From: Atopobium minutum
GTDB lineage: Bacteria > Actinomycetota > Coriobacteriia > Coriobacteriales > Atopobiaceae
DNA: 64,000 bases
Assembly: GCA_900105895.1 (NCBI GenBank)
Contig: FNSH01000001.1
Location: 868,001-932,000, forward strand
Direction of reading: 5' to 3'
Part shown: positions 1-64,000 of the stretch, in pieces
Numbering within the stretch: position 1 is the stretch's first letter
Layout of the letters: every line of letters begins with the position of its first letter
The notes under the pieces: model-generated
Told to the model about the DNA's origin: nothing
Databases searched by the model: none
The model's input: the letters and a program-made list of their open reading frames with translations, nothing else
Made by a program: the position numbers and the translations under genes

Positions 1-1376
1 AGTGTAACTAGTCTTTTGTTTTCAATTGGTTCCCCATATATATCAGTGGGAATACTTCCACCTTCATCCGATTGCAATGCACTAATAACATCTTCCACGG
101 TATCTTTTTCAAAGAATGGTAAAAATAAGTGTACATCATTTAAGGTATCGTCTACCTGCACATGCATTTGCATAGGTGTTCTTACCATACGTCCTAAAAG
201 CTGTGCAATATATGTTGCATCTTTAGCGTGCCTAAAGCTCATCATAGTTTCAGCTCTAGGGCAATCCCATCCAGTTGAAAGGTTTTCTTTGAAAAATACA
301 ACCTTAATTTTCTTATTATCTTGGATTCTGGATGGCTCTTCGTAAGGAACGGATAGGCCTGCTATGGTAATCGTTGAATCCGTATCTCCAAAAGTGTGGA
401 CAACTTCGCCTTCGGCAAATTTAATACCCGTACGCTCCTCTATCTTATGAAGACAGTCATCCAAATCTGTAGCAGATTTTTGAGAGGCACTACCGTTTTC
501 TACTTGAACTACAAAAATAGGGTTTATATACGCATAATGCTGCTCATAACAGTATTGTGACCAGTGATCCCACTTGTTTTTCCAATCATCAGCAGCTGCT
601 TGTAAAACGGCCATTGCTTTATTAACAGAGGATTCTTCAGAGTACGAAATAACAATACGATCTTTTAGAAGACCCGAAGCTCTAACTTCATCAGGAGATA
701 CAACAACTTTTTGTATGGTGGATGAAGTTTCCTCAACTAGTTTATTAAAGCGTTCTGATGTTGCTGACATGCCAATAACAACGGGCATAGGTACAAGATT
801 GTCATCTTCGCTACCTTTTATAAACTTTTGCATAATTGTTGTAGCTTTAGCAGCCGCTTTATCTTTCATTCCGCGATGTGCTTCGTCAATGATAAAGTAC
901 AGGCGATCAGATTTTTCATAAACGGTATTACCTAATGTTTCCCAAATGTTGTAGGTACGATTGTCTCCCGTTTTGGTAAGATTCTTATCCTTACCAATTT
1001 TTTGAGTGTTTAAGAAATAAATATGTCCGTCCTCTAAGAACTCTTTATCAAAGTTTTCATCAGTAATAGTGACACATTGACCAAGTCTTATTTTATCTGC
1101 TTTAGTGTCAATCTTTAATTTCGATTGTTCGTTAAGCTCAGGGGAATCAGATAACCAAACAAAGATTGCATCAGGCTGTTCAGGATAGCTTTCATCACCA
1201 AACAAAATGTTTTCAATAAACGCAGTCATAATAATTGTTTTACCTGCACCTGTTGGGGCAGTAAAAGAAATTACTTGCGGTGTATGTGTTCTTTGATATG
1301 CACCTAGTGCTTCTGCCGTTTTCATACGGAGATTCCTGAGTGCTATTTCCTGGAATGGGAATAATGATACTTTCAT
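1..1376 (-). CDS. res: Type III restriction enzyme, Res subunit (DEAD/DEAH helicase), cut by window edge
   Basis: The frame is open from an ATG at 1376 to the window edge (about 458 codons), so the C-terminal part is missing. Walker A APTGAGKT lies near residues 40-47, a DEAH box (DEAHRG) near residue 163, the SF2 motif SATS follows it, and a motif VI-like QLLGRMVRTP is near residue 405. This is the ATP-dependent translocase/restriction subunit of a type III R-M system, which works with the Mod subunit to cut DNA away from unmethylated sites. A GGAGG ribosome site overlaps the end of mod, whose stop is only 3 bases upstream, so the two are translationally coupled. The nuclease domain expected at the C-terminus cannot be seen here. 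I infer the family from the helicase motifs plus the adjacent mod gene. Confidence 0.9.
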   Translation of the reverse strand, partial: MKVSLFPFQEIALRNLRMKTAEALGAYQRTHTPQVISFTAPTGAGKTIIMTAFIENILFGDESYPEQPDAIFVWLSDSPELNEQSKLKIDTKADKIRLGQCVTITDENFDKEFLEDGHIYFLNTQKIGKDKNLTKTGDNRTYNIWETLGNTVYEKSDRLYFIIDEAHRGMKDKAAAKATTIMQKFIKGSEDDNLVPMPVVIGMSATSERFNKLVEETSSTIQKVVVSPDEVRASGLLKDRIVISYSEESSVNKAMAVLQAAADDWKNKWDHWSQYCYEQHYAYINPIFVVQVENGSASQKSATDLDDCLHKIEERTGIKFAEGEVVHTFGDTDSTITIAGLSVPYEEPSRIQDNKKIKVVFFKENLSTGWDCPRAETMMSFRHAKDATYIAQLLGRMVRTPMQMHVQVDDTLNDVHLFLPFFEKDTVEDVISALQSDEGGSIPTDIYGEPIENKRLVT

Positions 1377-1379
1377 GCT

Positions 1380-3435
1380 TTACCTCCCCGTATTAATACG
1401 AAAGTTATCCAAATAATCGCGGTATAGTTGATAGGATTTTTTGATTGAAAGATGAGAAATCATTTCACGATAACCGCTTGTAGAATCAGTGACGATAAAA
1501 ACTTGTTTTATTCTATCCTCATCATTAACTTTTGTCATAAACTCTGGGAAAGCATGCTCGTCAATCAGCACTGCAAAAGCGTTTTCTGGCAAAATCAGCA
1601 TAGAAGGCAACGATTCTTCTTCAATCTTAGGGCATAAGCCAACACAACCTGTTTTCATCCAAAGAACAGGCAAGAGTTCTTTGAACTGTCTACCAAGTGC
1701 AACAGCGTTCTTATCTAGGAAGCCAAGCTTGAAAAATGCAGCATTCGCTTTGAAACCATCTGCCATTGCTCGTTCACTATCAAGATACGTGCCTTTAAGT
1801 GGATTACCATTTATATCTTCGCCTTTAATTGAGCAAACAGTACGTGGCCATGTTACATAATGAGCAATACCAAGCCGTTCCCATTCTGGATCTCCAGGCT
1901 TGAAACCGTCTTTTTTGAGCTTTTTGGCTTCTTCATCTGAAACTTCATTATTGGTGACCATAATACAACGTCGGTGTCCGCCATCTTCAGCATTGAGTAG
2001 ATTTACAGCGTGAAGCGTTGTGCCAGAACCTGCAAAAAAGTCGAGGATGATGGCAGATTTATTTTCTTGTACAAAATAATTTAAACAGTCTTTTACTGCA
2101 TAGAGTGATTTAGGGAATGTAAATTTATCATCGATAAATTTACGCAATAAAACAGATCCATATTGTGATGCATCATGAGATGGATTATTCCATTGAGTTG
2201 ATGGTGTGATTTCTCTCCCTTCAGGGTAATGAGCAATGATACATCCTTGTTGATCTCTACCTTCAACAACAATTTTTCCATTATCGATATCACTAATAAC
2301 GCCACTAAGTAAATAAGAAAATGAGTATTTATTGTTTTTAATATTTACTTTAAAATATCCTTTTTCTAATAATGCGTTAGCTGATTCAGAAGACAAACGC
2401 CATATGCCTTCACTTTTATCTTTATTAAATGGTAGAACAGCAATACAATTATCTATTGTTGGTATTGATTCAATTCCTTCATCTTTATTTAAAGAACTCC
2501 CAATTTTTACAACTCTATGTGTAGTTTTATTTACATATATTGGATAAAACAAGTTTGGTCGTTGTGAACGTTTCCAGCTACTCCTATTAAAGCTTCTCCA
2601 TGGAATGTTTGCACTTCCTGCAACCTTGTCCTTGTGGATAGAGCTTTTTCCAAATCTTAAAAAATAAATAAATAAATTCATTGATTCTAGAAAATTCATC
2701 TTTCCTATTTGTTCCTCCATGATGAATTTCACTACTCACCATCTGCATTCTTGCATCAGGGAACAGTTCTTCCAACAGGCATCCCAAATGCAAATACTCT
2801 TTTTCATCAATTGTCACAATCAACACAGAGTCAGCTGGATTAAGTAGCTTTTTAGCCAGTTTCAGACGTTTTTCCATCATAGACAGCCATTTGCTATGAC
2901 GGTACGCATCGGAAGAATCCACATAATCGTTGTTATATTTCCAGTCCTTTGCTCCCGTGTTATAAGGTGGGTCGATATATATACAATCCACTTTACTGGC
3001 ATAAAGGTATTCTAAAAGCTGAAGTGCGTGGTAGTTGTCTGCTTCAATGAGCGTATGCCAAAGGCTGCTATCTGGTGCGTTTTCGATACTATCAATCGGC
3101 TTTAAGTAAGGGTAAATTGCCTCACCAAATTCGGCAATAGATACAAGAGAATCAAGGGAAAACTCTGTAGTCTCTTTGGTCTGAGTGTTCGCACAAGTTG
3201 CTTGATCATCGTTTATAGCCTTAACAACATATACGTCATTAATCTTTTTATCTTTAAGAGCTACTTTGCTGCCAACATGAACTGGAACATCATAGAGTGC
3301 GGTACATTCAGGCACGTGGTCTTCAAAAACCAGACCGAATTTTTTCTGCTTAGACAGCTTATCAACTTCAGCTTTAATGCGCTCTCGCAGCTCAAGATCA
3401 TCTATTTGATTGATTAAATCGTTAATTGCAGCCAT
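1380..3435 (-). pseudogene. mod: Type III modification methyltransferase Mod, frameshifted at an (AAAT)4 tract (phase OFF)
   Basis: Two overlapping frames together encode one type III (beta-class) N6-adenine methyltransferase. The 5' frame (ATG 3435) carries DPPYNTG, the catalytic motif IV. The 3' frame carries FAGSGTT, the AdoMet-binding motif I, in the order expected for beta-class enzymes. The frames part at a tetranucleotide tract at 2662-2677 (AAAT x4 on the plus strand). Deleting one unit gives NEFIYFLRFGKS across the junction and an uninterrupted 683-aa protein, a normal size for Mod. As written, translation ends near 2587, after motif IV but before motif I, so no active enzyme is made. 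Mod supplies DNA specificity for both modification and restriction, so both activities would be lost together. The start overlaps the upstream HTH gene by 14 bases. Phase variation is inferred; a fixed mutation or a sequencing error is possible. Confidence 0.85.
2662..2677. repeat. Tetranucleotide simple repeat (AAAT)4 inside mod
   Basis: Four perfect AAAT units, preceded by AAA at 2659-2661, lie exactly where the two mod reading frames separate. One unit fewer (or two more) restores the frame. Tetranucleotide tracts of this sort are the known switch element in phase-variable type III mod genes of other bacteria, although those tracts are usually longer. Confidence 0.85.
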
Positions 3436-3706
3436 TGTTATCCCTCACTTTTGCCTCATTGCTTTGAGCGAGGCTTTCTATACAATCTAATTTTACTTCT
3501 TCATGGTCTTTTTCGCTCTCATCATCGCAAGCACCACCTGATCTAATCCACTCATCGACTTCAGATAGCTTAAATTTCCATAATCTTCCAACCTTATAAG
3601 CAGGCATTTCTCGTTTGTTTATCCACTGTAGGATCGTTTCGCGTCCGACTCCTAAATAAGCTTGAACATCTTTTAGGTTTGTCCACTTTTCTATTTTGTT
3701 ATTCAT
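3422..3706 (-). CDS. Small helix-turn-helix (excisionase-family) DNA-binding protein
   Basis: This 94-aa protein has an N-terminal MerR/excisionase-like helix-turn-helix domain. The pattern LKDVQAYLGVGRETILQWI, followed by MPAYKVGRLWKF and a helix (LSEVDEWI), is typical of the excisionase-family DNA-binding fold. An acidic tail (DDESEKDHEE) follows. The gene lies 15 bases downstream of the NBR1-like gene and overlaps the start of mod by 14 bases, so it belongs to the type III R-M operon. It may regulate the operon, or mediate Mod/Res assembly or DNA binding. Excisionase function is less likely because no integrase is adjacent on this strand. No signal peptide or membrane segment is seen. Confidence 0.85.
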   Translation of the reverse strand: MNNKIEKWTNLKDVQAYLGVGRETILQWINKREMPAYKVGRLWKFKLSEVDEWIRSGGACDDESEKDHEEVKLDCIESLAQSNEAKVRDNNGCN

Positions 3707-3721
3707 TAAAAGCCTCCGTTG

Positions 3722-4534
3722 TTATGATGGAAAAGAAATTCTTAAGCGTATATCGAATATGTTTCTATTTGGAAAGCAGTTGTTACCATTGGAATCAACC
3801 ATTTCAAAACGACAACAAAAATCTCCTTCAGATCCTCGAGTCTCCATTTCTATCTCTCTTGTAAAATTTTGTTGTGGCTCAATATTCGGAATATTTATTT
3901 CACATTCTGTCCTTGGAATAGGGCAGGATGTTTTTTCTTTTATAAAAACTAATTTCCGGTTTAGCCACGTTACTGAACCAGTATTTTGAATATCGAATTT
4001 AACTTTTATTATCTCGTATGTGTTTGCTTCTATCCAATTTATATTTGAATAATCATTAACTGCATCACCAGGGTATAGAGGCATGTATTTACTAAAATCA
4101 GATTCCTCTTGATCATTGGCTATTCTTTGGTATTCATTCCACACAATATTTTCTACTTCGCTGCCATCGCTAGTAAAAATTAGCTCATATTGACGAGCAA
4201 TAGCTTGGGCTAAAAAGTCTTTATCGAGTTTTATCGAGCTTGGGAAACCAAAGGCTGAAGCTACGTCTTGAATTTTATCGTCTTGCATGTGGCTGGATAG
4301 AAATGTAGTAACTTCCTTAATAGGAAAAGGGCTGACAACAGAACGTTTCATATCAATAGTGAGGGGCCTAATTCCCTTAAAAATTTTTATTTCATAATCA
4401 CGCGGTGTTTGTGTGTTTTTAGGAAAAAACTTACTCCCCATGGCATTGAATAAGCTAGCTATAAAGACACCTTGATTATTGATTTTAGGTTTACAACTTT
4501 TCTGAACAGGTTCACTGCAGGATGAAAATTCCAT
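3722..4534 (-). CDS. Unknown protein with predicted C-terminal NBR1-like Ig domain, first gene of the R-M operon
   Basis: This 270-aa soluble protein has no signal peptide. Residues about 30-145 are helical and contain PRDYEIKIFKG, GFPSSIKLDKDFLAQAIARQ and a WNEYQRI segment. Residues about 160-265 look like a beta-sandwich of the NBR1-Ig-like type: a W(I)EA start, FDIQNTGSVTWLNRKLVF, a hydrophobic strand ending in PNIEPQQ, and a final strand with DSNGNNCFPNRN. I recognise the C-terminal pattern but not the N-terminal domain, and no catalytic motif is evident. It is the promoter-proximal gene of a four-gene cluster with HTH-mod-res, 15 bases upstream of the HTH gene. It could be an accessory or sensor component of a defence operon, or a bystander. 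Function is unknown. Confidence 0.75.
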   Translation of the reverse strand: MEFSSCSEPVQKSCKPKINNQGVFIASLFNAMGSKFFPKNTQTPRDYEIKIFKGIRPLTIDMKRSVVSPFPIKEVTTFLSSHMQDDKIQDVASAFGFPSSIKLDKDFLAQAIARQYELIFTSDGSEVENIVWNEYQRIANDQEESDFSKYMPLYPGDAVNDYSNINWIEANTYEIIKVKFDIQNTGSVTWLNRKLVFIKEKTSCPIPRTECEINIPNIEPQQNFTREIEMETRGSEGDFCCRFEMVDSNGNNCFPNRNIFDIRLRISFPS

Positions 4535-4555
4535 GCTAAAAATCCTCCACCTTAA

Positions 4556-4609
4556 AAGTCCATTTTTTGTCCAATAAGTCCATTTTGAACCGAGTGTAAG
4601 TCCAATTTT
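4556..4609. promoter_or_regulatory. Three direct repeats (AAGTCCA[A]TTTT), candidate operator or iterons
   Basis: AAGTCCATTTT occurs at 4556-4566 and 4576-4586, and AAGTCCAATTTT at 4598-4609. All are in the same orientation, with starts 20 and 22 bases apart (about two helical turns each). They sit just upstream of the minus-strand NBR1-like/HTH/R-M operon and ahead of the rightward small gene at 4775. Same-face direct repeats suggest cooperative binding by a regulator, perhaps the HTH protein encoded two genes downstream, or replication-initiator iterons of the neighbouring element. No protein assignment can be made from sequence. Confidence 0.5.
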
Positions 4610-4774
4610 TTCAGGTTATCTTCTAATCAAGCAGATAGAAAGAGGCAAAAAATGAGTGACTTATTAATAACTATTATAAGAACAAAACGTATGAAATTCA
4701 ACGAAAACATGCGTAAAAAGTTATTAACTCACTCAAATTCACTCTACTGCAAAACAGAAAGTGAGGTGATGAAA

Positions 4775-4912
4775 ATGCAAAAGAATACTAAGCAGACCTC
4801 GAAGCGAGTAGCTTCCAAGGCTAGCAAAGTGATGCGTGATGGACGCTATAGCAAGACATCTAAGTCTGTAGCTGGCAGTGCTCTCGCACAAACAAAGAAA
4901 AGTGGAAAGTAA
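4775..4912 (+). CDS. Small basic protein of integrative elements (45 aa)
   Basis: I chose the ATG at 4775 because GAGGTG at 4763-4768 sits 6 bases before it; the in-frame upstream ATGs lack a ribosome site. The protein is 45 aa and rich in Lys, Ser and Ala, with repeated SKxxxSKA / SKTSKSVAGSAL blocks and no hydrophobic segment. Small proteins with the core TSKSVAGSAL recur in Firmicute and Actinobacterial integrative elements, from memory of the family. The function is not known. It is the first rightward gene of the decayed element and precedes the structured region at 4942-5164. Confidence 0.7.
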   Translation: MQKNTKQTSKRVASKASKVMRDGRYSKTSKSVAGSALAQTKKSGK

Positions 4913-4941
4913 CCACTCTAAAAAATCTAAGTAATTGCAGA

Positions 4942-5164
4942 TCTGATTATTCAATCAGAATGCACCAGCCGAGGCATCAGCCTCAACCTCTATGCGGAAA
5001 TATCCCTTAGCTAAGGATTATTCGGAGTCCGCATAGAACAACTAAATAAGTACAGCGGTCTTACCGAATAAGGCAGCTGCAAGTCAAGATGAAGGAATTC
5101 TTCATTCTAGCTTGTGGTGTTTTGTCATGCCTTATTTGAGCTGAATTCAAGAAATTCCTTCATC
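4942..5164 (+). ncRNA. Candidate structured RNA / leader upstream of the 5188 gene
   Basis: This non-coding stretch contains a dense series of complementary segments. A 7-bp hairpin lies at 4942-4948/4953-4959 (loop ATTC), and a 5-bp stem GAGGC/GCCTC at 4971-4975/4980-4984. An 8-bp stem TATGCGGA/TCCGCATA at 4991-4998/5028-5035 encloses the palindrome CCTTAGCTAAGG. An 11-bp long-range helix with one G-U pair joins 5065-5075 and 5128-5138. A 12-bp perfect helix GATGAAGGAATT/AATTCCTTCATC joins 5088-5099 and 5153-5164. Segment 5088-5099 can instead fold locally on 5100-5108, and the two long-range helices interlock (pseudoknot order). The Shine-Dalgarno of the next gene begins at about 5173. It could be a cis-regulatory leader or a stand-alone RNA. 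I do not recognise a known family. Confidence 0.5.
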
Positions 5165-5187
5165 GGAAATCAGATGGAGGATTTTTT

Positions 5188-5817
5188 ATGAGAATTCAAT
5201 TACGTTGTGACAAGCATTTTACAACATTCGACCTCAAGCTTAATGAGGTTAAAGGCTGGCTTAATATCGACCTTCTTCCCGATGAAAGCGAAGAAGAGTT
5301 TGAGAAAAGAGCACAAGAAAAAGTAGATGCTGAGTTTAACCGTCCCGAGTATAACTCTCTGCATAAATATGAGAGACATAAAGGCTTTACTAGACCTTAC
5401 AGCGGTGAAGACGGTGAGGAAACTGATGATTATGAGTCTTGCATGAGTGATGTTAGAGACTCTGGCATCTTTTTCAAAACAGTAAATCAGATTAAAGCTT
5501 CAGAAGAATATAGGGCAGTTGAATCGTTTGTTTACTCGATTTTAAAGCCGGATGTGGCTGATCTTTTTATGGCTGTCCGTATTAGGAATATGGCGATTAA
5601 CGAAAAGGCTGCATCCATGCTTAGCCGTGATGCTTTTGAAACGGAGGCTGATTATAAAAAAGCCGTGGATCGCTTGGCTAACAACATTACACAGAAACTT
5701 AAGCGAGCTGAGAAAAAGTTAGTAAAGAATTTCAAAAAAGCGTCAGATTTTGGCATCCGCCGTGGCTACTTCATAGGAGGAACTAACTCCTCCAATAATT
5801 CGAAGGAGGTCATGTAG
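5188..5817 (+). CDS. Unknown mobile-element protein (209 aa)
   Basis: The ATG at 5188 is preceded by GATGGAGGA, a good ribosome site. The protein is soluble, charged and mostly helical. An acidic segment (residues about 29-45) is followed by a YERHKGFTRPYSGEDGEE region. The C-terminal half is helical and basic (NNITQKLKRAEKKLVKNFKKAS). No transmembrane segment or catalytic motif is recognised. It follows a structured leader and precedes small genes by a few bases, so it is probably the first gene of an element operon running to rha and beyond. The codon choice fits the neighbouring element genes. Confidence 0.75.
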   Translation: MRIQLRCDKHFTTFDLKLNEVKGWLNIDLLPDESEEEFEKRAQEKVDAEFNRPEYNSLHKYERHKGFTRPYSGEDGEETDDYESCMSDVRDSGIFFKTVNQIKASEEYRAVESFVYSILKPDVADLFMAVRIRNMAINEKAASMLSRDAFETEADYKKAVDRLANNITQKLKRAEKKLVKNFKKASDFGIRRGYFIGGTNSSNNSKEVM

Positions 5818-5964
5818 ATGACAATCAAGAAAAGAATTGAACAGTTAGAGCTGATGGCCAAGATCCAAAATCAGCAAATCAAAGAACTTCAATATTCAGT
5901 TAGCGAGCTATCGCAGACATTAAAGGGAGGTGTTCACCATGCAAGCAATGATTCCAATGAATAA
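5818..5964 (+). CDS. Short coiled-coil protein (48 aa)
   Basis: The ATG at 5818 follows AAGGAGG at 5802-5808 and directly abuts the stop of the previous gene. The frame runs 48 codons to TAA at 5962-5964, overlapping the start of the rha-like gene. Heptad-like spacing of Leu, Ile and Val (KRIEQLELMAKIQNQQIKEL) suggests a single coiled coil. The good ribosome site and tight spacing support translation. Function is unknown; it may also couple translation to the downstream gene. Confidence 0.6.
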   Translation: MTIKKRIEQLELMAKIQNQQIKELQYSVSELSQTLKGGVHHASNDSNE

Positions 5965-6613
5965 TTACGGCATTATGGCTGACAAGAACAACACCGCCAG
6001 AGTAGACAGCCGATTTATCGCACAGTTCTTTGAAAAAAGGCATTCTCATGTGATTCGTGATATCCAAGCAATAACTGAACCCAAATCTGGGCTCAGTGAA
6101 GAATTTACTGAACTCAACTTTGAGCTCAGTAGTTATAAGGATTCAACAGGCAGAAAGCTTCCGTGTTACTTGCTAACCAGAGATGGATTCACCATTTTAG
6201 CAATGGGCTATACAGGCCCTAAAGCAATGAAGTTCAAGGAACTCTATATTAAGCAGTTCAATAAGATGGAAGATTTCATAACAACCCTTGTGTCTGCAAG
6301 AGAGATGTTTCCGGTTCTTACAGAAAATATAAGTCTTGTTTATGACCACCCGAAAGCTTATCACTACAGCAATGAGTGCGACATGATCAACCGTCTTGTT
6401 TTAGGGATGCCCGCAAAACAAGTAAGAGAAACAAACGGCCTTGAGAAAGGGCAAAGCATACGTCCTTATCTCACATCAGGGCAAATGTATCTAATTGATC
6501 GTTTGCAGAAAATTGATGCAGGTCTTCTTATCTCAACACCAGATTTCCAAGCTAGAAAACGCCAGCTTGAATGGTATTTAACCAAGATAGATAAGGAGGC
6601 TAAAGATGAGTAA
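5939..6613 (+). CDS. Rha family phage regulatory protein
   Basis: This 224-aa protein starts at the ATG at 5939, 8 bases after GGGAGG (5925-5930); the GTG at 5930 overlaps that site and is unlikely. The N-terminal region matches the Rha domain: VDSRFIAQFFEKRHSHVIRD, then the ELNFELSSYKDSTGRKLPCY and LTRDGFTILAMGYTG signatures, ending in AMKFKELYIKQFN. The C-terminal half (residues about 115-224) is a separate helical region of the antirepressor/KilA-C kind. Rha proteins are temperate-phage regulators, also found in integrative elements. The stop overlaps the ATG of the DUF4406-type gene. Confidence 0.9.
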   Translation: MQAMIPMNNYGIMADKNNTARVDSRFIAQFFEKRHSHVIRDIQAITEPKSGLSEEFTELNFELSSYKDSTGRKLPCYLLTRDGFTILAMGYTGPKAMKFKELYIKQFNKMEDFITTLVSAREMFPVLTENISLVYDHPKAYHYSNECDMINRLVLGMPAKQVRETNGLEKGQSIRPYLTSGQMYLIDRLQKIDAGLLISTPDFQARKRQLEWYLTKIDKEAKDE

Positions 6614-6979
6614 GACTTATAAAAACATTTAGAAACAACACCGAATTTTAGGCCTATCGTCTACATTTGTGCTCCCTACCGTGGAGATAAAGAAAGAAAC
6701 GTGCAACATGCTATTCGGTGTGCGGCTTACGCGTATTCACGCGGAGCAATCCCTATCACTCCACACCTGCTTTTCCCGTTTATGGATGATGAGAATCAAA
6801 AGCATAGAGGGGATGCGATGTTTATGGACATTATCCTCTTAGGCAAGTGCAACGAGCTGTGGGTGTTCGGAGAAAAAATCACAGGCGGCATGCAAGTAGA
6901 AATCAATCTGGCAGAGAAACGTAGGCAGCCGATTAAGTATTTTACGGATAAGGATTTGGAGGTGAATGTTGATGCGTAG
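6606..6979 (+). pseudogene. DUF4406-family gene with a one-base insertion in a poly-A run
   Basis: The ATG at 6606 (ribosome site AAGGAGG upstream, ATGA overlap with rha) opens a frame that stops after 8 codons at 6630-6632. Removing one A from the A5 run at 6621-6625 joins it to the downstream frame to give MSKTYKKHLETTPNFRPIVY and then CAPYRGDKERN, a normal DUF4406 N-terminus. That frame continues to 6979 with HLLFPFMDDENQKHRGD and CNELWVFGEKITGGM, about 124 aa in total. DUF4406 proteins resemble nucleoside 2-deoxyribosyltransferases and are common in phages; no activity is proven. As written only a peptide, or an internal restart at about 6701, could be made. Confidence 0.75.
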
Positions 6980-7943
6980 TTTAGCTATCGCTTACGGTAA
7001 CAACAGGCAGGCAAAGACATGGGTTAATAAGACCATCACCTATGATGAGCTGAAAGACCGTCTTAAAGTGACGATTCGCACCTCAGAGTCAGCGGAAGAG
7101 TATGCAAAAATGAAAAAAGCAGACCGTGATCTTGCAAAAGACCACGGTGGTTTCGTTGCAGGATCGTTGGCTTATGGTAGACCTATCATCAGTCATGAAA
7201 TTTTTAATCTTGTGCATGAGCTGAGACAGAAGAGAAAATTAAAACTAAATATCACTAGCGGTAGTAATAAATACCTTGCTAGATATGTGTTTTCAGGGAA
7301 ACTTTACTGCGGTAATTGCCATAGTAGGTTAAAGAAACACGACCGGCATAAAAAAGATGGAGCCTATGTTGTTTGGTGTTGTACCAAGCATATACGTGAA
7401 ATTAAATGCTGCCCTATGAAAGCTGTAAAAGAGGAGTATGTTAAATTAGCTTTTCTTCAACTGCTTAACAAGCTCAAAGCAACATACGCTCAGATATTAA
7501 CGCCTTTCATAAAAAGCTTAAGAAACGTGAATAGTAAAGACGGTTTGAACAAGGTTATCGAACTTGAAGAAAAAAAGCTTAAGCTGCAAGAACAGGAGCA
7601 AGTACTCAGTAAGCTTCTAGCCGGTGGTTACATTGAGATGGATTCCTACTATCTGGAAAGCAATCAGCTTAAAACGGAAATGGATACTTGTCTTAAGGAA
7701 AAACTTCAGCTTTCTAACAGCTTAAACGGTAACTTAACGCACTTAAACGAGGCGCAAAAACTTCAACGGTTCGTAAGCGTCACAGAAGTATTTTGCGAGT
7801 TTAAGGACGAGGATTTTCTGGATTTTGTAGACGATGTCGTAGTTAAAAGCAGAACAGAATTTATTTTTCGTTTGAAATGCGGATTGGAATTAGAAGAAGA
7901 GGTGAAAGAAACATGGCACACATCCCATATGGTTACCGAATAG
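6972..7943 (+). CDS. Chimeric ORF: VirE/primase-type N-terminus fused to serine-recombinase C-terminus
   Basis: I chose the ATG at 6972 (GGAGG at 6958-6962). Residues 1-66 (RSLAIAYGNNRQAKTWVNK, TSESAEEYAKMKKADRD, DHGGFVAGSL) match the start of virulence-associated-E type proteins of phages and ICEs. From about residue 68 the sequence changes to the C-terminal part of a large serine recombinase: RPIISHEIFNLVHELRQKRK, then a zinc ribbon (CGNC, with later Cys pairs near WCC and KCC), then a long coiled coil. The catalytic domain and most of the recombinase domain are absent, as is the rest of VirE. The simplest reading is an in-frame deletion that removed everything between the two genes. The product could still be made but should be inactive as either enzyme. 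Confidence 0.8.
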   Translation: MRSLAIAYGNNRQAKTWVNKTITYDELKDRLKVTIRTSESAEEYAKMKKADRDLAKDHGGFVAGSLAYGRPIISHEIFNLVHELRQKRKLKLNITSGSNKYLARYVFSGKLYCGNCHSRLKKHDRHKKDGAYVVWCCTKHIREIKCCPMKAVKEEYVKLAFLQLLNKLKATYAQILTPFIKSLRNVNSKDGLNKVIELEEKKLKLQEQEQVLSKLLAGGYIEMDSYYLESNQLKTEMDTCLKEKLQLSNSLNGNLTHLNEAQKLQRFVSVTEVFCEFKDEDFLDFVDDVVVKSRTEFIFRLKCGLELEEEVKETWHTSHMVTE

Positions 7944-8323
7944 TAGACGGTAAAGCGGTTATAGATGAAAAAGAGGCTCAAAAAGTGAGAGAGCTTTTTC
8001 GTAAATTCTTAGAATTTGGAACGATTTCTGAAACGGCTCGAGCGGTGAACATTGATAAAACACATTCTGTAATTAGCAATATTTTGAAAAATAAAACGTA
8101 CTTAGGAACATCGCTTTACCCGAGTCTTTTAGATGAAGAAACTTTTTATAAAGTTCAGCAGTTAAGAGCCAACAATTTTAGAAAAAAACCTCGTACAACA
8201 GAGCTAAAACCTTTAATTACAACAGATTTCACGTACGAAATAGGCGTTATAGAAAAGAAATACGATGATCCTTATCGGCAAGCAGCATACGCGTACAGTC
8301 AAATCAAGGGAGGCGTAAAATGA
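7913..8323 (+). CDS. Short recombinase-domain protein lacking a catalytic domain
   Basis: The ATG at 7913 has GAAGAGGTGAAAG upstream and lies inside the end of the previous gene. The 136-aa product begins [19 protein letters not shown], the typical recombinase domain that follows the catalytic domain in large serine recombinases. It continues with [19 protein letters not shown] and [20 protein letters not shown]. No Ser-resolvase catalytic region is present. Such short middle ORFs occur in three-gene recombinase cassettes of Clostridia and Actinobacteria, where they are probably accessory. The stop overlaps the next start by 4 bases (ATGA). Confidence 0.85.
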
Positions 8324-9896
8324 GTGCCAACGTTACAATTATTCCACCAAGAAAAATAGCAGGGAATACGGTAGATAAGCATAAAGATAAGCCGAAGTTA
8401 AGAGTAGTAGCGTATTGTCGTGTCAGTACCGACAGTGAAGAACAGGCAACAAGTTATGACACGCAAGTTCAGCATTATACGGATTACATTTCAAGAAATC
8501 CTCTCTGGGAGTTTGCTGGCATCTACGCTGATGACGGTATTTCAGGAACCAACACGAAAAAACGTGTCGGTTTCAACGACATGATCCACGATTGCATGAG
8601 TGGCAAAGTAGACATGGTTATCACTAAGTCGATTAGCCGTTTTGCGAGAAACACTATCGACTGTTTAAAGTTTGTTAGACAGTTAAAAGACAAAAATATC
8701 CCGATCATTTTTGAAAAAGAAAACATCAACACCATGGAAGCAAGCGGAGAACTATTGCTTACTATCATGGCTTCTTTAGCTCAACAGGAATCCGCGTCGC
8801 TTTCTCAGAATGTGAAGCTTGGACTTAAGTTCCGCTACCAGGAAGGTAAAGTGCAAATCAACCATAACTGGTTTTTAGGATACACAAAAGACGATGAAGG
8901 GAATCTTGTAATTCTTGAAAAGGAAGCAAAAGTCGTAAGAAGGATTTATAGAGAATATTTAGAAGGAGCAAGTCTTAGAGATATAGCGGAGGGCCTTGAA
9001 AAAGACGGCATTAAAAACGGTGCCGGGCATTTAAAATGGCACTTGTCTAATATTAAAACCATCTTGCAAAACGAAAAATATATTGGTGATGCTCTTTTAC
9101 AAAAAACCATCACGACAGATTTTATCAACCATGTTCGTATAAAAAATGATGGAACAGAACCACAGTATTATGTAAAAGATAGCCACGCTTCGATTATTCC
9201 AAGAGATATTTTCTTTAAAGTTCAAGAAGAAATGGTAAGACGAGCCAACATGTTTAGCGGTGAGGAGAATAAAAAAGGAGAGTTTATTCCAGTAAGTACG
9301 CTTTATCCAGCCTATGTGTTTGTTCTAAATGCGGGGATGTTTACAGAAGAATTGCTTGGAACAATCGAGGAGTGCATTCTGTTGTTTGGCGTTGTTGTAC
9401 CAGATGGGAAAATGGTCCTAGTGCTTGTGATGCTCCGACAGTAAAAGAGGAAGAACTGCAGTCTGCTACAGTGAAAGCCATAAACAAGGTGTTTAGTATA
9501 CCGGATGAAGTATTGGATACGTTGAATAACAATATTAGAGAAATTATCGCGGGCAACAACTTAAGGGAGATTGAAACGGTTGATAAAAAAATCGCGGACA
9601 AACAAGCGATACTACTAACCTTGCTTAAAGCTAAAAAAGACTACACGAAAATAGCTGATGAGATTGATGAACTTAAAGTTAAGAAACAGCAGCTTCTTAT
9701 AGAAAAAGCAGGTCAAGAAGATGCTAAAAGACGAATCAGAGAAATGGAAGATTTTCTGAAAAATGAGCGTCACGATATTAGTGAATATGACGAGAAGCTG
9801 GTAAGAAAGTACATCAAGAAAATAAAAGTTTACGAGGACAAGTTCAGCGTAACTTTTAAATCAGAGATTAGTGTTGATGTTGAAAGGGCATCGTAA
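8320..9896 (+). pseudogene. Large serine recombinase, frameshifted at a poly-A run
   Basis: The first frame (8320-9444) has the catalytic Ser in [13 protein letters not shown], then [21 protein letters not shown], and a recombinase domain. At AAT AAA AAA GGA (A6 at 9271-9276) the reading frame is lost. Reading back one base gives [20 protein letters not shown] followed by GDVYRRIAW, the expected zinc-ribbon region, which continues in the 9372-9896 frame with a coiled coil and a KKIKVYEDKFSVTFKS end. The reconstructed protein is about 525 aa, normal for this family. It would be the integrase/excisionase of the element and closes a three-gene recombinase array. As written, the protein lacks the zinc ribbon and coiled coil. 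A -1 slip on the A run could still yield some full product, but a mutation or sequencing error is simpler. Confidence 0.85.
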
Positions 9897-9936
9897 AAGA
9901 TAAAAGAATGTGAGCATTTGAAATGTTACAAAAGTC

Positions 9937-9970
9937 AGCCTAGAGGGAATCCTATCTAGGCTGTTTTTTT
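9937..9970 (+). terminator. Rho-independent terminator after the recombinase
   Basis: A perfect 8-bp inverted repeat AGCCTAGA/TCTAGGCT at 9937-9944 and 9955-9962 (10-base loop) is followed by a run of T at 9964-9970. It lies 40 bases after the recombinase stop. Confidence 0.85.
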
Positions 9971-10242
9971 GTTTTTTATGCTCAAAAACCAAGTTATCAA
10001 GCCAATCTTAAACCTTTTAACGATAGCTTTTCCTATCGTTAAAAAGTGCACCCACTATCAATAGTGTGCACTCAAAAAAGTGTAGCTATACTTGGAGTTC
10101 TCTCAATCCATGTGGAAACGGTGGCGCTCTTAACCCGGGAAAAGAGCGCGTAACCGTTTTTGAAACATTATTTAATTATTGTAAGGCCTGAGGCATAGTC
10201 CTATACGCACTCTGCCTGCAAGGTTAATCCGCTCCTTAGGCA
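9971..10242. other. Gene-free element boundary with three inverted repeats
   Basis: No gene is seen here. It contains a perfect 12-bp inverted repeat TTTTAACGATAG/CTATCGTTAAAA (10015-10026/10033-10044), then an imperfect repeat around AGTGCAC...GTGCACT (10045-10073). A longer hairpin, AACGGT...CGCTCTT paired with AAGAGCG...ACCGTT (about 10117-10164), is followed on the plus strand by TTTTT. This last hairpin faces the 3' end of the leftward surface protease and may end transcription from both sides. The area separates mobile-element genes from surface-protein genes and is the most likely place for the right element end or attachment site. I cannot point to a matching left copy. Confidence 0.5.
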
Positions 10243-13200
10243 CTACTCCCCTACTTGCGTGCGCCGCCTACTAAGGCAAGAGACCCACAGAGCTCCACCC
10301 AACGCTGCTCCGGAAATCAACAGCAAGCCGCCAATGTTTGCTCCAGAATCCGACGTGTCAGGCAGAACACGTTTACGCTTGCTCTGTCCATGGCGAGAAG
10401 TACCTGCAGCTGTGGTGCCGGTCTGTCCATCAGATTGATCTTGCTGGCCAGAATTGTTAGAACCTCCTGGCTGGTTCGGATCTGAGGGGTTTGGATTTGC
10501 GGGGTCGTCGGTATTGTCGTTATTGTGTACTTCAGGATCCTTAATTGTCCTAGACGATGGTACGCCATAGTCGATATCGTTGGGATTAGGTGCTATCGCA
10601 GTAGTATCGGCGACCTCTGCTAGGGCAAGGGTACCCAAACGCGAAAGAGTATGTACGGCAGCTTGGTTCTCATTCAAATTGAGAGGAAGCACCGTCCAGG
10701 TCTGAGCAGCATAAGGCTTATACACAAGCAGCTTATTGTTCCAGCTTCCAGCTGCAGAAGCGCTTACTGCCAGTTCAAATGAACCTTCGGGATCAACCGG
10801 CTGACCACCTACGTCGGTCAGTTTCAAGTTGTAAGCTTGCAGCACGTTAGGCGCTCCCGGAAGGGCGGCAATTTGCGCAAGGTCATCATCTGCTAGATTG
10901 GTCTTTTCCACTTGGAATGTAGTTGCTGTACCAAGATTGATGGCCGAACCCGTCAGCTTAAAGGTATTGTCAGAAGAGCTCAGGGTTTTCTTTTGACTGT
11001 CAGCATCGCTTAGCTTGACAAATTTAGTTGGAGGATTGTTAGGGTCAGCCGGATCAGGCGTCAGATTACTACGCATTTCATCGCTAATCTGGCTCTCGTC
11101 GTAGTAACTCAACGTGGTTGCCGATGGGAAGGCATTGGGGCTAAGCCCACGGAACTTACCATTTGAACCTACCTCCGGCATGATGGTCTTATTCAAACGC
11201 ACTGTTTCGATGGGATTATCGCTAAAGGCCCCAAAACGTACCGTCTCAACCTTATCGGGCAAAATGACCGTCTTGATCTTGTTGCTTTCAAAAGCAGATC
11301 TGCCAATGTATTTGAGATTTGCAGGCAACTTGAGCTCCTCAATTTCGTTGGAGCTTTTGTAGTTACCGGCAAAAGCGTCGTTTCCGATCTCTTCGAGAGA
11401 GTCGGGAAGGTAGACCTCTTTGATTTTGTTGGCGTTAAATGCGCTTTCACCAATGGTTGTAAGGCCCTCAGGCAGGACAAGGCTTTCAAGCCCTGCCTTT
11501 TCAAAGGCATAAAGCCCAATGCCCTTTATATGCTTGGGAATGTCGATACTCTTAAGATTCTTGTTGTTTTGGAAGAGCTGACTGCTAATAAAGCTGTACT
11601 TGGGATTATTGGGAAGCTTAACGTGCTCAAGTTTCATGGCTGAACCGTAATTATCACCCTTAAACGCTCCGGTCTCTATGGTCTCTACACTGTCAGGAAT
11701 ATCAATGCTTGTCAGCTCTGAGCAGCTCTCAAAAGCACTCTGCCCGATATGCTTAAGCGAACCGGGAAGATTAAGTGAACTAAACCGTGCTTTTTTGAAA
11801 GCGCCACTATAGATGTACTCCAGTGTGGAGGGAAGCATAACTTCTTTGGCGCCAGACTTCTCAAAGGCATTCTCATGAATGCACGTAATACCCTCAGGTA
11901 TCTCGATCCGCTCAATTTCTCCGCCTTGCCAGGACGGAGCCTTGTAGACACCAGGACCGATCTGTGTAATTTTTACGCCACCGATAGTATCGGGAACGCT
12001 AATAACGCGCTCCTCCTTTGGCTGCTTTTCATAAACTTCCTGTACCTTGTGATAGGCAACAATCATGCCGCGAGAAGGGCTGATATCGTAGTCACCAATA
12101 GTCACGATATCTTTAGCCGCTTGGCCTTCCTCGATAAGAGGATCAGCGGTAGGCGTAGTTGAGATTGCCGTGTCAAAGGTGGGGTTTATAGGGTCTTGAT
12201 CGTGAACGTCTTGTCCAGTTGCAAAGTACGCTCTAATCATTGGCGCACCCGGATAACCGGCAGATGCCATACTGTTAAAGTCACCGTTATAGATAAAGCA
12301 CCGAGCATAAGCGGACGTATTTCTACTCACGCTCTTGTCCAGAGCCACAGCTGGGCTTGCTCCTGACGGCGAAACTTGCTTTACCACAACATATACGTCA
12401 CCCTGCATGGCAAGTTTAAGATCTCTAAAGTCAAAGCGATTCCAGGTACCGCTCTTGGCCTGCACAAGCTGTGGCTTCATGAGATCAATGAGTCGACCAA
12501 GTTTATTTACCTGTTTTACACTAATCTCAAACTGCCCGTCTTTTAAAATTGGGTTGTTGCCGGCAGCGTATACCATGACATGGTCAAGAACGCCGTCCTT
12601 GGGCGCGGTTACCTGAATAGCAGAACCTCTTCCTACAGTTTTATGCAGGATTGCTCCACCCAAAGGGTTGTTATTGTCGTAAGCAAAACCAACAGTACCA
12701 GCACCAGGCTCTGCGGTCGGACGATCTGCATTGGGATTTGGCTCATTGGATGGGTCATCTTTTTCCAGGTTGACTTCAAGCTCATTTGACTTTTTATCTA
12801 AAGAAACCGAAATTTCTTTGGACTTGTATCCCGGAGCTCCAACCAAAACGGTATAGGTACCTTGCTTGATCTTGCTAAAAACATAAGCACCATCGGGGCC
12901 GGTCTGTCCTTTCAGTCCAGCTGCTGCAATTTCAATATCGGCAACAAGAGGACCTTGATACGTATCCCCCGTGTCTGGAGCGGTACTGGTAAAGTCTCCA
13001 AAAGCTTCCTGACGAGAAAGACCCTGCTGCTGCGGGGCTTGTCCATCCAGCTCCAGATGAACATCGTCGATGTAAAAACCATTACCGGCAGTGTTTTGAT
13101 TGCTCATACTAAAGACAAAGGGATTAACAACCTTACCCTTATAGGACGTCAAATCGATCCTGCGTTCAACCCACGTACCACGCTCGGAAGACAGCTTAGT

Positions 13201-15441
13201 GGGATAGTTGAGCAGTGAGGCGGCTTGTCCTTCTTTGGGGTTAAGCTCTAACTGTACACCTGCCACTGCCTGATCCCAATCAAGATACTCATGCCAGACA
13301 AGCTCTATCTTGCTAGCCTGAACGGCTATGTCACCCTTCAGATCAAGCTGGGGGAGTTGGGCTGTCGAGGATGGTTCAATTCCCAAAGAATAGGAACCAA
13401 GTTTGAGTCCCATAAGGGCATTTCCACTGGTGGGTTTGGGATCGGTTTGAAGGTCTGCCGTACCAGCAGAAAAATCTCCCGTAAAAGCAAAGCCGTTTGC
13501 CCCGGATTCAAAATCAAAAGCGTATTCGTCAGGCGTCAGAGATTCCCTCACTCTATATTCAATAGGAGTGGATACATGCTCCGTCCCTGTCGTATCTACC
13601 ACTATCAGCTGGGCAATGTACTCTCCCACCTCAAGTGTGGATTCAGGAATTGTTACGTCATAGACACTCTTGTCATTAAAGCGAGAAGTGCCCTCAAACT
13701 CTTGAGCTTTTGTGCTGTCCTCAAGAGAACTTACACGAAGGAGCACCTTTGCCACCTTTGTGGCATCTTTAATGCTCGTACTCAGCTGATAAGGACGATC
13801 TTTCAGAATTTCTTTTGCCATAGAGGCCTGTATATCAGTGTCCGCGTTGAGCTGCAGTGGTTCACTCGATCCGTTTACCTTAACTTTCAGCGACGCCAAA
13901 TCTGCACCGGTAGCGCTCGTGTCATCTTGATTCATCTTGCCTAATGCCATGGAAACAGCATTGTATGCATCAATCTGTCCATATCCATATGCCATATTGG
14001 GGCTACTAGGATAGGAACTATCAGTTTTTATTTGAGCGCTCTCGCGCAAGATGGCCTCTACCTCATCAAGGCTGAGATCAGGATTTGCAGACCAAACCAG
14101 CGCTGCAACACCAGCGACATGAGGAGCTGCCATAGAAGTTCCATCCCAGCTGGCGTAGCCACCACCATAAACCGAACTGCGAACCCCAACACCAGGGGCA
14201 ACCACATCCGGTTTGATAAGAGACGCGTTGTTTGCAACAGGGCCACGTCGAGAGAAACTGGCAACACTACCAGAAAGATCACAAGCTCCAACGGTAAAAA
14301 TATCGGACAATCCTGAAGGGTTATCCAAGGAGCCGCTCGGCGCAAGTTCCGATCCGTTGTTCCCAGAAGACATAACGTTCAGGATGCCTACCGCACGCAT
14401 CTGCCGAGCCATATCATCAAACCAAGGATCGATTTTATTTGATCCGTCAGACCAACTGTGATTGACGATTTTTGGCGCCTTTGCTGGGTCTCCGCCCGGA
14501 GCCATCATCCACTGACAGGCCTTAATAATATTCTCATTGCTCGCTCCCACACCATCTCTAAAGGCGCTGGCAACAATAAAGTTGGCACCCGGAGCCACAC
14601 CGATACGGTTGTAGTCAAAGCTTGAGCCAGCAGGCCCACGCGTTTCGGAACCAAGAATAATTCCGGTTACATGCGTACCATGGTCGGAAGGGTAAGGGCT
14701 GCTGACAAGATCCAGGTAGTTGCCCTCGGTGACAGCCGTTCCCGTGGCGGAATCGTAGCCCCTGAACTTGGTCTTAAGAGCGGGGTGGTCAATGTCAACT
14801 TTTTGATCAACAACACCTACTGTTACACCGCTACCATCAATATTGAGTTCGCTCCACACCTTATCTGCCCTGATGAGCTTGAGGTTTTCTTCTACCTCTC
14901 TGGGATCTGCAGGTGCGGACCTAAAAGATCCAAAAAGCAGGGGCTTCTCGACAGGATCCTGTATGATTGTCCCGTCCTTGGATAGACTCTTATATTCCGG
15001 TAGCTGCTTTATTTTCTCTAGAAGATCTTGGGGAGCACTGATCACAAGGATATTGCCCGCCCAGTATGCGTGATACTCGATTGAAGTGTTATGTTCAGCC
15101 TTATACGAGGCGATAAGGTCAAGCGTTGATTTTTGGCTAAGATACGCCTGCGCCTGTATAAGGGCGAGCGTTTTTACGGCTTGCGTGGGTGTTTGTGCAG
15201 GCTTTTTAATAGCTTCAAGTCCATTGGTGTAGAGCTTTTCAATAAAATCTTGGTCACCCGCTAAACCGTTAGCGATAATCTGCTCCGTTAAGGCATCAAC
15301 ATCTGAACCTTGTGCCGGATTATAGCTAATGATTGCTTTTTCAACCTGTCCCTCCTCTCCTGGTGTCGCAAAGGCTTTGATTGGCGCTAAGCCGATGCAT
15401 AATACCAGCGCCAGAAGAAGGCGCGACAGAAGCTTGCGCAT
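10243..15441 (-). CDS. Cell-wall-anchored subtilisin-like (S8) protease with BspA-type leucine-rich repeats
   Basis: I start at the ATG at 15441 (GGAG 5 bases upstream), giving 1732 aa with a clear signal peptide (RKLLSRLLLALVLCIGLAP, ending near AFA). The S8 catalytic triad is visible: Asp near 212 (VGVVDQ), His near 254 (DHGTH) and Ser near 436 (GTSMAAPHVAG). A carboxypeptidase-regulatory-like beta domain follows (GQTGPDGAYVFSKIKQGTY), and then, roughly from residues 1130 to 1440, leucine-rich repeats of the LRR_5/BspA type (IPxxVxxIxxxAFxxN). The C-terminus has LPDTSDSG at about 1693, a hydrophobic helix and RRR, a sortase signal with Ser/Asp after the Thr. It is probably a secreted, wall-attached protease and adhesin. 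It is a single gene with its own upstream region. Confidence 0.93.
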   Translation of the reverse strand: MRKLLSRLLLALVLCIGLAPIKAFATPGEEGQVEKAIISYNPAQGSDVDALTEQIIANGLAGDQDFIEKLYTNGLEAIKKPAQTPTQAVKTLALIQAQAYLSQKSTLDLIASYKAEHNTSIEYHAYWAGNILVISAPQDLLEKIKQLPEYKSLSKDGTIIQDPVEKPLLFGSFRSAPADPREVEENLKLIRADKVWSELNIDGSGVTVGVVDQKVDIDHPALKTKFRGYDSATGTAVTEGNYLDLVSSPYPSDHGTHVTGIILGSETRGPAGSSFDYNRIGVAPGANFIVASAFRDGVGASNENIIKACQWMMAPGGDPAKAPKIVNHSWSDGSNKIDPWFDDMARQMRAVGILNVMSSGNNGSELAPSGSLDNPSGLSDIFTVGACDLSGSVASFSRRGPVANNASLIKPDVVAPGVGVRSSVYGGGYASWDGTSMAAPHVAGVAALVWSANPDLSLDEVEAILRESAQIKTDSSYPSSPNMAYGYGQIDAYNAVSMALGKMNQDDTSATGADLASLKVKVNGSSEPLQLNADTDIQASMAKEILKDRPYQLSTSIKDATKVAKVLLRVSSLEDSTKAQEFEGTSRFNDKSVYDVTIPESTLEVGEYIAQLIVVDTTGTEHVSTPIEYRVRESLTPDEYAFDFESGANGFAFTGDFSAGTADLQTDPKPTSGNALMGLKLGSYSLGIEPSSTAQLPQLDLKGDIAVQASKIELVWHEYLDWDQAVAGVQLELNPKEGQAASLLNYPTKLSSERGTWVERRIDLTSYKGKVVNPFVFSMSNQNTAGNGFYIDDVHLELDGQAPQQQGLSRQEAFGDFTSTAPDTGDTYQGPLVADIEIAAAGLKGQTGPDGAYVFSKIKQGTYTVLVGAPGYKSKEISVSLDKKSNELEVNLEKDDPSNEPNPNADRPTAEPGAGTVGFAYDNNNPLGGAILHKTVGRGSAIQVTAPKDGVLDHVMVYAAGNNPILKDGQFEISVKQVNKLGRLIDLMKPQLVQAKSGTWNRFDFRDLKLAMQGDVYVVVKQVSPSGASPAVALDKSVSRNTSAYARCFIYNGDFNSMASAGYPGAPMIRAYFATGQDVHDQDPINPTFDTAISTTPTADPLIEEGQAAKDIVTIGDYDISPSRGMIVAYHKVQEVYEKQPKEERVISVPDTIGGVKITQIGPGVYKAPSWQGGEIERIEIPEGITCIHENAFEKSGAKEVMLPSTLEYIYSGAFKKARFSSLNLPGSLKHIGQSAFESCSELTSIDIPDSVETIETGAFKGDNYGSAMKLEHVKLPNNPKYSFISSQLFQNNKNLKSIDIPKHIKGIGLYAFEKAGLESLVLPEGLTTIGESAFNANKIKEVYLPDSLEEIGNDAFAGNYKSSNEIEELKLPANLKYIGRSAFESNKIKTVILPDKVETVRFGAFSDNPIETVRLNKTIMPEVGSNGKFRGLSPNAFPSATTLSYYDESQISDEMRSNLTPDPADPNNPPTKFVKLSDADSQKKTLSSSDNTFKLTGSAINLGTATTFQVEKTNLADDDLAQIAALPGAPNVLQAYNLKLTDVGGQPVDPEGSFELAVSASAAGSWNNKLLVYKPYAAQTWTVLPLNLNENQAAVHTLSRLGTLALAEVADTTAIAPNPNDIDYGVPSSRTIKDPEVHNNDNTDDPANPNPSDPNQPGGSNNSGQQDQSDGQTGTTAAGTSRHGQSKRKRVLPDTSDSGANIGGLLLISGAALGGALWVSCLSRRRTQVGE

Positions 15442-15661
15442 ATGCACTCCATTCCGGTCAGGGGCGATAAACCCTTGACTCAAAAATAGTTATATGAGGT
15501 TAACTTATAAAGTGTATAGGCTGAATATGTATAAGTCAAGAACGTAAAACCCTGATGTAAAACCCTATTTCGTAAGCCTTTTATGCCTGCCAAAACATAC
15601 GCTATGCAGCGTATACAACAAAATGGGGTTATAACTACAAACCCTGTCTGGGCAAAAACAA
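15442..15661. other. Upstream region of the surface protease
   Basis: This gene-free promoter region of the leftward protease gene contains a tandem direct repeat GTAAAACCCT (15544-15553 and 15557-15566, approximate) and an inverted repeat ATACGCT/AGCGTAT (15597-15603/15607-15613). AT-rich stretches near 15490-15535 could hold the promoter. No additional ORF with a ribosome site is seen. Confidence 0.4.
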
Positions 15662-15706
15662 ACCTCCCATTCTTGAGCTTTACTTTCAGTCCAAGAAATG
15701 GGAGGT
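15652..15706 (-). terminator. Rho-independent terminator after the L,D-transpeptidase gene
   Basis: An inverted repeat, ACCTCCCATT.CTTG at 15662-15675 paired with CAAG.AATGGGAGGT at 15692-15706, is followed on the minus strand by TTTGTTTTTG. It lies about 50 bases beyond the stop of the leftward gene at 15759. Confidence 0.85.
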
Positions 15707-15758
15707 GAATCGAATCATTTAAAATGTTTTACACAGTATAGTGCTGTGTTACAAAGGT

Positions 15759-17834
15759 CTACCAGATTACAACCTTTGATCCAGCGGGAACATAATCATA
15801 AATCCACTTGGCATTCTCGATGGCAAGGCGCACGCAGCCATGAGAAAGATGCTGTCCAAGACGTCCATCCAGAACGTTAAACGTCCCTTGCCTATAAAGA
15901 ACAGAGTGGAAAAGATAATCATTGTAGAACTGTGTGTAGTAATAGCAGCTATAGCCATGCCCAAAAACATAACCCTTAGACTGAACACTAAATTCACCCG
16001 TAACAGTAGGTGTTGATGGCTTTCCGGGAGAGCAGACAAACTCTTTTATGGGAGTCCAATTATTGTATTGCCCATAGTACACACCAACTCTGCAACCAGA
16101 TGTATCAACGCAGATAAGGTAATTTGTTGCACTTGAATAGCTTTGTGCTGCGCTAAACATGTCATAGTACTGCGCATTTACCGAAATCCAATGGCCGTCA
16201 CTCGCTAGGAAATAATACTTCTTACCATCCCAAATCCATCCAGTTTGCATTCTTCCGCTGTTTGGATCGAGGTAGTACCATTTACCGCCAAGCTGTTGCC
16301 AGCCTGTAAGCATTTTTCCATCAGAATCCAGATAGTACCAGAAGCCGCTTTTGACCTGTACCCAGCCCTTTGCCATTGCACCTGAATTATCAAACCAATA
16401 CCAGTGATTGTTGTAGAAAAGCCAACCTGTGTGCATGCTGCCATTGGAGGGGTCGAGATAGTAACGCTTTCCGTCAAGCTGCTGCCAGCCTGTAAGCGCT
16501 ATTCCATTGTTATCAAAGTAATACCACGTACCGGTCTTATCTCTTTCCCAGCCAGTGCTTATCTGTCCCAGCTCTGAGTAGTGGCGTGTTACCCCATCGT
16601 CTGAGGTATGCCATCCCGAAACAGCTCTGCCGGTTTGCTCGTCAAAAAGGTGAGTTTTTCCATAAATGACTTGAGTGCCGTGCTGGACGGTGCCGTTAAG
16701 AATATAGAACCAGCTATCGCCAAGTCTTGTGAGTCCGTCTTGGGGAATCGCACCATTGGCAAGACGTATATGGTCACCCTCTTGTATAACGGCTACACGA
16801 CCAGAATCATCCAACCAACATGCCTGAGCATGTTGCTGCTTCCAACAAGAGGAAGCCATCGCACCGGAGTTTTCCAAATAGTAGCTTGCGCCAGCATAAT
16901 CAAGCCATCCGGTACGCATTTTATAGCTCGTGGGATCGAGATAGTACCATTTTCCATTGAGCTTTTGCCAACCAGAAAGTAGGTGCCCGTCTGAGGCAGA
17001 AGGCTGTGCATAGTACCAGCAACGATCAGTTTCATCAAAGACCCAACCCAGAGCCATTGCACCGGAAGTCTTAAAGTAGTAAGACTTATTTCCTACACGA
17101 AGATAACCTGTACACATACGATATGTCCCAGGATCCAAGCAATACCATGTGCCATTAAGGTACTGCCAGCCCCTTTTGAGAGCACCCGAATCAGAAGCAA
17201 GGCACCAAGAGCCATCTGCTACGCACCAACCATTTTGTCCCATTGCTCCAGAAGAACTAAATGCATGCCATGCACCATTGATTTGACGAATCTGGTTTTG
17301 CACGCAAACGCCTTGGGTATCCATCCAATACCATGCACCACGTACATACTTCCAGCCTAAAGAGCGTGTGCCACTCTCGAGCCAATACCATTTTCCATCC
17401 CTGTAGTCCCAACCAGAGGCATATCCGATCCAAGCTCCAGAAGCAGAAAAATCAGACCACTTGCCATTAGTAAGGGTGCGAGAGTCTGCCATGGTACCGC
17501 TTTGAGGAGAAAGCCAGTACCAAACGTTGTTAATAAGACGCCAACCTGTTGCTATCTGTCCTGTAGAAGTATCTGCCCAATACCAGTGACCTTCTGTATG
17601 AAGCCAACCCGTGTGAAGGGTGCCGTCTTCGTTATAAAAGAAGCGCTTTCCATCCTGTTCATGCCAACCAACAAGGGGTTGTTCTTGAGGTTGCTCTTGG
17701 GACGCTTCTTGAGGATCTTCTTGTTGAGCCGGCAGTGCATAGGCTAACGCTCCTGTAAAAGCCAAGCTCCACGTAATACCAATGCTCAGGCCAAGAGTCA
17801 CCAAACCGAACTTGGCAAATGAAAATCTCTTCAT
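15759..17834 (-). CDS. Secreted L,D-transpeptidase (YkuD) with about 20 cell-wall/choline-binding repeats
   Basis: I start at the ATG at 17834 (GAGGTG upstream), giving 691 aa with a signal peptide (KRFSFAKFGLVTLGLSIGI, ending near ALA). From about residue 60 to 550 there are tandem CW_binding_1 repeats of the GWxxxxGxWYYLDxxGxMxTG kind. The last about 120 residues form a YkuD domain with the catalytic HLSHGCVRL motif (Cys about 667, His about 665). Such enzymes make 3-3 cross-links or attach proteins to peptidoglycan. The N-terminal about 440 residues are closely similar, block by block, to the upstream gene product, so the two are tandem duplicates with exchanged catalytic ends. The gene follows the CHAP-like gene by 40 bases and ends at a terminator. 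Confidence 0.93.
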   Translation of the reverse strand: MKRFSFAKFGLVTLGLSIGITWSLAFTGALAYALPAQQEDPQEASQEQPQEQPLVGWHEQDGKRFFYNEDGTLHTGWLHTEGHWYWADTSTGQIATGWRLINNVWYWLSPQSGTMADSRTLTNGKWSDFSASGAWIGYASGWDYRDGKWYWLESGTRSLGWKYVRGAWYWMDTQGVCVQNQIRQINGAWHAFSSSGAMGQNGWCVADGSWCLASDSGALKRGWQYLNGTWYCLDPGTYRMCTGYLRVGNKSYYFKTSGAMALGWVFDETDRCWYYAQPSASDGHLLSGWQKLNGKWYYLDPTSYKMRTGWLDYAGASYYLENSGAMASSCWKQQHAQACWLDDSGRVAVIQEGDHIRLANGAIPQDGLTRLGDSWFYILNGTVQHGTQVIYGKTHLFDEQTGRAVSGWHTSDDGVTRHYSELGQISTGWERDKTGTWYYFDNNGIALTGWQQLDGKRYYLDPSNGSMHTGWLFYNNHWYWFDNSGAMAKGWVQVKSGFWYYLDSDGKMLTGWQQLGGKWYYLDPNSGRMQTGWIWDGKKYYFLASDGHWISVNAQYYDMFSAAQSYSSATNYLICVDTSGCRVGVYYGQYNNWTPIKEFVCSPGKPSTPTVTGEFSVQSKGYVFGHGYSCYYYTQFYNDYLFHSVLYRQGTFNVLDGRLGQHLSHGCVRLAIENAKWIYDYVPAGSKVVIW

Positions 17835-17874
17835 GCACACACCTCTTATCATATAGACGGCAGCTACGGTGATA

Positions 17875-19854
17875 CTAACCAAGATTGGAATAACTTGCCC
17901 AGCCCCACTTGGGACTATGCGTTGTAGTGTAATAATCGAGCCATTCAATGAGCGGCATTGTTCTTACATAACCCACATTATCGATCACGGTGTCGTTGCC
18001 AACATAAATGCATACATGACCGTATATCCCGCCAAGATAGGTATGCATATGAGAGGGAACGGCAATGATCATGCCAACTTTCAAATCATAGAGGTTTGAA
18101 GAGCTGCAATAATTCCAAAACATATCGCAGGCGTTTCCATCTGGATAACCTAAACCGGCTCTGCTATACACTTGAGAAACCCACATAGCACAAAGCCCAC
18201 CACCTGGGCTTGGAGTTGCATAGGCCGCCTGTACAATACTACGCTGAGCCTGTGTTTCTGCTTCCTGTTGTGGATCATGGAGCGCACCCGTATTTTGATC
18301 AAAGTAGAAGTACATAGACCCGATGGTCTTCCATCCTTTTGCCATCGCGCCTGAATTATCAAGCCAATACCAGTGGTTGGTATGGTGCAGCCAGCCCGTA
18401 TGCATACTGCCATTTGAGGGATCAAGGTAATACCACACACCAGCCAGCTGCTGCCAGCCCTTAAGTAGCACTCCCTGAGAGTTAAGGTAATACCAGGTAC
18501 CCTTGACCTTTACCCAGCCAGTACAAAGCTGACCTTGTTCCGAGTAGTAATACGTCTGCCCTTTGCTTGGAGTATACCAACCCGAAAGTGCCCTACCTGT
18601 TTTTGCGTCAAATACATGGGTCTTACCATTGATAACCTGAGTGCCATATTGAACGGTATTGTTAAGAAGATAAAACCAACTATCGCCAAGTTTTGTGAGC
18701 CCATCTTGTGGAACGGTGCCATTAGCAAAACGTATATGGTTATCTTCTTGTATCACAGAAACACGGCCAGAGGCATCCAACCAGCAAGTTTGAGCTTCTC
18801 TTTGCTTCCAGCAAGAAGAAGCCATTGCGCCTGATCCCTCTAGATAGTAGTTTGTATCGGCAACAGTAAGCCAGCCAGTGCTCATCTTGTGGGTGGCAGG
18901 ATCGAGATAGTACCATTTTCCATTGAGCTTTTGCCAACCAGAAAGTAGATGGCCATCTGAGGAAGAAGGCTGCGCGTAATACCAGCTGCGCTGGGCTGTG
19001 TCGTATGCCCAACCTAGTGCCATCTCACCGGAAGGCTTAAAGTAGTAGGACTTGTTTCCTACACGAAGATAGCCTGTGCACATACGATATGTGCCGGGAT
19101 CTATACAGTACCAGATCCCATTAAGATACTGCCAGCCCCTTTTGAGAACGCCCAAATCAGAAGCAAGGCACCAAGAGCCATCTGCTACGCACCAGCCACC
19201 TTTCCCCATCGCTCCAGATGAGTTAAAGGCATACCATGCACCATTGATTTGACGAATCTGATTTTGCACACAGGCACCCTGAGCCTGAGCATCCATCCAA
19301 TACCAAGTGTTACGGATATATCTCCAGCCTGAGGCCCTTACTCCGCTTTCAAGCCAGTACCATTTTCCATCCCTGTAGTCCCAACCAGAGGCGTATCCAT
19401 TCCAGGCTCCAGAAGAAGAAAAGTCAGACCACTTGCCATTGGTAAGAGTCCGAGATGCTGCCATGGTACCGTTTTGAGGAGAAAACCAATACCAAGCATT
19501 GTTAATAAGACGCCAACCCTTGGCCATTTCTGCGGTAGAAGTATCTGCCCAATACCAATGGCCATCTACATAAAGCCAACCAGTATGGACGCTACCGTCC
19601 TCATGGTAGAAGAAGCGCTTTCCGCCCTGCTCATGCCAACCAGAAAGAGGCTTATTTTGCGCATCGTCCTGCTTGGTTTGCTCGCTATCTTGCGCGCCAG
19701 CTGGCCTGTCATCCTGTGCTGCAGCCAAGGATACTGTGCTAGATTCTTGTGCCAATGCAGCTGTTGACAGCCCAGTGGAAGTAAATCCAAACACTACGAC
19801 AAAGCTGACGATAAGAGCTGCCAAACAGTACGTTTTGACCGGCACTCGCTTCAT
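17875..19854 (-). CDS. Secreted cell-wall hydrolase-like protein: CW-binding repeats plus CHAP/NlpC-type domain
   Basis: I start at the ATG at 19854, giving 659 aa with a signal peptide (YCLAALIVSFVVVFGFTSTG, ending near ALA). A linker rich in Gln, Asp and Ala leads to tandem aromatic CW_binding_1 repeats (GWHEQGGKRFFYHEDGSVHT and similar) up to about residue 530. The C-terminal about 120 residues contain LCAMWVSQVY (putative nucleophile Cys about 555) and GIYGHVCIYVGN (His about 613), the Cys-His arrangement of CHAP/NlpC-P60 amidase or endopeptidase domains. The likely role is peptidoglycan cleavage at the surface, anchored through the repeats to wall teichoic acid or glycans. It is the upstream partner of the L,D-transpeptidase gene and probably co-transcribed with it. 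Confidence 0.9.
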   Translation of the reverse strand: MKRVPVKTYCLAALIVSFVVVFGFTSTGLSTAALAQESSTVSLAAAQDDRPAGAQDSEQTKQDDAQNKPLSGWHEQGGKRFFYHEDGSVHTGWLYVDGHWYWADTSTAEMAKGWRLINNAWYWFSPQNGTMAASRTLTNGKWSDFSSSGAWNGYASGWDYRDGKWYWLESGVRASGWRYIRNTWYWMDAQAQGACVQNQIRQINGAWYAFNSSGAMGKGGWCVADGSWCLASDLGVLKRGWQYLNGIWYCIDPGTYRMCTGYLRVGNKSYYFKPSGEMALGWAYDTAQRSWYYAQPSSSDGHLLSGWQKLNGKWYYLDPATHKMSTGWLTVADTNYYLEGSGAMASSCWKQREAQTCWLDASGRVSVIQEDNHIRFANGTVPQDGLTKLGDSWFYLLNNTVQYGTQVINGKTHVFDAKTGRALSGWYTPSKGQTYYYSEQGQLCTGWVKVKGTWYYLNSQGVLLKGWQQLAGVWYYLDPSNGSMHTGWLHHTNHWYWLDNSGAMAKGWKTIGSMYFYFDQNTGALHDPQQEAETQAQRSIVQAAYATPSPGGGLCAMWVSQVYSRAGLGYPDGNACDMFWNYCSSSNLYDLKVGMIIAVPSHMHTYLGGIYGHVCIYVGNDTVIDNVGYVRTMPLIEWLDYYTTTHSPKWGWASYSNLG

Positions 19855-19895
19855 GGCGCACATCCATTTCTTATAAACGGAAGCTAAATTTTGGC

Positions 19896-20516
19896 TTAGA
19901 CAGCCGATGGTAAAATCTTTACCTTCCCATCATTTTGCACCAGTACACGGCCTTCTGCAATAAGCTGCAAAGTTTCTGAATATACTTTATGCTCAACCTG
20001 ATGAATACGAGCCTCAAGCTCCTCGACCGTGTCGTCCTCATAAATAGACACGGGACACTGAGTAATAATAGGCCCACAATCGTAGCGGTTATCTGCAAAA
20101 TGTACGGTTACGCCCGTCACTTTTACGCCGCTGTCAAAGGCATCTTGGATGGCATGCGCTCCACGAAAACTGGGCAGCAGGGCGGGGTGTAAATTAACCA
20201 CACGGTTGGGGAACAAATCCAAAATGGGCGCGTGGACCATGCGCATGTAACCAGCCATTACCACGTAATCCACGTTGTACTTTTTAAGCTCTGCTGCAAT
20301 CAGGGCATCCGCTACTAAAGGATCATCATAGACTTCTTTGGATAGTGTCATAGTTTGCAGGCCTGCTTGTTGGGCGCGCACCAAACCAAACGCACTGGGT
20401 CGAGAAGAAATAACAATCTCTATGCTTGCATCAAGCGCGCCCTTCTCGATGGCATCAATAATCGCCTGGAGATTGGTTCCGCTACCGGAGAGCAATACCC
20501 CTATTTTGATGCTCAT
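19896..20516 (-). CDS. purN: Phosphoribosylglycinamide formyltransferase PurN
   Basis: 206 aa, the usual length for PurN. It begins with IGVLLSGSGTNLQAIIDAIE, the phosphate-binding loop. MAGYMRMVHAPILD and NLHPALLPSFRGAHAIQDA contain the catalytic Asn-His-Asp region (HPALLPSFRG), followed by TGVTVHFADNRYDCGPII. It transfers a formyl group from 10-formyl-tetrahydrofolate to GAR, the third step of purine synthesis, in the cytoplasm. The ATG overlaps the purM stop by 4 bases, so translation is coupled. Confidence 0.97.
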   Translation of the reverse strand: MSIKIGVLLSGSGTNLQAIIDAIEKGALDASIEIVISSRPSAFGLVRAQQAGLQTMTLSKEVYDDPLVADALIAAELKKYNVDYVVMAGYMRMVHAPILDLFPNRVVNLHPALLPSFRGAHAIQDAFDSGVKVTGVTVHFADNRYDCGPIITQCPVSIYEDDTVEELEARIHQVEHKVYSETLQLIAEGRVLVQNDGKVKILPSAV

Positions 20517-21583
20517 TTATAAACCACCTTGCCCGTGCCCTCTACGCACTCGCCCATCCTAAAGGGCTCAAATCCTTGCTCGGACAGAAGCTCGCACACC
20601 GTGTTTGCATCTTGAGCAGCACAAATAATGCTCATGCCAACACCCATATTGAAGGTCTTATATGCCTCATCCAGCGTAAGTCCAGCACGGCGCACCATAT
20701 ACGGAATAACGGGAGGCATATCCCAAGCAGGACCCTCCTCACCGCCACGATACACCACGGCGTCTATATGAGAAGGCAGGGCGCGGTTAAGATTTTCTGT
20801 AATGCCACCGCCTGTAATATGGGCCATAGCATGAATGGGAGCCCCAGCCTTAAGAGCAGCCATAAGGCCACCCGCATAAATGGTAGTAGGACGCATAACG
20901 GCATCTGCCAGGGATTCTCCTCCAAGCTCATCCAGAGGTTGGTTAAGCTCTTCCACCGTTTTGCCTTCAATGGCAACCTTACGCACCAGGGAATAACCAT
21001 TTGAATGAATGCCAGAGCTGGGCAAGCCGATAATAACATCGCCCTCCTGAACCCTGTGAGGACCAAGCATGTTTGGACGATCAACCACGCCAACCACAAA
21101 ACCAGCCAAATCGTAGTCATTGGGGTTCATTACGCCGGGGTGCTCGGCCATCTCGCCGCCAACCAAAGCGCAGCCAGACTTGCGACAACCCTGGGCAATA
21201 CCACCAACAATTTCTGACACCTGCTCAGCTTTAAGCTTGCCAATAGCCACATAATCCAAGAAGAATAAAGGTTCTGCACCAATGGGAACAACGTCGTCCA
21301 CACACATGGCCACCAAATCTTCTCCCACCGTGGTGTGACGATCAAGCAACTGGGCAATGGCCAACTTGGTGCCTACTCCATCGGTGCCGGACACCAAAAT
21401 AGGATCGGTCATCTCTTTGCACGCCTGCAGAGAAAAGCAGGAACCAAAGCCTCCCAAGCCTCCAACAACTTCCGGCCGAGAAGTGCTGGCAACAGCAGCT
21501 TTAATAGCATCTACTGCACGCGCGCCCTCATCTACGTCTACTCCTGCATCGGCGTATGTTATGTGCTTAACCTGCTCGGACAT
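20513..21583 (-). CDS. purM: Phosphoribosylformylglycinamidine cyclo-ligase PurM (AIR synthetase)
   Basis: 356 aa from the ATG at 21583, with GGAAGG 8 bases upstream. ITYADAGVDVDEGARAVDAI, GGFGSCFSL, DGVGTKLAIAQ and GIAQGCRKSGCALVGGEMAEHPG are the standard PurM ATP-binding and substrate motifs; GLPSSGIHSNGYSLVR and HITGGGITENLNRALP follow. It closes the imidazole ring (FGAM to AIR, ATP-dependent). It lies between purF and purN in the minus-strand pur cluster. Confidence 0.97.
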   Translation of the reverse strand: MSEQVKHITYADAGVDVDEGARAVDAIKAAVASTSRPEVVGGLGGFGSCFSLQACKEMTDPILVSGTDGVGTKLAIAQLLDRHTTVGEDLVAMCVDDVVPIGAEPLFFLDYVAIGKLKAEQVSEIVGGIAQGCRKSGCALVGGEMAEHPGVMNPNDYDLAGFVVGVVDRPNMLGPHRVQEGDVIIGLPSSGIHSNGYSLVRKVAIEGKTVEELNQPLDELGGESLADAVMRPTTIYAGGLMAALKAGAPIHAMAHITGGGITENLNRALPSHIDAVVYRGGEEGPAWDMPPVIPYMVRRAGLTLDEAYKTFNMGVGMSIICAAQDANTVCELLSEQGFEPFRMGECVEGTGKVVYK

Positions 21584-21644
21584 ATGCATGACCTTCCTGT
21601 TGGAAACGTATGGCAACTGGCATAGCTGCTGCGTAGAGCGGCTA

Positions 21645-23126
21645 TCAACAATCAAGGTAGAGCGGAGTCTTGGACTCCAAAAACTTATTAGCTGCAAAAC
21701 TATCGGGGATACGAACCGGGTATTCTCCCGTAAAACACGCCGTACAATACGAGCCGTCCGGAAAGCATTTGAGCATGCCTTCTACCGACAAAAACGCCAA
21801 GGAGTCCGCCCCAATAAACTCGCAGATTTCCTGGGTATTTGCTCGTGCCGAGATAAGCTGCTCTTGCACGGCAGTATCAATACCATAAAAACAGGGCCAG
21901 ACAACCTCGGGAGAGTTAATGCGTACATGGACTTCTTTAGCGCCAGCATCTTTAAGCATGCGAACAATCTGCATGGATGTAGTGCCACGCACAATGGAGT
22001 CATCCACCATAACCACACGTTTACCTGCAATGTTATCAGGCAGTGCATTAAGCTTGAGACGAACTCCCAGCTTGCGCAAATCCTGCGTTGGTTGGATAAA
22101 GGTACGCTGTACATAACGGTTTTTAATAAGCCCCTCACCAAACGGAATACCCAACTGACGAGCAAATCCTTCCGCAGGAGGCATGCCGGAGTCTGGAACT
22201 CCAATAACAATATCCGCATCCACAGGAGACTCACGCGCAATTTGGCGACCCATGTTGTAGCGCATAGAGTAAATAGACCTACCCTGAACGCGTGTATCGG
22301 GACGAGAAAAATAGATGTGTTCAAACACACACTGTGCACTGCGGCGAGCAGGAATGCCCTGCTCACATATCATGCCATCGTCTGAGAAGCGCACGATCTC
22401 ACCAGGGTTAACGTCACGAACATAGGTGGCACCCACAATGTCAAGCGCGCACGTTTCAGAGGCAACTACCCAGCCCTCGGGCTTATCGTCAACGGCATCT
22501 AAGTGGCCAATAACAAGCGGACGAATACCATTGGGATCGCGGAAAGCATACAGGGCATTTTCTCGAACCAAAGCCATGGCATAGCCGCCTTCTACCAGCT
22601 CCATGGTTTGTGCAATGCCTTGCCGCAAGTGGCCGGTTTGCTGGGTGTAGTACCCAACCAGTTTGGCGGCAACCTCGGAGTCTGTGTTGGAACGAAAGGG
22701 AATACCCAGCTTGATAAGCTCTTGACGCAAGGAATCCGTATTGACCAGTGTACCGTTATGAGCAAGCGCAATGATGGTGGTGTTGATAACAGCCAGGTGC
22801 GGCTGAGCGGCTTCCCAACTTTTTGCACCAGAAGTGCCATAGCGCACATGACCAATGGCAACCTTGCCAGGCATGGCAGCTAAATCTGTATCAGAGAAGA
22901 CTTGGTTAACAAGACCTAAGTCCTTGCGAACCAAGACGGTTTGTCCATCACCAACAGCAATGCCGGCAGAATCTTGCCCACGATGTTGCAGTGCAAAGGT
23001 ACCAAAATATGTCAAACGAGCAACGTCGCGTCCTGGAGCCCATACTCCAAAAACGCCACACTCGTCATGCAGGCTATCCTGCTCGTCCAGGTCAAATACC
23101 TCACCCGAGAGCTGGGAGTGATGCAT
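21645..23126 (-). CDS. purF: Amidophosphoribosyltransferase PurF
   Basis: 493 aa. The N-terminus includes a propeptide of about 22 residues before Cys in DSLHDECGVFG, the glutaminase nucleophile exposed after self-cleavage. FGTFALQHRGQDSAGIA, GHVRYGTSG and the phosphoribosyltransferase PRPP loop VVMVDDSIVRGTT are present. CTACFTGEYP and cysteines near ECGVFGVW may ligate a 4Fe-4S cluster, as in the Bacillus-type enzyme. It catalyses the first committed step of purine synthesis (PRPP + Gln to PRA) and is the usual feedback control point. The pur cluster continues with purM and purN downstream. Confidence 0.97.
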   Translation of the reverse strand: MHHSQLSGEVFDLDEQDSLHDECGVFGVWAPGRDVARLTYFGTFALQHRGQDSAGIAVGDGQTVLVRKDLGLVNQVFSDTDLAAMPGKVAIGHVRYGTSGAKSWEAAQPHLAVINTTIIALAHNGTLVNTDSLRQELIKLGIPFRSNTDSEVAAKLVGYYTQQTGHLRQGIAQTMELVEGGYAMALVRENALYAFRDPNGIRPLVIGHLDAVDDKPEGWVVASETCALDIVGATYVRDVNPGEIVRFSDDGMICEQGIPARRSAQCVFEHIYFSRPDTRVQGRSIYSMRYNMGRQIARESPVDADIVIGVPDSGMPPAEGFARQLGIPFGEGLIKNRYVQRTFIQPTQDLRKLGVRLKLNALPDNIAGKRVVMVDDSIVRGTTSMQIVRMLKDAGAKEVHVRINSPEVVWPCFYGIDTAVQEQLISARANTQEICEFIGADSLAFLSVEGMLKCFPDGSYCTACFTGEYPVRIPDSFAANKFLESKTPLYLDC

Positions 23127-23144
23127 GAATAAACTCCTTTACGC

Positions 23145-24008
23145 TTAGGATTGCGATGAGGTGCTAACCTCACTCTTTACTGCGCATACCAAAATGGTGC
23201 GACCATAGCCTTCGATATAGTCACAGGTACCTAGAGTAAGCACATGTTTAACATTGGGAATCAGCTGAGCCGCATCAGAGCGTTTGGTAACCGCCTTTTG
23301 AAGCTTCTGATTGAGCTGATCGTGAAACGCGTCTTCTGTATCAAAGTTAAACTGTCTGACCGAGGTGTCTTCCCCCGTGGTGTAGTACAAAAATAGTGGC
23401 TGCAGCTCATAGGTTGCCGTCTCTGTTACATACCAGATGGTGTCGATCGAATCAAAGAACTGCTGCTGATCCATATCGGAAATCTGCTTGAACATAGCAC
23501 CATTTTTAAGGTGGTGACCATAGATAATGGTCTGCTGATCAAGCATGCCAGGCTTGGTGTTTTGGTAGTCCATAAAAATCTGACCACCCACACCATACAC
23601 GCCCTCCGCATTGGTATTAAGGTAGTGATCATTATCTTTTCCCTGGTAAACAGGGTAGTTAATGACCGTGTTGGGGATCTGAATCCATCCAACCACGTCT
23701 TTATTGATGGCCTTAAGGCCCTCCCAGTCCACCGTAGGAGCGCCGCCCTTTTGAGGGACCTGTGCATACGCAGCGAGCTTCTCGTTAATCTTGTCTTGCT
23801 CGTGATAATCCCACTGAGCCTTACCCCACATAAATCCGGCCACACCCAAAAGCACTATGCCAATAACCAACAAAATGTTGGAAAGGATGCGCGAGACAGA
23901 ATGCTTCTTCTTGGGTGGCTCTGGAGTAGTTTTGGGTGACTCTGAAACAGGCTTAAACCGAGAGGTCACTTCCCCCTGATTATGAGCTGACGAGAAATGC
24001 TGGGCCAT
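23145..24008 (-). CDS. srtB: Class B-type sortase
   Basis: 287 aa. A cytoplasmic N-terminus is followed by one membrane anchor (ILSNILLVIGIVLLGVAGFM, residues about 41-60), and then the sortase fold: VDWEGLKAINKDVVGWIQIP, VINYPVYQGKDNDHYLN, the catalytic His in IIYGHHLKNGAMF, the catalytic Cys in TLGTCDY and Arg in YGRTILVCAV. The motif style is that of SrtB (VDW, GWI, TxTC). It is a transpeptidase that links sorting-signal proteins to the wall; the LPDTSDSG-ended protease at 10243-15441 is a candidate substrate, although class B enzymes often use NPxTx-type signals. It sits inside the pur cluster, between purF and yqeY. Confidence 0.93.
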   Translation of the reverse strand: MAQHFSSAHNQGEVTSRFKPVSESPKTTPEPPKKKHSVSRILSNILLVIGIVLLGVAGFMWGKAQWDYHEQDKINEKLAAYAQVPQKGGAPTVDWEGLKAINKDVVGWIQIPNTVINYPVYQGKDNDHYLNTNAEGVYGVGGQIFMDYQNTKPGMLDQQTIIYGHHLKNGAMFKQISDMDQQQFFDSIDTIWYVTETATYELQPLFLYYTTGEDTSVRQFNFDTEDAFHDQLNQKLQKAVTKRSDAAQLIPNVKHVLTLGTCDYIEGYGRTILVCAVKSEVSTSSQS

Positions 24009-24023
24009 GGATACATCCTTTAC

Positions 24024-24473
24024 TTATGCAAGCTTGCTGCCAATATATGCAGCAGCAGCGGGCTTATCAAAATTGCCATTGGTCTGCTTGGTCAGTGTAC
24101 CCATAACCTTACCCATATCACGCTTGGTAGTAGCACCTAATGAAGCAATGACCTCATCGGCTAGCGCTTCGAGCTCCTTACCAGCAAGTTGTTTAGGCAA
24201 TAATGAAGATAAGATGTCCGCTTGAGCGGCCAAGGACTCAATACGTTGAGTGTGAGAATCGGTAGCAGCACCGCGCAGGGCCTCAAGCTCCTCGTTAGTA
24301 ACCTTCTGCAGCTTCTTGATGCAGGCAACAATATCTGTTTCCGTTACCTCGCGGCGCTCATCCACCTCAATCTGCTTGATGGCTTGATTGATTTGGCGAA
24401 GAATAGACAGACGGGTTTTATCCTGTGCTTTCATAGCTTGCTTGATAAGCTCCAACAACTCCGTCTTTTGCAT
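24024..24473 (-). CDS. YqeY/GatB-tail domain protein
   Basis: 149 aa, about the size of YqeY. It contains KTRLSILRQINQAIKQIEVDERREVTETD, QAQADILSSLLPKQLAGKELEAL and DMGKVMGTLTKQTNG, the conserved tail motif shared with the tRNA-binding C-terminus of GatB. It may bind tRNA or help amidotransferase metabolism, but the role is not established. It lies between srtB and purE on the minus strand with short gaps (15 and 48 bases). Confidence 0.93.
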   Translation of the reverse strand: MQKTELLELIKQAMKAQDKTRLSILRQINQAIKQIEVDERREVTETDIVACIKKLQKVTNEELEALRGAATDSHTQRIESLAAQADILSSLLPKQLAGKELEALADEVIASLGATTKRDMGKVMGTLTKQTNGNFDKPAAAAYIGSKLA

Positions 24474-24521
24474 GCCGTCTCCTTAGTTCTTGATAAAAAC
24501 GCTACCGTTCAAAAATATACA

Positions 24522-24983
24522 CTACGCCTCGGCCATACCCTGCTTAAAGTCCACAACAATCTTGCGATATTCAGGCAGTGTAGCACCCAAGATCTGAGTA
24601 GCGTAGATAGCTGCGTTTTTGGCACCGCCAATAGCAACACAGGCTACAGGAACACCAGAAGGCATCTGTACCATAGACAACAAAGAATCCATACCGCCTA
24701 GGTCAGAGGTCTTCATGGGAACACCAATGATGGGAAGAGGCGTAAAGGCCGCCACTACTCCACCCAAATGTGCTGCCTTTCCAGCAGCAGCGATAATAAC
24801 CTTTAAGCCGCGATCCGCTGCAGAAGATGCCCATTCGTGAACCTTGGCAGGGTTGCGGTGAGCAGAAGCAATGATCAGCTCATAGGGAACGCCAAATGCT
24901 TCAAGCTGCTTAGTGCATGCTTCCATTGCTGGCAGGTCTGATTTTGATCCCATGATGATTCCTACCACAGGCGTCTGTGTCAT
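24522..24983 (-). CDS. purE: N5-carboxyaminoimidazole ribonucleotide mutase PurE
   Basis: 153 aa, a normal class I PurE length. It shows [54 protein letters not shown] and [18 protein letters not shown], the conserved catalytic and CO2-site segments. It converts N5-CAIR to CAIR in purine synthesis. It is the first gene of a minus-strand run (purE, yqeY, srtB, purF, purM, purN). A palindrome at 25008-25027 lies between it and the divergent kinase gene, so it may carry the cluster promoter. Confidence 0.96.
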
Positions 24984-25007
24984 ATGAGTCCTCCTTATGT
25001 GAGTATT

Positions 25008-25027
25008 CGTATACTATTTAGTATACG
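25008..25027. promoter_or_regulatory. 20-bp palindrome in the purE/kinase divergent promoter region
   Basis: CGTATACTATTTAGTATACG is a perfect inverted repeat of 9-bp arms around TT. It is centred about 35 bp before the purE start and about 110 bp before the kinase start. Position and symmetry suit a dimeric repressor operator. It differs from the Firmicute PurBox. The binding protein is unknown. Confidence 0.5.
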
Positions 25028-25129
25028 TGTAAAAACATTTATGCCTCTCTACAGCTATGCCATACACTGTTATTGCACGGTAAAATTGCATAGTAAAAAA
25101 TATTCATACTCTACTTGGTCGGAGGACCC

Positions 25130-26008
25130 ATGAGCAGCGCATCTGATATTGTTCTATACACTCGTCACGATGAGTACATTCCCCGTATTGCTGCCATTCA
25201 CGATCTGTGTGGTTACGGTAAATGCTCTCTTGGAGTTGCAATCCCTGTTCTGAGCGCAGGCGGCGGTGACGTGTGCTCGGTACCTACGTCGCTTTTCTCG
25301 GCACATACGGGCTATAAGGTTTTTTATATGCACGATACCACGCCCATGCTTGAGGCCTATCTTGATGCGTGGCAGCAAGAAGATGTGGATTTAGACGCTG
25401 TGTATTCTGGCTTTTTGGGCTCAGCCGAGCAGGTAGCAACCATCAAGCGCTTGTACGCAGAGTATCCTCATGCGTTGCACCTGGTAGATCCGGTGATGGG
25501 CGATGGCGGGAAGATGTACCCCACCTATACGCCCGAGCTCTGCGATGCCATGCGTGAGCTGGTAGATGGCGCGGATCTTTTGACGCCCAATGTGACCGAA
25601 GCCTGTATTTTGGCGGGCATTGAATATCCTCAAACCGCTCCCACTGACGATACCATCAAAAAGATTTGCGAGGCGCTGCTTAAGATGGGCGCAAAAAACG
25701 TGGTGGTAAAAGGCATCATTCGTGGCGATGGCTATATTCGCGATTATCTGGCCGGTCAAGATTTTGAGATGGAAGAGATTTGCTCCCCGCTGTTGCCCTT
25801 TATGCTGCACGGGACCGGTGATCTCTATGCTTCTTGCTGTATTGCCGCACTGATGAGTGGCCGCAGCTTCCGCGCCGCTGCAGAATTTGCTGGCAACACC
25901 GTGCGTAAAGCCATGCAGGTAACCACCAAGCAACCACACTATCTGGATCGTGGCGTCAGCTTTGAGCTGGTGCTGAGCGAGCTTACTGCTTTGGTAGACA
26001 AGCGCTAG
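25130..26008 (+). CDS. Pyridoxal/pyridoxamine kinase family protein (PfkB/ribokinase-like)
   Basis: 292 aa from the ATG at 25130, with GGAGG 5 bases before it. IPRIAAIHDLCGYGKCSLGVAIPVL resembles the PdxY/PdxK N-terminus. AVYSGFLGSAEQVA, DPVMGDGGKMYPTY, LTPNVTEACILAG and GTGDLYASCCIAALMSG supply the anion-hole and catalytic Asp region of pyridoxal kinases. It phosphorylates vitamin B6 vitamers to give PLP. It is transcribed away from purE and is convergent with the next gene; the stops are about 90 bp apart. Confidence 0.88.
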   Translation: MSSASDIVLYTRHDEYIPRIAAIHDLCGYGKCSLGVAIPVLSAGGGDVCSVPTSLFSAHTGYKVFYMHDTTPMLEAYLDAWQQEDVDLDAVYSGFLGSAEQVATIKRLYAEYPHALHLVDPVMGDGGKMYPTYTPELCDAMRELVDGADLLTPNVTEACILAGIEYPQTAPTDDTIKKICEALLKMGAKNVVVKGIIRGDGYIRDYLAGQDFEMEEICSPLLPFMLHGTGDLYASCCIAALMSGRSFRAAAEFAGNTVRKAMQVTTKQPHYLDRGVSFELVLSELTALVDKR

Positions 26009-26011
26009 CAT

Positions 26012-26095
26012 GCCGGACGTGCAGTCACTCGTGTAGCGGGACGCGCAATCGCTCACGCGGTGCGCGTCCGAGTACTCACGTGACGAGCACCCAAG
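26012..26095. repeat. GC-rich imperfect repeats with an inverted repeat between convergent genes
   Basis: Three diverged segments of about 25 bases (starting near 26014, 26039 and 26064) share a GGACG.GCA.TC.CTCGTG-like pattern, the third partly inverted. GGACGCGC/GCGCGTCC at 26039-26046 and 26062-26069 forms an 8-bp stem without a T run. It may act as a weak bidirectional terminator. Base composition is more GC-rich than its surroundings. Confidence 0.35.
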
Positions 26096-26097
26096 CG

Positions 26098-26958
26098 CTA
26101 CTTTGAGCCAGCGGTCTCGGTGGTTGTGTTAGCTGTAGTGGCGGCCTTATTCTTTTGGTCCTCAGTGCCTTGTGTTGTGGGCAAGATTTTACTCAGAACC
26201 AGATTTGCCTGGAGCTTATCGCGAATACCGGCGGTGGTTTCTTCATCCAGTCCGGTAATCTGGCAGGTAAAGTTAACGCCCTGATCAGAGGTGTTTTTGG
26301 TCCAGATAAAGGTCATGAAGTTACGCACAGTACCTACCGGACGCAAAAACCCAAACATGGTATTGTGCAAAAAATTACCGTGATCATCCACGCGCACGTT
26401 AACGTGATAAATGACGGCATGAACCTTAGGATTGAGCAGTGCATTAATGGAGAGTGCAGACGCCTGAACCTGAGCGGAAGAAAATGCTTCTGCCGCATTG
26501 TTTGATGTGGTGTCAATCACCGTTACCTCAACAACGCCCGAGCTTTCGTCCGCCTGTTCTACAGAAAATTCCTCTGGAAATGAAGTAAAGCCGTTGCCCC
26601 AGCCAATACCATTTCTCATAGAGCGAGACACCGTAGTGATGTTTACTTCTTTGGAGAGATGGCCTGTGGTAACGCGACGAATAACGCCACAACTTGTTTG
26701 TGCCAGCGTCACAACAATCAGCGTAATCACAACAAAACCAACAGCCGTACGCCTGATGGTGCGATCAATGGTGGATCCCGAAGGGTCAGTATTGGACAGC
26801 GGGTCTACATCCTGCGCATTGCCTTTCTCGGCACGACGCTTGCGCTGAATTTCGGCAACCTCTTTATTGGAGTGGCCTGTCTCGTCCACCGTTTCAAAGA
26901 GCTTTTCAGCCTCATCAGAGGATAAAAACTTTTTATGCTTTGCCTTGTGAAACCCCAT
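26098..26958 (-). CDS. Unknown single-pass membrane protein (286 aa)
   Basis: I choose the ATG at 26958; the GTG at 26964 is the alternative. A charged N-terminal region (residues 1-65, many Lys, Glu and Asp; about 25 residues of KRRAEKGNAQDVDP type) is followed by one hydrophobic helix (VGFVVITLIVVTLAQTSCGV, about residues 70-90). The extracellular domain contains GNGFTSFPEEFSVEQADESSG and beta-strand-like segments, ending in a Thr/Ala-rich tail. I do not recognise the family. A short acidic/basic cytoplasmic domain plus an extracytoplasmic domain suggests a membrane-anchored binding or sensor protein. It is convergent with the kinase gene and lies next to the NUDIX gene. Confidence 0.7.
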   Translation of the reverse strand: MGFHKAKHKKFLSSDEAEKLFETVDETGHSNKEVAEIQRKRRAEKGNAQDVDPLSNTDPSGSTIDRTIRRTAVGFVVITLIVVTLAQTSCGVIRRVTTGHLSKEVNITTVSRSMRNGIGWGNGFTSFPEEFSVEQADESSGVVEVTVIDTTSNNAAEAFSSAQVQASALSINALLNPKVHAVIYHVNVRVDDHGNFLHNTMFGFLRPVGTVRNFMTFIWTKNTSDQGVNFTCQITGLDEETTAGIRDKLQANLVLSKILPTTQGTEDQKNKAATTANTTTETAGSK

Positions 26959-27013
26959 TAACACCCTCTTTTACCAGCCTTTGCGAACTAAGTATACGCA
27001 AAAGTTGGCAGCA

Positions 27014-27772
27014 TTACTGCACCTCATCATCTGTCTGTGGAGAAAGTCTATGGGCCACCGCGTCACAAATGAGCGCGCCAACCACTGTTTTTGCATCCTC
27101 AATCTGGCCGTCTAATACCGCGTCTACCAGCTCATTTAAAGTAACAAGGTCCACGTTGATAAACTCATCTGCATCCGGGTTGGAAGCGGTAAAGCTTAGT
27201 CCCGTAGCCATGTAAATGTGGATAAGTTCATCCGAAAAACCAGCAGAACTTGCAATAGTGGTGAGATACGCAATGCTTGCAGGCACCATGCCTGTCTCTT
27301 CCAGCAGCTCACGACGCGCACAATCCAGAGGATCTTCTCCTGGTTTCAGTTTTCCAGCAGGAATCTCTACGGTTACACGGTTAAGCGCTGTGCGATATTG
27401 ACGCACCAGGCAAATGCGTCCATCATCCGTAAGTGCCACGATAGCTACAGCACCACTATGACGCACCACATCACGAGTTGCTTCTCGGCCGTCTGTAAGC
27501 TTTACCTTAAGGCGATCTACCGAGAAAATCTTGCCGTCCCACACACGATTTTCTGAGCTAATGTGCTCATACAAATCCTGATCAGAGGGGTCATTATCTC
27601 CCAAAACAAGACTGCGACGCTGAGGCTGTCCAGAATGATGCTCCAGAGACTCATCATCTAAGTGAGCATCAAGCGAAACTTTTGGCTGGGCATCTGGGCG
27701 AGTGTTTGGATAGGCATCTGACTGATCGTCTGGCTGAGCAAAATTTTGAACAAGATTGACCAGATCAGACAT
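27014..27772 (-). CDS. NUDIX hydrolase, ADP-ribose pyrophosphatase type
   Basis: 252 aa from the ATG at 27772; a GGGAGG site lies inside the end of purD, whose stop is just 2 bases away. The first about 60 residues are low-complexity (Asp, Gln and Pro rich), followed by HISSENRVWDGKIFSVDRLK. The NUDIX box GEDPLDCARRELLEETGM fits GX5EX7REUXEEXGU, and the preceding VEIPAGKLKPGE is the ADP-ribose pyrophosphatase signature. It hydrolyses ADP-ribose or related nucleoside diphosphates; the exact substrate is unproven. Coupled translation with purD is likely. Confidence 0.92.
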   Translation of the reverse strand: MSDLVNLVQNFAQPDDQSDAYPNTRPDAQPKVSLDAHLDDESLEHHSGQPQRRSLVLGDNDPSDQDLYEHISSENRVWDGKIFSVDRLKVKLTDGREATRDVVRHSGAVAIVALTDDGRICLVRQYRTALNRVTVEIPAGKLKPGEDPLDCARRELLEETGMVPASIAYLTTIASSAGFSDELIHIYMATGLSFTASNPDADEFINVDLVTLNELVDAVLDGQIEDAKTVVGALICDAVAHRLSPQTDDEVQ

Positions 27773-27773
27773 C

Positions 27774-29078
27774 CTAGACCTCCCACGTATCGCGACCGCG
27801 CAAGGCACGCAAGCCAATGTCTCTGCGAAGGGCTTTTCCTTCAAAAGCAATCAAATCACAGGCAGCATACGCCTGTTCACGAGCAGCTTCAAAACTTTGA
27901 GCGAGGGCGGTTACGTTGATAACACGGCCACCCGCCGTAACCAGCTGGCCTTTCTCGTTACGTGCGGTGCCTGCCTGATACACGGTAACGCCCTCGAGCG
28001 CCTGTGCCTCTTCGATACCAGTAATAACCTTTCCGGTCTTGTAAGCACCCGGATATCCTGCAGAGGTAAGCACCACCGAGACCGCCCAGCTCTCTGACCA
28101 GTCAATTGTTGTTTGATCCAAGGTGCCTGCATCAATATGCATAAAGACATCGAGAAGATCTGCGTGCATACGAGGAATAACCACCTGCGTTTCTGGATCG
28201 CCAAAGCGAGCGTTAAACTCTAACACCTTGGGACCATCCTTGGTAAGCATAAACCCGCCGTAGAGGCAGCCCTTATAGGTAATGCCCTCAGACGCCAGCT
28301 GATCTACCACTTTTTGTTCAATCTCCACCATGGCTGCAAGCTCTTGATCTGTCACAAAAGGAACGGGAGAGTATACGCCCATGCCGCCCGTATTGGGACC
28401 ACAGTCCCCTTCCAGAGCACGCTTATGATCTTGTGAGGTAGCTAGAGGAATAAGGGTCTTGCCATCCGTAAGCGCCAACAAGGAGCATTCGGGGCCTTTG
28501 AGCATCTCTTCTACCACAACCACCTTGCCTGCATCGCCAAAAGCGCTAAAGCACTCATGCACGCCGGCAAGCGCCTCCTGCGTTGTTTGAGCAACAATTA
28601 CGCCTTTACCTGCAGCAAGACCATCCGCCTTAACAACAACAGGGCCATTGACTTCTTGTACGTATGCAGCGCAAGCTTGCTCATCGGTAAAAGCCTTATA
28701 CGCTGCTGTTGGAACACCAGCACGCTGCATAATCTCTTTTGCAAACTGCTTGGAGCCCTCCATACGAGCAGCGCTGGCAGTAGGTCCAAACACTGCAATA
28801 CCTGCAGCGGACACCGCGTCTGCCACGCCCGTTACTAAGGGAGCCTCAGGACCAATAACCACAAGATCTATAGCATGCGCACGAGCAAACTCCGCAACCT
28901 CTTGGGGACTATTAGGATTAAGCTCTACCTTTTGGGCAAGCTGCCACATACCACCATTACCGGGACATACATAGAGGTTTCCCGCACGCTTAGATTCAGA
29001 AATCTTCTGCAACAGCGCGTGCTCACGACCGCCAGAACCCAACAACAACACATTTAGCTTGGAATCAATAATGCTCAT
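27774..29078 (-). CDS. purD: Phosphoribosylamine-glycine ligase PurD
   Basis: 434 aa from the ATG at 29078; upstream in-frame codons lack a ribosome site. VLLLGSGGREHALLQKI, FGPTASAARMEGSKQFAKE, VVKADGLAAGKGVIVA, GPECSLLALTDG and LEFNARFGDPETQVVIPRM are the standard GAR synthetase ATP-grasp motifs. It joins phosphoribosylamine and glycine, using ATP. Its stop nearly abuts the NUDIX start, and it lies downstream of degV. Confidence 0.96.
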   Translation of the reverse strand: MSIIDSKLNVLLLGSGGREHALLQKISESKRAGNLYVCPGNGGMWQLAQKVELNPNSPQEVAEFARAHAIDLVVIGPEAPLVTGVADAVSAAGIAVFGPTASAARMEGSKQFAKEIMQRAGVPTAAYKAFTDEQACAAYVQEVNGPVVVKADGLAAGKGVIVAQTTQEALAGVHECFSAFGDAGKVVVVEEMLKGPECSLLALTDGKTLIPLATSQDHKRALEGDCGPNTGGMGVYSPVPFVTDQELAAMVEIEQKVVDQLASEGITYKGCLYGGFMLTKDGPKVLEFNARFGDPETQVVIPRMHADLLDVFMHIDAGTLDQTTIDWSESWAVSVVLTSAGYPGAYKTGKVITGIEEAQALEGVTVYQAGTARNEKGQLVTAGGRVINVTALAQSFEAAREQAYAACDLIAFEGKALRRDIGLRALRGRDTWEV

Positions 29079-29149
29079 TGGACAGTCTCTTCCTCGTAGT
29101 AACTTTGCGATAGCTTTATGGCATGCTTGTTGCACGCGGCTACCTTTAT

Positions 29150-30076
29150 TTATGCACTTGTATCTAGGACAGCGATAAGCCCATCGGGTATAAAGGCAAC
29201 GCCCACCGCGCCTACCCCCACATGAACTGCCGTAGTAGCACACATGTTAGAAATGCGGATACGACGCTTTTCAAACTCGTTGGTATTCATAGGCTTTTCT
29301 ATCATGGCTAAATCCCGCGGCATGCCAGAACCAATCTCTGCATACGCAACGGGACCATGCTCATGCGAATACACGCTCATTTTACGAACGATGGTACCAG
29401 CCAAGCGCACTAAAAGCGTGCTGGATGCGATGCGAACAAACCCGTCCTTCTCGTCCAGCACAAACAACTCGCGCGTACCCGACATGCGCGTGAGCAGCTG
29501 ATGAAGCTTTCCTCGTGGACCCGATACGCGCCGACCGTTGCGGCCTATGCTATAGCCGGACGCGGGAATCAGATAGAGCTGGGCGTATGCACACAGCATA
29601 TTTGCATGAGCAAGCGCTTCTTCAAAGGACACGCCAGCGCTGCAGCTTGCGACTAAATCCTCAACGATAAACCCTTGGGCCACGGAGATGGTTTTGGAAT
29701 CTATCACAGCAATGTTTGCTTCTTTGCCCATGGCTTGAGCAGCAGCACAAGCGTTGCTGTACGAGTTGCTCAACACGCTGGATGCATGAACCGAAATAAT
29801 GTGCTCATAGCCCTTATCGAGAAGCTCCTGGTAGTGACCCTTGTAGTCTTCCACAGACGGAGCGGAGGTGGTGAGCTCTCCCTCCGCCTGTGCAAGCGTG
29901 ATATAAAAATCAGGAACGCATACATCTACGTAATCTCGCACGACCTTACCGCGACGCATGTGTATAGACATTGGTACTGCACAGACGTTTTTCTCGGCTA
30001 GCCATTCGCCGGGCAAATCGCACATGGTGTCAGTAACAATTGCATACGAAGCAGTGTTGTCAGCGAGCTCAGACAC
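29150..30076 (-). CDS. DegV family fatty-acid-binding protein
   Basis: 308 aa. YAIVTDTMCDLPGEWLAEKN begins the DegV domain, and the central VHASSVLSNSYSNACAAAQ, IDSKTISVAQGFIVED and YLIPASGYSIGRNGRRV are typical. DegV proteins bind fatty acids and in several Firmicutes supply exogenous acids to fatty-acid kinase FakA; no fakA is in this window. It is located 71 bp upstream of purD and 3 bp from the purA stop on the same strand. Confidence 0.93.
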   Translation of the reverse strand: MSELADNTASYAIVTDTMCDLPGEWLAEKNVCAVPMSIHMRRGKVVRDYVDVCVPDFYITLAQAEGELTTSAPSVEDYKGHYQELLDKGYEHIISVHASSVLSNSYSNACAAAQAMGKEANIAVIDSKTISVAQGFIVEDLVASCSAGVSFEEALAHANMLCAYAQLYLIPASGYSIGRNGRRVSGPRGKLHQLLTRMSGTRELFVLDEKDGFVRIASSTLLVRLAGTIVRKMSVYSHEHGPVAYAEIGSGMPRDLAMIEKPMNTNEFEKRRIRISNMCATTAVHVGVGAVGVAFIPDGLIAVLDTSA

Positions 30077-30079
30077 GTT

Positions 30080-31360
30080 TTACTTCCAATAACGATTGAT
30101 CGTTTGCTCACGATCAGGACCGACAGTAATGATAGATACGCGTACGCCAGCAAACTGCTCCAGAAAATCAATGTAGTCCTTTGCTTCACGCGGCAGCTGA
30201 TAAAAATTGCGCACTTGAGAAATGTCACACTTCCAACCAGGGAGGGTTTCGTACACAGGCTTTGCATGGTAGAACACGCTCTGATGCTCCGGAACGGTGG
30301 TATAGCGCTTGCCATCGCACTCATAGGCGACGCATACCTTGATTTCATCCAAGCAACCGAGAACATCGAGTTTGGTGATTGCCAAATCCGTTAAGCCATT
30401 GACGCGCGTTGCATAATTTACGACCACTGCATCGTACCAGCCACAACGACGTTTACGACCCGTGGTTACGCCATACTCATGGCCCACCTTACCCAACAGA
30501 TCTCCTGTTTCGTCAAAAAGCTCGGTGGGGAAAGGACCGGAACCCACGCGGGTAAGGTAGGCTTTTGCAATACCCAACACGCGCTTAATCTGGGTGGGAC
30601 CAACGCCAGAACCCGTAACAGCACCACCAGCCGTACAGTTAGAAGAGGTAACAAAGGGATAGGTACCATGATCAATATCGAGCATGGTTGCTTGAGCACC
30701 CTCAAAGAGAATATTTTTGCCCGCCTCGATCTGCTCGTTAAGGAACAGGGAGCTCTCTACGATATAAGGACGAATGCGATTTGCAAAAGGAAGATAGGTC
30801 TCACAAATCTGGTCTACGGTGTAAGTAGGCAAGCCATATACCTTCTCCAAAATGGGGTTGGTGTATGCCAGAGCGGCGTCCAGTTTCTTGCGGAAGATTT
30901 TCTCGTCAAGCATGTCCTGGATACGCAGACCTGTACGATTCATTTTGTCCATATAGGTTGGCCCTACGCCGCGCTTGGTAGTACCAATCAAATTCTTGCC
31001 CAGTTTTTTCTCATGCGCACCATCTAAATCTTTGTGATACGGCATGACAATATGGGCGTTGCCGGAAATTTTGAGGTCATCACAAGAGATGCCCTGCTCT
31101 TCCAGCATGTCAATCTCAAAGAGAAGCACTTCAGGATCTATAATGCAGCCATTACCAATAACCGGATAGGTACCTTTGTACATAACGCCGGATGGCACCT
31201 GATGTAAAGCAAGCTTGTGGCCGTTTGCAATAACGGTGTGGCCTGCGTTTGCACCACCGGCATAACGGCATACAACATCAAAATCAGCAGAAATAAGGTC
31301 TGTGACCTTGCCTTTGCCTTCGTCGCCCCACTGGGTTCCCACCAATACGGATGCAGACAT
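30080..31360 (-). CDS. purA: Adenylosuccinate synthetase PurA
   Basis: 426 aa from the ATG at 31360 (GAGGGAAG ribosome site). SVLVGTQWGDEGKGKVTDLI, the GTP P-loop GGANAGHTV, GTTKRGVGPTYMDKMNRTGL and the C-terminal TKLDVLGCLDEIKVC identify the enzyme. It condenses IMP and aspartate to adenylosuccinate, using GTP. It is the first gene of a minus-strand run purA-degV-purD-NUDIX with short gaps. Confidence 0.97.
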   Translation of the reverse strand: MSASVLVGTQWGDEGKGKVTDLISADFDVVCRYAGGANAGHTVIANGHKLALHQVPSGVMYKGTYPVIGNGCIIDPEVLLFEIDMLEEQGISCDDLKISGNAHIVMPYHKDLDGAHEKKLGKNLIGTTKRGVGPTYMDKMNRTGLRIQDMLDEKIFRKKLDAALAYTNPILEKVYGLPTYTVDQICETYLPFANRIRPYIVESSLFLNEQIEAGKNILFEGAQATMLDIDHGTYPFVTSSNCTAGGAVTGSGVGPTQIKRVLGIAKAYLTRVGSGPFPTELFDETGDLLGKVGHEYGVTTGRKRRCGWYDAVVVNYATRVNGLTDLAITKLDVLGCLDEIKVCVAYECDGKRYTTVPEHQSVFYHAKPVYETLPGWKCDISQVRNFYQLPREAKDYIDFLEQFAGVRVSIITVGPDREQTINRYWK

Positions 31361-31531
31361 AAACTTCCCTCTCAAAAATGCATTGGAGCGCACACTTTGC
31401 ACGCTATTACCGGTTTCCTAGTATAAGGGATTGATGTTTTAAAATCCGTGTATATCCCGTGTCTATTCCGTATCTATCATATGCGTATTTCAGGCGTGTA
31501 CCCTGCATATTCCAAGCGCGTGAGCTACGCC

Positions 31532-32956
31532 TTACGCGTATTCGCGAGACAGCTCCACAAACTTGGTAGACCCCGGCATAAAGACCAGATGAACAATATC
31601 TAAAGGACCAGAACGGTTCTTTGCAATGATGAAATCTGTTACATTAGCGTCCGGTCGGTCTTCGCGCGCCGCCTCTTCTTCGGTCATGGAGCGGTCAAGC
31701 AAAATGACGATGTCCGCATCCTGCTCGATGGATCCCGATTCGCGCAGGTCAGACAGTTGTGGACGCTGGCCTTTACGATCTGCAACCTGACGATTAAGCT
31801 GCGACAGAGCAACAACGGGAACCTCAAGATCCTTAGCCATAATTTTAATGCCACGGCTCATCTCGGAAACCTCGGTGGCACGAGAATCAGAACGACGACC
31901 ATTTGATGGAGGAGAAACAAGCTGCAGGTAGTCAATGATAACAATGCCGTTTTCTTTGCCATGCAGCATACGACGAGCCTTGGCACGAATTTCTGTAATA
32001 GTGGTACCGGGGGTGTCGTCAATCATAATGTCCAGGCTTGAAATCTCAGAGGTTGCCTGCACAATTTGTGCCCACTGATGATCCTGAATGTTTGCAGAGC
32101 GAATATCCTGTAGGTTTATTTTTGCCTGTGCCGATAACAGACGCTGAGCAATCTCTTTTTTGCTCATCTCTAACGAGAAAAGCGCAACGGAGACACCACT
32201 TGCAGCAGCATTTACTGCAAGGTTAAGACAAAAGGATGTCTTACCCACGCCAGGACGTGCACCAATAACCACCATCTGACCAGCACGCATACCAAGCAGC
32301 GCCCTATCAATACCCGGAAATCCTGTTTTTACCCCAAGCACATCTGTCTGATTTTTTGATTGCTCATCCAGCTCCTCAAAGAGCTCTTCCATCACCTCTG
32401 AAATGCCCGAATAGGTAGAGCGGATAGCGCGATTGGTTACGCCGAGCAGCATTTTTTCTGCATCATTAACCACTTCTTTGGTGTCCTCAGGCGCACTAAA
32501 AGCAAGCGCAGTAATCTGAGACGAGGTTTTAATAATCTCGCGCAAGGTTGAGTTACGACGCAAAATCTCACTGTAATACTGCCAACTAGCCAACGCAGGC
32601 GTATTACCTGATAAATCAACCAGATAGGCACGACCTCCCACACGCTCTATTTCTCCCTTACTAGTAAGCGTGTCTGCCAAAGAGATGGCATCAACAGGAC
32701 GTCCCGTATCGTGCAAATCACGCATAGACGCAAAGATGAGCTGATGAGAAGGGATATAAAAGTCATCCTCTTGCAAAAAGGAAAGACCCTCTTCCAAAAC
32801 ATCCGCCGAGATAAGCATTGCAGCAAGCACAGCAGCCTCCGCATGAGAGTCTTGCGGCATGGCTGCGCCAGCCTCCACAGTAGGCGTGGAAGCCGCGGCA
32901 GTATAGCGGTTATCATTTTCTTGGAAACGAGGGCTCACTATAGGTCCTTCCAACAT
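31532..32956 (-). CDS. dnaB: Replicative DNA helicase DnaB
   Basis: 474 aa from the ATG at 32956; an upstream TTG at 32989 is possible but less likely. PQDSHAEAAVLAAMLI opens the N-terminal primase-binding domain. The RecA-like domain has Walker A GARPGVGKTSFCLN, the Walker B region GIVIIDYLQLVSP, VALSQLNRQVADRKGQRPQL and SGSIEQDADIVILL. It is the hexameric replication fork helicase. It is located downstream of rplI with a 420-bp gap; that gap holds a terminator and two DnaA-box-like repeats. Confidence 0.96.
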   Translation of the reverse strand: MLEGPIVSPRFQENDNRYTAAASTPTVEAGAAMPQDSHAEAAVLAAMLISADVLEEGLSFLQEDDFYIPSHQLIFASMRDLHDTGRPVDAISLADTLTSKGEIERVGGRAYLVDLSGNTPALASWQYYSEILRRNSTLREIIKTSSQITALAFSAPEDTKEVVNDAEKMLLGVTNRAIRSTYSGISEVMEELFEELDEQSKNQTDVLGVKTGFPGIDRALLGMRAGQMVVIGARPGVGKTSFCLNLAVNAAASGVSVALFSLEMSKKEIAQRLLSAQAKINLQDIRSANIQDHQWAQIVQATSEISSLDIMIDDTPGTTITEIRAKARRMLHGKENGIVIIDYLQLVSPPSNGRRSDSRATEVSEMSRGIKIMAKDLEVPVVALSQLNRQVADRKGQRPQLSDLRESGSIEQDADIVILLDRSMTEEEAAREDRPDANVTDFIIAKNRSGPLDIVHLVFMPGSTKFVELSREYA

Positions 32957-33376
32957 TCTTTCTGTTCCAGAATAGTAAATCAAAATCAAGGGGTTATTTG
33001 TTAAGAAACAGTGCGTTTAGCACTTTAAAAACCGCATTGTTGATAGCTACTTCACCGTATCTCGAAGAATGTGAGTTTTGAACGTTTTCGACAAATTTTT
33101 CTCAATTATGCGAACGGTTTTCGACAAATTTGTATTGTGCAAAACCATCTTCTTACAAAACCCCAGTTGAGTAGAAAAGCAACCTATTTTAGCTGCAGTT
33201 ATGCTATTTCCGCAGGTAAAGTTGGTATTTCTATTAGTCCAAAGAGAAGCCCTGTCCCCACCTAAGCGTGTGAACAGGGCTTTTGTAAATAAGTGCACTG
33301 TGTAAAAACTAAAACCAGGAGCTTGACTAACTATATTTTTGTTGAAATAGCTGCGCCAGCTTTAAACCCTGCTGAT
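32957..33376. promoter_or_regulatory. dnaB upstream region with two spaced DnaA-box-like repeats
   Basis: This gene-free region of 420 bp lies between rplI and dnaB. TTTTCGACAAATTT occurs at 33085-33098 and again at 33118-33131, 33 bases apart (three helical turns), each preceded by GAACG. TTTTCGACA differs at one position from the TTTTCCACA form of the DnaA box, and matches the variant boxes seen near dnaA. The rplI operon terminator is at about 33247-33282. No ORF with a ribosome site is seen. The repeats could regulate dnaB. Confidence 0.5.
33247..33282 (-). terminator. Terminator after the rpsF-ssb-rpsR-rplI operon
   Basis: AAGCCCTGT/ACAGGGCTT at 33247-33255 and 33274-33282 form a 9-bp stem followed on the minus strand by TTCTCTTT. 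It lies about 95 bases beyond the rplI stop. The plus strand also has TTTT after the stem, so it may work in both directions. Confidence 0.75.
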
Positions 33377-33919
33377 TTACTCAACAGGCTTCTCGGTTGC
33401 TTCTTCCACAGTCTCCTCGGCAGCCTCTTCAGCTTCCTCGGTGGTCTCCTGATCGGAAGCCTCCCTGGTTAGCGTAGAAGCGTCGCCTACGAGAAGATCG
33501 AGCTTAGCGTTAATCTCACGGTAGAGGTTAACGACTACAACATGAGCGCCAGCAACCTTGATAGTGCTGTGCTCAATGCGCTTACGATCAATCTCGATGC
33601 CAAGCTGAGCCTTAACAGCATCAGCAATCATGGTGTTGGTAACAGAACCAAACAGCTGGCCCTCTTCACCAACCTTAACGTCGATGGTTACGGTCTTGCC
33701 CTCAAGAGCTGCCTTTGTTGCCTGAGCATCTGCAACGCGCTTCTCTTCACGCTTTGCGATGTTATGACGGCGCTCCTCGAGCTGCTTGATGTTGCCAGGG
33801 GTCGCAGCGAGAGCCATACGGTTAGGGAACAGGAAGTTCTCCGCATAGCCCTGTGCAACGTCTACGACGTCGCCTTCGCCACCCTTGCCCCTGAGCTCAC
33901 CCAAGAGGATGACTTTCAT
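33377..33919 (-). CDS. rplI: 50S ribosomal protein L9 with an acidic C-terminal tail
   Basis: 180 aa from the ATG at 33919 (GGAG upstream). MKVILLGELRGKGGEGDVVD and VAQGYAENFLFPNRMA are the L9 N-terminal RNA-binding domain. The C-terminal domain contains LFGSVTNTMIADAVKAQLG, ending at about residue 149. The last about 30 residues are a Glu/Thr/Ala-rich tail (TTEEAEEAAEETVEEATEK). L9 is usually about 150 aa, so this tail is an extension. It binds 23S rRNA and helps reading-frame maintenance. Last gene of the rpsF operon. Confidence 0.95.
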   Translation of the reverse strand: MKVILLGELRGKGGEGDVVDVAQGYAENFLFPNRMALAATPGNIKQLEERRHNIAKREEKRVADAQATKAALEGKTVTIDVKVGEEGQLFGSVTNTMIADAVKAQLGIEIDRKRIEHSTIKVAGAHVVVVNLYREINAKLDLLVGDASTLTREASDQETTEEAEEAAEETVEEATEKPVE

Positions 33920-33977
33920 GGACACTCCTTAAACAATCGAATGCCTTTTGCATCCGATTTTGGTTACGAACTGTGGG

Positions 33978-34244
33978 CTAGTTACGCTCGCGACGGCCAC
34001 CACGGCTGGACACTACAGGAACAGTGTACGGCAGAAGTGCCATCTCTCGTGCGCGCTTGATTGCAAGCGCAATGTCATGCTGGTGCTGCGTGCAGGCGCC
34101 AGTGACGCGACGGGGCTTAATCTTGCCACGATCGGTCATGTACTTGCGAAGAAGCTGAACATCTTTGTAATCAATGAAGTCCGTATCTTCTTTGCAGAAC
34201 TGGCAATACTTGCGACGCGGCTGACGCTGATAATCAGTAGCCAT
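33978..34244 (-). CDS. rpsR: 30S ribosomal protein S18
   Basis: 88 aa. [19 protein letters not shown] contains the CxxC of a zinc-binding S18; [20 protein letters not shown] and [20 protein letters not shown] are the core. It binds S6 on the small subunit. It lies between ssb and rplI in the rpsF operon, the usual order. Confidence 0.97.
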
Positions 34245-34287
34245 GTCTTGTTACCTTTCGTCTAGCGACAATAGTCGCAGAGCATTC

Positions 34288-34740
34288 TTAAAACGGGATA
34301 TCCTCATCGGCATAATCGGCAGCGGTAGGCGGAGCCTGAACAGGGTGCACTGCTGCAGGTGCCGAAGGGGCGGAAGCTGCAAAGGTGCCTACGTTGCCGC
34401 CGGCATTTTGCTGATTCCGAGAGAGGAATTCGATCTCGTCAACAATAACCTCAAGCTTGCTACGACGCTGACCATCACGCTCCCAAGAGCTGTAACGAAG
34501 CTTGCCCTCAATAGCAACCTTGGAACCTTTGCTAATGAAGCGTGCAACTGCATCTGCACGAGCTCCAAACATGACGCAATCAACGAAGTTGGGATAGTCT
34601 TCCCACTCACCAGATTGAGGGTTGCGACGGCGATCATTAACGGCAACACCAAAAGAAAGGACTTGAGTGCCGCCAGCAGTTGCCTTAAGTTCGGGTTCGC
34701 GAGTAAGGTTTCCACTGATAATCACGCGATTAATGCTCAT
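34288..34740 (-). CDS. ssb: Single-stranded DNA-binding protein
   Basis: 150 aa from the ATG at 34740. SINRVIISGNLTREPELKAT and GGTQVLSFGVAVNDRRRN form the OB fold, a variable linker (NAGGNVGTFAASAPSAPAAV) follows, and the acidic tip ends DEDIPF, the protein-docking peptide. It binds ssDNA in replication and repair. It is the second gene in the rpsF-ssb-rpsR-rplI operon. Confidence 0.97.
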   Translation of the reverse strand: MSINRVIISGNLTREPELKATAGGTQVLSFGVAVNDRRRNPQSGEWEDYPNFVDCVMFGARADAVARFISKGSKVAIEGKLRYSSWERDGQRRSKLEVIVDEIEFLSRNQQNAGGNVGTFAASAPSAPAAVHPVQAPPTAADYADEDIPF

Positions 34741-34787
34741 TGTGATCACTGCCTCTCATTTGTGGGCACAAAGCCCACCTTCCAGTA

Positions 34788-35081
34788 CTAATCCTTGTCA
34801 GGACGACGTACAACCATGTGACGCTTTACTGCATCATTGATGCGCAGAACACGATCAAGCTCTGCAATCTGAGTTGGATCTGCATGGAAGTTGATAAGGG
34901 TATAGTCACCCTCGGTAAGCTTGTCGATCTCATAAGCAAGCTTGCGCTTGCCCCAATCCTCGACATTATCGACCTGACCGCCATTATCGGAAATAGCAAC
35001 GTCAATGCGCTTCATTACACCAGCGCGTACTTCCTCATTGGAAGATGGATCGACAAAAAACAGCAATTCATAAGCCTTCAT
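34788..35081 (-). CDS. rpsF: 30S ribosomal protein S6
   Basis: 97 aa from the ATG at 35081 with GAGGAGGTGACAAT upstream. KAYELLFFVDPSSNEEVRAG, DNVEDWGKRKLAYEIDKLTE and YTLINFHADPTQIAELDRVL identify S6. It pairs with S18 at the small subunit platform. It is the first gene of its operon; a hairpin at 35106-35135 lies in its leader. Confidence 0.96.
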   Translation of the reverse strand: MKAYELLFFVDPSSNEEVRAGVMKRIDVAISDNGGQVDNVEDWGKRKLAYEIDKLTEGDYTLINFHADPTQIAELDRVLRINDAVKRHMVVRRPDKD

Positions 35082-35105
35082 ATTGTCACCTCCTCTGGGC
35101 TCAAG

Positions 35106-35135
35106 GCTTCGGGATGTGAAGGTTGCACCCGAAGC
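35106..35135 (-). promoter_or_regulatory. Leader hairpin upstream of rpsF, candidate S6:S18 autoregulatory site
   Basis: GCTTCGGG/CCCGAAGC (35106-35113 and 35128-35135) form a perfect 8-bp stem with a 14-base loop, about 25 bases before the rpsF start. There is no T run, so it is not a terminator. S6:S18 complexes bind leader hairpins that mimic 16S rRNA in many bacteria; I infer that role from position only. Confidence 0.4.
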
Positions 35136-35337
35136 AGGAAAGGTTCGGTCTGCAATGGTATCACAATATTCTTGTACCACCACGTGAAGGCTTATTTTTT
35201 TGTATACCTCCCGTGCGTCTCCATAAATGAAGTTTACTATCTATCTCTAACCATGCCCAAACAACCACAAACACTTTCCAAACAACAGTGGTATCTAAAC
35301 AGCAGCCAAATGCGCTTGTCTTACCAGCTGATTATAA
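35136..35337. other. Gene-free stretch upstream of rpsF
   Basis: AT-rich region between the rpsF leader hairpin and the terminator of the DUF4013-type gene. It should hold the rpsF operon promoter, but no convincing -35/-10 pair stands out. No ORF with a ribosome site is seen. Confidence 0.4.
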
Positions 35338-35372
35338 AAAGCCTCCCACAGCACCATGCTGCAGGAGGCTGA
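35338..35372 (-). terminator. Terminator after the DUF4013-type membrane gene
   Basis: AGCCTCC...GGAGGCT flanking a GCAGC/GCTG-containing loop, followed on the minus strand by TTTTTA. It lies about 45 bases past the stop of the 35416-36681 gene. Confidence 0.8.
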
Positions 35373-35415
35373 ACAGGTATCACTATGATACAGAAGCTAT
35401 ACGACAGGAGATACC

Positions 35416-36681
35416 TTATTCTCTAAGCTTTGTACCACACTGAGGACAAAAGGTGCCGTTCTCGGGAACCTTACTGCCACACTCGGGACAGAAAGAGAGG
35501 CTATCGTCTGATGCTTCTTCTGTTTCTGCCGCGGCTTCATGATCTGCCGCGGCTTCATGAGAAACTTCTGAGGTCTCTACTGGAGCTTCAGACGCCTCAG
35601 CTGCATCCTCTACTGGTGAAGTTTCAGCCTCTGTAGATTCCTGTGCCGGCGACAAAACCTCGGGCTCTTCAGAAACCTCAACTGGTATGACAGGCGTTGC
35701 TTGTGTTGCAGGTTCATCTGATACGGCAGGAGCTTCTGGAGCTACCAACATCTCTGGTGCCTTTGGTGCTGCAGACACATCTGATGATTGTGGTGTTACG
35801 GGTGCAACAGGGCTTCCAGCAGGAGCAGCTGCATCTGAGGTTTGACCAGGATCAGCTGGGGTCATGGGCGTAGGAAGGGGATCGTCTGGGTTACCCCACT
35901 CAAAAACTTTGAATTGGAGCATCCAGAGGCCAATCATGTTGGCTGTAAGCAAGTTAATAACAGTCGTAATAGCACTACCAATAACCCAAAATACGATGAA
36001 AGCAGGCGCAAGACTAACAAGGGCATCGCTTAAGACAGAAAATGCAATTAAGACAGCTTGACCTGATGGTATGGCAGTCTCATTGAGCATCTCAAGCTGA
36101 TTCAGCGCTGTATAAGAGATCGACCCAAACCAAATCATGCCCGCAATAAAGACTACAGGAATGGACACTATGAAAATTATGAGACCGATCTTGAATTGCT
36201 CACCCGTAATTTTAAGTAAGCCCTTCCAATCATGGCGCACCATCTTCCATAGATTGGAGAAGCTAAATGCAGCACCAAATCGATCATAAATAGTTGCATA
36301 AAGTGCACAAACTCCTGCAAGAACTTCTGCAAAGACAATGAAAAGCCAAGAGATACCACCTATGGCAGGAACAATACTTTCCAACACAGACATAAGAATG
36401 CCGATAACAACCTGCCAAATAAGCAGGATAACAAAAGCAACAAAGCCCGTCTTGAGACACTTACCAAACTTGATACCTTTTTGTTTGGGAGAAGATTTTA
36501 CGCCCCATGCAGTCAGACGCGCCCATTCATATGAGGCGCCCAAGGTAACCATTCCACCAATAATAGGAATGAGAGAATACAGGGTAAGCAACAAAACCGT
36601 TTTAAACCAACCCTCTTCACGCGTGAGCATACGCCATGAACGTGTGAGATACTGCTTGTTTGAAAACTTAAGCTGAGCCAT
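35416..36681 (-). CDS. DUF4013-type polytopic membrane protein with C-terminal zinc ribbon
   Basis: 421 aa from the ATG at 36681. The N-terminal about 275 residues have about six hydrophobic helices, with FKTVLLLTLYSLIPIIGGM and GASYEWARLTAWGVKSSPKQ near the start, the DUF4013 pattern. A Pro/Ala/Glu-rich linker (about 120 residues, many PEAP, SEEPEV repeats) leads to a zinc ribbon SFCPECGSKVPENGTFCPQC. Zinc-ribbon tails of this kind are common in bacterial membrane proteins of unknown role. The linker is compositionally biased and poorly conserved. It is transcribed alone and ends at the terminator at 35338. Confidence 0.85.
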   Translation of the reverse strand: MAQLKFSNKQYLTRSWRMLTREEGWFKTVLLLTLYSLIPIIGGMVTLGASYEWARLTAWGVKSSPKQKGIKFGKCLKTGFVAFVILLIWQVVIGILMSVLESIVPAIGGISWLFIVFAEVLAGVCALYATIYDRFGAAFSFSNLWKMVRHDWKGLLKITGEQFKIGLIIFIVSIPVVFIAGMIWFGSISYTALNQLEMLNETAIPSGQAVLIAFSVLSDALVSLAPAFIVFWVIGSAITTVINLLTANMIGLWMLQFKVFEWGNPDDPLPTPMTPADPGQTSDAAAPAGSPVAPVTPQSSDVSAAPKAPEMLVAPEAPAVSDEPATQATPVIPVEVSEEPEVLSPAQESTEAETSPVEDAAEASEAPVETSEVSHEAAADHEAAAETEEASDDSLSFCPECGSKVPENGTFCPQCGTKLRE

Positions 36682-36834
36682 ATAGATTCCCATCAACGCT
36701 TTATCTATGGATCGTTATAATTGGTCAAATTATAGACAAGATTGGTCTTTATCGTCACGTAATCCCAAATAAAAGGTGATGACCCTAAAAATATATCAAC
36801 TCTATTTATTTAAATACACAAGCATTGGTATCAC

Positions 36835-36925
36835 TGGCGGAGAGGGAGGGATTTGAACCCTCGTACCTCTATAAGAGGTAAACGGTTTTCGAGACCGCCG
36901 CATTCAGCCGCTCTGCCACCTCTCC
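36835..36925 (-). tRNA. tRNA-Ser (anticodon CGA)
   Basis: Read on the minus strand: a 7-bp acceptor GGAGAGG/CCTCTCC, the long variable arm typical of serine tRNA, anticodon loop TCTCGAAAA (CGA), T arm GGTTCAAATC and an encoded CCA end. Length 91 nt including CCA. Confidence 0.95.
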
Positions 36926-36964
36926 AGATGCACAAACGGCGCCTTGCGGCGCCGTGAAATAACC

Positions 36965-37055
36965 TGGCGGAGAGTCGGGGATTTGAACCCCGGAGACGCT
37001 TTCGGCGCCTACACGATTTCCAATCGTGCTCCTTCAGCCGCTCGGACAACTCTCC
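36965..37055 (-). tRNA. tRNA-Ser (anticodon GGA)
   Basis: Minus strand: acceptor GGAGAGT with ACTCTCC, D arm TTGTCCGAGCGGCTGAAGG, anticodon stem CACGA/TCGTG around GGA, class II variable arm, T arm GGTTCAAATC, and an encoded CCA. It sits 39 bp upstream of tRNA-Ser(CGA), same strand, so both may be co-transcribed. Confidence 0.95.
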
Positions 37056-37179
37056 TTAATTGAAAACGCACCGGATAGTATAACGTATTTCTCGCCGAAA
37101 AGAAAAGAACTTTTCTGCGAAGTCCTTGCAAGACCTAGTAAGATACTTGCGTATCCGTTTTTACCCTGCAGGAGATCAT

Positions 37180-37857
37180 GTGCTTCAGATACCTATTTGG
37201 CTAGACCTTTCTGCCGTTATTGTTGGTGCTTTAGCGGGAGTTTGGGCAGCTCAAGAGCGTAAATTAGACTTGGTTGGCTATATTGGCCTAAGCTTTTTGT
37301 GTGGCTTGGGCGGCGGCTTGGTCCGTGATATGGCTATGCAAGTTGGCAGTGTCTATATGTTGCAATCTCCATATGCCATTCCTTTTGTCATAACAACAGG
37401 CATCGTTGGCTACTTTTTTCCACAATTTATCAAGCGCTACCCCAACCTCTTAGACTGGTTGGACATTCTATCTGTTGGCTTATTTGTAGTGGCGGGTACC
37501 GATAAGGCCATTAACTACAACCTATACCCTATAGCCTGCATGCTCATGGGCGTCATCACTGGTGTGGGCGGCGGTATGATGCGCGACGTCTTTTTGGGTG
37601 ACACACCGCGCATCTTCCAGCGCTCTAACTTCTATGCCGTCGCAGCTATTGGCGGTTCTGTCGTGTATTATTCTCTGGCCGCGGTCAGTCACTACAATTT
37701 GGAAATCTCTGCCATAGCAAGCGTTGCTACAACCATGTGCCTGCGCAGGCTGTCGCTTCATTACAACATGACACTACCTACGGAAGTAGATCTGGCACCT
37801 AAGGTTGCCGCCAGCGCCAAGAAAATAAAGGCAAAAACGGTACGCAAAAAACGCTAA
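37180..37857 (+). CDS. UPF0126/TRIC-type membrane channel protein
   Basis: I prefer the GTG at 37180 (AGGAGA 5 bases before it) over an upstream TTG at 37126, giving 225 aa. There are two homologous UPF0126 halves, each with a GGG..RD motif: LSFLCGLGGGLVRDMAM and GVITGVGGGMMRDVFLGD, with about six or seven hydrophobic helices. Bacterial homologues are trimeric intracellular-cation-type channels or glycine-transport candidates; substrate is not shown. The C-terminus is Lys-rich (KKIKAKTVRKKR). It converges with typA; the stops are 37 bp apart. Confidence 0.87.
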   Translation: MLQIPIWLDLSAVIVGALAGVWAAQERKLDLVGYIGLSFLCGLGGGLVRDMAMQVGSVYMLQSPYAIPFVITTGIVGYFFPQFIKRYPNLLDWLDILSVGLFVVAGTDKAINYNLYPIACMLMGVITGVGGGMMRDVFLGDTPRIFQRSNFYAVAAIGGSVVYYSLAAVSHYNLEISAIASVATTMCLRRLSLHYNMTLPTEVDLAPKVAASAKKIKAKTVRKKR

Positions 37858-37894
37858 CCTCGCAGCTACACAGCTTATTTTGTATCTATACGGC

Positions 37895-39733
37895 TTATTT
37901 GTTTACCAAACCGGAGCGAACGGCCCACTTCTTACGCTCAGTAGCGTTAAGAATACGTTTACGCATGCGAATGTTCTTAGGCGTAATCTCCACGACCTCA
38001 TCGTCCATGATGTACTCCAGCGCCTCTTCGAGCGAGAAAACACGTGGAGGTGTAAGCTGCACCGATATGTCAGCAGTGGAAGAACGCTGGTTGCCCAAAG
38101 ATTTGGTGCGGGCAATGTTAACCACCATGTCACCAGGACGGGAACGCTCGCCCACAAGCATGCCCTCATAGCACTCATCACCAGGGCCAACAAAGAGTTG
38201 ACCGCGCTCTTGCAGGGTACCCAAGGCATATGCAACGGCCTTCTCGGTAGACATAGAGATCATGGCACCGTTCTGACGAGAACCAATATCGCCAGCAAAA
38301 GGACCATATTCCAAGAAGGTATGGTAAAAGACAGCCTCACCATGAGTTACATTGAGGACGCGTGTTTTAAGGCCCATAATGCCACGTGTGGGGATCTTGA
38401 ACTCAAGGTGTGTCTGAACGCCGCCGGTTTCCATGTTGGTCATGGTGCCGCCCGCATCACCAAACACCTCAATGACCTTGCCAGAGTACTCTGCGGGACA
38501 CTCAACGACAGCTTGCTCAATAGGTTCAAGCTTATTGCCGTTCTCGTCCTTCTTGAACAGCACGCGCGGGCTACCCACCTGGAACTCAAAGCCCTCGCGG
38601 CGCATGGTTTCCATCAAAACAGAGAGATGCAAAATACCGCGACCGGCTACCTCGGTGCCTGTTTTGTCGGGGAGCTCCTCAATGCGCATGGTCACATTGT
38701 TTTCACGCTCCGCCATCAGGCGCTCTTTAAGCTGACGACCACCAACAATATCTCCGTCACGGCCAACCAAAGGCGAGGTAGATGCCTCAAATACGATGGC
38801 CAACGTTGGTGGATCGATCTCAATGGAGTCAAGCTCAACGGGATTATCTGGATCTGTATACACATCGCCAATATCGGTGGAATCCACACCCACCACGGCT
38901 CCAATATCACCAGCACAAACCTCGGTACATTCTTTACGGCCCAGGTAGTCAAAGGTAAACAGCTGCTTAACCTGACTCATGGCTCGTGAACCATCGTTTT
39001 TAACAACCAGGATTTTATCGCCAGCGTGGATTGTGCCCGAATACACACGACCAATACCAATGCGGCCCACATAGGTGGAGTGGTCGATGGTTACACACTG
39101 CATAGCCAAAGGACCATCTGCATCCGCATCAGGAGCAGGAAGCTCATCAACAACCATGTCCAACAGCGGATACATATCATTGGTATCGTCATCGGGAGAC
39201 AGACGAGCAAAGCCATTAACAGCACTTGCATAGACAACGTGCTCCATAGAAAACTCGAGCTGCTCATCCGTGGCGCCCAGATCCATCATCAGATCAAGAC
39301 AGGCATTAAGGGCCCGCTGCGGGTCTGCACCATCGCGGTCAATCTTGTTAACCACAATCATGATGGACAGGCCGGCATCAATGGCGTGGCGTAACACAAA
39401 TCGCGTTTGTGGCATGGGACCTTCTGCGGCATCTACCAGCAGCAGCGCAGAGTCTGCCATCTTCAAAACGCGCTCTACCTCGCCGCCAAAATCTGCGTGA
39501 CCAGGCGTATCCAAAACATTGATCTTAACGCCCTTGTACTCAATGGAAATGTTCTTGGCCAAAATGGTAATACCGCGCTCACGCTCTTGATCATTTGAAT
39601 CCAGAACACGCTCTTCTACCTGCTGATTATCGCGAAAAGCGTCCGTTGCGCGCAGAAGCTTATCCACCAGGGTGGTCTTGCCGTGGTCAACATGGGCGAT
39701 AATTGCAATATTGCGAATGTGCTCTTGGAGCAT
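37895..39733 (-). CDS. typA: Ribosome-associated GTPase TypA/BipA
   Basis: 612 aa. G1 AHVDHGKTTLVDKLL, switch-I GITILAKN, G3 DTPGHADFGGEVERVL and G4 VVNKIDRDGADP are at the N-terminus, followed by the TypA-specific domains (GRGILHLSVLMETMRREGFE, GSPRVLFK). It is an EF-G-like translational GTPase involved in ribosome assembly and stress. Transcribed alone on the minus strand. Confidence 0.97.
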   Translation of the reverse strand: MLQEHIRNIAIIAHVDHGKTTLVDKLLRATDAFRDNQQVEERVLDSNDQERERGITILAKNISIEYKGVKINVLDTPGHADFGGEVERVLKMADSALLLVDAAEGPMPQTRFVLRHAIDAGLSIMIVVNKIDRDGADPQRALNACLDLMMDLGATDEQLEFSMEHVVYASAVNGFARLSPDDDTNDMYPLLDMVVDELPAPDADADGPLAMQCVTIDHSTYVGRIGIGRVYSGTIHAGDKILVVKNDGSRAMSQVKQLFTFDYLGRKECTEVCAGDIGAVVGVDSTDIGDVYTDPDNPVELDSIEIDPPTLAIVFEASTSPLVGRDGDIVGGRQLKERLMAERENNVTMRIEELPDKTGTEVAGRGILHLSVLMETMRREGFEFQVGSPRVLFKKDENGNKLEPIEQAVVECPAEYSGKVIEVFGDAGGTMTNMETGGVQTHLEFKIPTRGIMGLKTRVLNVTHGEAVFYHTFLEYGPFAGDIGSRQNGAMISMSTEKAVAYALGTLQERGQLFVGPGDECYEGMLVGERSRPGDMVVNIARTKSLGNQRSSTADISVQLTPPRVFSLEEALEYIMDDEVVEITPKNIRMRKRILNATERKKWAVRSGLVNK

Positions 39734-39739
39734 GGTTCC

Positions 39740-39871
39740 TACTTTCTCATTGTCTATCTAGGATCAAACCAAAACATACAGGTTATACGAAACATACGGG
39801 TTTATATTTTGTACGCTGCCGAGAAACCCCGCAAAAATGTAGTACAAGACGATACAGCGTAGTACAAACCG
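39740..39871. repeat. Short direct repeats GTAGTACAA between typA and the 39872 gene
   Basis: GTAGTACAA occurs at about 39839-39847 and 39859-39867, 20 bases apart, followed by GTTACAAA. Further upstream lie TTATACGAAACATACGGG and TTTTGTACG. The spacing (about two turns) suggests a weak operator near the typA promoter. No ORF is here. Confidence 0.3.
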
Positions 39872-40387
39872 TTACAAAAGTGAATCAACTTCACCAGCGG
39901 GCTCAGGATCACACCATTGGAATGCTTCTCCTGCACCAAAACCTTGCCATAATACGTAGGCCGAAAAAGCCCGCTGGCCTTTCTCGGCAAACTCAAGGAT
40001 AAGGGCGTCTTTATAGCCGTCGTTGCCTAAGTCTACAGCGCCCTCATATACCATGGCATAGCGTACGGGAGACCCAAGCTTATCTGGGCGCACGGCCTTT
40101 TCCGAGGTTAGAGCAGCTATGTAGTTGTGGGCCTCATCAAGACAGGCTTCTATCCCGTCTTCAGAAAACGAGTTGGTTACACGCGTGCCAGCGGCGTCTT
40201 CTACCGAAGTAATAACGCATATCTCTACCCCTGCTGCAAGTGCATCTAATGCCGATCCCAGCAGATCACATGACAGCGCGTCCAGCTCTTCTGAAACGAC
40301 ACTCGACTGATCATATTGACTATCTTGGGCCACAAATCCCCTATCGTTAAGCGAAATAACTGCACTAATAATACTCTTGCATTTCAA
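39872..40387 (-). CDS. Unknown soluble protein (about 171 aa)
   Basis: The longest frame starts at a TTG (40387); a GTG at 40333 is another candidate, and neither has a strong ribosome site. The product is acidic, with a segment VEICVITSVEDAAGTRVTNSF and a conserved-looking KLGSPVRYAMVYEGAVDLGN. No signal peptide, membrane helix or recognised domain. Codon use fits neighbouring core genes. Function unknown. Confidence 0.55.
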   Translation of the reverse strand: MKCKSIISAVISLNDRGFVAQDSQYDQSSVVSEELDALSCDLLGSALDALAAGVEICVITSVEDAAGTRVTNSFSEDGIEACLDEAHNYIAALTSEKAVRPDKLGSPVRYAMVYEGAVDLGNDGYKDALILEFAEKGQRAFSAYVLWQGFGAGEAFQWCDPEPAGEVDSLL

Positions 40388-40580
40388 ATACAGGCTGCAC
40401 AGCGCACTTTGTCACAGAGCCTGCAGATTTGTTACTGCTTGGCACACCTACCATACCAGCTGCCCAGCCTTTTGCATCTTTATACCGGATTCTAATGAGG
40501 CTTCTAACGACATTTTTTGATGATTGCCTCAAGTACTGCTTTTTCTAACGAGCGTAGTGCCATAAACTGGAAACTACGTT

Positions 40581-41384
40581 ATGTCACTCGTGCCTACCAT
40601 GATTTTGGGACGGAGTATGGATAAAACTGACGAGCTTCTCGATTTTATGCTGAGCTTTTCTAAGGAAGCGCTTCAAGCTGGTGCTACGGTTGAGTACGTA
40701 GAAAAGGCTCTTAAGCGCATTTCTCAAGCGTACGAAATGAAAGAGATGAGCTCAATTACCACAAGTAATTTTATTGTACTTTCTGCCTGCTCATCTGATG
40801 GTATGCATCATACTCGGCAGACCTCTATTGAAGGCTCTGTCATTCATCTGGCAAAACTTTGGCACCTCAACCATTTACGGATACAGGTGTGTGAGAACAC
40901 GCCGGCGCCAAAGGAGCTTATGGACATGCTTGGGTCTGTGTTTGAAAAGCATGAGTTTCCCAAGATAATCACCATGCCTGCTCAAGTTATAGCCTTTACT
41001 TGTATCTGCATACTAATAGGTGGTTCGGTTCGCGATGCACTTGCTACTGTGGTGTGTGCAACAGCGGTTTGTGTCGTATTTGAAGTACTCAACCATTTTA
41101 AAATTGACGCCATTGTCAGTAATGCCCTCGGTATGTTTGTGGCCACGTGCATTACCATATTCGCCGTAAGAGCTGGCTTTGGAGATAGCGGAAGTATGGT
41201 AGTAATTACCATCAGTCTTATGATGATTCCCGGTATTCCGCTTGCTAATGCCTTTAGCAGTCTCGTCAGAGGAAACGAGATGAACGGGAGTCTCTTGCTC
41301 GTAAGAGTAACCCTTGAATCGCTCATGTTGGCGCTGGGAACCTACGCTGCAGTGTTGCTTTTAGGGGGTCTCACGTCATGGTAA
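40581..41384 (+). CDS. Threonine/serine exporter family, N-terminal component (DUF1212)
   Basis: 267 aa. The soluble N-terminal part (DFMLSFSKEALQAGATVEYV, SITTSNFIVLSACSSDGMHH) is the DUF1212 regulatory domain of ThrE-type exporters, followed by about five hydrophobic helices (VIAFTCICILIGGSVRDALA, VITISLMMIPGIPLANAFSS). With the next ORF it forms the split ThrE-type transporter common in Firmicutes and Actinobacteria. Probable export of threonine or serine; substrate inferred. Confidence 0.88.
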   Translation: MSLVPTMILGRSMDKTDELLDFMLSFSKEALQAGATVEYVEKALKRISQAYEMKEMSSITTSNFIVLSACSSDGMHHTRQTSIEGSVIHLAKLWHLNHLRIQVCENTPAPKELMDMLGSVFEKHEFPKIITMPAQVIAFTCICILIGGSVRDALATVVCATAVCVVFEVLNHFKIDAIVSNALGMFVATCITIFAVRAGFGDSGSMVVITISLMMIPGIPLANAFSSLVRGNEMNGSLLLVRVTLESLMLALGTYAAVLLLGGLTSW

Positions 41385-41827
41385 TTGGTATCGTCTACAT
41401 TGTGCTCTCATTTGTGGCCAGCTACGCCTTTGGCATAGTGTTTCATATACGCAAAGAGGACTTGGTGCTCGCAGGAATTGGCGGAGCTGTAGTAAGAACT
41501 TTTATTGTTGTAGGTCCAACCGTTATTAGCTCACACACCCTCATTATTTTTGTTGCTTCGCTCGTTGCGGGACTGTATGGAGGGGTGCTGGCACGTTTTT
41601 ATAAGGCGCCATCTGCCTACTTCGTGTACCCCTCACTCATTCCACTTATTCCAGGAGATTTGCTCCACTATGCACTTTCATCTCTGCTGATCCGAAATAT
41701 GGAGAGTTTTATCCAGCAGGGACTCAATTGTCTTGCAACACTTTTAGCACTCGCCTTAGGGCTGCTTGTAGGCTCAGCACTTGCCGCTCTTTGTAAACCA
41801 CTCATCAGGGTTTTGCGACCTCAGTAA
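41378..41827 (+). CDS. Threonine/serine exporter family, C-terminal component (DUF3815)
   Basis: 149 aa. About four hydrophobic helices with VLAGIGGAVVRTFIVVGP, FYKAPSAYFVYPSLIPLIPG and the conserved PGDLLHYALSSL segment. The start overlaps the previous stop by 7 bases, so the two halves are translationally coupled. It completes the split ThrE-like exporter. Confidence 0.9.
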   Translation: MVIGIVYIVLSFVASYAFGIVFHIRKEDLVLAGIGGAVVRTFIVVGPTVISSHTLIIFVASLVAGLYGGVLARFYKAPSAYFVYPSLIPLIPGDLLHYALSSLLIRNMESFIQQGLNCLATLLALALGLLVGSALAALCKPLIRVLRPQ

Positions 41828-41836
41828 GCCTGTGAG

Positions 41837-42391
41837 CTATGCCAGCTCAAGCGCAAGAGGAATTAACTGAGCTATGTTATCAGCTGCCTGCGCAAGCTCA
41901 GAATCAGAGACGGACGATTTTGCCGCAAGCGCAAGCGATACCGCTATGGCCTTATTGAGCGTATCATCTGTAGATCCCAACCTTTGTGCACGCTCTGCAA
42001 GACTGGCCAGTACATGCAGATTTGCTACAAGCTGAGAGAGCTTGGCGGCCGTAGCAGTATAAGCTTTCATAGCAGCGATAAGATCAAACGGCTCGCCCTT
42101 ATCGACACCCCTGTGGGCAGAAACGTGCTCTGCTCGGGCACGGACTCCGTCAAGAGCCATCTGAACATCCTTGATCTCAGCGTCCCCAAAACTGAGCTTA
42201 AGCCCAACAAAGAGCTCAGAAAAGGCGTGGCCGCACGGAATAAAACCAGCAACTGCTTCCATAGCGTTGCTTAGGGTTATAGCAAGACCTGCAGTCTGTG
42301 CAAGCAGCTCTGCCTGCGCCTGGCTGAGTGAAACAAGCTCTTTAAACTCTGCATCTGATACAGCGGTTACAGCTCCATGAATGTGTGGCAT
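41837..42391 (-). CDS. Unknown helical protein (184 aa)
   Basis: ATG at 42391 with GGAG upstream. Nearly all alpha-helix, Ala-rich, with AELLAQTAGLAITLSNAMEA and ISVSLALAAKS type segments. No signal peptide; no membrane helix long enough to be certain. It converges with the ThrE-type operon (stops 9 bp apart). No family recognised. Confidence 0.7.
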   Translation of the reverse strand: MPHIHGAVTAVSDAEFKELVSLSQAQAELLAQTAGLAITLSNAMEAVAGFIPCGHAFSELFVGLKLSFGDAEIKDVQMALDGVRARAEHVSAHRGVDKGEPFDLIAAMKAYTATAAKLSQLVANLHVLASLAERAQRLGSTDDTLNKAIAVSLALAAKSSVSDSELAQAADNIAQLIPLALELA

Positions 42392-42521
42392 ATATGCTCC
42401 TCACACGGTTTACTTACAGTCGTTTTCCTTCCAGAAGGATACTGGAAGCATGCTATAGACTACAATATATAACCTAATTACCTTCTTACATACGGTGCCA
42501 TTCTTTAAGGGAGACTACAGC

Positions 42522-45338
42522 ATGCAGTTGCGTGACCTGCATTATAAGCATCCGTTTCGGTCTTACCAACAGCGCATCCTTGATGCGTTTTCTTCATATC
42601 AAGCCGATAAAGCCATTAATATAGTTGCAGCTCCCGGCAGTGGAAAAACGATTCTTGGACTGGAGTTGATCCGCCGCCTTGGAAAGCCAGCTCTTATTTT
42701 GTCTCCATCTCTTGCCATACGCCAACAATGGGGAGAACGCTTTGCAGATGGCTTCCTTACACAAGACAGCCAGGAGCACGATTTTGTCTCGTATTCCCTG
42801 CTCGACCCAAAGATCATAACCTCTATTACATATCAATCCTTACATGCGGCATGGGTTCAAAAAGCCTCTGCCGACAAAACAAAGGATGCAGATACCGCCA
42901 ACAAGGCCGATGAGCAAGATGAGCAAGTGCTCCAGGAAGAGGACAATAAACAAGCCCAGCCAGATCTCCAAGAAGAGCGTGTGGAGGATTTTACTAATTT
43001 TGACGTTTTAGCTGCTGTTGCTCAGGCTGGTATTACCACCATTTGCCTTGATGAGGCCCACCATCTTCGCGCGGAGTGGCAGCGAGCGCTGGAGGCGTTC
43101 ATAAAAGCGCTTAAGGGACAGGTATTTGTCATTTCCCTCACAGCCACGCCGCCCTATGACTCTACGCCAAGCCAGTGGAAACGCTATACGGATGTATGCG
43201 GTGAGATTGATGAAGAAATTTTTGTCCCCGAACTTGTGGCAGAAGCTGCACTATGTCCGCACCAGGATTACATCTATTTTAGTTATCCAACTACCAGTGA
43301 ACGGCTTCTTACCAAGTGCTATCGAGAGCAGGCAAATGCGGCGCTTAAGGAGCTACAACAAGAAAAGCTTATAGACAGCCTGCTTCACAATCTTGACTGC
43401 GCCATCAACACCGATCTTGTCGATAAAAACTACCAGTTTGTACTGGACCACGAAGAGCAGTTTCGGGCGCTTTTGCGGTTTGTACGCCATATAGGATCTG
43501 AAGTTCCCGCTTGGTGGATGCAGGCGGTCTTTCCCCATAAACGAATGGGGCGGTATAAACCAACAGATGCAGAACGTGCACTGCAATGTATTCTCGATAA
43601 TCCCGACTTTTTTGGTGCTGATTATGCGGAAGCCATACGCCATTGTCTTGCTCAGCATGGACTTATTACCCGCAAACAAGTCAACCTGCTCTCGAACCAA
43701 AAACTTAATCGCGCACTGGCGGGTTCTATTGGAAAGATGCAATCTATTCAGCGCATTGCCACGCTTGAATCGTCCTGCTTAAAAGACGATCTTCGCATGG
43801 TCATTCTCACCGATTACATCCGAGCTGATGCAACCAACCTCATCGGTCGTGACACTGGCTTTACTCAAATTGGCGCGGTCCCTATTTTTGAGGCCGTGCG
43901 GCGGAGCGTAGGAGAAGCACAGAACATCGCGCTTCTTACCGGTTCGCTTGTCATTGTTCCTGTGTCGATCCAAGATCAGCTCAGTGCGTTTGCGCAACAA
44001 TACAACGGTACTGTTGCATTTGCTCCTTTGGAAGAAGCCGGTCCTGTCCCTTATGTAAAGGCGCAGTTTTCTGGTGGAAATCAACTGAGTGTACGCATCC
44101 TAACCCGGGCTCTTGAGCAGGGGCTTATTCAAATTCTCGTAGGCACGACTGCCCTTCTTGGAGAAGGATGGGACTCCCCTTGTGTTAACACCCTCATTTT
44201 GGCTTCATATGTAGGAAGCTTTATGCTCTCCAACTAGATGAGGGGACGTGCCATTCGTACCTATGCAAAACAGGCCGATAAATGCGCAAATATCTGGCAT
44301 CTTGTAACGGTAGAGCCGCCGTTTGGACCAGACCAACAGCTTCTTGATCTTTTGTATGGCTCAGACTTCAAACAGGATGAAGCGATCCTGGGTCAAGATT
44401 GGGACACTCTCACAAGACGGTTTGACTGTTTTATAGCTCCTGCATATGAAAGCTCTTGCATAAAAAGCGGTATTGATCGCATAAGTATCGTACAACCACC
44501 TTTTACCGAGGCTCATTTGGAGGCAATAAACCATCAAATGGAGCGGCGAGCAGCCAACAGATAGGCTGTAACAGAGGCATGGCAGAACATACTAGACGCT
44601 TCTATCAAACCGTCGGTTAGTGAGACCTGCAAAACAGATGAGGTGCCCGCCTTATTTGGACTATCTGCTTTTACCTTTGTCAACACACTTGCTTTGATAC
44701 TCATCAGCTGCATAGACTGGCTAGCAAGCAGCTTGATTCTTGAGAGTATGCACGCAAGGGGCTTTATTGCTCTGTTTAGAGGAAACCTTTTTATCTTTGG
44801 TATCTTTACGGTGTTGCAGATTATAGGTCTCTTTTTGCTCACAAAACTAACGCTGCATCTCATACTGCGCTTCTCGCCAAAACGACGTTTGGATCGTATG
44901 GGCAAAGCGCTTCATACAGCCCTAGCACAAGCTAGCATGCTTTCTGGTAAAACCGGCAGAATTCAGGTTGACTCCAATCCCATTCAATCGTATTTTACCG
45001 TCTCGCTTAAGGGGGTTTCCTTGCATGACCAGCACGTATTTGCTGAAGCTTGCAAGCAAATGCTCTCCCCCATTGACAACCCCCGCTATGTGCTTATCGA
45101 GCAAAGCGGAGCCGGGCTGTTTGGAATACTACATTACCGCCACAGTTTTGCCTGTCCTGAGGTACTCTCAAAGCGCAAAGAGGACGTTACTCTGCTGGTT
45201 GATGCCCTCAAGCCGTTTGGCACCTATAAAGCAGTGTATATAAAAAGCCCAGAAGGACGAGAAAAACTATGGCGTTGTCGAGAGAGAGCGCTTGTCAACC
45301 TCAATGAACGGTACACAAAGATCTTTCTTGGTCTTTAG
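42522..45338 (+). pseudogene. SF2 DEAD/DEAH-type helicase with C-terminal membrane segments, interrupted by two in-frame amber codons
   Basis: The ATG at 42522 (AAGGGAG) starts one continuous frame of 939 codons broken only by TAG at 44235-44237 and 44562-44564. Motifs: SYQQRILDAF (Q-motif-like), Walker A AAPGSGKTILGLEL, CLDEAHHLRAEW, SLTATPPYD, and SFMLSN[TAG]MRGRAIRT, where helicases of this family have Q, the motif VI glutamine. The second TAG also fits a lost Gln (AANR[TAG]AVTEAWQ). After about residue 700 there are two hydrophobic helices (FTFVNTLALILISCIDWLAS; IFGIFTVLQIIGLFLLTKLT) and a C-terminal domain. Both changes are CAG to TAG. As written, only the helicase N-terminal part is made. 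The role is unknown; a membrane-linked helicase is unusual. Confidence 0.8.
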
Positions 45339-45586
45339 CAAATGATTGCTTGCGCGGCTGCTTGCTCAATAAGATGTTGGATATCTTGAATAGCTGTGTT
45401 GGTCACAATACCCCAAACCGACATCACAAAAATAATAAGTGCAAGGATTATTTGCAGAATGAGCGAGACCATACCACCACCCACAGCCAACACTTTTGCT
45501 TTTTGTACAACAAGACGGATAAAACAAAAGACGAGAAACCCTGCAGACATAGCAGCTAACACGTAATTGGGAAACATACCGATCAT
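45335..45586 (-). CDS. Small two-helix membrane protein (83 aa)
   Basis: I choose the ATG at 45586, 14 bases after the stop of the upstream gene. It has two hydrophobic helices (MFPNYVLAAMSAGFLVFCF and LILQIILALIIFVMSVW) and a polar C-terminus. It overlaps the stop of the helicase by 4 bases in convergent orientation. Probably co-transcribed with the 45600 gene; function unknown. Confidence 0.6.
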   Translation of the reverse strand: MIGMFPNYVLAAMSAGFLVFCFIRLVVQKAKVLAVGGGMVSLILQIILALIIFVMSVWGIVTNTAIQDIQHLIEQAAAQAIIC

Positions 45587-45599
45587 TTGTATTCTCGTT

Positions 45600-46118
45600 C
45601 TACTTGCTAAAGTTCTGCCAAAATTCTGACCAAGCATCTGCTTCTTGACTTTGATCAATATACAAGAAGCTTTCCTCATCATAAAAATCTAAAGACATAA
45701 GATCATCGAGCGTTTTGGGCAGCGATAGATTAAAGAATTCTTTTTTGAAAGCGCTGCCATATTGCAGATAATACTGACCGGTCATGGCAACATAGTTGGT
45801 TTTCTTTACTGATTGGGGTGTATAACTTATTGGCTCTCCGGCCTCAGAAAGATCTGGACTCACTGCTAAAAGTACCAACTTAGTGTCTGAAGTACGAAAA
45901 CCCAAAATAAAGTTTTGATACTCATACGAAAGCGTGCGTCCAAAGCCAAAATTTGCTCCACGTATATCTTCCGAGAAGCCATAAGCTATCTGATAGCTGG
46001 ATCCCTCCTCAACCCATATGTCAAAAAGAGCGCGCATACGAGCTTTGGTGTCGTCACTTTTTGCTTGGTCTACCTCAACGGGTTTTCTGAAAGATTTAAA
46101 TGCATCAAAAAGTCCCAT
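45600..46118 (-). CDS. Unknown protein (172 aa)
   Basis: ATG at 46118 with GGAGG 5 bases before it. Soluble, with a charged N-terminal 30 residues and a beta-rich core (SYQIAYGFSEDIRGANFGFG, YEYQNFILGFRTSDTKLVL). It ends DEESFLYIDQSQEADAWSEFW. No family recognised. It may form a pair with the small membrane protein encoded immediately downstream. Confidence 0.7.
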   Translation of the reverse strand: MGLFDAFKSFRKPVEVDQAKSDDTKARMRALFDIWVEEGSSYQIAYGFSEDIRGANFGFGRTLSYEYQNFILGFRTSDTKLVLLAVSPDLSEAGEPISYTPQSVKKTNYVAMTGQYYLQYGSAFKKEFFNLSLPKTLDDLMSLDFYDEESFLYIDQSQEADAWSEFWQNFSK

Positions 46119-46160
46119 GTCCGCCTCCTTATAACAAGTAACAGCTTGTTACGTCAGCTT

Positions 46161-46191
46161 TGTATACGCTGTATACCAGCCGTATACCAGC
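46161..46191. repeat. Tandem short repeats of GTATACCAGC
   Basis: GTATACCAGC at 46171-46180 and 46182-46191, preceded by a related GTATACGCT at about 46162-46170. They lie just upstream of the 172-aa gene, between it and the end of the mgtA remnant, so an operator role is conceivable. Confidence 0.35.
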
Positions 46192-46198
46192 TAAAACG

Positions 46199-48863
46199 TT
46201 ATATGGCACACAGTATAGCCAATATTACAATAAGCGTCCAAAATGACGCACATAGAGCTTTTTTACCAGCAGCACACGCCAGTCGGCCATACTCTGGATA
46301 AAGGGCATGCGCTCCGTGCGCACAAGGTATATAAAGAGCACCTGGGTAAACATGGACTCAACAAACCAGCAGGCCTGGAAGGTACCTACAAAACTTGCCA
46401 TGGCTGTAGGATTTCCTACAAGAGTGGACCAGCTGCCACCACAAACAGCGGGGCAAATCCAGAAGAAGAGTACCGCAAAGGTCACAACATCAAAAACCGA
46501 GCTCGTAGGTCCAATCCAGTGCATGAAGCTCGCAATAGAACCAGACCTCCATGTTTGAGGCACCCTCAGCTCTTGCGCATCAACCCTATCCCAGGGGATG
46601 ACAGCGCAGGCACAGTCATAGATGAAGTTAAGAAGTAGCAACTGAACAGCGGTCATGGGCAAAAATGGCAAAAACACGCTGGCAACCAAAACCGAGAAGA
46701 TATTGCCAAAATTGGAGCTTGCCGTCATCTTTACGTACTTATTCATGTTAAAGAAGGTACGACGACCTCTACAATGCCACGCTCAAGAACGCCTAAGTCC
46801 TTCTCGAGAAGAATAATATCTGCTGATTCCTTGGCAACATCGGCCCCAGAGTCAACCGAGATGCCACAGTCACTCGCGGTCATAGCAGCGGCATCATTCA
46901 CACCATCGCCCATGAAACCAACCACATGGCCACGCGCACGCAGAGCACGCACCACACGAACCTTTTGATCGGGAGAAAGCTTGGCAAAGATAGTGACCTG
47001 CTCTACCTTATCCGCAAGCTCCTCATCGGACAGCTGTGCCACAGCAACACCATCGAGCGTTTGTTCCACTTGAAGGCCAATGCTCTCACACACCGTGCAA
47101 GCAACCCGCAGTGAATCTCCCGTAAGCACCTTGGTTGCCACGCCATGCTCATGCAGAGAGCGCAGGGCCTGAGCAGCACTTTTCTTTGGTGGATCGAGAA
47201 ACGCAAGGTAACCTATGAGCGTCATGCCTTGCTCGTCCTTGCCGGAAAGCACGCCAACTTCAGCTGGATCTACCTTGCGAGCAACACCCAACATGCGCAT
47301 GCCTTTATCGGCAAGACCATAGGCAACGGAAAGAACTTTTTCACGCATATCACTGCCAAGCGGCAACACCTGGCCGTCATATTCCACCTCCGTGCAAACC
47401 TGAAGCACCTCTTCAAGAGCACCTTTGGTGACCATATGCCGACGCCCATCATCATGCTCAACCACCACACTCACGCGACGGCGCTCAAAATCAAAGGGGA
47501 CCTCGTCCACAAGGTGCCAGCGTGCAGAAAGCTCTTCTACATTAACGCCGGCAGTACCCTGGTTTGTCTCTTCGGCTGCACGAGAGATAATGGCCGAGTC
47601 AATAAGATTGCGGACACCTGTCTCAAAAAAGCTGTTGAGAAACGCATAACGCAGCACGCGCGGATCCTCGTTGCCCATGAGGTCAAGGTGGTACTCAAGT
47701 ACTACCTGGTCCTCGGTAAGGGTGCCGGTCTTGTCGGTGCGAAGTACATCCATGGCGCCAAGATCCTGAATGGCGTCAAGGTGCTTGACTATGACGCGGT
47801 CGTGAGAAAGATCTACTGCCCCTTTTGCAAGACAAGTGGTCACGATCATGGGCAACATCTCAGGCGTAAGTCCAACAGCAACCGAAAGCGAGAAAAACAG
47901 CGCAGAAAGCCAGTCGCCCTTTGTAAACCCGTTAATCACAAGCACCAGTGGAGCCATTACCAGCATGACCCGCAAAAGAAGCTTGCTCACCGAGCTAATA
48001 CCCTCATCGTAAGCGGTCTTACCGCGCGTGGCACCTAGGCTTGTGGCCATGCCGCCAAACATGGTGTTAGCACCCGTAGCTGCTACTACAGCCACGCCGC
48101 TTCCCGAAATTACCGTAGAACCCATAAGCACGATATTGCCAAAATCACTTACGGCGCGCTTATCGCCAGTTTTGGGAAGAGCACAGGGTGCAGCAGTGCG
48201 CTCAACAGGAGGGCTCTCCCCCGTAAGGGACGACATGCCCAAAAAGAGATCGCGTGCCTGGACAAGGCGTGCGTCGGCAGGCACTATATCACCAGCGGCC
48301 GGGTGAATAATGTCACCCACAACTACGTCAGTCAGCGGTATTTCCACACGACCCATATCCTCGCGCTCTACGTTACAGGTGGTCTGGATGGTTTTTGCGA
48401 GTGCAGCGGCAGCGTCATCACTCTTGCCCTCTTGGACAAAACGAAGCGTGCCCGACACAAGAATCATTGCAAAGATGATAAAGAAGGTCGAAGGATCACG
48501 ATCGGCAGGGCTGGCGAGAAGAACGTCGGTAACCAATGACACCACAGCAAGCAAAAAGAGAATCCCAGTAAAGGGGTCCGCAAATGCCTTAAGAAAGCGC
48601 AGTGGCACAGGATCGCGGTGTGCATGGGCTACCTCATTGGAACCCCAAGCAGCACGAGACAGCTCTACTTCGCTGGCAGAAAGTCCTTTGCGCTTAGTAT
48701 TAAGTTCGTCAAAGACCTCGTTTGTATCAAGGGTAGATACGTTACGCAGCCACTCAAGCTGGAATGCCTTACGAGTATCTTTTTTATAGGTTCTGGGAGC
48801 GCTATGAGTGAACAATCCCTTTGTAGCAATCCTAGCCAGAACTGTATTGGTGAGCGTCTTCAT
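46199..48863 (-). pseudogene. mgtA: P-type Mg2+-transporting ATPase (MgtA/MgtB type), frameshifted near the C-terminus
   Basis: ATG at 48863 with GGAGGTGG upstream. The first frame (to 46743) has the phosphorylation motif DKTGTLT, SSLTGESPPVE, MGDGVNDAAAM and the soluble domains. It then loses frame at GAGGTCG (plus 46764-46769). Inserting one G restores EGRRTFFNMNKYVKMTASSNFGN and the remaining transmembrane region in the 46225-46746 frame, a strongly conserved junction in this family. The last residues also deviate after WRVLLVKK at a run of six A; one more A would give a hydrophobic end closing at 46199. As written, the protein lacks the C-terminal membrane helices and would not transport. 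It takes up Mg2+ under limitation. The upstream attenuator supports recent function. Confidence 0.85.
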
Positions 48864-48900
48864 GAGCCACCTCCGATCCGGGGGATGCCTGCGGAAATGC

Positions 48901-48945
48901 TTAATTGCACATCATGACCGCAAGAACCGGCAGCAAGAGTGGCAT
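48901..48945 (-). CDS. Possible 14-residue hydrophobic peptide between attenuator and mgtA
   Basis: ATG at 48945 to TAA at 48901-48903 encodes MPLLLPVLAVMMCN. There is no clear ribosome site, so translation is doubtful. It is noted because tiny membrane peptides accompany mgtA in some bacteria. Confidence 0.2.
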   Translation of the reverse strand: MPLLLPVLAVMMCN

Positions 48946-48954
48946 GGCATAGAT

Positions 48955-48995
48955 AAAAACAGACAGCACTCACACACTACCGGCGGTGTCTGTCT
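48955..48995 (-). terminator. Terminator inside the mgtA leader (attenuator)
   Basis: On the minus strand AGACAG.CAC (48995-48986) pairs with GTGCTGTCT (48969-48961), with one bulged A, and GTTTTTAT follows. The 5' arm is within the last codons of the leader ORF and the leader stop is in the loop, so a ribosome completing the leader would block the stem. It lies about 90 bases before mgtA. Confidence 0.7.
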
Positions 48996-49060
48996 CCCCT
49001 TTTGGCAGGCACCAATCCTTTTAAGCTTGTGTTTTCTCGAACATGACTACCATCGCTCAT
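48977..49060 (-). CDS. mgtA leader peptide (27 aa)
   Basis: ATG at 49060 preceded by AAGGAGGTG, stopping at 48977-48979. The peptide starts MSDGSHVREN and ends AKRGDRHRR, Arg-rich at its C-terminus. Its last codons and stop overlap the terminator hairpin at 48955-48995. It has a much better ribosome site than any other frame here. I infer an attenuation role: coupling of leader translation to mgtA transcription, as known for mgtA in Salmonella (different peptide and RNA). Confidence 0.6.
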   Translation of the reverse strand: MSDGSHVRENTSLKGLVPAKRGDRHRR

Positions 49061-49261
49061 GGTTGGCACCTCCTTAGCATCAAGGGTTCCCGCCCTATGC
49101 ATATGACTGTGGTTCATCTCATGAAGCCACACAACGTTTCATGCGTCAGTCTGAGATATATCACATGATATGTCAACCTATAAGGTATCACTTTGTGCTA
49201 GCTCTGTAAATCTTACTTAGATGTATCTGATATATTGCTGTATATGCCGTATGAACTGCAG

Positions 49262-49295
49262 TAAAAGAAAAGCCGGAAGGTAAAACCTCCCGGCT
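49262..49295 (-). terminator. Terminator after tRNA-Ala
   Basis: AGCCGG.AGG/CCT.CCGGCT at 49271-49280 and 49286-49295 with a TTTTCTTTT tail on the minus strand, directly after the tRNA-Ala 3' end. Confidence 0.85.
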
Positions 49296-49304
49296 GCATA
49301 TTCT

Positions 49305-49380
49305 TGGTGGAGCCTAGGGGGATCGAACCCCTGACCTCAGGCTTGCAAAGCCCGCGCTCTCCCAGCTGAGCTAAGGCCCC
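49305..49380 (-). tRNA. tRNA-Ala (anticodon TGC)
   Basis: Minus strand: acceptor GGGGCCT/AGGCTCC (6 of 7 pairs are Watson-Crick, one weak), D arm TAGCTCAGCTGGGAGAGC, anticodon loop TTTGCAA (TGC), T arm GGTTCGATCC, encoded CCA; 76 nt. It is downstream of tRNA-Ile, 58 bp apart, same strand. Confidence 0.95.
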
Positions 49381-49438
49381 GGCGATAATCACCTTAGCGG
49401 CGACTCGGCTAGCGCTAAGGTGACTATTGACGAAGTGT

Positions 49439-49515
49439 TGGTGGGCCCGACAAGGTTCGAACTTGTGACCTCCCGGTTATCAGCCGGACGCTCTGACCAA
49501 CTGAGCTACGGGCCC
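49439..49515 (-). tRNA. tRNA-Ile (anticodon GAT)
   Basis: Minus strand: acceptor GGGCCCG/CGGGCCC, D arm TAGCTCAGTTGGTCAGAGC, anticodon loop CTGATAA (GAT), T arm AGTTCGAACC, encoded CCA; 77 nt. Adjacent to tRNA-Ala. Confidence 0.96.
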
Positions 49516-49641
49516 AACGCAAGAAAACATAATACGTCAGTAAATTTAAAAGGTCAACATATTTTTTGTATTCTTACAATGTTTTTGGGTAACATAGCTA
49601 GCACATATCTTTGAGCAAAAAGTAAGAATCGAGGTGAAGAC

Positions 49642-50151
49642 ATGAGCATGGTTCGTATGGACATTGAATCTATTGTTGTTGGCAACGGACCGGCTACTTC
49701 GCTCATTACCCTTCGCCCTCGTCATAGTTCAAGTCCTTATGCCCAAACGCAGCTTCCCATCCGTATTGGCATGACAGAAGCAAGTGCTATTGGCATGGGT
49801 GTGGATAATATCCCTCACCAGCGCCCTCTCACTCATGATTTACTTCAAGCTGTTATCACCCAGCTTGGTGCTACGGTTACCAGTGTTACCATTTCTAAAG
49901 TTGAAGGGCCTACCTTCTTTGCTTCGGTACATTTGCTTACCGCAAACAAAGAGCGTAAGGCTATTGATTGCCGTCCTTCGGATGCCGTTGCGCTCGCTGT
50001 GCGCACCAAAGCACCCATCTTTGCAGAATCTGACGTACTTATGACAGCATCATATCCTGACTTTAAAACGATTAAGAAAGATGAGCAAGAAAAAGAGCTC
50101 GCTGAGTTTCATAGCTTTATTGAAGGGCTTTCTCCAGAGGATTTCTCGTAA
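49642..50151 (+). CDS. Bifunctional nuclease (BFN/DUF151) domain protein
   Basis: 169 aa. PIRIGMTEASAIGMGVDNIP, QRPLTHDLLQAVITQLGATV and the conserved AIDCRPSDAVALAVRTKAPI are the BFN domain. The C-terminal about 35 residues are charged. Domain members include plant nucleases; bacterial copies are of uncertain activity. A GAGGTGAAGAC ribosome site precedes the ATG at 49642. Confidence 0.9.
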   Translation: MSMVRMDIESIVVGNGPATSLITLRPRHSSSPYAQTQLPIRIGMTEASAIGMGVDNIPHQRPLTHDLLQAVITQLGATVTSVTISKVEGPTFFASVHLLTANKERKAIDCRPSDAVALAVRTKAPIFAESDVLMTASYPDFKTIKKDEQEKELAEFHSFIEGLSPEDFS

Positions 50152-50205
50152 GTCCTCTTTGTCTTTTAATCCTCTTGTATCATAAGCAAGTGGCCATATG
50201 CCAAC

Positions 50206-51024
50206 TTACTGCTGTGCTATAGCTTCACCGGTATAGTAATTAAGTTCATAGCCTTTTGCGGCGTTATAGACCTCTACTTCTTCGTCGATAAACCCATCGG
50301 AAGTCTTTACATCCACAATGACTGAGCGACAGATCCGCTCATCCCCTTCATAAATAGGGGTTGCCACAAACTGAACGGTACCAGAGGGATGTGCCTTAAG
50401 CCAGTTCCTTACTGCTGTTTCCACCAAGGCCATTCCGCCCTGGCCATCATTAGCTCCCACATTTTGCATGCGCGTGCCGGTAACTAGGTTTTCTACAGTC
50501 TCTTTACCACCTAAAGACTTTGCCAAAAGATGGCTTCTATTCCAAAGGCGCCCTCTATAAAACGAGCCGTTATACAGCTCAATTTGAACCTCAGGGTTCT
50601 TGCGAGGCCAACCAGAAGGATTGGACATTTGTTCGCGCTCGCGCGCCATACCACCTTCCATCATTTGATACGTAATACAAGCATGAACCTCAAGCGTACG
50701 ACCTAAGCTATCAAGACCGGCATATAAAACTTGCCCGCTCTCCACGACCTGATCTATACGAGAAGGACCAACAAGGCGAACATAGTTAGGGCTTTCCTGC
50801 TCGTCCCAGCTGGTATATCCCTGCTGTCTTGCTTGACTACCTGACGCTGAGCTTACTGTACGAACCTGCTGAGACTGCAGTGGCAAAAAGTGAGAAGCTG
50901 CACTTACCAGCTGGCTAAAACCATTTTGTGCAAAGGACGGGAACAGCGTACTGATAATAAGCACACCCGCAATAAGGCCTGTGGTTGTACGGTTTCTCTT
51001 AGATAAAAACTTCCTCCGCACCAT
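50206..51024 (-). CDS. Secreted DNA/RNA non-specific endonuclease (EndA-type)
   Basis: 272 aa with an uncleaved signal anchor or signal peptide (TTGLIAGVLIISTLFPSFAQ). The nuclease signature is LWNRSHLLAKSLGG with N-R-S-H replacing the classical DRGH, preceded by YNGSFYRGR and followed by NLVTGTRMQNVGAND. Members include EndA of Streptococcus, used in DNA uptake or extracellular DNA degradation. It is alone, between the BFN gene and gyrA, on the minus strand. Confidence 0.9.
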   Translation of the reverse strand: MVRRKFLSKRNRTTTGLIAGVLIISTLFPSFAQNGFSQLVSAASHFLPLQSQQVRTVSSASGSQARQQGYTSWDEQESPNYVRLVGPSRIDQVVESGQVLYAGLDSLGRTLEVHACITYQMMEGGMAREREQMSNPSGWPRKNPEVQIELYNGSFYRGRLWNRSHLLAKSLGGKETVENLVTGTRMQNVGANDGQGGMALVETAVRNWLKAHPSGTVQFVATPIYEGDERICRSVIVDVKTSDGFIDEEVEVYNAAKGYELNYYTGEAIAQQ

Positions 51025-51082
51025 GAAGCTCCCATCACACTACAGTGCATCAGATATACGACTGCCAACTATAGATAAAGCA

Positions 51083-51118
51083 CAAAAAGGCGCAACTCAT
51101 CATACTGAATTGCGCCTT
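51083..51118 (-). terminator. Terminator after gyrA
   Basis: AAGGCGCAA/TTGCGCCTT at 51087-51095 and 51110-51118 with TTTTTG following on the minus strand. It lies 17 bp past the gyrA stop. Confidence 0.85.
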
Positions 51119-51134
51119 AGATATCCTCTAACGA

Positions 51135-53963
51135 TTACTCTTCATCATCTAAGTCAGGAGCGATCTGCTCTTCTTCACCAATGTCTATTGGTGCTTCTTC
51201 ACTCGTGCTTTTCTCGCCAGCGGCAAGCAGATCAAACGAAGTCTGATTCTCATCAACTTTCTTTGCAGTCGCCTTTTTGGCAATCATACGAGCAACTGCG
51301 GTAACTCGGTCAGACTCAGAGACGTTCATGACCTTTACGCCTTGAGTAGAACGACCAAGCTTGCTGATGTCACTGACCTTTACCCTAATCAGGATGCCCT
51401 CTTCGGACACAATAACCAGCTCATGTTGGGGGCCAACAACCTTCATACCAGCAAGTTCGCCTTTACGAGCAGTCATTTGGATGGTAAAGACTCCCTGGCC
51501 ACCACGGTTATGAACGGGATAGTCAGCAATGGGCGTGCGCTTACCATAGCCCTTCTCGGTAATAACAAACAGGTCTCCCTGGCCGTTAGAGATCTCCATA
51601 CCCAAAACCTTGGCAGTACCCTTAAGGGTAATACCACGAACACCAGAGGTATCGCGGCCCATTGCGCGGATTTGATCCTCTTCAAAAACAATTGCCTTGC
51701 CGTCTGTGGAAACCAAAATGACCTTGAATCCTGGTTTAACACGGCGCACGTCAATCAACTCGTCGCCATTTTTGAGATTGATAGCAATAATGCCGTCATG
51801 GCGAGTACGGTCATAGGCACTCATGGCTGTCTTTTTAATCATGCCGTTGCTGGTAGCAAACATGAGGTACTCGTCGGCAGGAAAATCACGGGTAGTGATA
51901 ACCGCCTTGAGATGCTCTCCTTCTGCCAGCGGCAACACGTTGACAAGAGCAGAACCGCGAGAAGCACGCGAACCAACAGGTAGTTCGTGGACTTTCTTAC
52001 GATATACCTTTCCAAGATTGGTAAAGAACAACACATAATCATGGGTGGAAGACACAAAGAGATGCTCGACAAAATCATCTTCCTTAAGCGAGAGGCCAGA
52101 AACTCCCTTGCCACCACGTTTTTGTGAACGATAGGTAGCAACAGGAAGACGCTTTACATAACCAGTGCGCGTTACGGTAACCACCATATCTTCTTCGGCG
52201 ATAAGGTCTTCAACATCCAGGTCAATGGCTTCTTGCGCAGAAATCTTGGTGCGACGATCGTCACCATATTTAGCAACAATTTCCGCTAACTCCTCCTTGA
52301 TAACCCCAAGGATTTTGTCCTCATGGGCAAGAAGATCCTCGTAGTAGGCAATCTGCTTATGTAGCTCTGCAATCTGAGTAGCAAGCTCATCACGAGCTAG
52401 GCCGGTAAGGCGGCGTAGGCGCATCTGAAGAATTGCTTCACCTTGAATGTCATCAATACCAAAGCGCTCATTCATACGTGCCTTAGCCTCGGCATCGTCA
52501 TGCGAAGAGCGAATAATATGCACAATTTCGTCGATATTATCGACAGCAATAAGCAGACCTTCAAGAATATGAACACGTTTGCGTGCTTTATCCAGGCGAT
52601 ACGTAGTACGACGTGTGACGACATCAATCTGATGCTGAATGTAGTAGTGCAGCATTTCGCGCAAAGAAAGGGTGCGAGGAACGCCGTCTACCAGCGCAAT
52701 GTCGATAACACCAAAGTTAGCCTGAAGTTGTGTACGCTTGTACAGGTTGTTGAGCACAACCTGAGGAACCGTACCTTGCTTTAGATCAAGTACAATGCGC
52801 ATGCCCTTACGGTTGGACTCATCGCGCATATCGCTGATGCCATCGATTTTTTTCTCGTTAACCGCTTGCGCAATTTTTTCCTGGAGAAGACCCTTATTTA
52901 CCTGGTAGGGAATCTCTGTAATAACCAAACGCTGGCGGGACCCCTTGTTGATGTTCTCCACATGCACTTTGGAGCGAATAGTAATGGAGCCGCGGCCCGT
53001 TTCATACGCATCACGGATGCCCTCGGTACCCATGATAATGCCACCGGTTGGGAAGTCGGGACCAGGCAACACGGTCATAAGCTCGTCAAGCGTTACCTCG
53101 GGATTGTCGATCATCATGTTGATGGCAGCAGCTACCTCACGCAGGTTGTGAGGGGGTACGTTGGTAGCCATACCAACAGCAATACCTGAAGACCCGTTTA
53201 CCAACAGGTTAGGAAAACGCGCTGGTAACACCGCGGGTTCAGAGAGAGACTCATCATAGTTTGGCTGAGAATCCACTGTGTCTTCGTTAAGGCCAGAAAG
53301 TAGCTCCATGGCACCACGGGTAAGACGGGCCTCGGTATAACGCATTGCTGCAGCGGGGTCACCGTCAATGGAACCAAAGTTACCATGACCATCCACTAAA
53401 GGAAAACGCATAGAAAAGTCTTGGGCCATACGTACCATGGACTCATAAATTGCAGAGTCGCCATGAGGGTGGTACTTACCCATAACTTCACCAACGGTCC
53501 AGGCGGACTTCTTATGGGGCTTGTTTGGAGTAATGCCTGCCTCGTTCATTGCGTACAAGATACGACGATGTACCGGTTTGAGGCCGTCGCGAACGTCAGG
53601 TAGGGCGCGGGCGACAATAACGGACATGGAGTATTCGAGGAAGGACTGTTTCATTTCCTCACTCATGTCAGTTGGTTTAATGGCGCCGCCATGGATATCT
53701 TCCAAAGAGATACGAGTACCGGCTTCATCAGAAATAGTGCGAGAAAGTCCAGCGCCTCCGCCCAGGGAGCCCTGCTGCACAGGGCTCTGAACATCTGCGA
53801 GGTCCTCATCTTCTAAATCGTCAGAGCCGTCATCAAGCTCATCGAACTCGTCTGTCTCAGGCTCGTAGTCTTCTTCCTCATCAACAAAGTCATTATCAAA
53901 CTCGTTGGTAGTATCGGCATCGTCGTCGAGGAAATCGTCGTGATTGTTTGTATCGTCTGCCAC
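51135..53963 (-). CDS. gyrA: DNA gyrase subunit A with a long acidic N-terminal extension
   Basis: 942 aa from a GTG at 53963 (AAAGG upstream). The first about 88 residues precede the usual gyrase start ([15 protein letters not shown]); 31 of the first 58 are Asp/Glu and none is Lys/Arg. After that: [17 protein letters not shown] (quinolone-resistance region, with Ser and Glu as in sensitive strains), the active-site Tyr in AMRYTEARL, and the GyrA box QKRGGKG in the beta-pinwheel. It cuts and rejoins DNA as A2B2 with GyrB. No internal start with a ribosome site was found, so the extension seems real. It ends at a strong terminator. Confidence 0.96.
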
Positions 53964-53984
53964 GATATACCTTTCTTAGATGTC

Positions 53985-55937
53985 TTAAATGTCCAGAAAG
54001 CGCACGTCACGCGCATGGGTTTGAATAAAGTCTTTGCGCTTCTCTACCTGCGAGCCCATAAGATCGGAAACCGCCCTATTAGCCGCCATAGCATCATCGA
54101 TTGTCACACGCAAAAGGATGCGGTTCTTTGGTTCCATCGTGGTGCTCCACAGCTGTTCGGGGTCCATCTCACCAAGACCCTTATAGCGCTGAACGGTGTA
54201 CTTAGAAGAATCCGTAAACTGACGTGCCTCTAAAGCAAGCTCTTCATCGGTATAAATATATTTACCGTTCTTGTGACCTTTAGGCTTAAGTTGATAAAGA
54301 GGTGGCTGGGCTACGTAAATGTAGCCAGCGTCAATCATGGGTTTCATATAGCGATAGAAGAAGGTAAGCAGCAAAATACGAATGTGCGCACCGTCTACAT
54401 CAGCGTCCGTCATGATAACAATCTTATGATATCGAGCTTTTTGGATATCAAACTCCTCACCAATGCCCGTACCAATTGCTGTAATAAGAGATTTAATGGT
54501 GTCAGAATCAAGCGCACGATGCTGCTGAACACGCTCCACGTTCAAAATTTTTCCGCGCAGAGGCAATACCGCCTGGATACCACGGTCGCGAGCCATCTTG
54601 GCAGAACCACCTGCGGAATCACCCTCAACAATGAACAATTCTGTTCGAGCGGCATCTTTTTCTGAACAATCTGCTAGCTTACCAGGCATGGAAGAACCTA
54701 GGAGTGGCGATTTGCGTGTAGCCTGACGTGCCTTTTGAGCAGCCAAGCGACCCTTTGCTGCTTGCATGGCCTTTTTACAAATATCTTTTGCTTGGGTAGG
54801 ATGCTCTTCCAGATACTCTGCCAAACCATTGGATACCACACGGTTGGTAAGCGTACGCATATAAGAACTACCCAGTTTTGCCTTAGTTTGGCCCTCAAAC
54901 TGCGGATCGGGCAGCTTAACGGAAATAACCGCCGTTAGACCTTCTCGAATATCATCACCTTGAAGATCGGGATCTTTTCCTTTTATTAGATTATTTTTCT
55001 TAGCGTACTCATTGATCACTTTAGTAAGGGCATTACGAAAACCGGTAAGGTGCATGCCGCCCTCTTCGGTAAAGATGTCATTTGCAAAAGAAAGCGTACG
55101 CTCCGAGAAGCCCTTATTCCATTGCAGCGCAACTTCTACCTCACCCATTTGAGAAGCAGGGGCACTTGGATCAGATTTGCCTTCAATAAAAATAGGCTTG
55201 GAAAGACCTTGCAAAACATCTTTGCCATCGTTGAGGAACTTAACAAAGTCCACAATGCCACCAGCATAGCAGTACTCAACGGTACGAGGCGTTAGCTCGC
55301 GCTCGTCCGTCAAAATGATCTTAAGGTTACGGTTGAGAAACGCTGTTTCCTGCAGGCGATCATTCAGTACATCAAAGTTATAGGTGGTTGTTTCAAAAAT
55401 TTCTTCATCTGGCCAAAATGTAACCGTTGTACCAGTAGTTTTAGTCTTGCCAACCTTAGTCATCTTTTTGGTGGTTTTACCACGAGAAAATTCCATCTCA
55501 TAAATAAAACCATCACGCTTTACCTGCGCAATAAGACGTTTAGAAAGAGCATTTACAACAGAAATACCTACGCCATGAAGACCGCCCGAAACCTTATAAG
55601 CTGTGTTATCAAACTTACCACCAGCGTGCAAAATAGTAAGAACAACCTCAAGTGTAGGAATCTTCTTTTTAGGATGTATGGCTACCGGAATACCGCGACC
55701 ATTATCTTCTACCGTAATAGAATTGTCGGGATGTACGGTTACCTTAATCTTTTTACAAAACCCTGCCATGGCTTCATCTACTGAGTTGTCTACAATCTCC
55801 CATACCAAGTGATGAAGTCCAGATGCAGAGGTGGTACCAATATACATACCAGGACGCTTACGAACTGCTTCGAGGCCTTCAAGAATTTGAATTTCATCGA
55901 CATCGTAAGAGTTCTCTTTTTTCGTTTGAGCTGCCAC
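53985..55937 (-). CDS. gyrB: DNA gyrase subunit B
   Basis: 650 aa from a GTG at 55937. GHKL ATPase motifs (EIVDNSVDEAMAG, DNGRGIPV, GGLHGVGISVVNALS), the TOPRIM segment (LFIVEGDSAGGSAK, MTDADVDGAHI) and PLYQLKPKGHKNGKYIY are all present. It supplies ATP-driven supercoiling with GyrA. It lies 21 bp upstream of gyrA and downstream of recF-DUF721 by 184 bp, the usual origin order. Confidence 0.97.
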   Translation of the reverse strand: MAAQTKKENSYDVDEIQILEGLEAVRKRPGMYIGTTSASGLHHLVWEIVDNSVDEAMAGFCKKIKVTVHPDNSITVEDNGRGIPVAIHPKKKIPTLEVVLTILHAGGKFDNTAYKVSGGLHGVGISVVNALSKRLIAQVKRDGFIYEMEFSRGKTTKKMTKVGKTKTTGTTVTFWPDEEIFETTTYNFDVLNDRLQETAFLNRNLKIILTDERELTPRTVEYCYAGGIVDFVKFLNDGKDVLQGLSKPIFIEGKSDPSAPASQMGEVEVALQWNKGFSERTLSFANDIFTEEGGMHLTGFRNALTKVINEYAKKNNLIKGKDPDLQGDDIREGLTAVISVKLPDPQFEGQTKAKLGSSYMRTLTNRVVSNGLAEYLEEHPTQAKDICKKAMQAAKGRLAAQKARQATRKSPLLGSSMPGKLADCSEKDAARTELFIVEGDSAGGSAKMARDRGIQAVLPLRGKILNVERVQQHRALDSDTIKSLITAIGTGIGEEFDIQKARYHKIVIMTDADVDGAHIRILLLTFFYRYMKPMIDAGYIYVAQPPLYQLKPKGHKNGKYIYTDEELALEARQFTDSSKYTVQRYKGLGEMDPEQLWSTTMEPKNRILLRVTIDDAMAANRAVSDLMGSQVEKRKDFIQTHARDVRFLDI

Positions 55938-56073
55938 TACCCGTCCCTTCTATGAAAATAAAATTGTGCTCAATGACTTGGCTGTACAACCAACACTGTT
56001 GAAGTGACTATAAATTTTACTCGTTTTGTTCGTTTATGACTATGCCTGTGTAAAAAAGCTTATTTTGAACACT

Positions 56074-56101
56074 TAAAAATGCCTCTGTAAAGCTTTCAGA
56101 G
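56074..56101 (-). terminator. Weak terminator after DUF721 gene
   Basis: CTCTG/CAGAG at 56083-56087 and 56097-56101 flank AAAGCTTT, followed on the minus strand by ATTTTTA. It lies 20 bp past the DUF721 stop; the stem is short. Confidence 0.5.
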
Positions 56102-56121
56102 ACAATTTAACGGTAGATTAT

Positions 56122-56679
56122 CTACTTAAATGATTCCCTACTCGTTTGTCTCCTCATTGAAGAAATTATCGCGTTGTAGACTTTTGTTTTGAGTGGCTCT
56201 GAAAGTCCTTTTGTTAAGTCATGTGCTTGCTTTTTTTGTTTTTGAGTAAGTTCTTGCAAAGGTGGCTTATTAGACATATCAGTTTTATCACGCTGGGATG
56301 GTGTTTGGCGTTTAGGATATTTAGATAACCTAAATTGAATATCAGATACCTCGAACCCAAAATGTGATAAACGGACTATATAGATTTCTTTATTGGTTGT
56401 AAAGTCCTGCAAAACGCCACTTTTATCTATATACACATACAATACGGGCAGACGCTTTTGTGCGGACATATCTTTTAAAAAGACTCCACAGGTATGAGCT
56501 TGTTCAAATTTTCCGTTGGCACCAAACCACGCACGGTATGCCTTTTGATTATCCGATAAACCACTAGAAAGATCTGAATTAAGTAAGCCATCCATGAGTT
56601 CAGCAGCATTATATATATGGTTTTGAACAAGCTTCATTCCCTCTGGCTGTAAATCTATAGTGCGCCGTTTATAAGCCAT
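56122..56679 (-). CDS. DUF721-family protein of the recF-gyrB interval
   Basis: 185 aa. Residues about 25-100 hold a DUF721-like segment (AYRAWFGANGKFEQAHTCGV, and the YVYIDKSGVLQDFTT strand), with a basic, Gln/Lys-rich C-terminus (TQKQKKQAHDLTKGL). Homologues occur between recF and gyrB in most Actinobacteria; the role is not established. The start overlaps the recF stop by 11 bases. Identification rests mainly on position and the partial pattern. Confidence 0.75.
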   Translation of the reverse strand: MAYKRRTIDLQPEGMKLVQNHIYNAAELMDGLLNSDLSSGLSDNQKAYRAWFGANGKFEQAHTCGVFLKDMSAQKRLPVLYVYIDKSGVLQDFTTNKEIYIVRLSHFGFEVSDIQFRLSKYPKRQTPSQRDKTDMSNKPPLQELTQKQKKQAHDLTKGLSEPLKTKVYNAIISSMRRQTSRESFK

Positions 56680-57757
56680 AAGTAATCACCTTTGCTTGTT
56701 CTAATACCTCTTTTGAAAAGTACGATGCATCCGTAGTGGTGATTACTGTTTGAATTCCTTGCGAGATAAACGACAACATTGCTTCACGGCGCCTTACGTC
56801 AAGCTCACTCATAACATCATCTAACAAAAGCAGGGGTTTCTCGCCAACAAGCTGCTGGGCAAGTTGCACTTCTGCCATTTTCCATGCCAGCATAATAGAG
56901 CGCTGCTGTCCTTGTGAACCATAGGTTCGTGCATCTACTCCATTGATACTAAAGAGAAGGTCATCTCTATGGGGGCCTACTGTTGTTTGCAGCCGACGAA
57001 GATCATCTTCACGCTTTTGTTGGAGCCTCTCATAAAAGCTTTGTTGGATTTCTTCTCGAGATAGATCAACTATGTTGTCAGAAATCGTGCTTTGGTAGGT
57101 ACAGTCCAACACTTCCCCACCAGAAATAGTTGTATAGGCATTTTGAATAAGCGGAACTAGCTGCTTAAAGAGGCCAATCCTGTGTGAAAGAAGGGTAGCG
57201 CCACCCAAAGCGATGGATTCATCCCATGCAGTAAGTACTGAGGTATCTACAAAAGGATCTTTAAGAAGGGCGTTGCGTTGCTCAATTGCACGGGTATAGG
57301 TACGCAATACATTGTTATAACTTTTATGCGCTTGAGAGCCAAAGGCATCAAGAGCGGTACGCCTGTAGCTTGCAGAGCCTTTAATGCTATTTAGATCATC
57401 AGGACAAAACAAGATAGACATACGAGTACCAAGAAGATCTTGAGCTCGACAGGCCTTGCCGTTGCGCTTAAAGGTTTTTTTATTTGCAGTAACAGTGCAC
57501 TCAACCGTAACAACACGCCCGTCCCCCTCAAGCCGCGCACAGGCACGACCTTGTTCTTCTCCATGTAAGAGCAACTCTGAAGCGCGGGCGTGTCTAAAAG
57601 ATGATCCTGTTGTTAGGAGATGCAACGCTTCTATTGTATTGGTCTTACCTACTGCATTAGGACCAATAAGAATAGTAGTCCCCTGACCCATGATAAGAGT
57701 CTTATCTTGGGCATTTCTAAAGTGTATGAGTGAAAGTTCGCGGACTAACAGCGACAC
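56669..57757 (-). CDS. recF: DNA replication and repair protein RecF
   Basis: 362 aa from a GTG at 57757. Walker A (TTILIGPNAVGKTNTIEAL), ABC signature region (TYGSQGQQRSIMLAWKMAEV) and Walker B (LLLLDDVMSELD) are visible. It loads RecA at gaps with RecO and RecR. It lies 3 bp from dnaN and overlaps the DUF721 gene, as in many bacterial origins. Confidence 0.97.
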   Translation of the reverse strand: MSLLVRELSLIHFRNAQDKTLIMGQGTTILIGPNAVGKTNTIEALHLLTTGSSFRHARASELLLHGEEQGRACARLEGDGRVVTVECTVTANKKTFKRNGKACRAQDLLGTRMSILFCPDDLNSIKGSASYRRTALDAFGSQAHKSYNNVLRTYTRAIEQRNALLKDPFVDTSVLTAWDESIALGGATLLSHRIGLFKQLVPLIQNAYTTISGGEVLDCTYQSTISDNIVDLSREEIQQSFYERLQQKREDDLRRLQTTVGPHRDDLLFSINGVDARTYGSQGQQRSIMLAWKMAEVQLAQQLVGEKPLLLLDDVMSELDVRRREAMLSFISQGIQTVITTTDASYFSKEVLEQAKVITYGL

Positions 57758-57760
57758 AAA

Positions 57761-58864
57761 CTACATCCTTACGGGCATGAGCAAATACAAATAGTTAATC
57801 TTTCCCCAAGTCTTAAAGACCGCAGGGCGCATTGCGTCTTGCAGCTCAAGTGTAAGTTGCGCGTCAGAACCCGCTGCAGAAACACAATCCTCTATATAGC
57901 GATAATTAAGTGCAATGGTCATAGGATTGCCTTCTACTTCTACTGGTAGCGTTTCAGACGCTTCCCCCATATCAGGAGAAGAAGTAGAGAGCTTAATACT
58001 TGCCTCATCCATATTAATATCCATACAAACCTTGGGATTAGTGGTAGAGATGGTACTTACACGCCTAAGAGCACCAGAAAGATCAGATGAAGACAATTTT
58101 ATTGTTGTTTGACTTGAAGTGGGAAGAAGTTGCTTGTAGTTAGGGAAATTGCCCTCAATACGACGGGAAACATAAGTAGTATCACCAAAAACAAAAACAA
58201 CTTGACTATCAGTACTGCCAATTAAGATAGTCTCGCTCTCTGATGGAATAGTAAGCACATCATGAAATACGGTACCGGGAATAATCATCTCAAAGCCATC
58301 GTTAAGTGCAGAAGTTTCCACGTTGGTATCGCAGACCGCCAAGCGGAAAGAGTCCGTTGCTACTAAACGAATCACGTTATTTTCGACAGTCATTAAAACG
58401 CCGGACAATACAGGGCGAGAAGTGTCTTTTGAAGTTGCACGGTATACTTTATCTACCATTGTAGAAAGTAATGTAGCAGGAAGTTCTACAGACCTTTCGA
58501 GCACAAACTCAGGAAACTCTGGGAAGTCTACAGGATTGAGCACAATCAAATTAAACTGAGAAGATCCGCAGGTTATCGTACACATTGAGCTAGTTGTAGT
58601 AAAACGAATGGTCCCACCACTAAGGTTTTTTACAATATTAAGGAGCGTTTTACCAGATAAAACTGTTTGGCCAGGATCTTCTACATTAGCAGGAATCTTG
58701 CAGCGAATAGAAATGGAAAGATCGGTAGATTGCAACTCTAACATACCGTCTGCTGCTGACAGATGAACTCCTGTAAGAATAGGAAGAGTTGCATTAGAAC
58801 TCATACCTTTACTTACAATAGAAAGAGCCTTTGCTAAAGAAGACTGACTTACGGAGAAAATCAT
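57761..58864 (-). CDS. dnaN: DNA polymerase III beta clamp
   Basis: 367 aa. MIFSVSQSSLAKALSIVSKG, ATLPILTGVHLSAADGMLEL, ATDSFRLAVCDTNV and the C-terminal KTWGKINYLYLLMPVRM are the clamp pattern. It encircles DNA and tethers the polymerase. AAGGGG ribosome site. Second gene of the dnaA operon after a 240-bp gap. Confidence 0.97.
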   Translation of the reverse strand: MIFSVSQSSLAKALSIVSKGMSSNATLPILTGVHLSAADGMLELQSTDLSISIRCKIPANVEDPGQTVLSGKTLLNIVKNLSGGTIRFTTTSSMCTITCGSSQFNLIVLNPVDFPEFPEFVLERSVELPATLLSTMVDKVYRATSKDTSRPVLSGVLMTVENNVIRLVATDSFRLAVCDTNVETSALNDGFEMIIPGTVFHDVLTIPSESETILIGSTDSQVVFVFGDTTYVSRRIEGNFPNYKQLLPTSSQTTIKLSSSDLSGALRRVSTISTTNPKVCMDINMDEASIKLSTSSPDMGEASETLPVEVEGNPMTIALNYRYIEDCVSAAGSDAQLTLELQDAMRPAVFKTWGKINYLYLLMPVRM

Positions 58865-59104
58865 GAACGTGCCCCTTATATATATTACTTATTTAACAAT
58901 AAAGAACTTAGTAATAATAATGCTTGTTGAAACGTTTAAATATTAATCTTTGTGCTGGTTGATGCCTAAAAGTTTGTATCCCATCTATTGAAACTTTTTC
59001 TACACTCCTTACGTTTCTTAAATTGTAGAAAACTCATATTACAAAAATCAAACACTTACCAACACAACTTGAAAGGTCTTTGAGAGCTTTTTAACACTCC
59101 TTAC
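58865..59104. promoter_or_regulatory. dnaA-dnaN intergenic region with two DnaA-box-like sites
   Basis: TTTTCTACA at 58996-59004 and its complement TGTAGAAAA at 59024-59032 differ from TTTTCCACA at one position. AT-rich flanks suit an origin-associated segment. No ORF. It likely contributes to oriC or to dnaN expression. Confidence 0.55.
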
Positions 59105-60682
59105 TTAGTCATTGAGAATTATGTCTTTTAGCTGCATAACTCTATCGTATAGAACACGAGACTCTTTAATTGCTTTTTCTGCCTCGCTTACACTGTAATA
59201 AACAGTTGCGTGCTTTCGTCCGCCAACATGCTTACCAATCTGTTCTAAGGTGTTGTCTGTCATTTCACGTGCAAGATAACAAACAATCTGACGCGGCATC
59301 ATAATCTCTTTTTTTCTGGTTTGTCCAACAATGTCAGAGTGAGATACGTGATATGCGTCCTCTACAACCTTTAAGATCTGATTGATAGTAACTACCCGCT
59401 GCGACGTACCAAACTTTTGTGTAGCCAGCTTGATAATACCTTCTCTTTCAAGGGTCTTACCAGCGCGTTCACACTTAGTTGCTTCTAAAAGACAGCTTTG
59501 GCAAAAACTTTCAATCACACGGATATTTGTGCCCGCGCGATCTGCCATAAGATGCAGGTTTTCTTCTGAAATTGTGCCTTCAAAACCCACCAGCTTTTCT
59601 CGCTGAGCATCCTCTTTGGCACGTTTATAAAAATTTTTAATGAGCGCAAGCTTAAGATCATAGTCCGGTGTTTGGATAGGGCAAGCAAAACCAGAATCTA
59701 AACGAGAAATAATACGCTCGTCAAAATCCTGATTGCCCAGCCCTAGCTCTGCGGGCGATTTATCTGCTGCAAGAACTATTTGCTTCCCATGGTCTACCAG
59801 ATAGTTGAACAAATCAAAGAAAAATCCAACGCTACCAGGGCCTTTAAGAAATTGAATATCGTCAATGATAAGAATGTCAATATCGCGATAATTTCTACGA
59901 AATGCCTCTTTTACCTCTGCAGAGGTCTCGCTCATTGCGGTGACATACTCACTGATAAAATCATGGCTTACACGATATACGCAAAGCTTATTGATATTAT
60001 TTTGAAGAATGTAGTTTTGAACAGCTTTAAGAAGATGGGTCTTGCCTAGACCACTTCGACCATATATAAAAAGTGGATTGTAATTTTTAACGCCATCCGC
60101 TACCTGCTTTGCTGCTTGTAGAGCCAGCATATTCTCTTCACCTTCAACAAAGCGGTTAAAGGTGAGTTTAGAATCGTTTTCTGTTACATCTGCAATCAAA
60201 GGGTTTGCTGTGCGGCGCTGTTCCAAACTGGGTGTTTGCTGGTTTGTAGAAACTAAAGTGGTTGGTACTGGATTATACGCAGCTGTATTTTGAGTCTGTG
60301 CGCTCAGTTGCGAGTTTGTACTATATGTAGATAAACTATCACTTATAGTATTTTGTGTAGCAAGGTTTTGGAGTTCCGTTTGAGAAACAACAGATGAAGT
60401 CTTCACTACGGGTTTTGCTGCAAGATTAATTTCTACAGTAAAGGCAATGTGTTCAAAAGCTACTTGCTCCAAGCACTTCTCGATAAGCGGCGTGATCTTC
60501 TCAATTTGAAGTTTCATAAAGCGCGAGGGTGCGAGCACCGAAATAGAATCACCAGTAAAAGAATAAGGTGTGCATTTTTCTAACATAGCGCACTTAGAAG
60601 CACCTAATTCTTCCATTCCCATTGCTAAATCAAGCACGTCGCTCCACAGTGCTTGTGCGTAGGAATCTACTGTGTTTTCCAT
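59105..60682 (-). CDS. dnaA: Chromosomal replication initiator DnaA
   Basis: 525 aa. Domain I is residues about 1-90; domain II is a Thr/Ser/Gln-rich linker (about 90-170); the AAA+ domain has Walker A GRSGLGKTHLLKAV and Walker B IDILIIDDIQFL; domain IV ends with the box-recognition signature RQIVCYLAREMTDNTLEQIG then KHVGGRKHATVYYS. In Escherichia coli the key triad is D-H-T within GRDHTTV; here it is GRKHATV, so base contacts may differ. It melts the origin. It is the first gene of the leftward replication cluster. Confidence 0.96.
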   Translation of the reverse strand: MENTVDSYAQALWSDVLDLAMGMEELGASKCAMLEKCTPYSFTGDSISVLAPSRFMKLQIEKITPLIEKCLEQVAFEHIAFTVEINLAAKPVVKTSSVVSQTELQNLATQNTISDSLSTYSTNSQLSAQTQNTAAYNPVPTTLVSTNQQTPSLEQRRTANPLIADVTENDSKLTFNRFVEGEENMLALQAAKQVADGVKNYNPLFIYGRSGLGKTHLLKAVQNYILQNNINKLCVYRVSHDFISEYVTAMSETSAEVKEAFRRNYRDIDILIIDDIQFLKGPGSVGFFFDLFNYLVDHGKQIVLAADKSPAELGLGNQDFDERIISRLDSGFACPIQTPDYDLKLALIKNFYKRAKEDAQREKLVGFEGTISEENLHLMADRAGTNIRVIESFCQSCLLEATKCERAGKTLEREGIIKLATQKFGTSQRVVTINQILKVVEDAYHVSHSDIVGQTRKKEIMMPRQIVCYLAREMTDNTLEQIGKHVGGRKHATVYYSVSEAEKAIKESRVLYDRVMQLKDIILND

Positions 60683-60756
60683 TGCCCCACCAAACGTTGC
60701 CTTAAGATTGTAGAAAACTCATTATATGAGATTCTGTGGGGAATGTCGAAAACTCT
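60683..60756. promoter_or_regulatory. Gap upstream of dnaA with two DnaA-box-like sites
   Basis: TGTAGAAAA at 60709-60717 and TGTCGAAAA at 60744-60752, both one mismatch from the TTTTCCACA form, lie between dnaA and the upstream ATPase gene. They could mediate dnaA autoregulation. Confidence 0.5.
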
Positions 60757-61671
60757 CTAATGTTTGCTGATCGATTTTACATATGCCTTGCCCAGCGCCG
60801 TTAATTGGCGTTTTTGTCCCGTTTTATGTGTGAGACCAAGCTCGTCTAACATTTTAAGTTCGCGCGACCAGGTTGGTTGAGAACCACCAAACTGCTCTAC
60901 AAGTTCTTTTCCGCCAACTTCTGGTTTTGTCGAGAAAAGCGTTAGGACTTGTTGTCCACGTGAGCTCAGGTTTATTTCTAAAGACGGGTCAGTTGTAGGT
61001 GTTTGTACTGGTTTTGTAGCTGATGAAAAATCTGCATGCCGAGCGGATATGCCAGGCTGGTTTAGAGTTTGATCAGAATAAGCGGCTTGCTTGGTTATGG
61101 GCTGAGAAGAAGCATGTGGAGTAATAGGAAGAGATTCCTCCCCCATAGGACGAGTAGAAATTGTCACAATAGTACCGGATGAAATATTGTCTTGAATAGA
61201 GAGTGAACCGCCCTTATCAAGCATATATTGTTGAGCGATTGGCAAGCCAGAACCAACTCCACGGATATAGTGTTTCATCAGGTCTGTCGCAGATGTGGTA
61301 CCAAATTGCAGCGCCTTTTCTTTTTCTTTAATTCCAGGACCCTGATCACAAAAACGAATGGTATTTCCGCCATCTAAAATGGTGATAGTGGGTTCAATAA
61401 ATTCTGCATGAATATAGTTTTCTACTATTTCGCGAATGATAGTAAAAGGAATAGTTCCACCTTGTTCATGAGAAAGTTTTGTAACCGTTTCTGTAAGGGA
61501 TGAAAGAAAATCACGAATATTGCTTGGTTCTAACACGACAACACGGGGTGTAACAGCAGGATCATCATATACAGCGATACGCGCAGGATAGGAAACAATA
61601 CTATCTTCTGCAAGTGAATTATGAGGTTTTTTGGCTTCTTCCTCTACAAAAGGAAAGAAATCCCGTGCCAT
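60757..61671 (-). CDS. GHKL ATPase with C-terminal winged helix, next to oriC
   Basis: 304 aa from the ATG at 61671 (AAGGAG upstream). The N-terminal about 170 residues show histidine-kinase-like ATPase motifs: N box REIVENYIHAEF, G1 DQGPGIKEKEKALQFGTTS, and G2 GVGSGLPIAQQYM, with no His phosphoacceptor. A linker (Pro/Ser/Gln rich) joins a winged-helix domain (GQQVLTLFSTKPEVGGKELV, GSQPTWSRELKMLDELGLT). An ATP-controlled DNA-binding protein is plausible. Its position between dnaA and rpmH suggests a role in initiation or dnaA control. Not a sensor kinase as far as the sequence shows. Confidence 0.8.
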   Translation of the reverse strand: MARDFFPFVEEEAKKPHNSLAEDSIVSYPARIAVYDDPAVTPRVVVLEPSNIRDFLSSLTETVTKLSHEQGGTIPFTIIREIVENYIHAEFIEPTITILDGGNTIRFCDQGPGIKEKEKALQFGTTSATDLMKHYIRGVGSGLPIAQQYMLDKGGSLSIQDNISSGTIVTISTRPMGEESLPITPHASSQPITKQAAYSDQTLNQPGISARHADFSSATKPVQTPTTDPSLEINLSSRGQQVLTLFSTKPEVGGKELVEQFGGSQPTWSRELKMLDELGLTHKTGQKRQLTALGKAYVKSISKH

Positions 61672-62006
61672 ACATGACTCCTTTATCAACAAACTTTCGT
61701 CCCTTGTTGAAAGTTTCAAAAAATAACTTTCACGTTGAAGAAAAGTTTTCAACAGCTGATAAAAACTTGTCGATAAGTGCGTGAAAGTGAATGAAAACTC
61801 ATGAAAGATAATAACAGTTAAGACATAAGTATTCAGCAATGAATACTTTTTCTTTTGCTAAGAATGAAATTTCATGGCAGATTATGAATAAAAAGTTACC
61901 TAAACCATGAACTTAAGAGGAACATTGACAGAAAGCAGTGGTATTCCCTACAATTCTAAGGCTTGATATAAGAATTCACCAACCTGTAATCCAGGAGGAA
62001 TAAAAA
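61672..62006. other. Likely oriC core: four DnaA-box-like sites and AT-rich stretch
   Basis: 335 bp between the divergent ATPase gene and rpmH. Near-consensus DnaA boxes: TTATCAACA 61683-61691, TGTTGAAAG 61705-61713, TTTTCAACA 61746-61754 and TGTCGATAA 61768-61776, each one or two mismatches from TTATCCACA/TTTTCCACA. AT-rich DNA at about 61790-61900 could be the unwinding element. Gene direction changes here (leftward dnaA cluster, rightward rpmH cluster), as expected for a bidirectional origin. Confidence 0.65.
61925..61954 (+). promoter_or_regulatory. Sigma-70-type promoter for rpmH operon
   Basis: TTGACA at 61925-61930, an 18-base spacer, TACAAT at 61949-61954. Transcription would begin about 40 bases before rpmH. 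Confidence 0.75.
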
Positions 62007-62141
62007 ATGAAGCGTACTTATCAACCAAACAAGCGCCGTCGTGCTAAGACTCACGGTTTCCGTGCTCGCATGGCTACAAAAGCAGGACGTGATGTTCTGT
62101 CTCGCCGTCGTGCTAAGGGTCGTAAGCGTCTCACCGTTTAA
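62007..62141 (+). CDS. rpmH: 50S ribosomal protein L34
   Basis: 44 aa from the ATG at 62007 (AGGAGG upstream), too short for a simple ORF scan. [20 protein letters not shown], then [20 protein letters not shown], is invariant L34. First gene of the rpmH-rnpA-yidD-yidC-jag operon. Confidence 0.98.
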
Positions 62142-62149
62142 GGCATCTT

Positions 62150-62464
62150 ATGGAGACCATCAAATCCAAACAGGAATTTGAGCGGGTCTTCACTAATGGT
62201 AAGCGTGCATCACATCCACTCGTACGCATTACGTTTGTTAAAGAAGATCAAAACGCTCCAACAAGAATTGCATTCGTAGCTGCTAAAAGACTAGGAAATG
62301 CAGTTTTTCGCAATCGTTGTAAGCGTGTTCTCCGAGAGGCCGCCCGCAGGAGTGATATTCCTCGGGACGGTCTTTCTGTGATTTTCTTTGCAACCAACAA
62401 AACAGCTAATGCGTCAGTACGTGAGCTTGATACAGCGCTGCAACACCTTTACAAAAGGTTTTGA
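62150..62464 (+). CDS. rnpA: Ribonuclease P protein component
   Basis: 104 aa. [16 protein letters not shown] begins the fold and [19 protein letters not shown] is the RNase P RNA-binding motif. It assists tRNA 5'-end maturation with the rnpB RNA, which is not in this window. 8 bp after rpmH. Confidence 0.96.
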
Positions 62465-62486
62465 GGGGCTTAGGGAGTGTAAAACA

Positions 62487-62708
62487 ATGACGAGTAAAGC
62501 GGCTCAAACTGCCATTTGTATCGTCAAGTTTTATCAAAAATGGATATCTCCAGCACTACCGGATTCATGTATCTACTCCCCCACCTGCTCTCAATATGCA
62601 ATTGAAGCACTGTATAAACATGGCTTTATTAAAGGCTTATGGTTAGCTCTAAAGAGGATTGCACGCTGCCATCCATTTCATAAAGGTGGATATGATCCTG
62701 TTCCTTAA
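62487..62708 (+). CDS. yidD: Membrane protein insertion efficiency factor YidD
   Basis: 74 aa from the ATG at 62487 (AGGGAG upstream); the frame is open further upstream inside rnpA but without a ribosome site. [36 protein letters not shown] and [13 protein letters not shown] are characteristic. It acts with YidC in membrane insertion. Confidence 0.95.
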
Positions 62709-62731
62709 TAATCTACACGTGCGGAGGAAAC

Positions 62732-63490
62732 ATGTGGGATTGGTTTATTAACTTTTTATATCAAGTACTCGCCTTTTTAGCTGGGCTTGTCGGTGACTGG
62801 GGTCTTGCAATTATTGTGTTGACCTTTGCCATTCGCCTTATTCTTACTCCCCTTACTTTGCGTTCCACGAAATCTTCTGCTCATATGCAGGCACTTCAGC
62901 CAGAAATGAAAGAGATTCAAGAGCGTTGGGCAGACGATCCTCAGCGTATGAACGAAGAAATGCAAAGGTTTTATTCTGAAAATAAGTTTAATCCATTAGG
63001 TGGCTGCTTACCTATACTTTTACAGATGCCTATATTCTTTGCTCTCTTTTCAGTGCTTCGTAACAATCTTCCTGCAGAAGCCCACTTTTTTGGTATTTTA
63101 GACTCCCTGTCTCAGTCTGTATCCGGTGCACTTGCTTCTGGCGGTATTGCTGCGGCATGGGTTTTTATCATTCTTGATGTTGCTTTTGGTCTATTAACAT
63201 TTATCCCCATGTATTTAAACTCTTCAAACTCTTCTGAGGAGCAGCGTTCTCAAATGCTGGTTATGGGGTTTGTAATGGCAGCTATGATGATGTGGTTTGG
63301 TTGGTCAGTACCTGTCGGTGTTCTTCTGTATTACGATACATCTGCTGCTTGGGGTGTTATTCAACAGCTTTTTATTACCAACAAAGTTATGGAAAGTATC
63401 CGCCAAAAAGAAGCTGACCGTGCTGCTAATCAGGTAGTCGTTAATGTTGTCCGTAAAGAAAAGAAAGCTCGTCCACACAAGAAGAACTAG
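62732..63490 (+). CDS. yidC: Membrane insertase YidC/Oxa1
   Basis: 252 aa. Five or so hydrophobic helices (FLAGLVGDWGLAIIVLTFAI, IFFALFSVLRNNLP, AAAWVFIILDVAFGLLTFIP). LTLRSTKSSAHMQALQPEMK is the conserved first cytoplasmic loop, and NPLGGCLPILLQMPIFFAL the core. No N-terminal lipoprotein signal is seen. It inserts membrane proteins. The tail is basic (KKARPHKKN), which may bind ribosomes. Confidence 0.96.
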   Translation: MWDWFINFLYQVLAFLAGLVGDWGLAIIVLTFAIRLILTPLTLRSTKSSAHMQALQPEMKEIQERWADDPQRMNEEMQRFYSENKFNPLGGCLPILLQMPIFFALFSVLRNNLPAEAHFFGILDSLSQSVSGALASGGIAAAWVFIILDVAFGLLTFIPMYLNSSNSSEEQRSQMLVMGFVMAAMMMWFGWSVPVGVLLYYDTSAAWGVIQQLFITNKVMESIRQKEADRAANQVVVNVVRKEKKARPHKKN

Positions 63491-63540
63491 TTACTTCTTT
63501 ATTTCAGCATTATTTAAGGAAGTAATTAAAGGAGAAAATT

Positions 63541-64000
63541 ATGGCTGATGAACTCAGCGCGGATATAGTAGAAACAAGTTCAGAAGGTCTATTGGCTACT
63601 CATCAAGCTGGCGAGAAGTTCTCTGATGCCCAACTTGATGCCATTGCGGATCTTGCTATTAGCTGTGTCCGTGAGCTACTCTCTTTCTTTAATGAGAACC
63701 ACTGTGATATTGATGAGTATGAGGGTGATGAAGACGAACTCATTCTTGATGTAAATGGTGGAAACCTTGCTGTCCTTATCGGACGTCATGGAAGAGTGTT
63801 AGATGCATTTCAGATGCTTGTTTCTTCTTTAGTCAACAGAAAACTTGGTTTTCACTTCCCTGTTATTGTTGATATTGAAGGATATAAAAACCGTCGCAAA
63901 CAGAAAATTGAAACCATTGCTCTTTCTGCTGCATCACGAGCAAAAACAAACGGTCGCGTTCGCCTAAAGCCAATGAATGCATATGAACGACGTCTGGTAC
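63541..64000 (+). CDS. jag: RNA-binding protein Jag/KhpB, cut by window edge
   Basis: ATG at 63541, AAGGAGAAAATT upstream; 153 codons are visible. A KH domain with GGNLAVLIGRHGRVLDAFQM is followed by the beginning of the R3H domain (KPMNAYERRLV). The N-terminal Jag domain seen in Firmicutes is replaced by a short acidic segment. An RNA-binding partner of KhpA, which has roles in cell-envelope control. Its end lies outside the window. Confidence 0.93.
   Translation, partial: MADELSADIVETSSEGLLATHQAGEKFSDAQLDAIADLAISCVRELLSFFNENHCDIDEYEGDEDELILDVNGGNLAVLIGRHGRVLDAFQMLVSSLVNRKLGFHFPVIVDIEGYKNRRKQKIETIALSAASRAKTNGRVRLKPMNAYERRLV

What the first reader, a model, noticed from the sequence alone, without database searches (positions are those of the whole stretch)
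2662..2677. Type III mod gene split exactly at an (AAAT)4 tract, restored by losing one unit
The two halves of mod are in different frames and the break coincides with four AAAT units. One unit less joins the frames into a complete 683-aa beta-class methyltransferase with the expected NEFIYFLRFGKS junction. This is the signature of a phase-variable methyltransferase in the OFF state. It would switch both modification and restriction, and possibly a methylation-dependent regulon. I am not aware of this tract type described for this group.
Basis: partly seen in the sequence, partly recalled or inferred. Interest (0 to 1): 0.82.

Follow-up and report, generated by a model that had tools for sequence, protein, structure and literature searches.

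The report
Methyltransferase gene broken by repeat slip
A bacterial DNA-methylation gene beside other phage-defence genes is out of frame by one extra copy of a four-letter repeat; the break looks real and could revert, but nothing yet shows that cells flip it on and off.

Summary
On the minus strand the type III mod gene (3435-1380) is split into 282-aa and 450-aa ORFs, and the frame changes at (AAAT)4, 2662-2677. It is the only (AAAT)4 in the 1.78-Mb genome and the only tetranucleotide tract of four or more units in 482 kb examined. Of 41 homologues with an alignable block, 30 have its glycine at one exact spacing and none one residue later. That fits three units in frame and argues against a one-base error. 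A same-genus locus, 96% identical without gaps outside the TRD, has an intact 700-aa Mod and no tract.

No second copy of this allele was found, so variation is untested. The tract is short, absent from the 49 homologues scanned, and its three-unit form follows from AT-rich codons for E-F-I-Y-F in a conserved block. I favour a recent one-unit slip that turned off a constrained R-M system and is revertible at low rate. An evolved switch stays possible: a four-unit pentanucleotide in H. influenzae hsdM reportedly switches fast (PMC2651432, passage). The R-M genes adjoin Hachiman.

The parts
2662..2677 (-). (AAAT)4 tract (ATTT on the coding strand); the mod reading frame breaks here
2587..3435 (-). 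mod, N-terminal ORF (282 aa; catalytic DPPY motif; up to 26 residues after NEFIY are out of the family's frame)
   Evidence: PF01555; MTase_III model PDLC03645 positions 1-271
1380..2732 (-). mod, C-terminal ORF (TRD plus FAGSGTT SAM-binding motif); residues before the tract are not the homologous frame
   Evidence: (PDLC03645 positions 300-708)
2055..2729 (-). target-recognition segment that differs as a block from the same-genus locus G010 (31% G+C against about 40% either side); the tract lies near its 5' end
1..1376 (-). res (type III restriction subunit), 5' part; continues beyond the window as one open frame of 971 aa
   Evidence: (ResIII)
3422..3706 (-). excisionase-type HTH gene overlapping the mod start
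   Evidence: TIGR01764; MAD1 model below its cut-off
3722..4534 (-). 270-aa gene of unknown role, upstream in the same-strand cluster; shared with G010
6966..9896 (+). serine recombinase genes or pieces; one (8320-9444 / 9372-9896) is frame-broken; not part of the stretch shared with G010

Best explanation
A slipped-strand event added one ATTT unit to a short three-unit tract that arises from AT-rich codons for the peptide E-F-I-Y-F at the start of the target-recognition domain. This put mod out of frame, so no full methyltransferase is made. Res alone should then be inactive, because type III Res recognises DNA through Mod (established knowledge of EcoP1I/EcoP15I, recalled). The R-M system is therefore off in this genome. 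The event is probably recent, since the rest of mod and all of res remain open. Loss of one unit, or replacement of the TRD by recombination, would turn it on again, probably at low rate. Shown: the frame break, the extra unit relative to family spacing, the open remainder, the TRD block difference. Inferred: slippage as cause, recency, loss of methylation, rate of reversion.
For: Frame break at the tract. The spacing of three units occurs in 30 of 41 alignable homologues; the other 11 lack the glycine there and none has it one residue later. No tetranucleotide tract of three or more units in the 49 homologues scanned, and codon usage alone gives a three-unit tract with probability 0.33. The genome is poor in SSRs: in 482 kb six tetranucleotide tracts of three or more units including this one, two pentanucleotide and one hexanucleotide tract of three units. 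The G010 locus is 95.9-96.0% identical over 6323 + 2199 bp with no gaps, and its Mod is 700 aa. dN/dS of the pair: mod N 0.07, mod C 0.11, res 0.12.
Against: No read-level or second-strain evidence that the fourth unit is real, fixed or recent. A four-unit tract in just this segment is unlikely by composition, which an evolved switch would explain better than accident. dN/dS cannot be assigned to this lineage, and the neighbouring HTH and 270-aa genes have higher values (0.23 and 0.38, on 2 and 18 changes).
Confidence: 0.6

Rival explanations
1. Evolved phase-variable switch: the tract gains and loses units at high frequency, so clones alternate between R-M on (three units) and off (four), perhaps with a methylation-dependent regulon.
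For: Exact one-unit frame logic. Only (AAAT)4 in the genome. PMC2651432 (passage) reports, citing Zaleski et al. 2005, that a (GACGA)4 tract in H. influenzae hsdM changes from four to three units at rates equal to those of much longer tetranucleotide tracts. SSRs are reported in 17.4% of type III mod genes in REBASE (PMC7394358, passage).
Against: Only four units; no second copy of the allele, so no variation seen; absent from the 49 homologues scanned; no other long SSRs in 482 kb. Six units would add four residues to a conserved block; in S. suis modS the pentanucleotide tract lies near the gene start, with 17-21 units in the cultures studied (PMC8125046, passages).
Confidence: 0.22
2. Assembly or sequencing error: the true genome has three units, or one T fewer, and mod is intact.
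For: AT-rich SSR with an adjoining T6 run; another frame break lies nearby in a recombinase (8320-9896).
Against: No gaps in 8522 aligned bases against the separate genome G010; no obvious split among the long ORFs of the neighbouring 18 kb, by eye. A one-T error would give a spacing seen in no homologue.
Confidence: 0.08
3. Ordinary decay: mod is a permanent pseudogene in an element that is losing function.
For: One nearby recombinase is frame-broken: in the eight listed plasmid records the match stops at residue 319, and the rest is in another frame.
Against: No further lesion in mod or res and low dN/dS; HamA and HamB match their models over nearly the full length.
Confidence: 0.08
4. The split is functional: the two halves are made separately (internal start codons with GGAGG/AGGA-like sites before the tract) and assemble, or a ribosomal frameshift at the U-rich site yields full Mod.
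For: GGAGG and AGGA precede in-frame ATGs just upstream of the tract; catalytic and SAM-binding motifs fall on separate ORFs.
Against: The alignable homologues read through this place; the nearest case, L026/L072, breaks about 90 bases after it. RNA fold near the site is not striking, z -1.64, 9 of 200 shuffles as stable. A +1 shift would be needed and I see no usual +1 signal (inspection).
Confidence: 0.02

Closest known systems
SSR-controlled type III mod genes; details seen for modS of S. suis
   Same: Type III mod with conserved ends, differing central TRD and a repeat whose unit is not a multiple of three (PMC8125046, passages)
   Different: Four units at the start of the TRD rather than 17-21 pentanucleotide units near the gene start; variation not shown here
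H. influenzae type I hsdM with (GACGA)4
   Same: Four-unit repeat in an R-M methyltransferase gene; loss of one unit changes the frame
   Different: Type I not III, pentanucleotide not tetranucleotide; rates were measured there (PMC2651432, passages; the primary paper was not seen)
Same-genus locus in G010 (L013)
   Same: Same order of 270-aa gene, mod, res, hamA and part of hamB; 96% identity outside the TRD
   Different: Other TRD, intact 700-aa Mod, no tract, other genes on its right side
Mbo45V (7dsu), Mod of 6k0w and EcoP15I Mod (4zcf), solved structures
   Same: Beta-class type III Mod relatives by sequence
   Different: Distant: E 7e-28, 8e-25 and 3e-17, searched with the G010 Mod, not with the window's halves

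Membership tests
Type III restriction-modification system | Beta-class Mod with DPPY and FxGxG motifs and central TRD | tested here: met
   Both motifs, on separate ORFs; PADLOC MTase_III E 1e-68 and 8e-79; intact Mod in G010
Type III restriction-modification system | Adjacent Res with helicase domain | tested here: met
   ResIII 8e-16 on the 5' part; one open frame of 971 aa, the length of the G010 gene
Phase-variable mod gene (contingency locus) | SSR in the reading frame, unit not a multiple of three | tested here: met
   (AAAT)4 at 2662-2677
Phase-variable mod gene (contingency locus) | Unit change joins the two frames into a family-like protein | tested here: met
   Three units give the spacing of 30 of 41 alignable homologues
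Phase-variable mod gene (contingency locus) | Tract length varies between strains or within a clone | not testable with these tools
   No second copy of this allele in viral contigs, genome contigs or 395 genomes of the order; no reads
Phase-variable mod gene (contingency locus) | Tract kept across alleles or relatives | tested here: not met
   0 of 49 homologues have a tetranucleotide tract of three or more units in the stretch scanned; the G010 allele lacks it
Phasevarion | Methylome and expression change with tract length | not testable with these tools
   Needs long-read methylation and expression data

The most novel reading that the evidence does not exclude
The four-unit tract is a working low-copy switch, and because mod lies just upstream of res, hamA and hamB on the same strand (gaps of 3, 34 and 13 bases) the off state, with 1.2 kb of poorly translated message, also lowers Hachiman by polarity. 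One slip would then bet-hedge a whole defence cluster.
Probability: 0.06. Interest if true: 0.65.

Novelty: new member of a known kind. Interest (0 to 1): 0.3.

Why it matters
If unit number varies in real populations, this adds an SSR-switched type III system with an intact res and shows that a tract born of codon bias in a conserved block can become a switch. If it does not vary, it is a clean example of how an R-M system is lost by one slip in a freshly different TRD.

Tried and rejected
One-T (homopolymer) error: unlikely as the cause, because the result would have a spacing seen in none of the 41 alignable homologues. Programmed frameshift or split enzyme: no family support, RNA fold z -1.64. 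Tract as a feature of the family: rejected. Searches for another copy of the TRD allele found none: viral contigs by protein (5 stretches matched a pattern, none a relative) and by an exact 25-base pattern (0), order-level genomes (11 of 395 match including the own genome, best other identity 37%), genome contigs (five loci, 29-38%); phages and plasmids gave more distant relatives only. Att repeats at the presumed island edges: one 12-base match, not convincing. The right flank (9500-16500) has almost no match in G010 or G040, so the right border stays undefined. Direct-repeat search in L013: nothing informative. Promoter-like sites in 1-5200: 9 found, shuffles 16.8 on average; terminator-like: 8 found, shuffles 3.1, none on the minus strand between mod and res. 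The Atack 2018 survey (PMC5909438) and Ryan and Lo 1999 (PMC148345) are not held, so their criteria were not seen. The 30 further loci (N-part search, 93 of 395 genomes matched, most of them distantly) were not added to the SSR scan; only L072 was inspected.

Full report
1. Observation. The minus strand carries a gene cluster (270-aa gene, HTH gene, mod, res, then hamA and hamB outside the window) with a type III mod whose frame is broken: ORF 3435-2587 (282 aa) holds the catalytic DPPY, ORF 2732-1380 (450 aa) the TRD and FAGSGTT. The two overlap, and the homologous frame passes from one to the other inside (AAAT)4 at 2662-2677. Matches to one PADLOC MTase_III model run through positions 1-271 on the first ORF and 300-708 on the second. 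With one unit less the gene would be 683 aa by arithmetic; 24 of 49 homologues read 685-710 aa.

2. Which length is the normal one? Homologues came from own-order genomes, genome contigs and viral contigs. Of 65 loci held at that time I dropped 12 duplicates of the same places, two partial hits that ended before residue 220 of the query, and two without a usable match; 49 were left. Some of the 49 are near-identical pairs, and for a few the reading started inside the gene or ended at a frame break, so the scan is not complete for them. The loci of the later one search were not added. Forty-one hold an E[YF] block found by a simple pattern; eight do not. In 30 of the 41 a glycine follows at one exact distance, in none one residue later; the other 11 have no glycine at either place. 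Three units reproduce the spacing (NEFIYFLRFG). Loss of one T from the T6 run would restore the frame too but give one residue more. The break is therefore best read as one tetranucleotide gained.

3. Is the tract special? It is the only (AAAT)4 in the 1.78-Mb genome on either strand. In 482 kb examined there are six tetranucleotide tracts of three or more units and one of four, this one; there is no G/C run of 8 or more and no A/T run of 9 or more. Four units are unlikely in a segment of this composition (5 of 20,000 simulations), though one such tract somewhere in the genome is not. Three units are unremarkable: with the TRD's codon usage the peptide E-F-I-Y-F yields (ATTT)3 with probability 0.33. 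None of the 49 homologues has a tetranucleotide tract of three or more units in the stretch scanned; four with the peptide N-E-F-I-Y-F use ATA for Ile and have no tract. So the tract is private to this allele, as far as searched, and needs no selection to explain its three-unit form.

4. Context. A same-genus genome (G010) has the same cluster, 96.0% and 95.9% identical over 6323 and 2199 bp without a gap, interrupted between window positions 2054 and 2730, where the TRD differs. The differing segment has 31% G+C against about 40% on either side. Its Mod is intact, 700 aa, without the tract. The shared stretch runs from hamB to window position 4928; the recombinases further right are not matched in the 20 kb of G010 examined. 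The gene left of the cluster matches at 77-79% in the two other genomes of the genus, which suggests recent transfer of the cluster between lineages. Nei-Gojobori dN/dS between the two is 0.07 for the mod N part, 0.11 for the mod C part, 0.12 for res, 0.13 for hamA, 0.23 for the HTH gene and 0.38 for the 270-aa gene, the last two on few changes: mod and res have been under constraint, but the values cannot be assigned to one lineage. Res is one open frame of 971 aa. Downstream lie HamA (E 2e-135) and HamB (E 0), the Hachiman pair. Gaps mod-res-hamA-hamB are 3, 34 and 13 bases, and res has a GGGGAGG ribosome site, so Res could still be made when mod is off.

5. Mechanism. Best supported: a slip added one unit, mod is off, Res is idle, methylation is lost, and loss of a unit or a new TRD would restore it. 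The frame break, extra unit and open remainder are shown; slippage, recency and rate are inferred. An evolved switch is the main rival. For it: PMC2651432 (passages and two short sections seen) says, citing another paper, that (GACGA)4 in H. influenzae hsdM changes from four to three units at rates equal to those of much longer tetranucleotide tracts; it sets its tetranucleotide threshold at three units in its methods and Table 2 (four in Table 3). PMC7394358 (passage) gives 17.4% of type III mod genes in REBASE with SSRs. Against it: no variation seen, no conservation, and a place where only one length gives a protein of normal spacing. In modS the tract is near the gene start, with 17-21 units in the cultures studied (PMC8125046, passages).

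6. What could not be tested. The claim that this tract type is new for the group could only be touched in an open-access library: no paper held all of Coriobacteri*, phase variation, DNA methyltransferase and repeat, none held phase-variable, type III, mod gene and Actinobacteria, and one unrelated paper on Neisseria gonorrhoeae held the Atopobium terms.

7. Verdict. It is a new candidate of a known kind, of modest interest unless length variation is shown.

Noticed in passing
L012:12841-16426 (own genome, just left of the window): Hachiman pair HamA (306 aa) and HamB (883 aa) directly downstream of res on the same strand; most of this stretch is shared with G010 at 96% identity.
   Followed up: partly
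window 8320-9896: A serine recombinase gene is frame-broken: the eight listed plasmid homologues match up to residue 319 only and the rest lies in another frame. The element may no longer move by itself.
   Followed up: partly
window 2054-2730: Clean block difference in the mod TRD against G010, with no gaps in 8.5 kb around it.
   Followed up: yes
L072/L026 (genome G178, same order): Another type III mod homologue is frame-broken; the break seems to lie at an A6 run about 90 bases after its DEYAVF block, and its reading frame also holds a G9 run near codon 86.
   Followed up: partly
window 3422-3706: Excisionase-type HTH protein overlapping the mod start; matches the MAD1 model of the methylation-associated defence system below its cut-off (65 against 80 bits).
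   Followed up: no
window 6610-6979: The ORF at 6701-6979 may lack its normal start: plausible coding residues continue upstream without a start codon (by inspection only).
   Followed up: no
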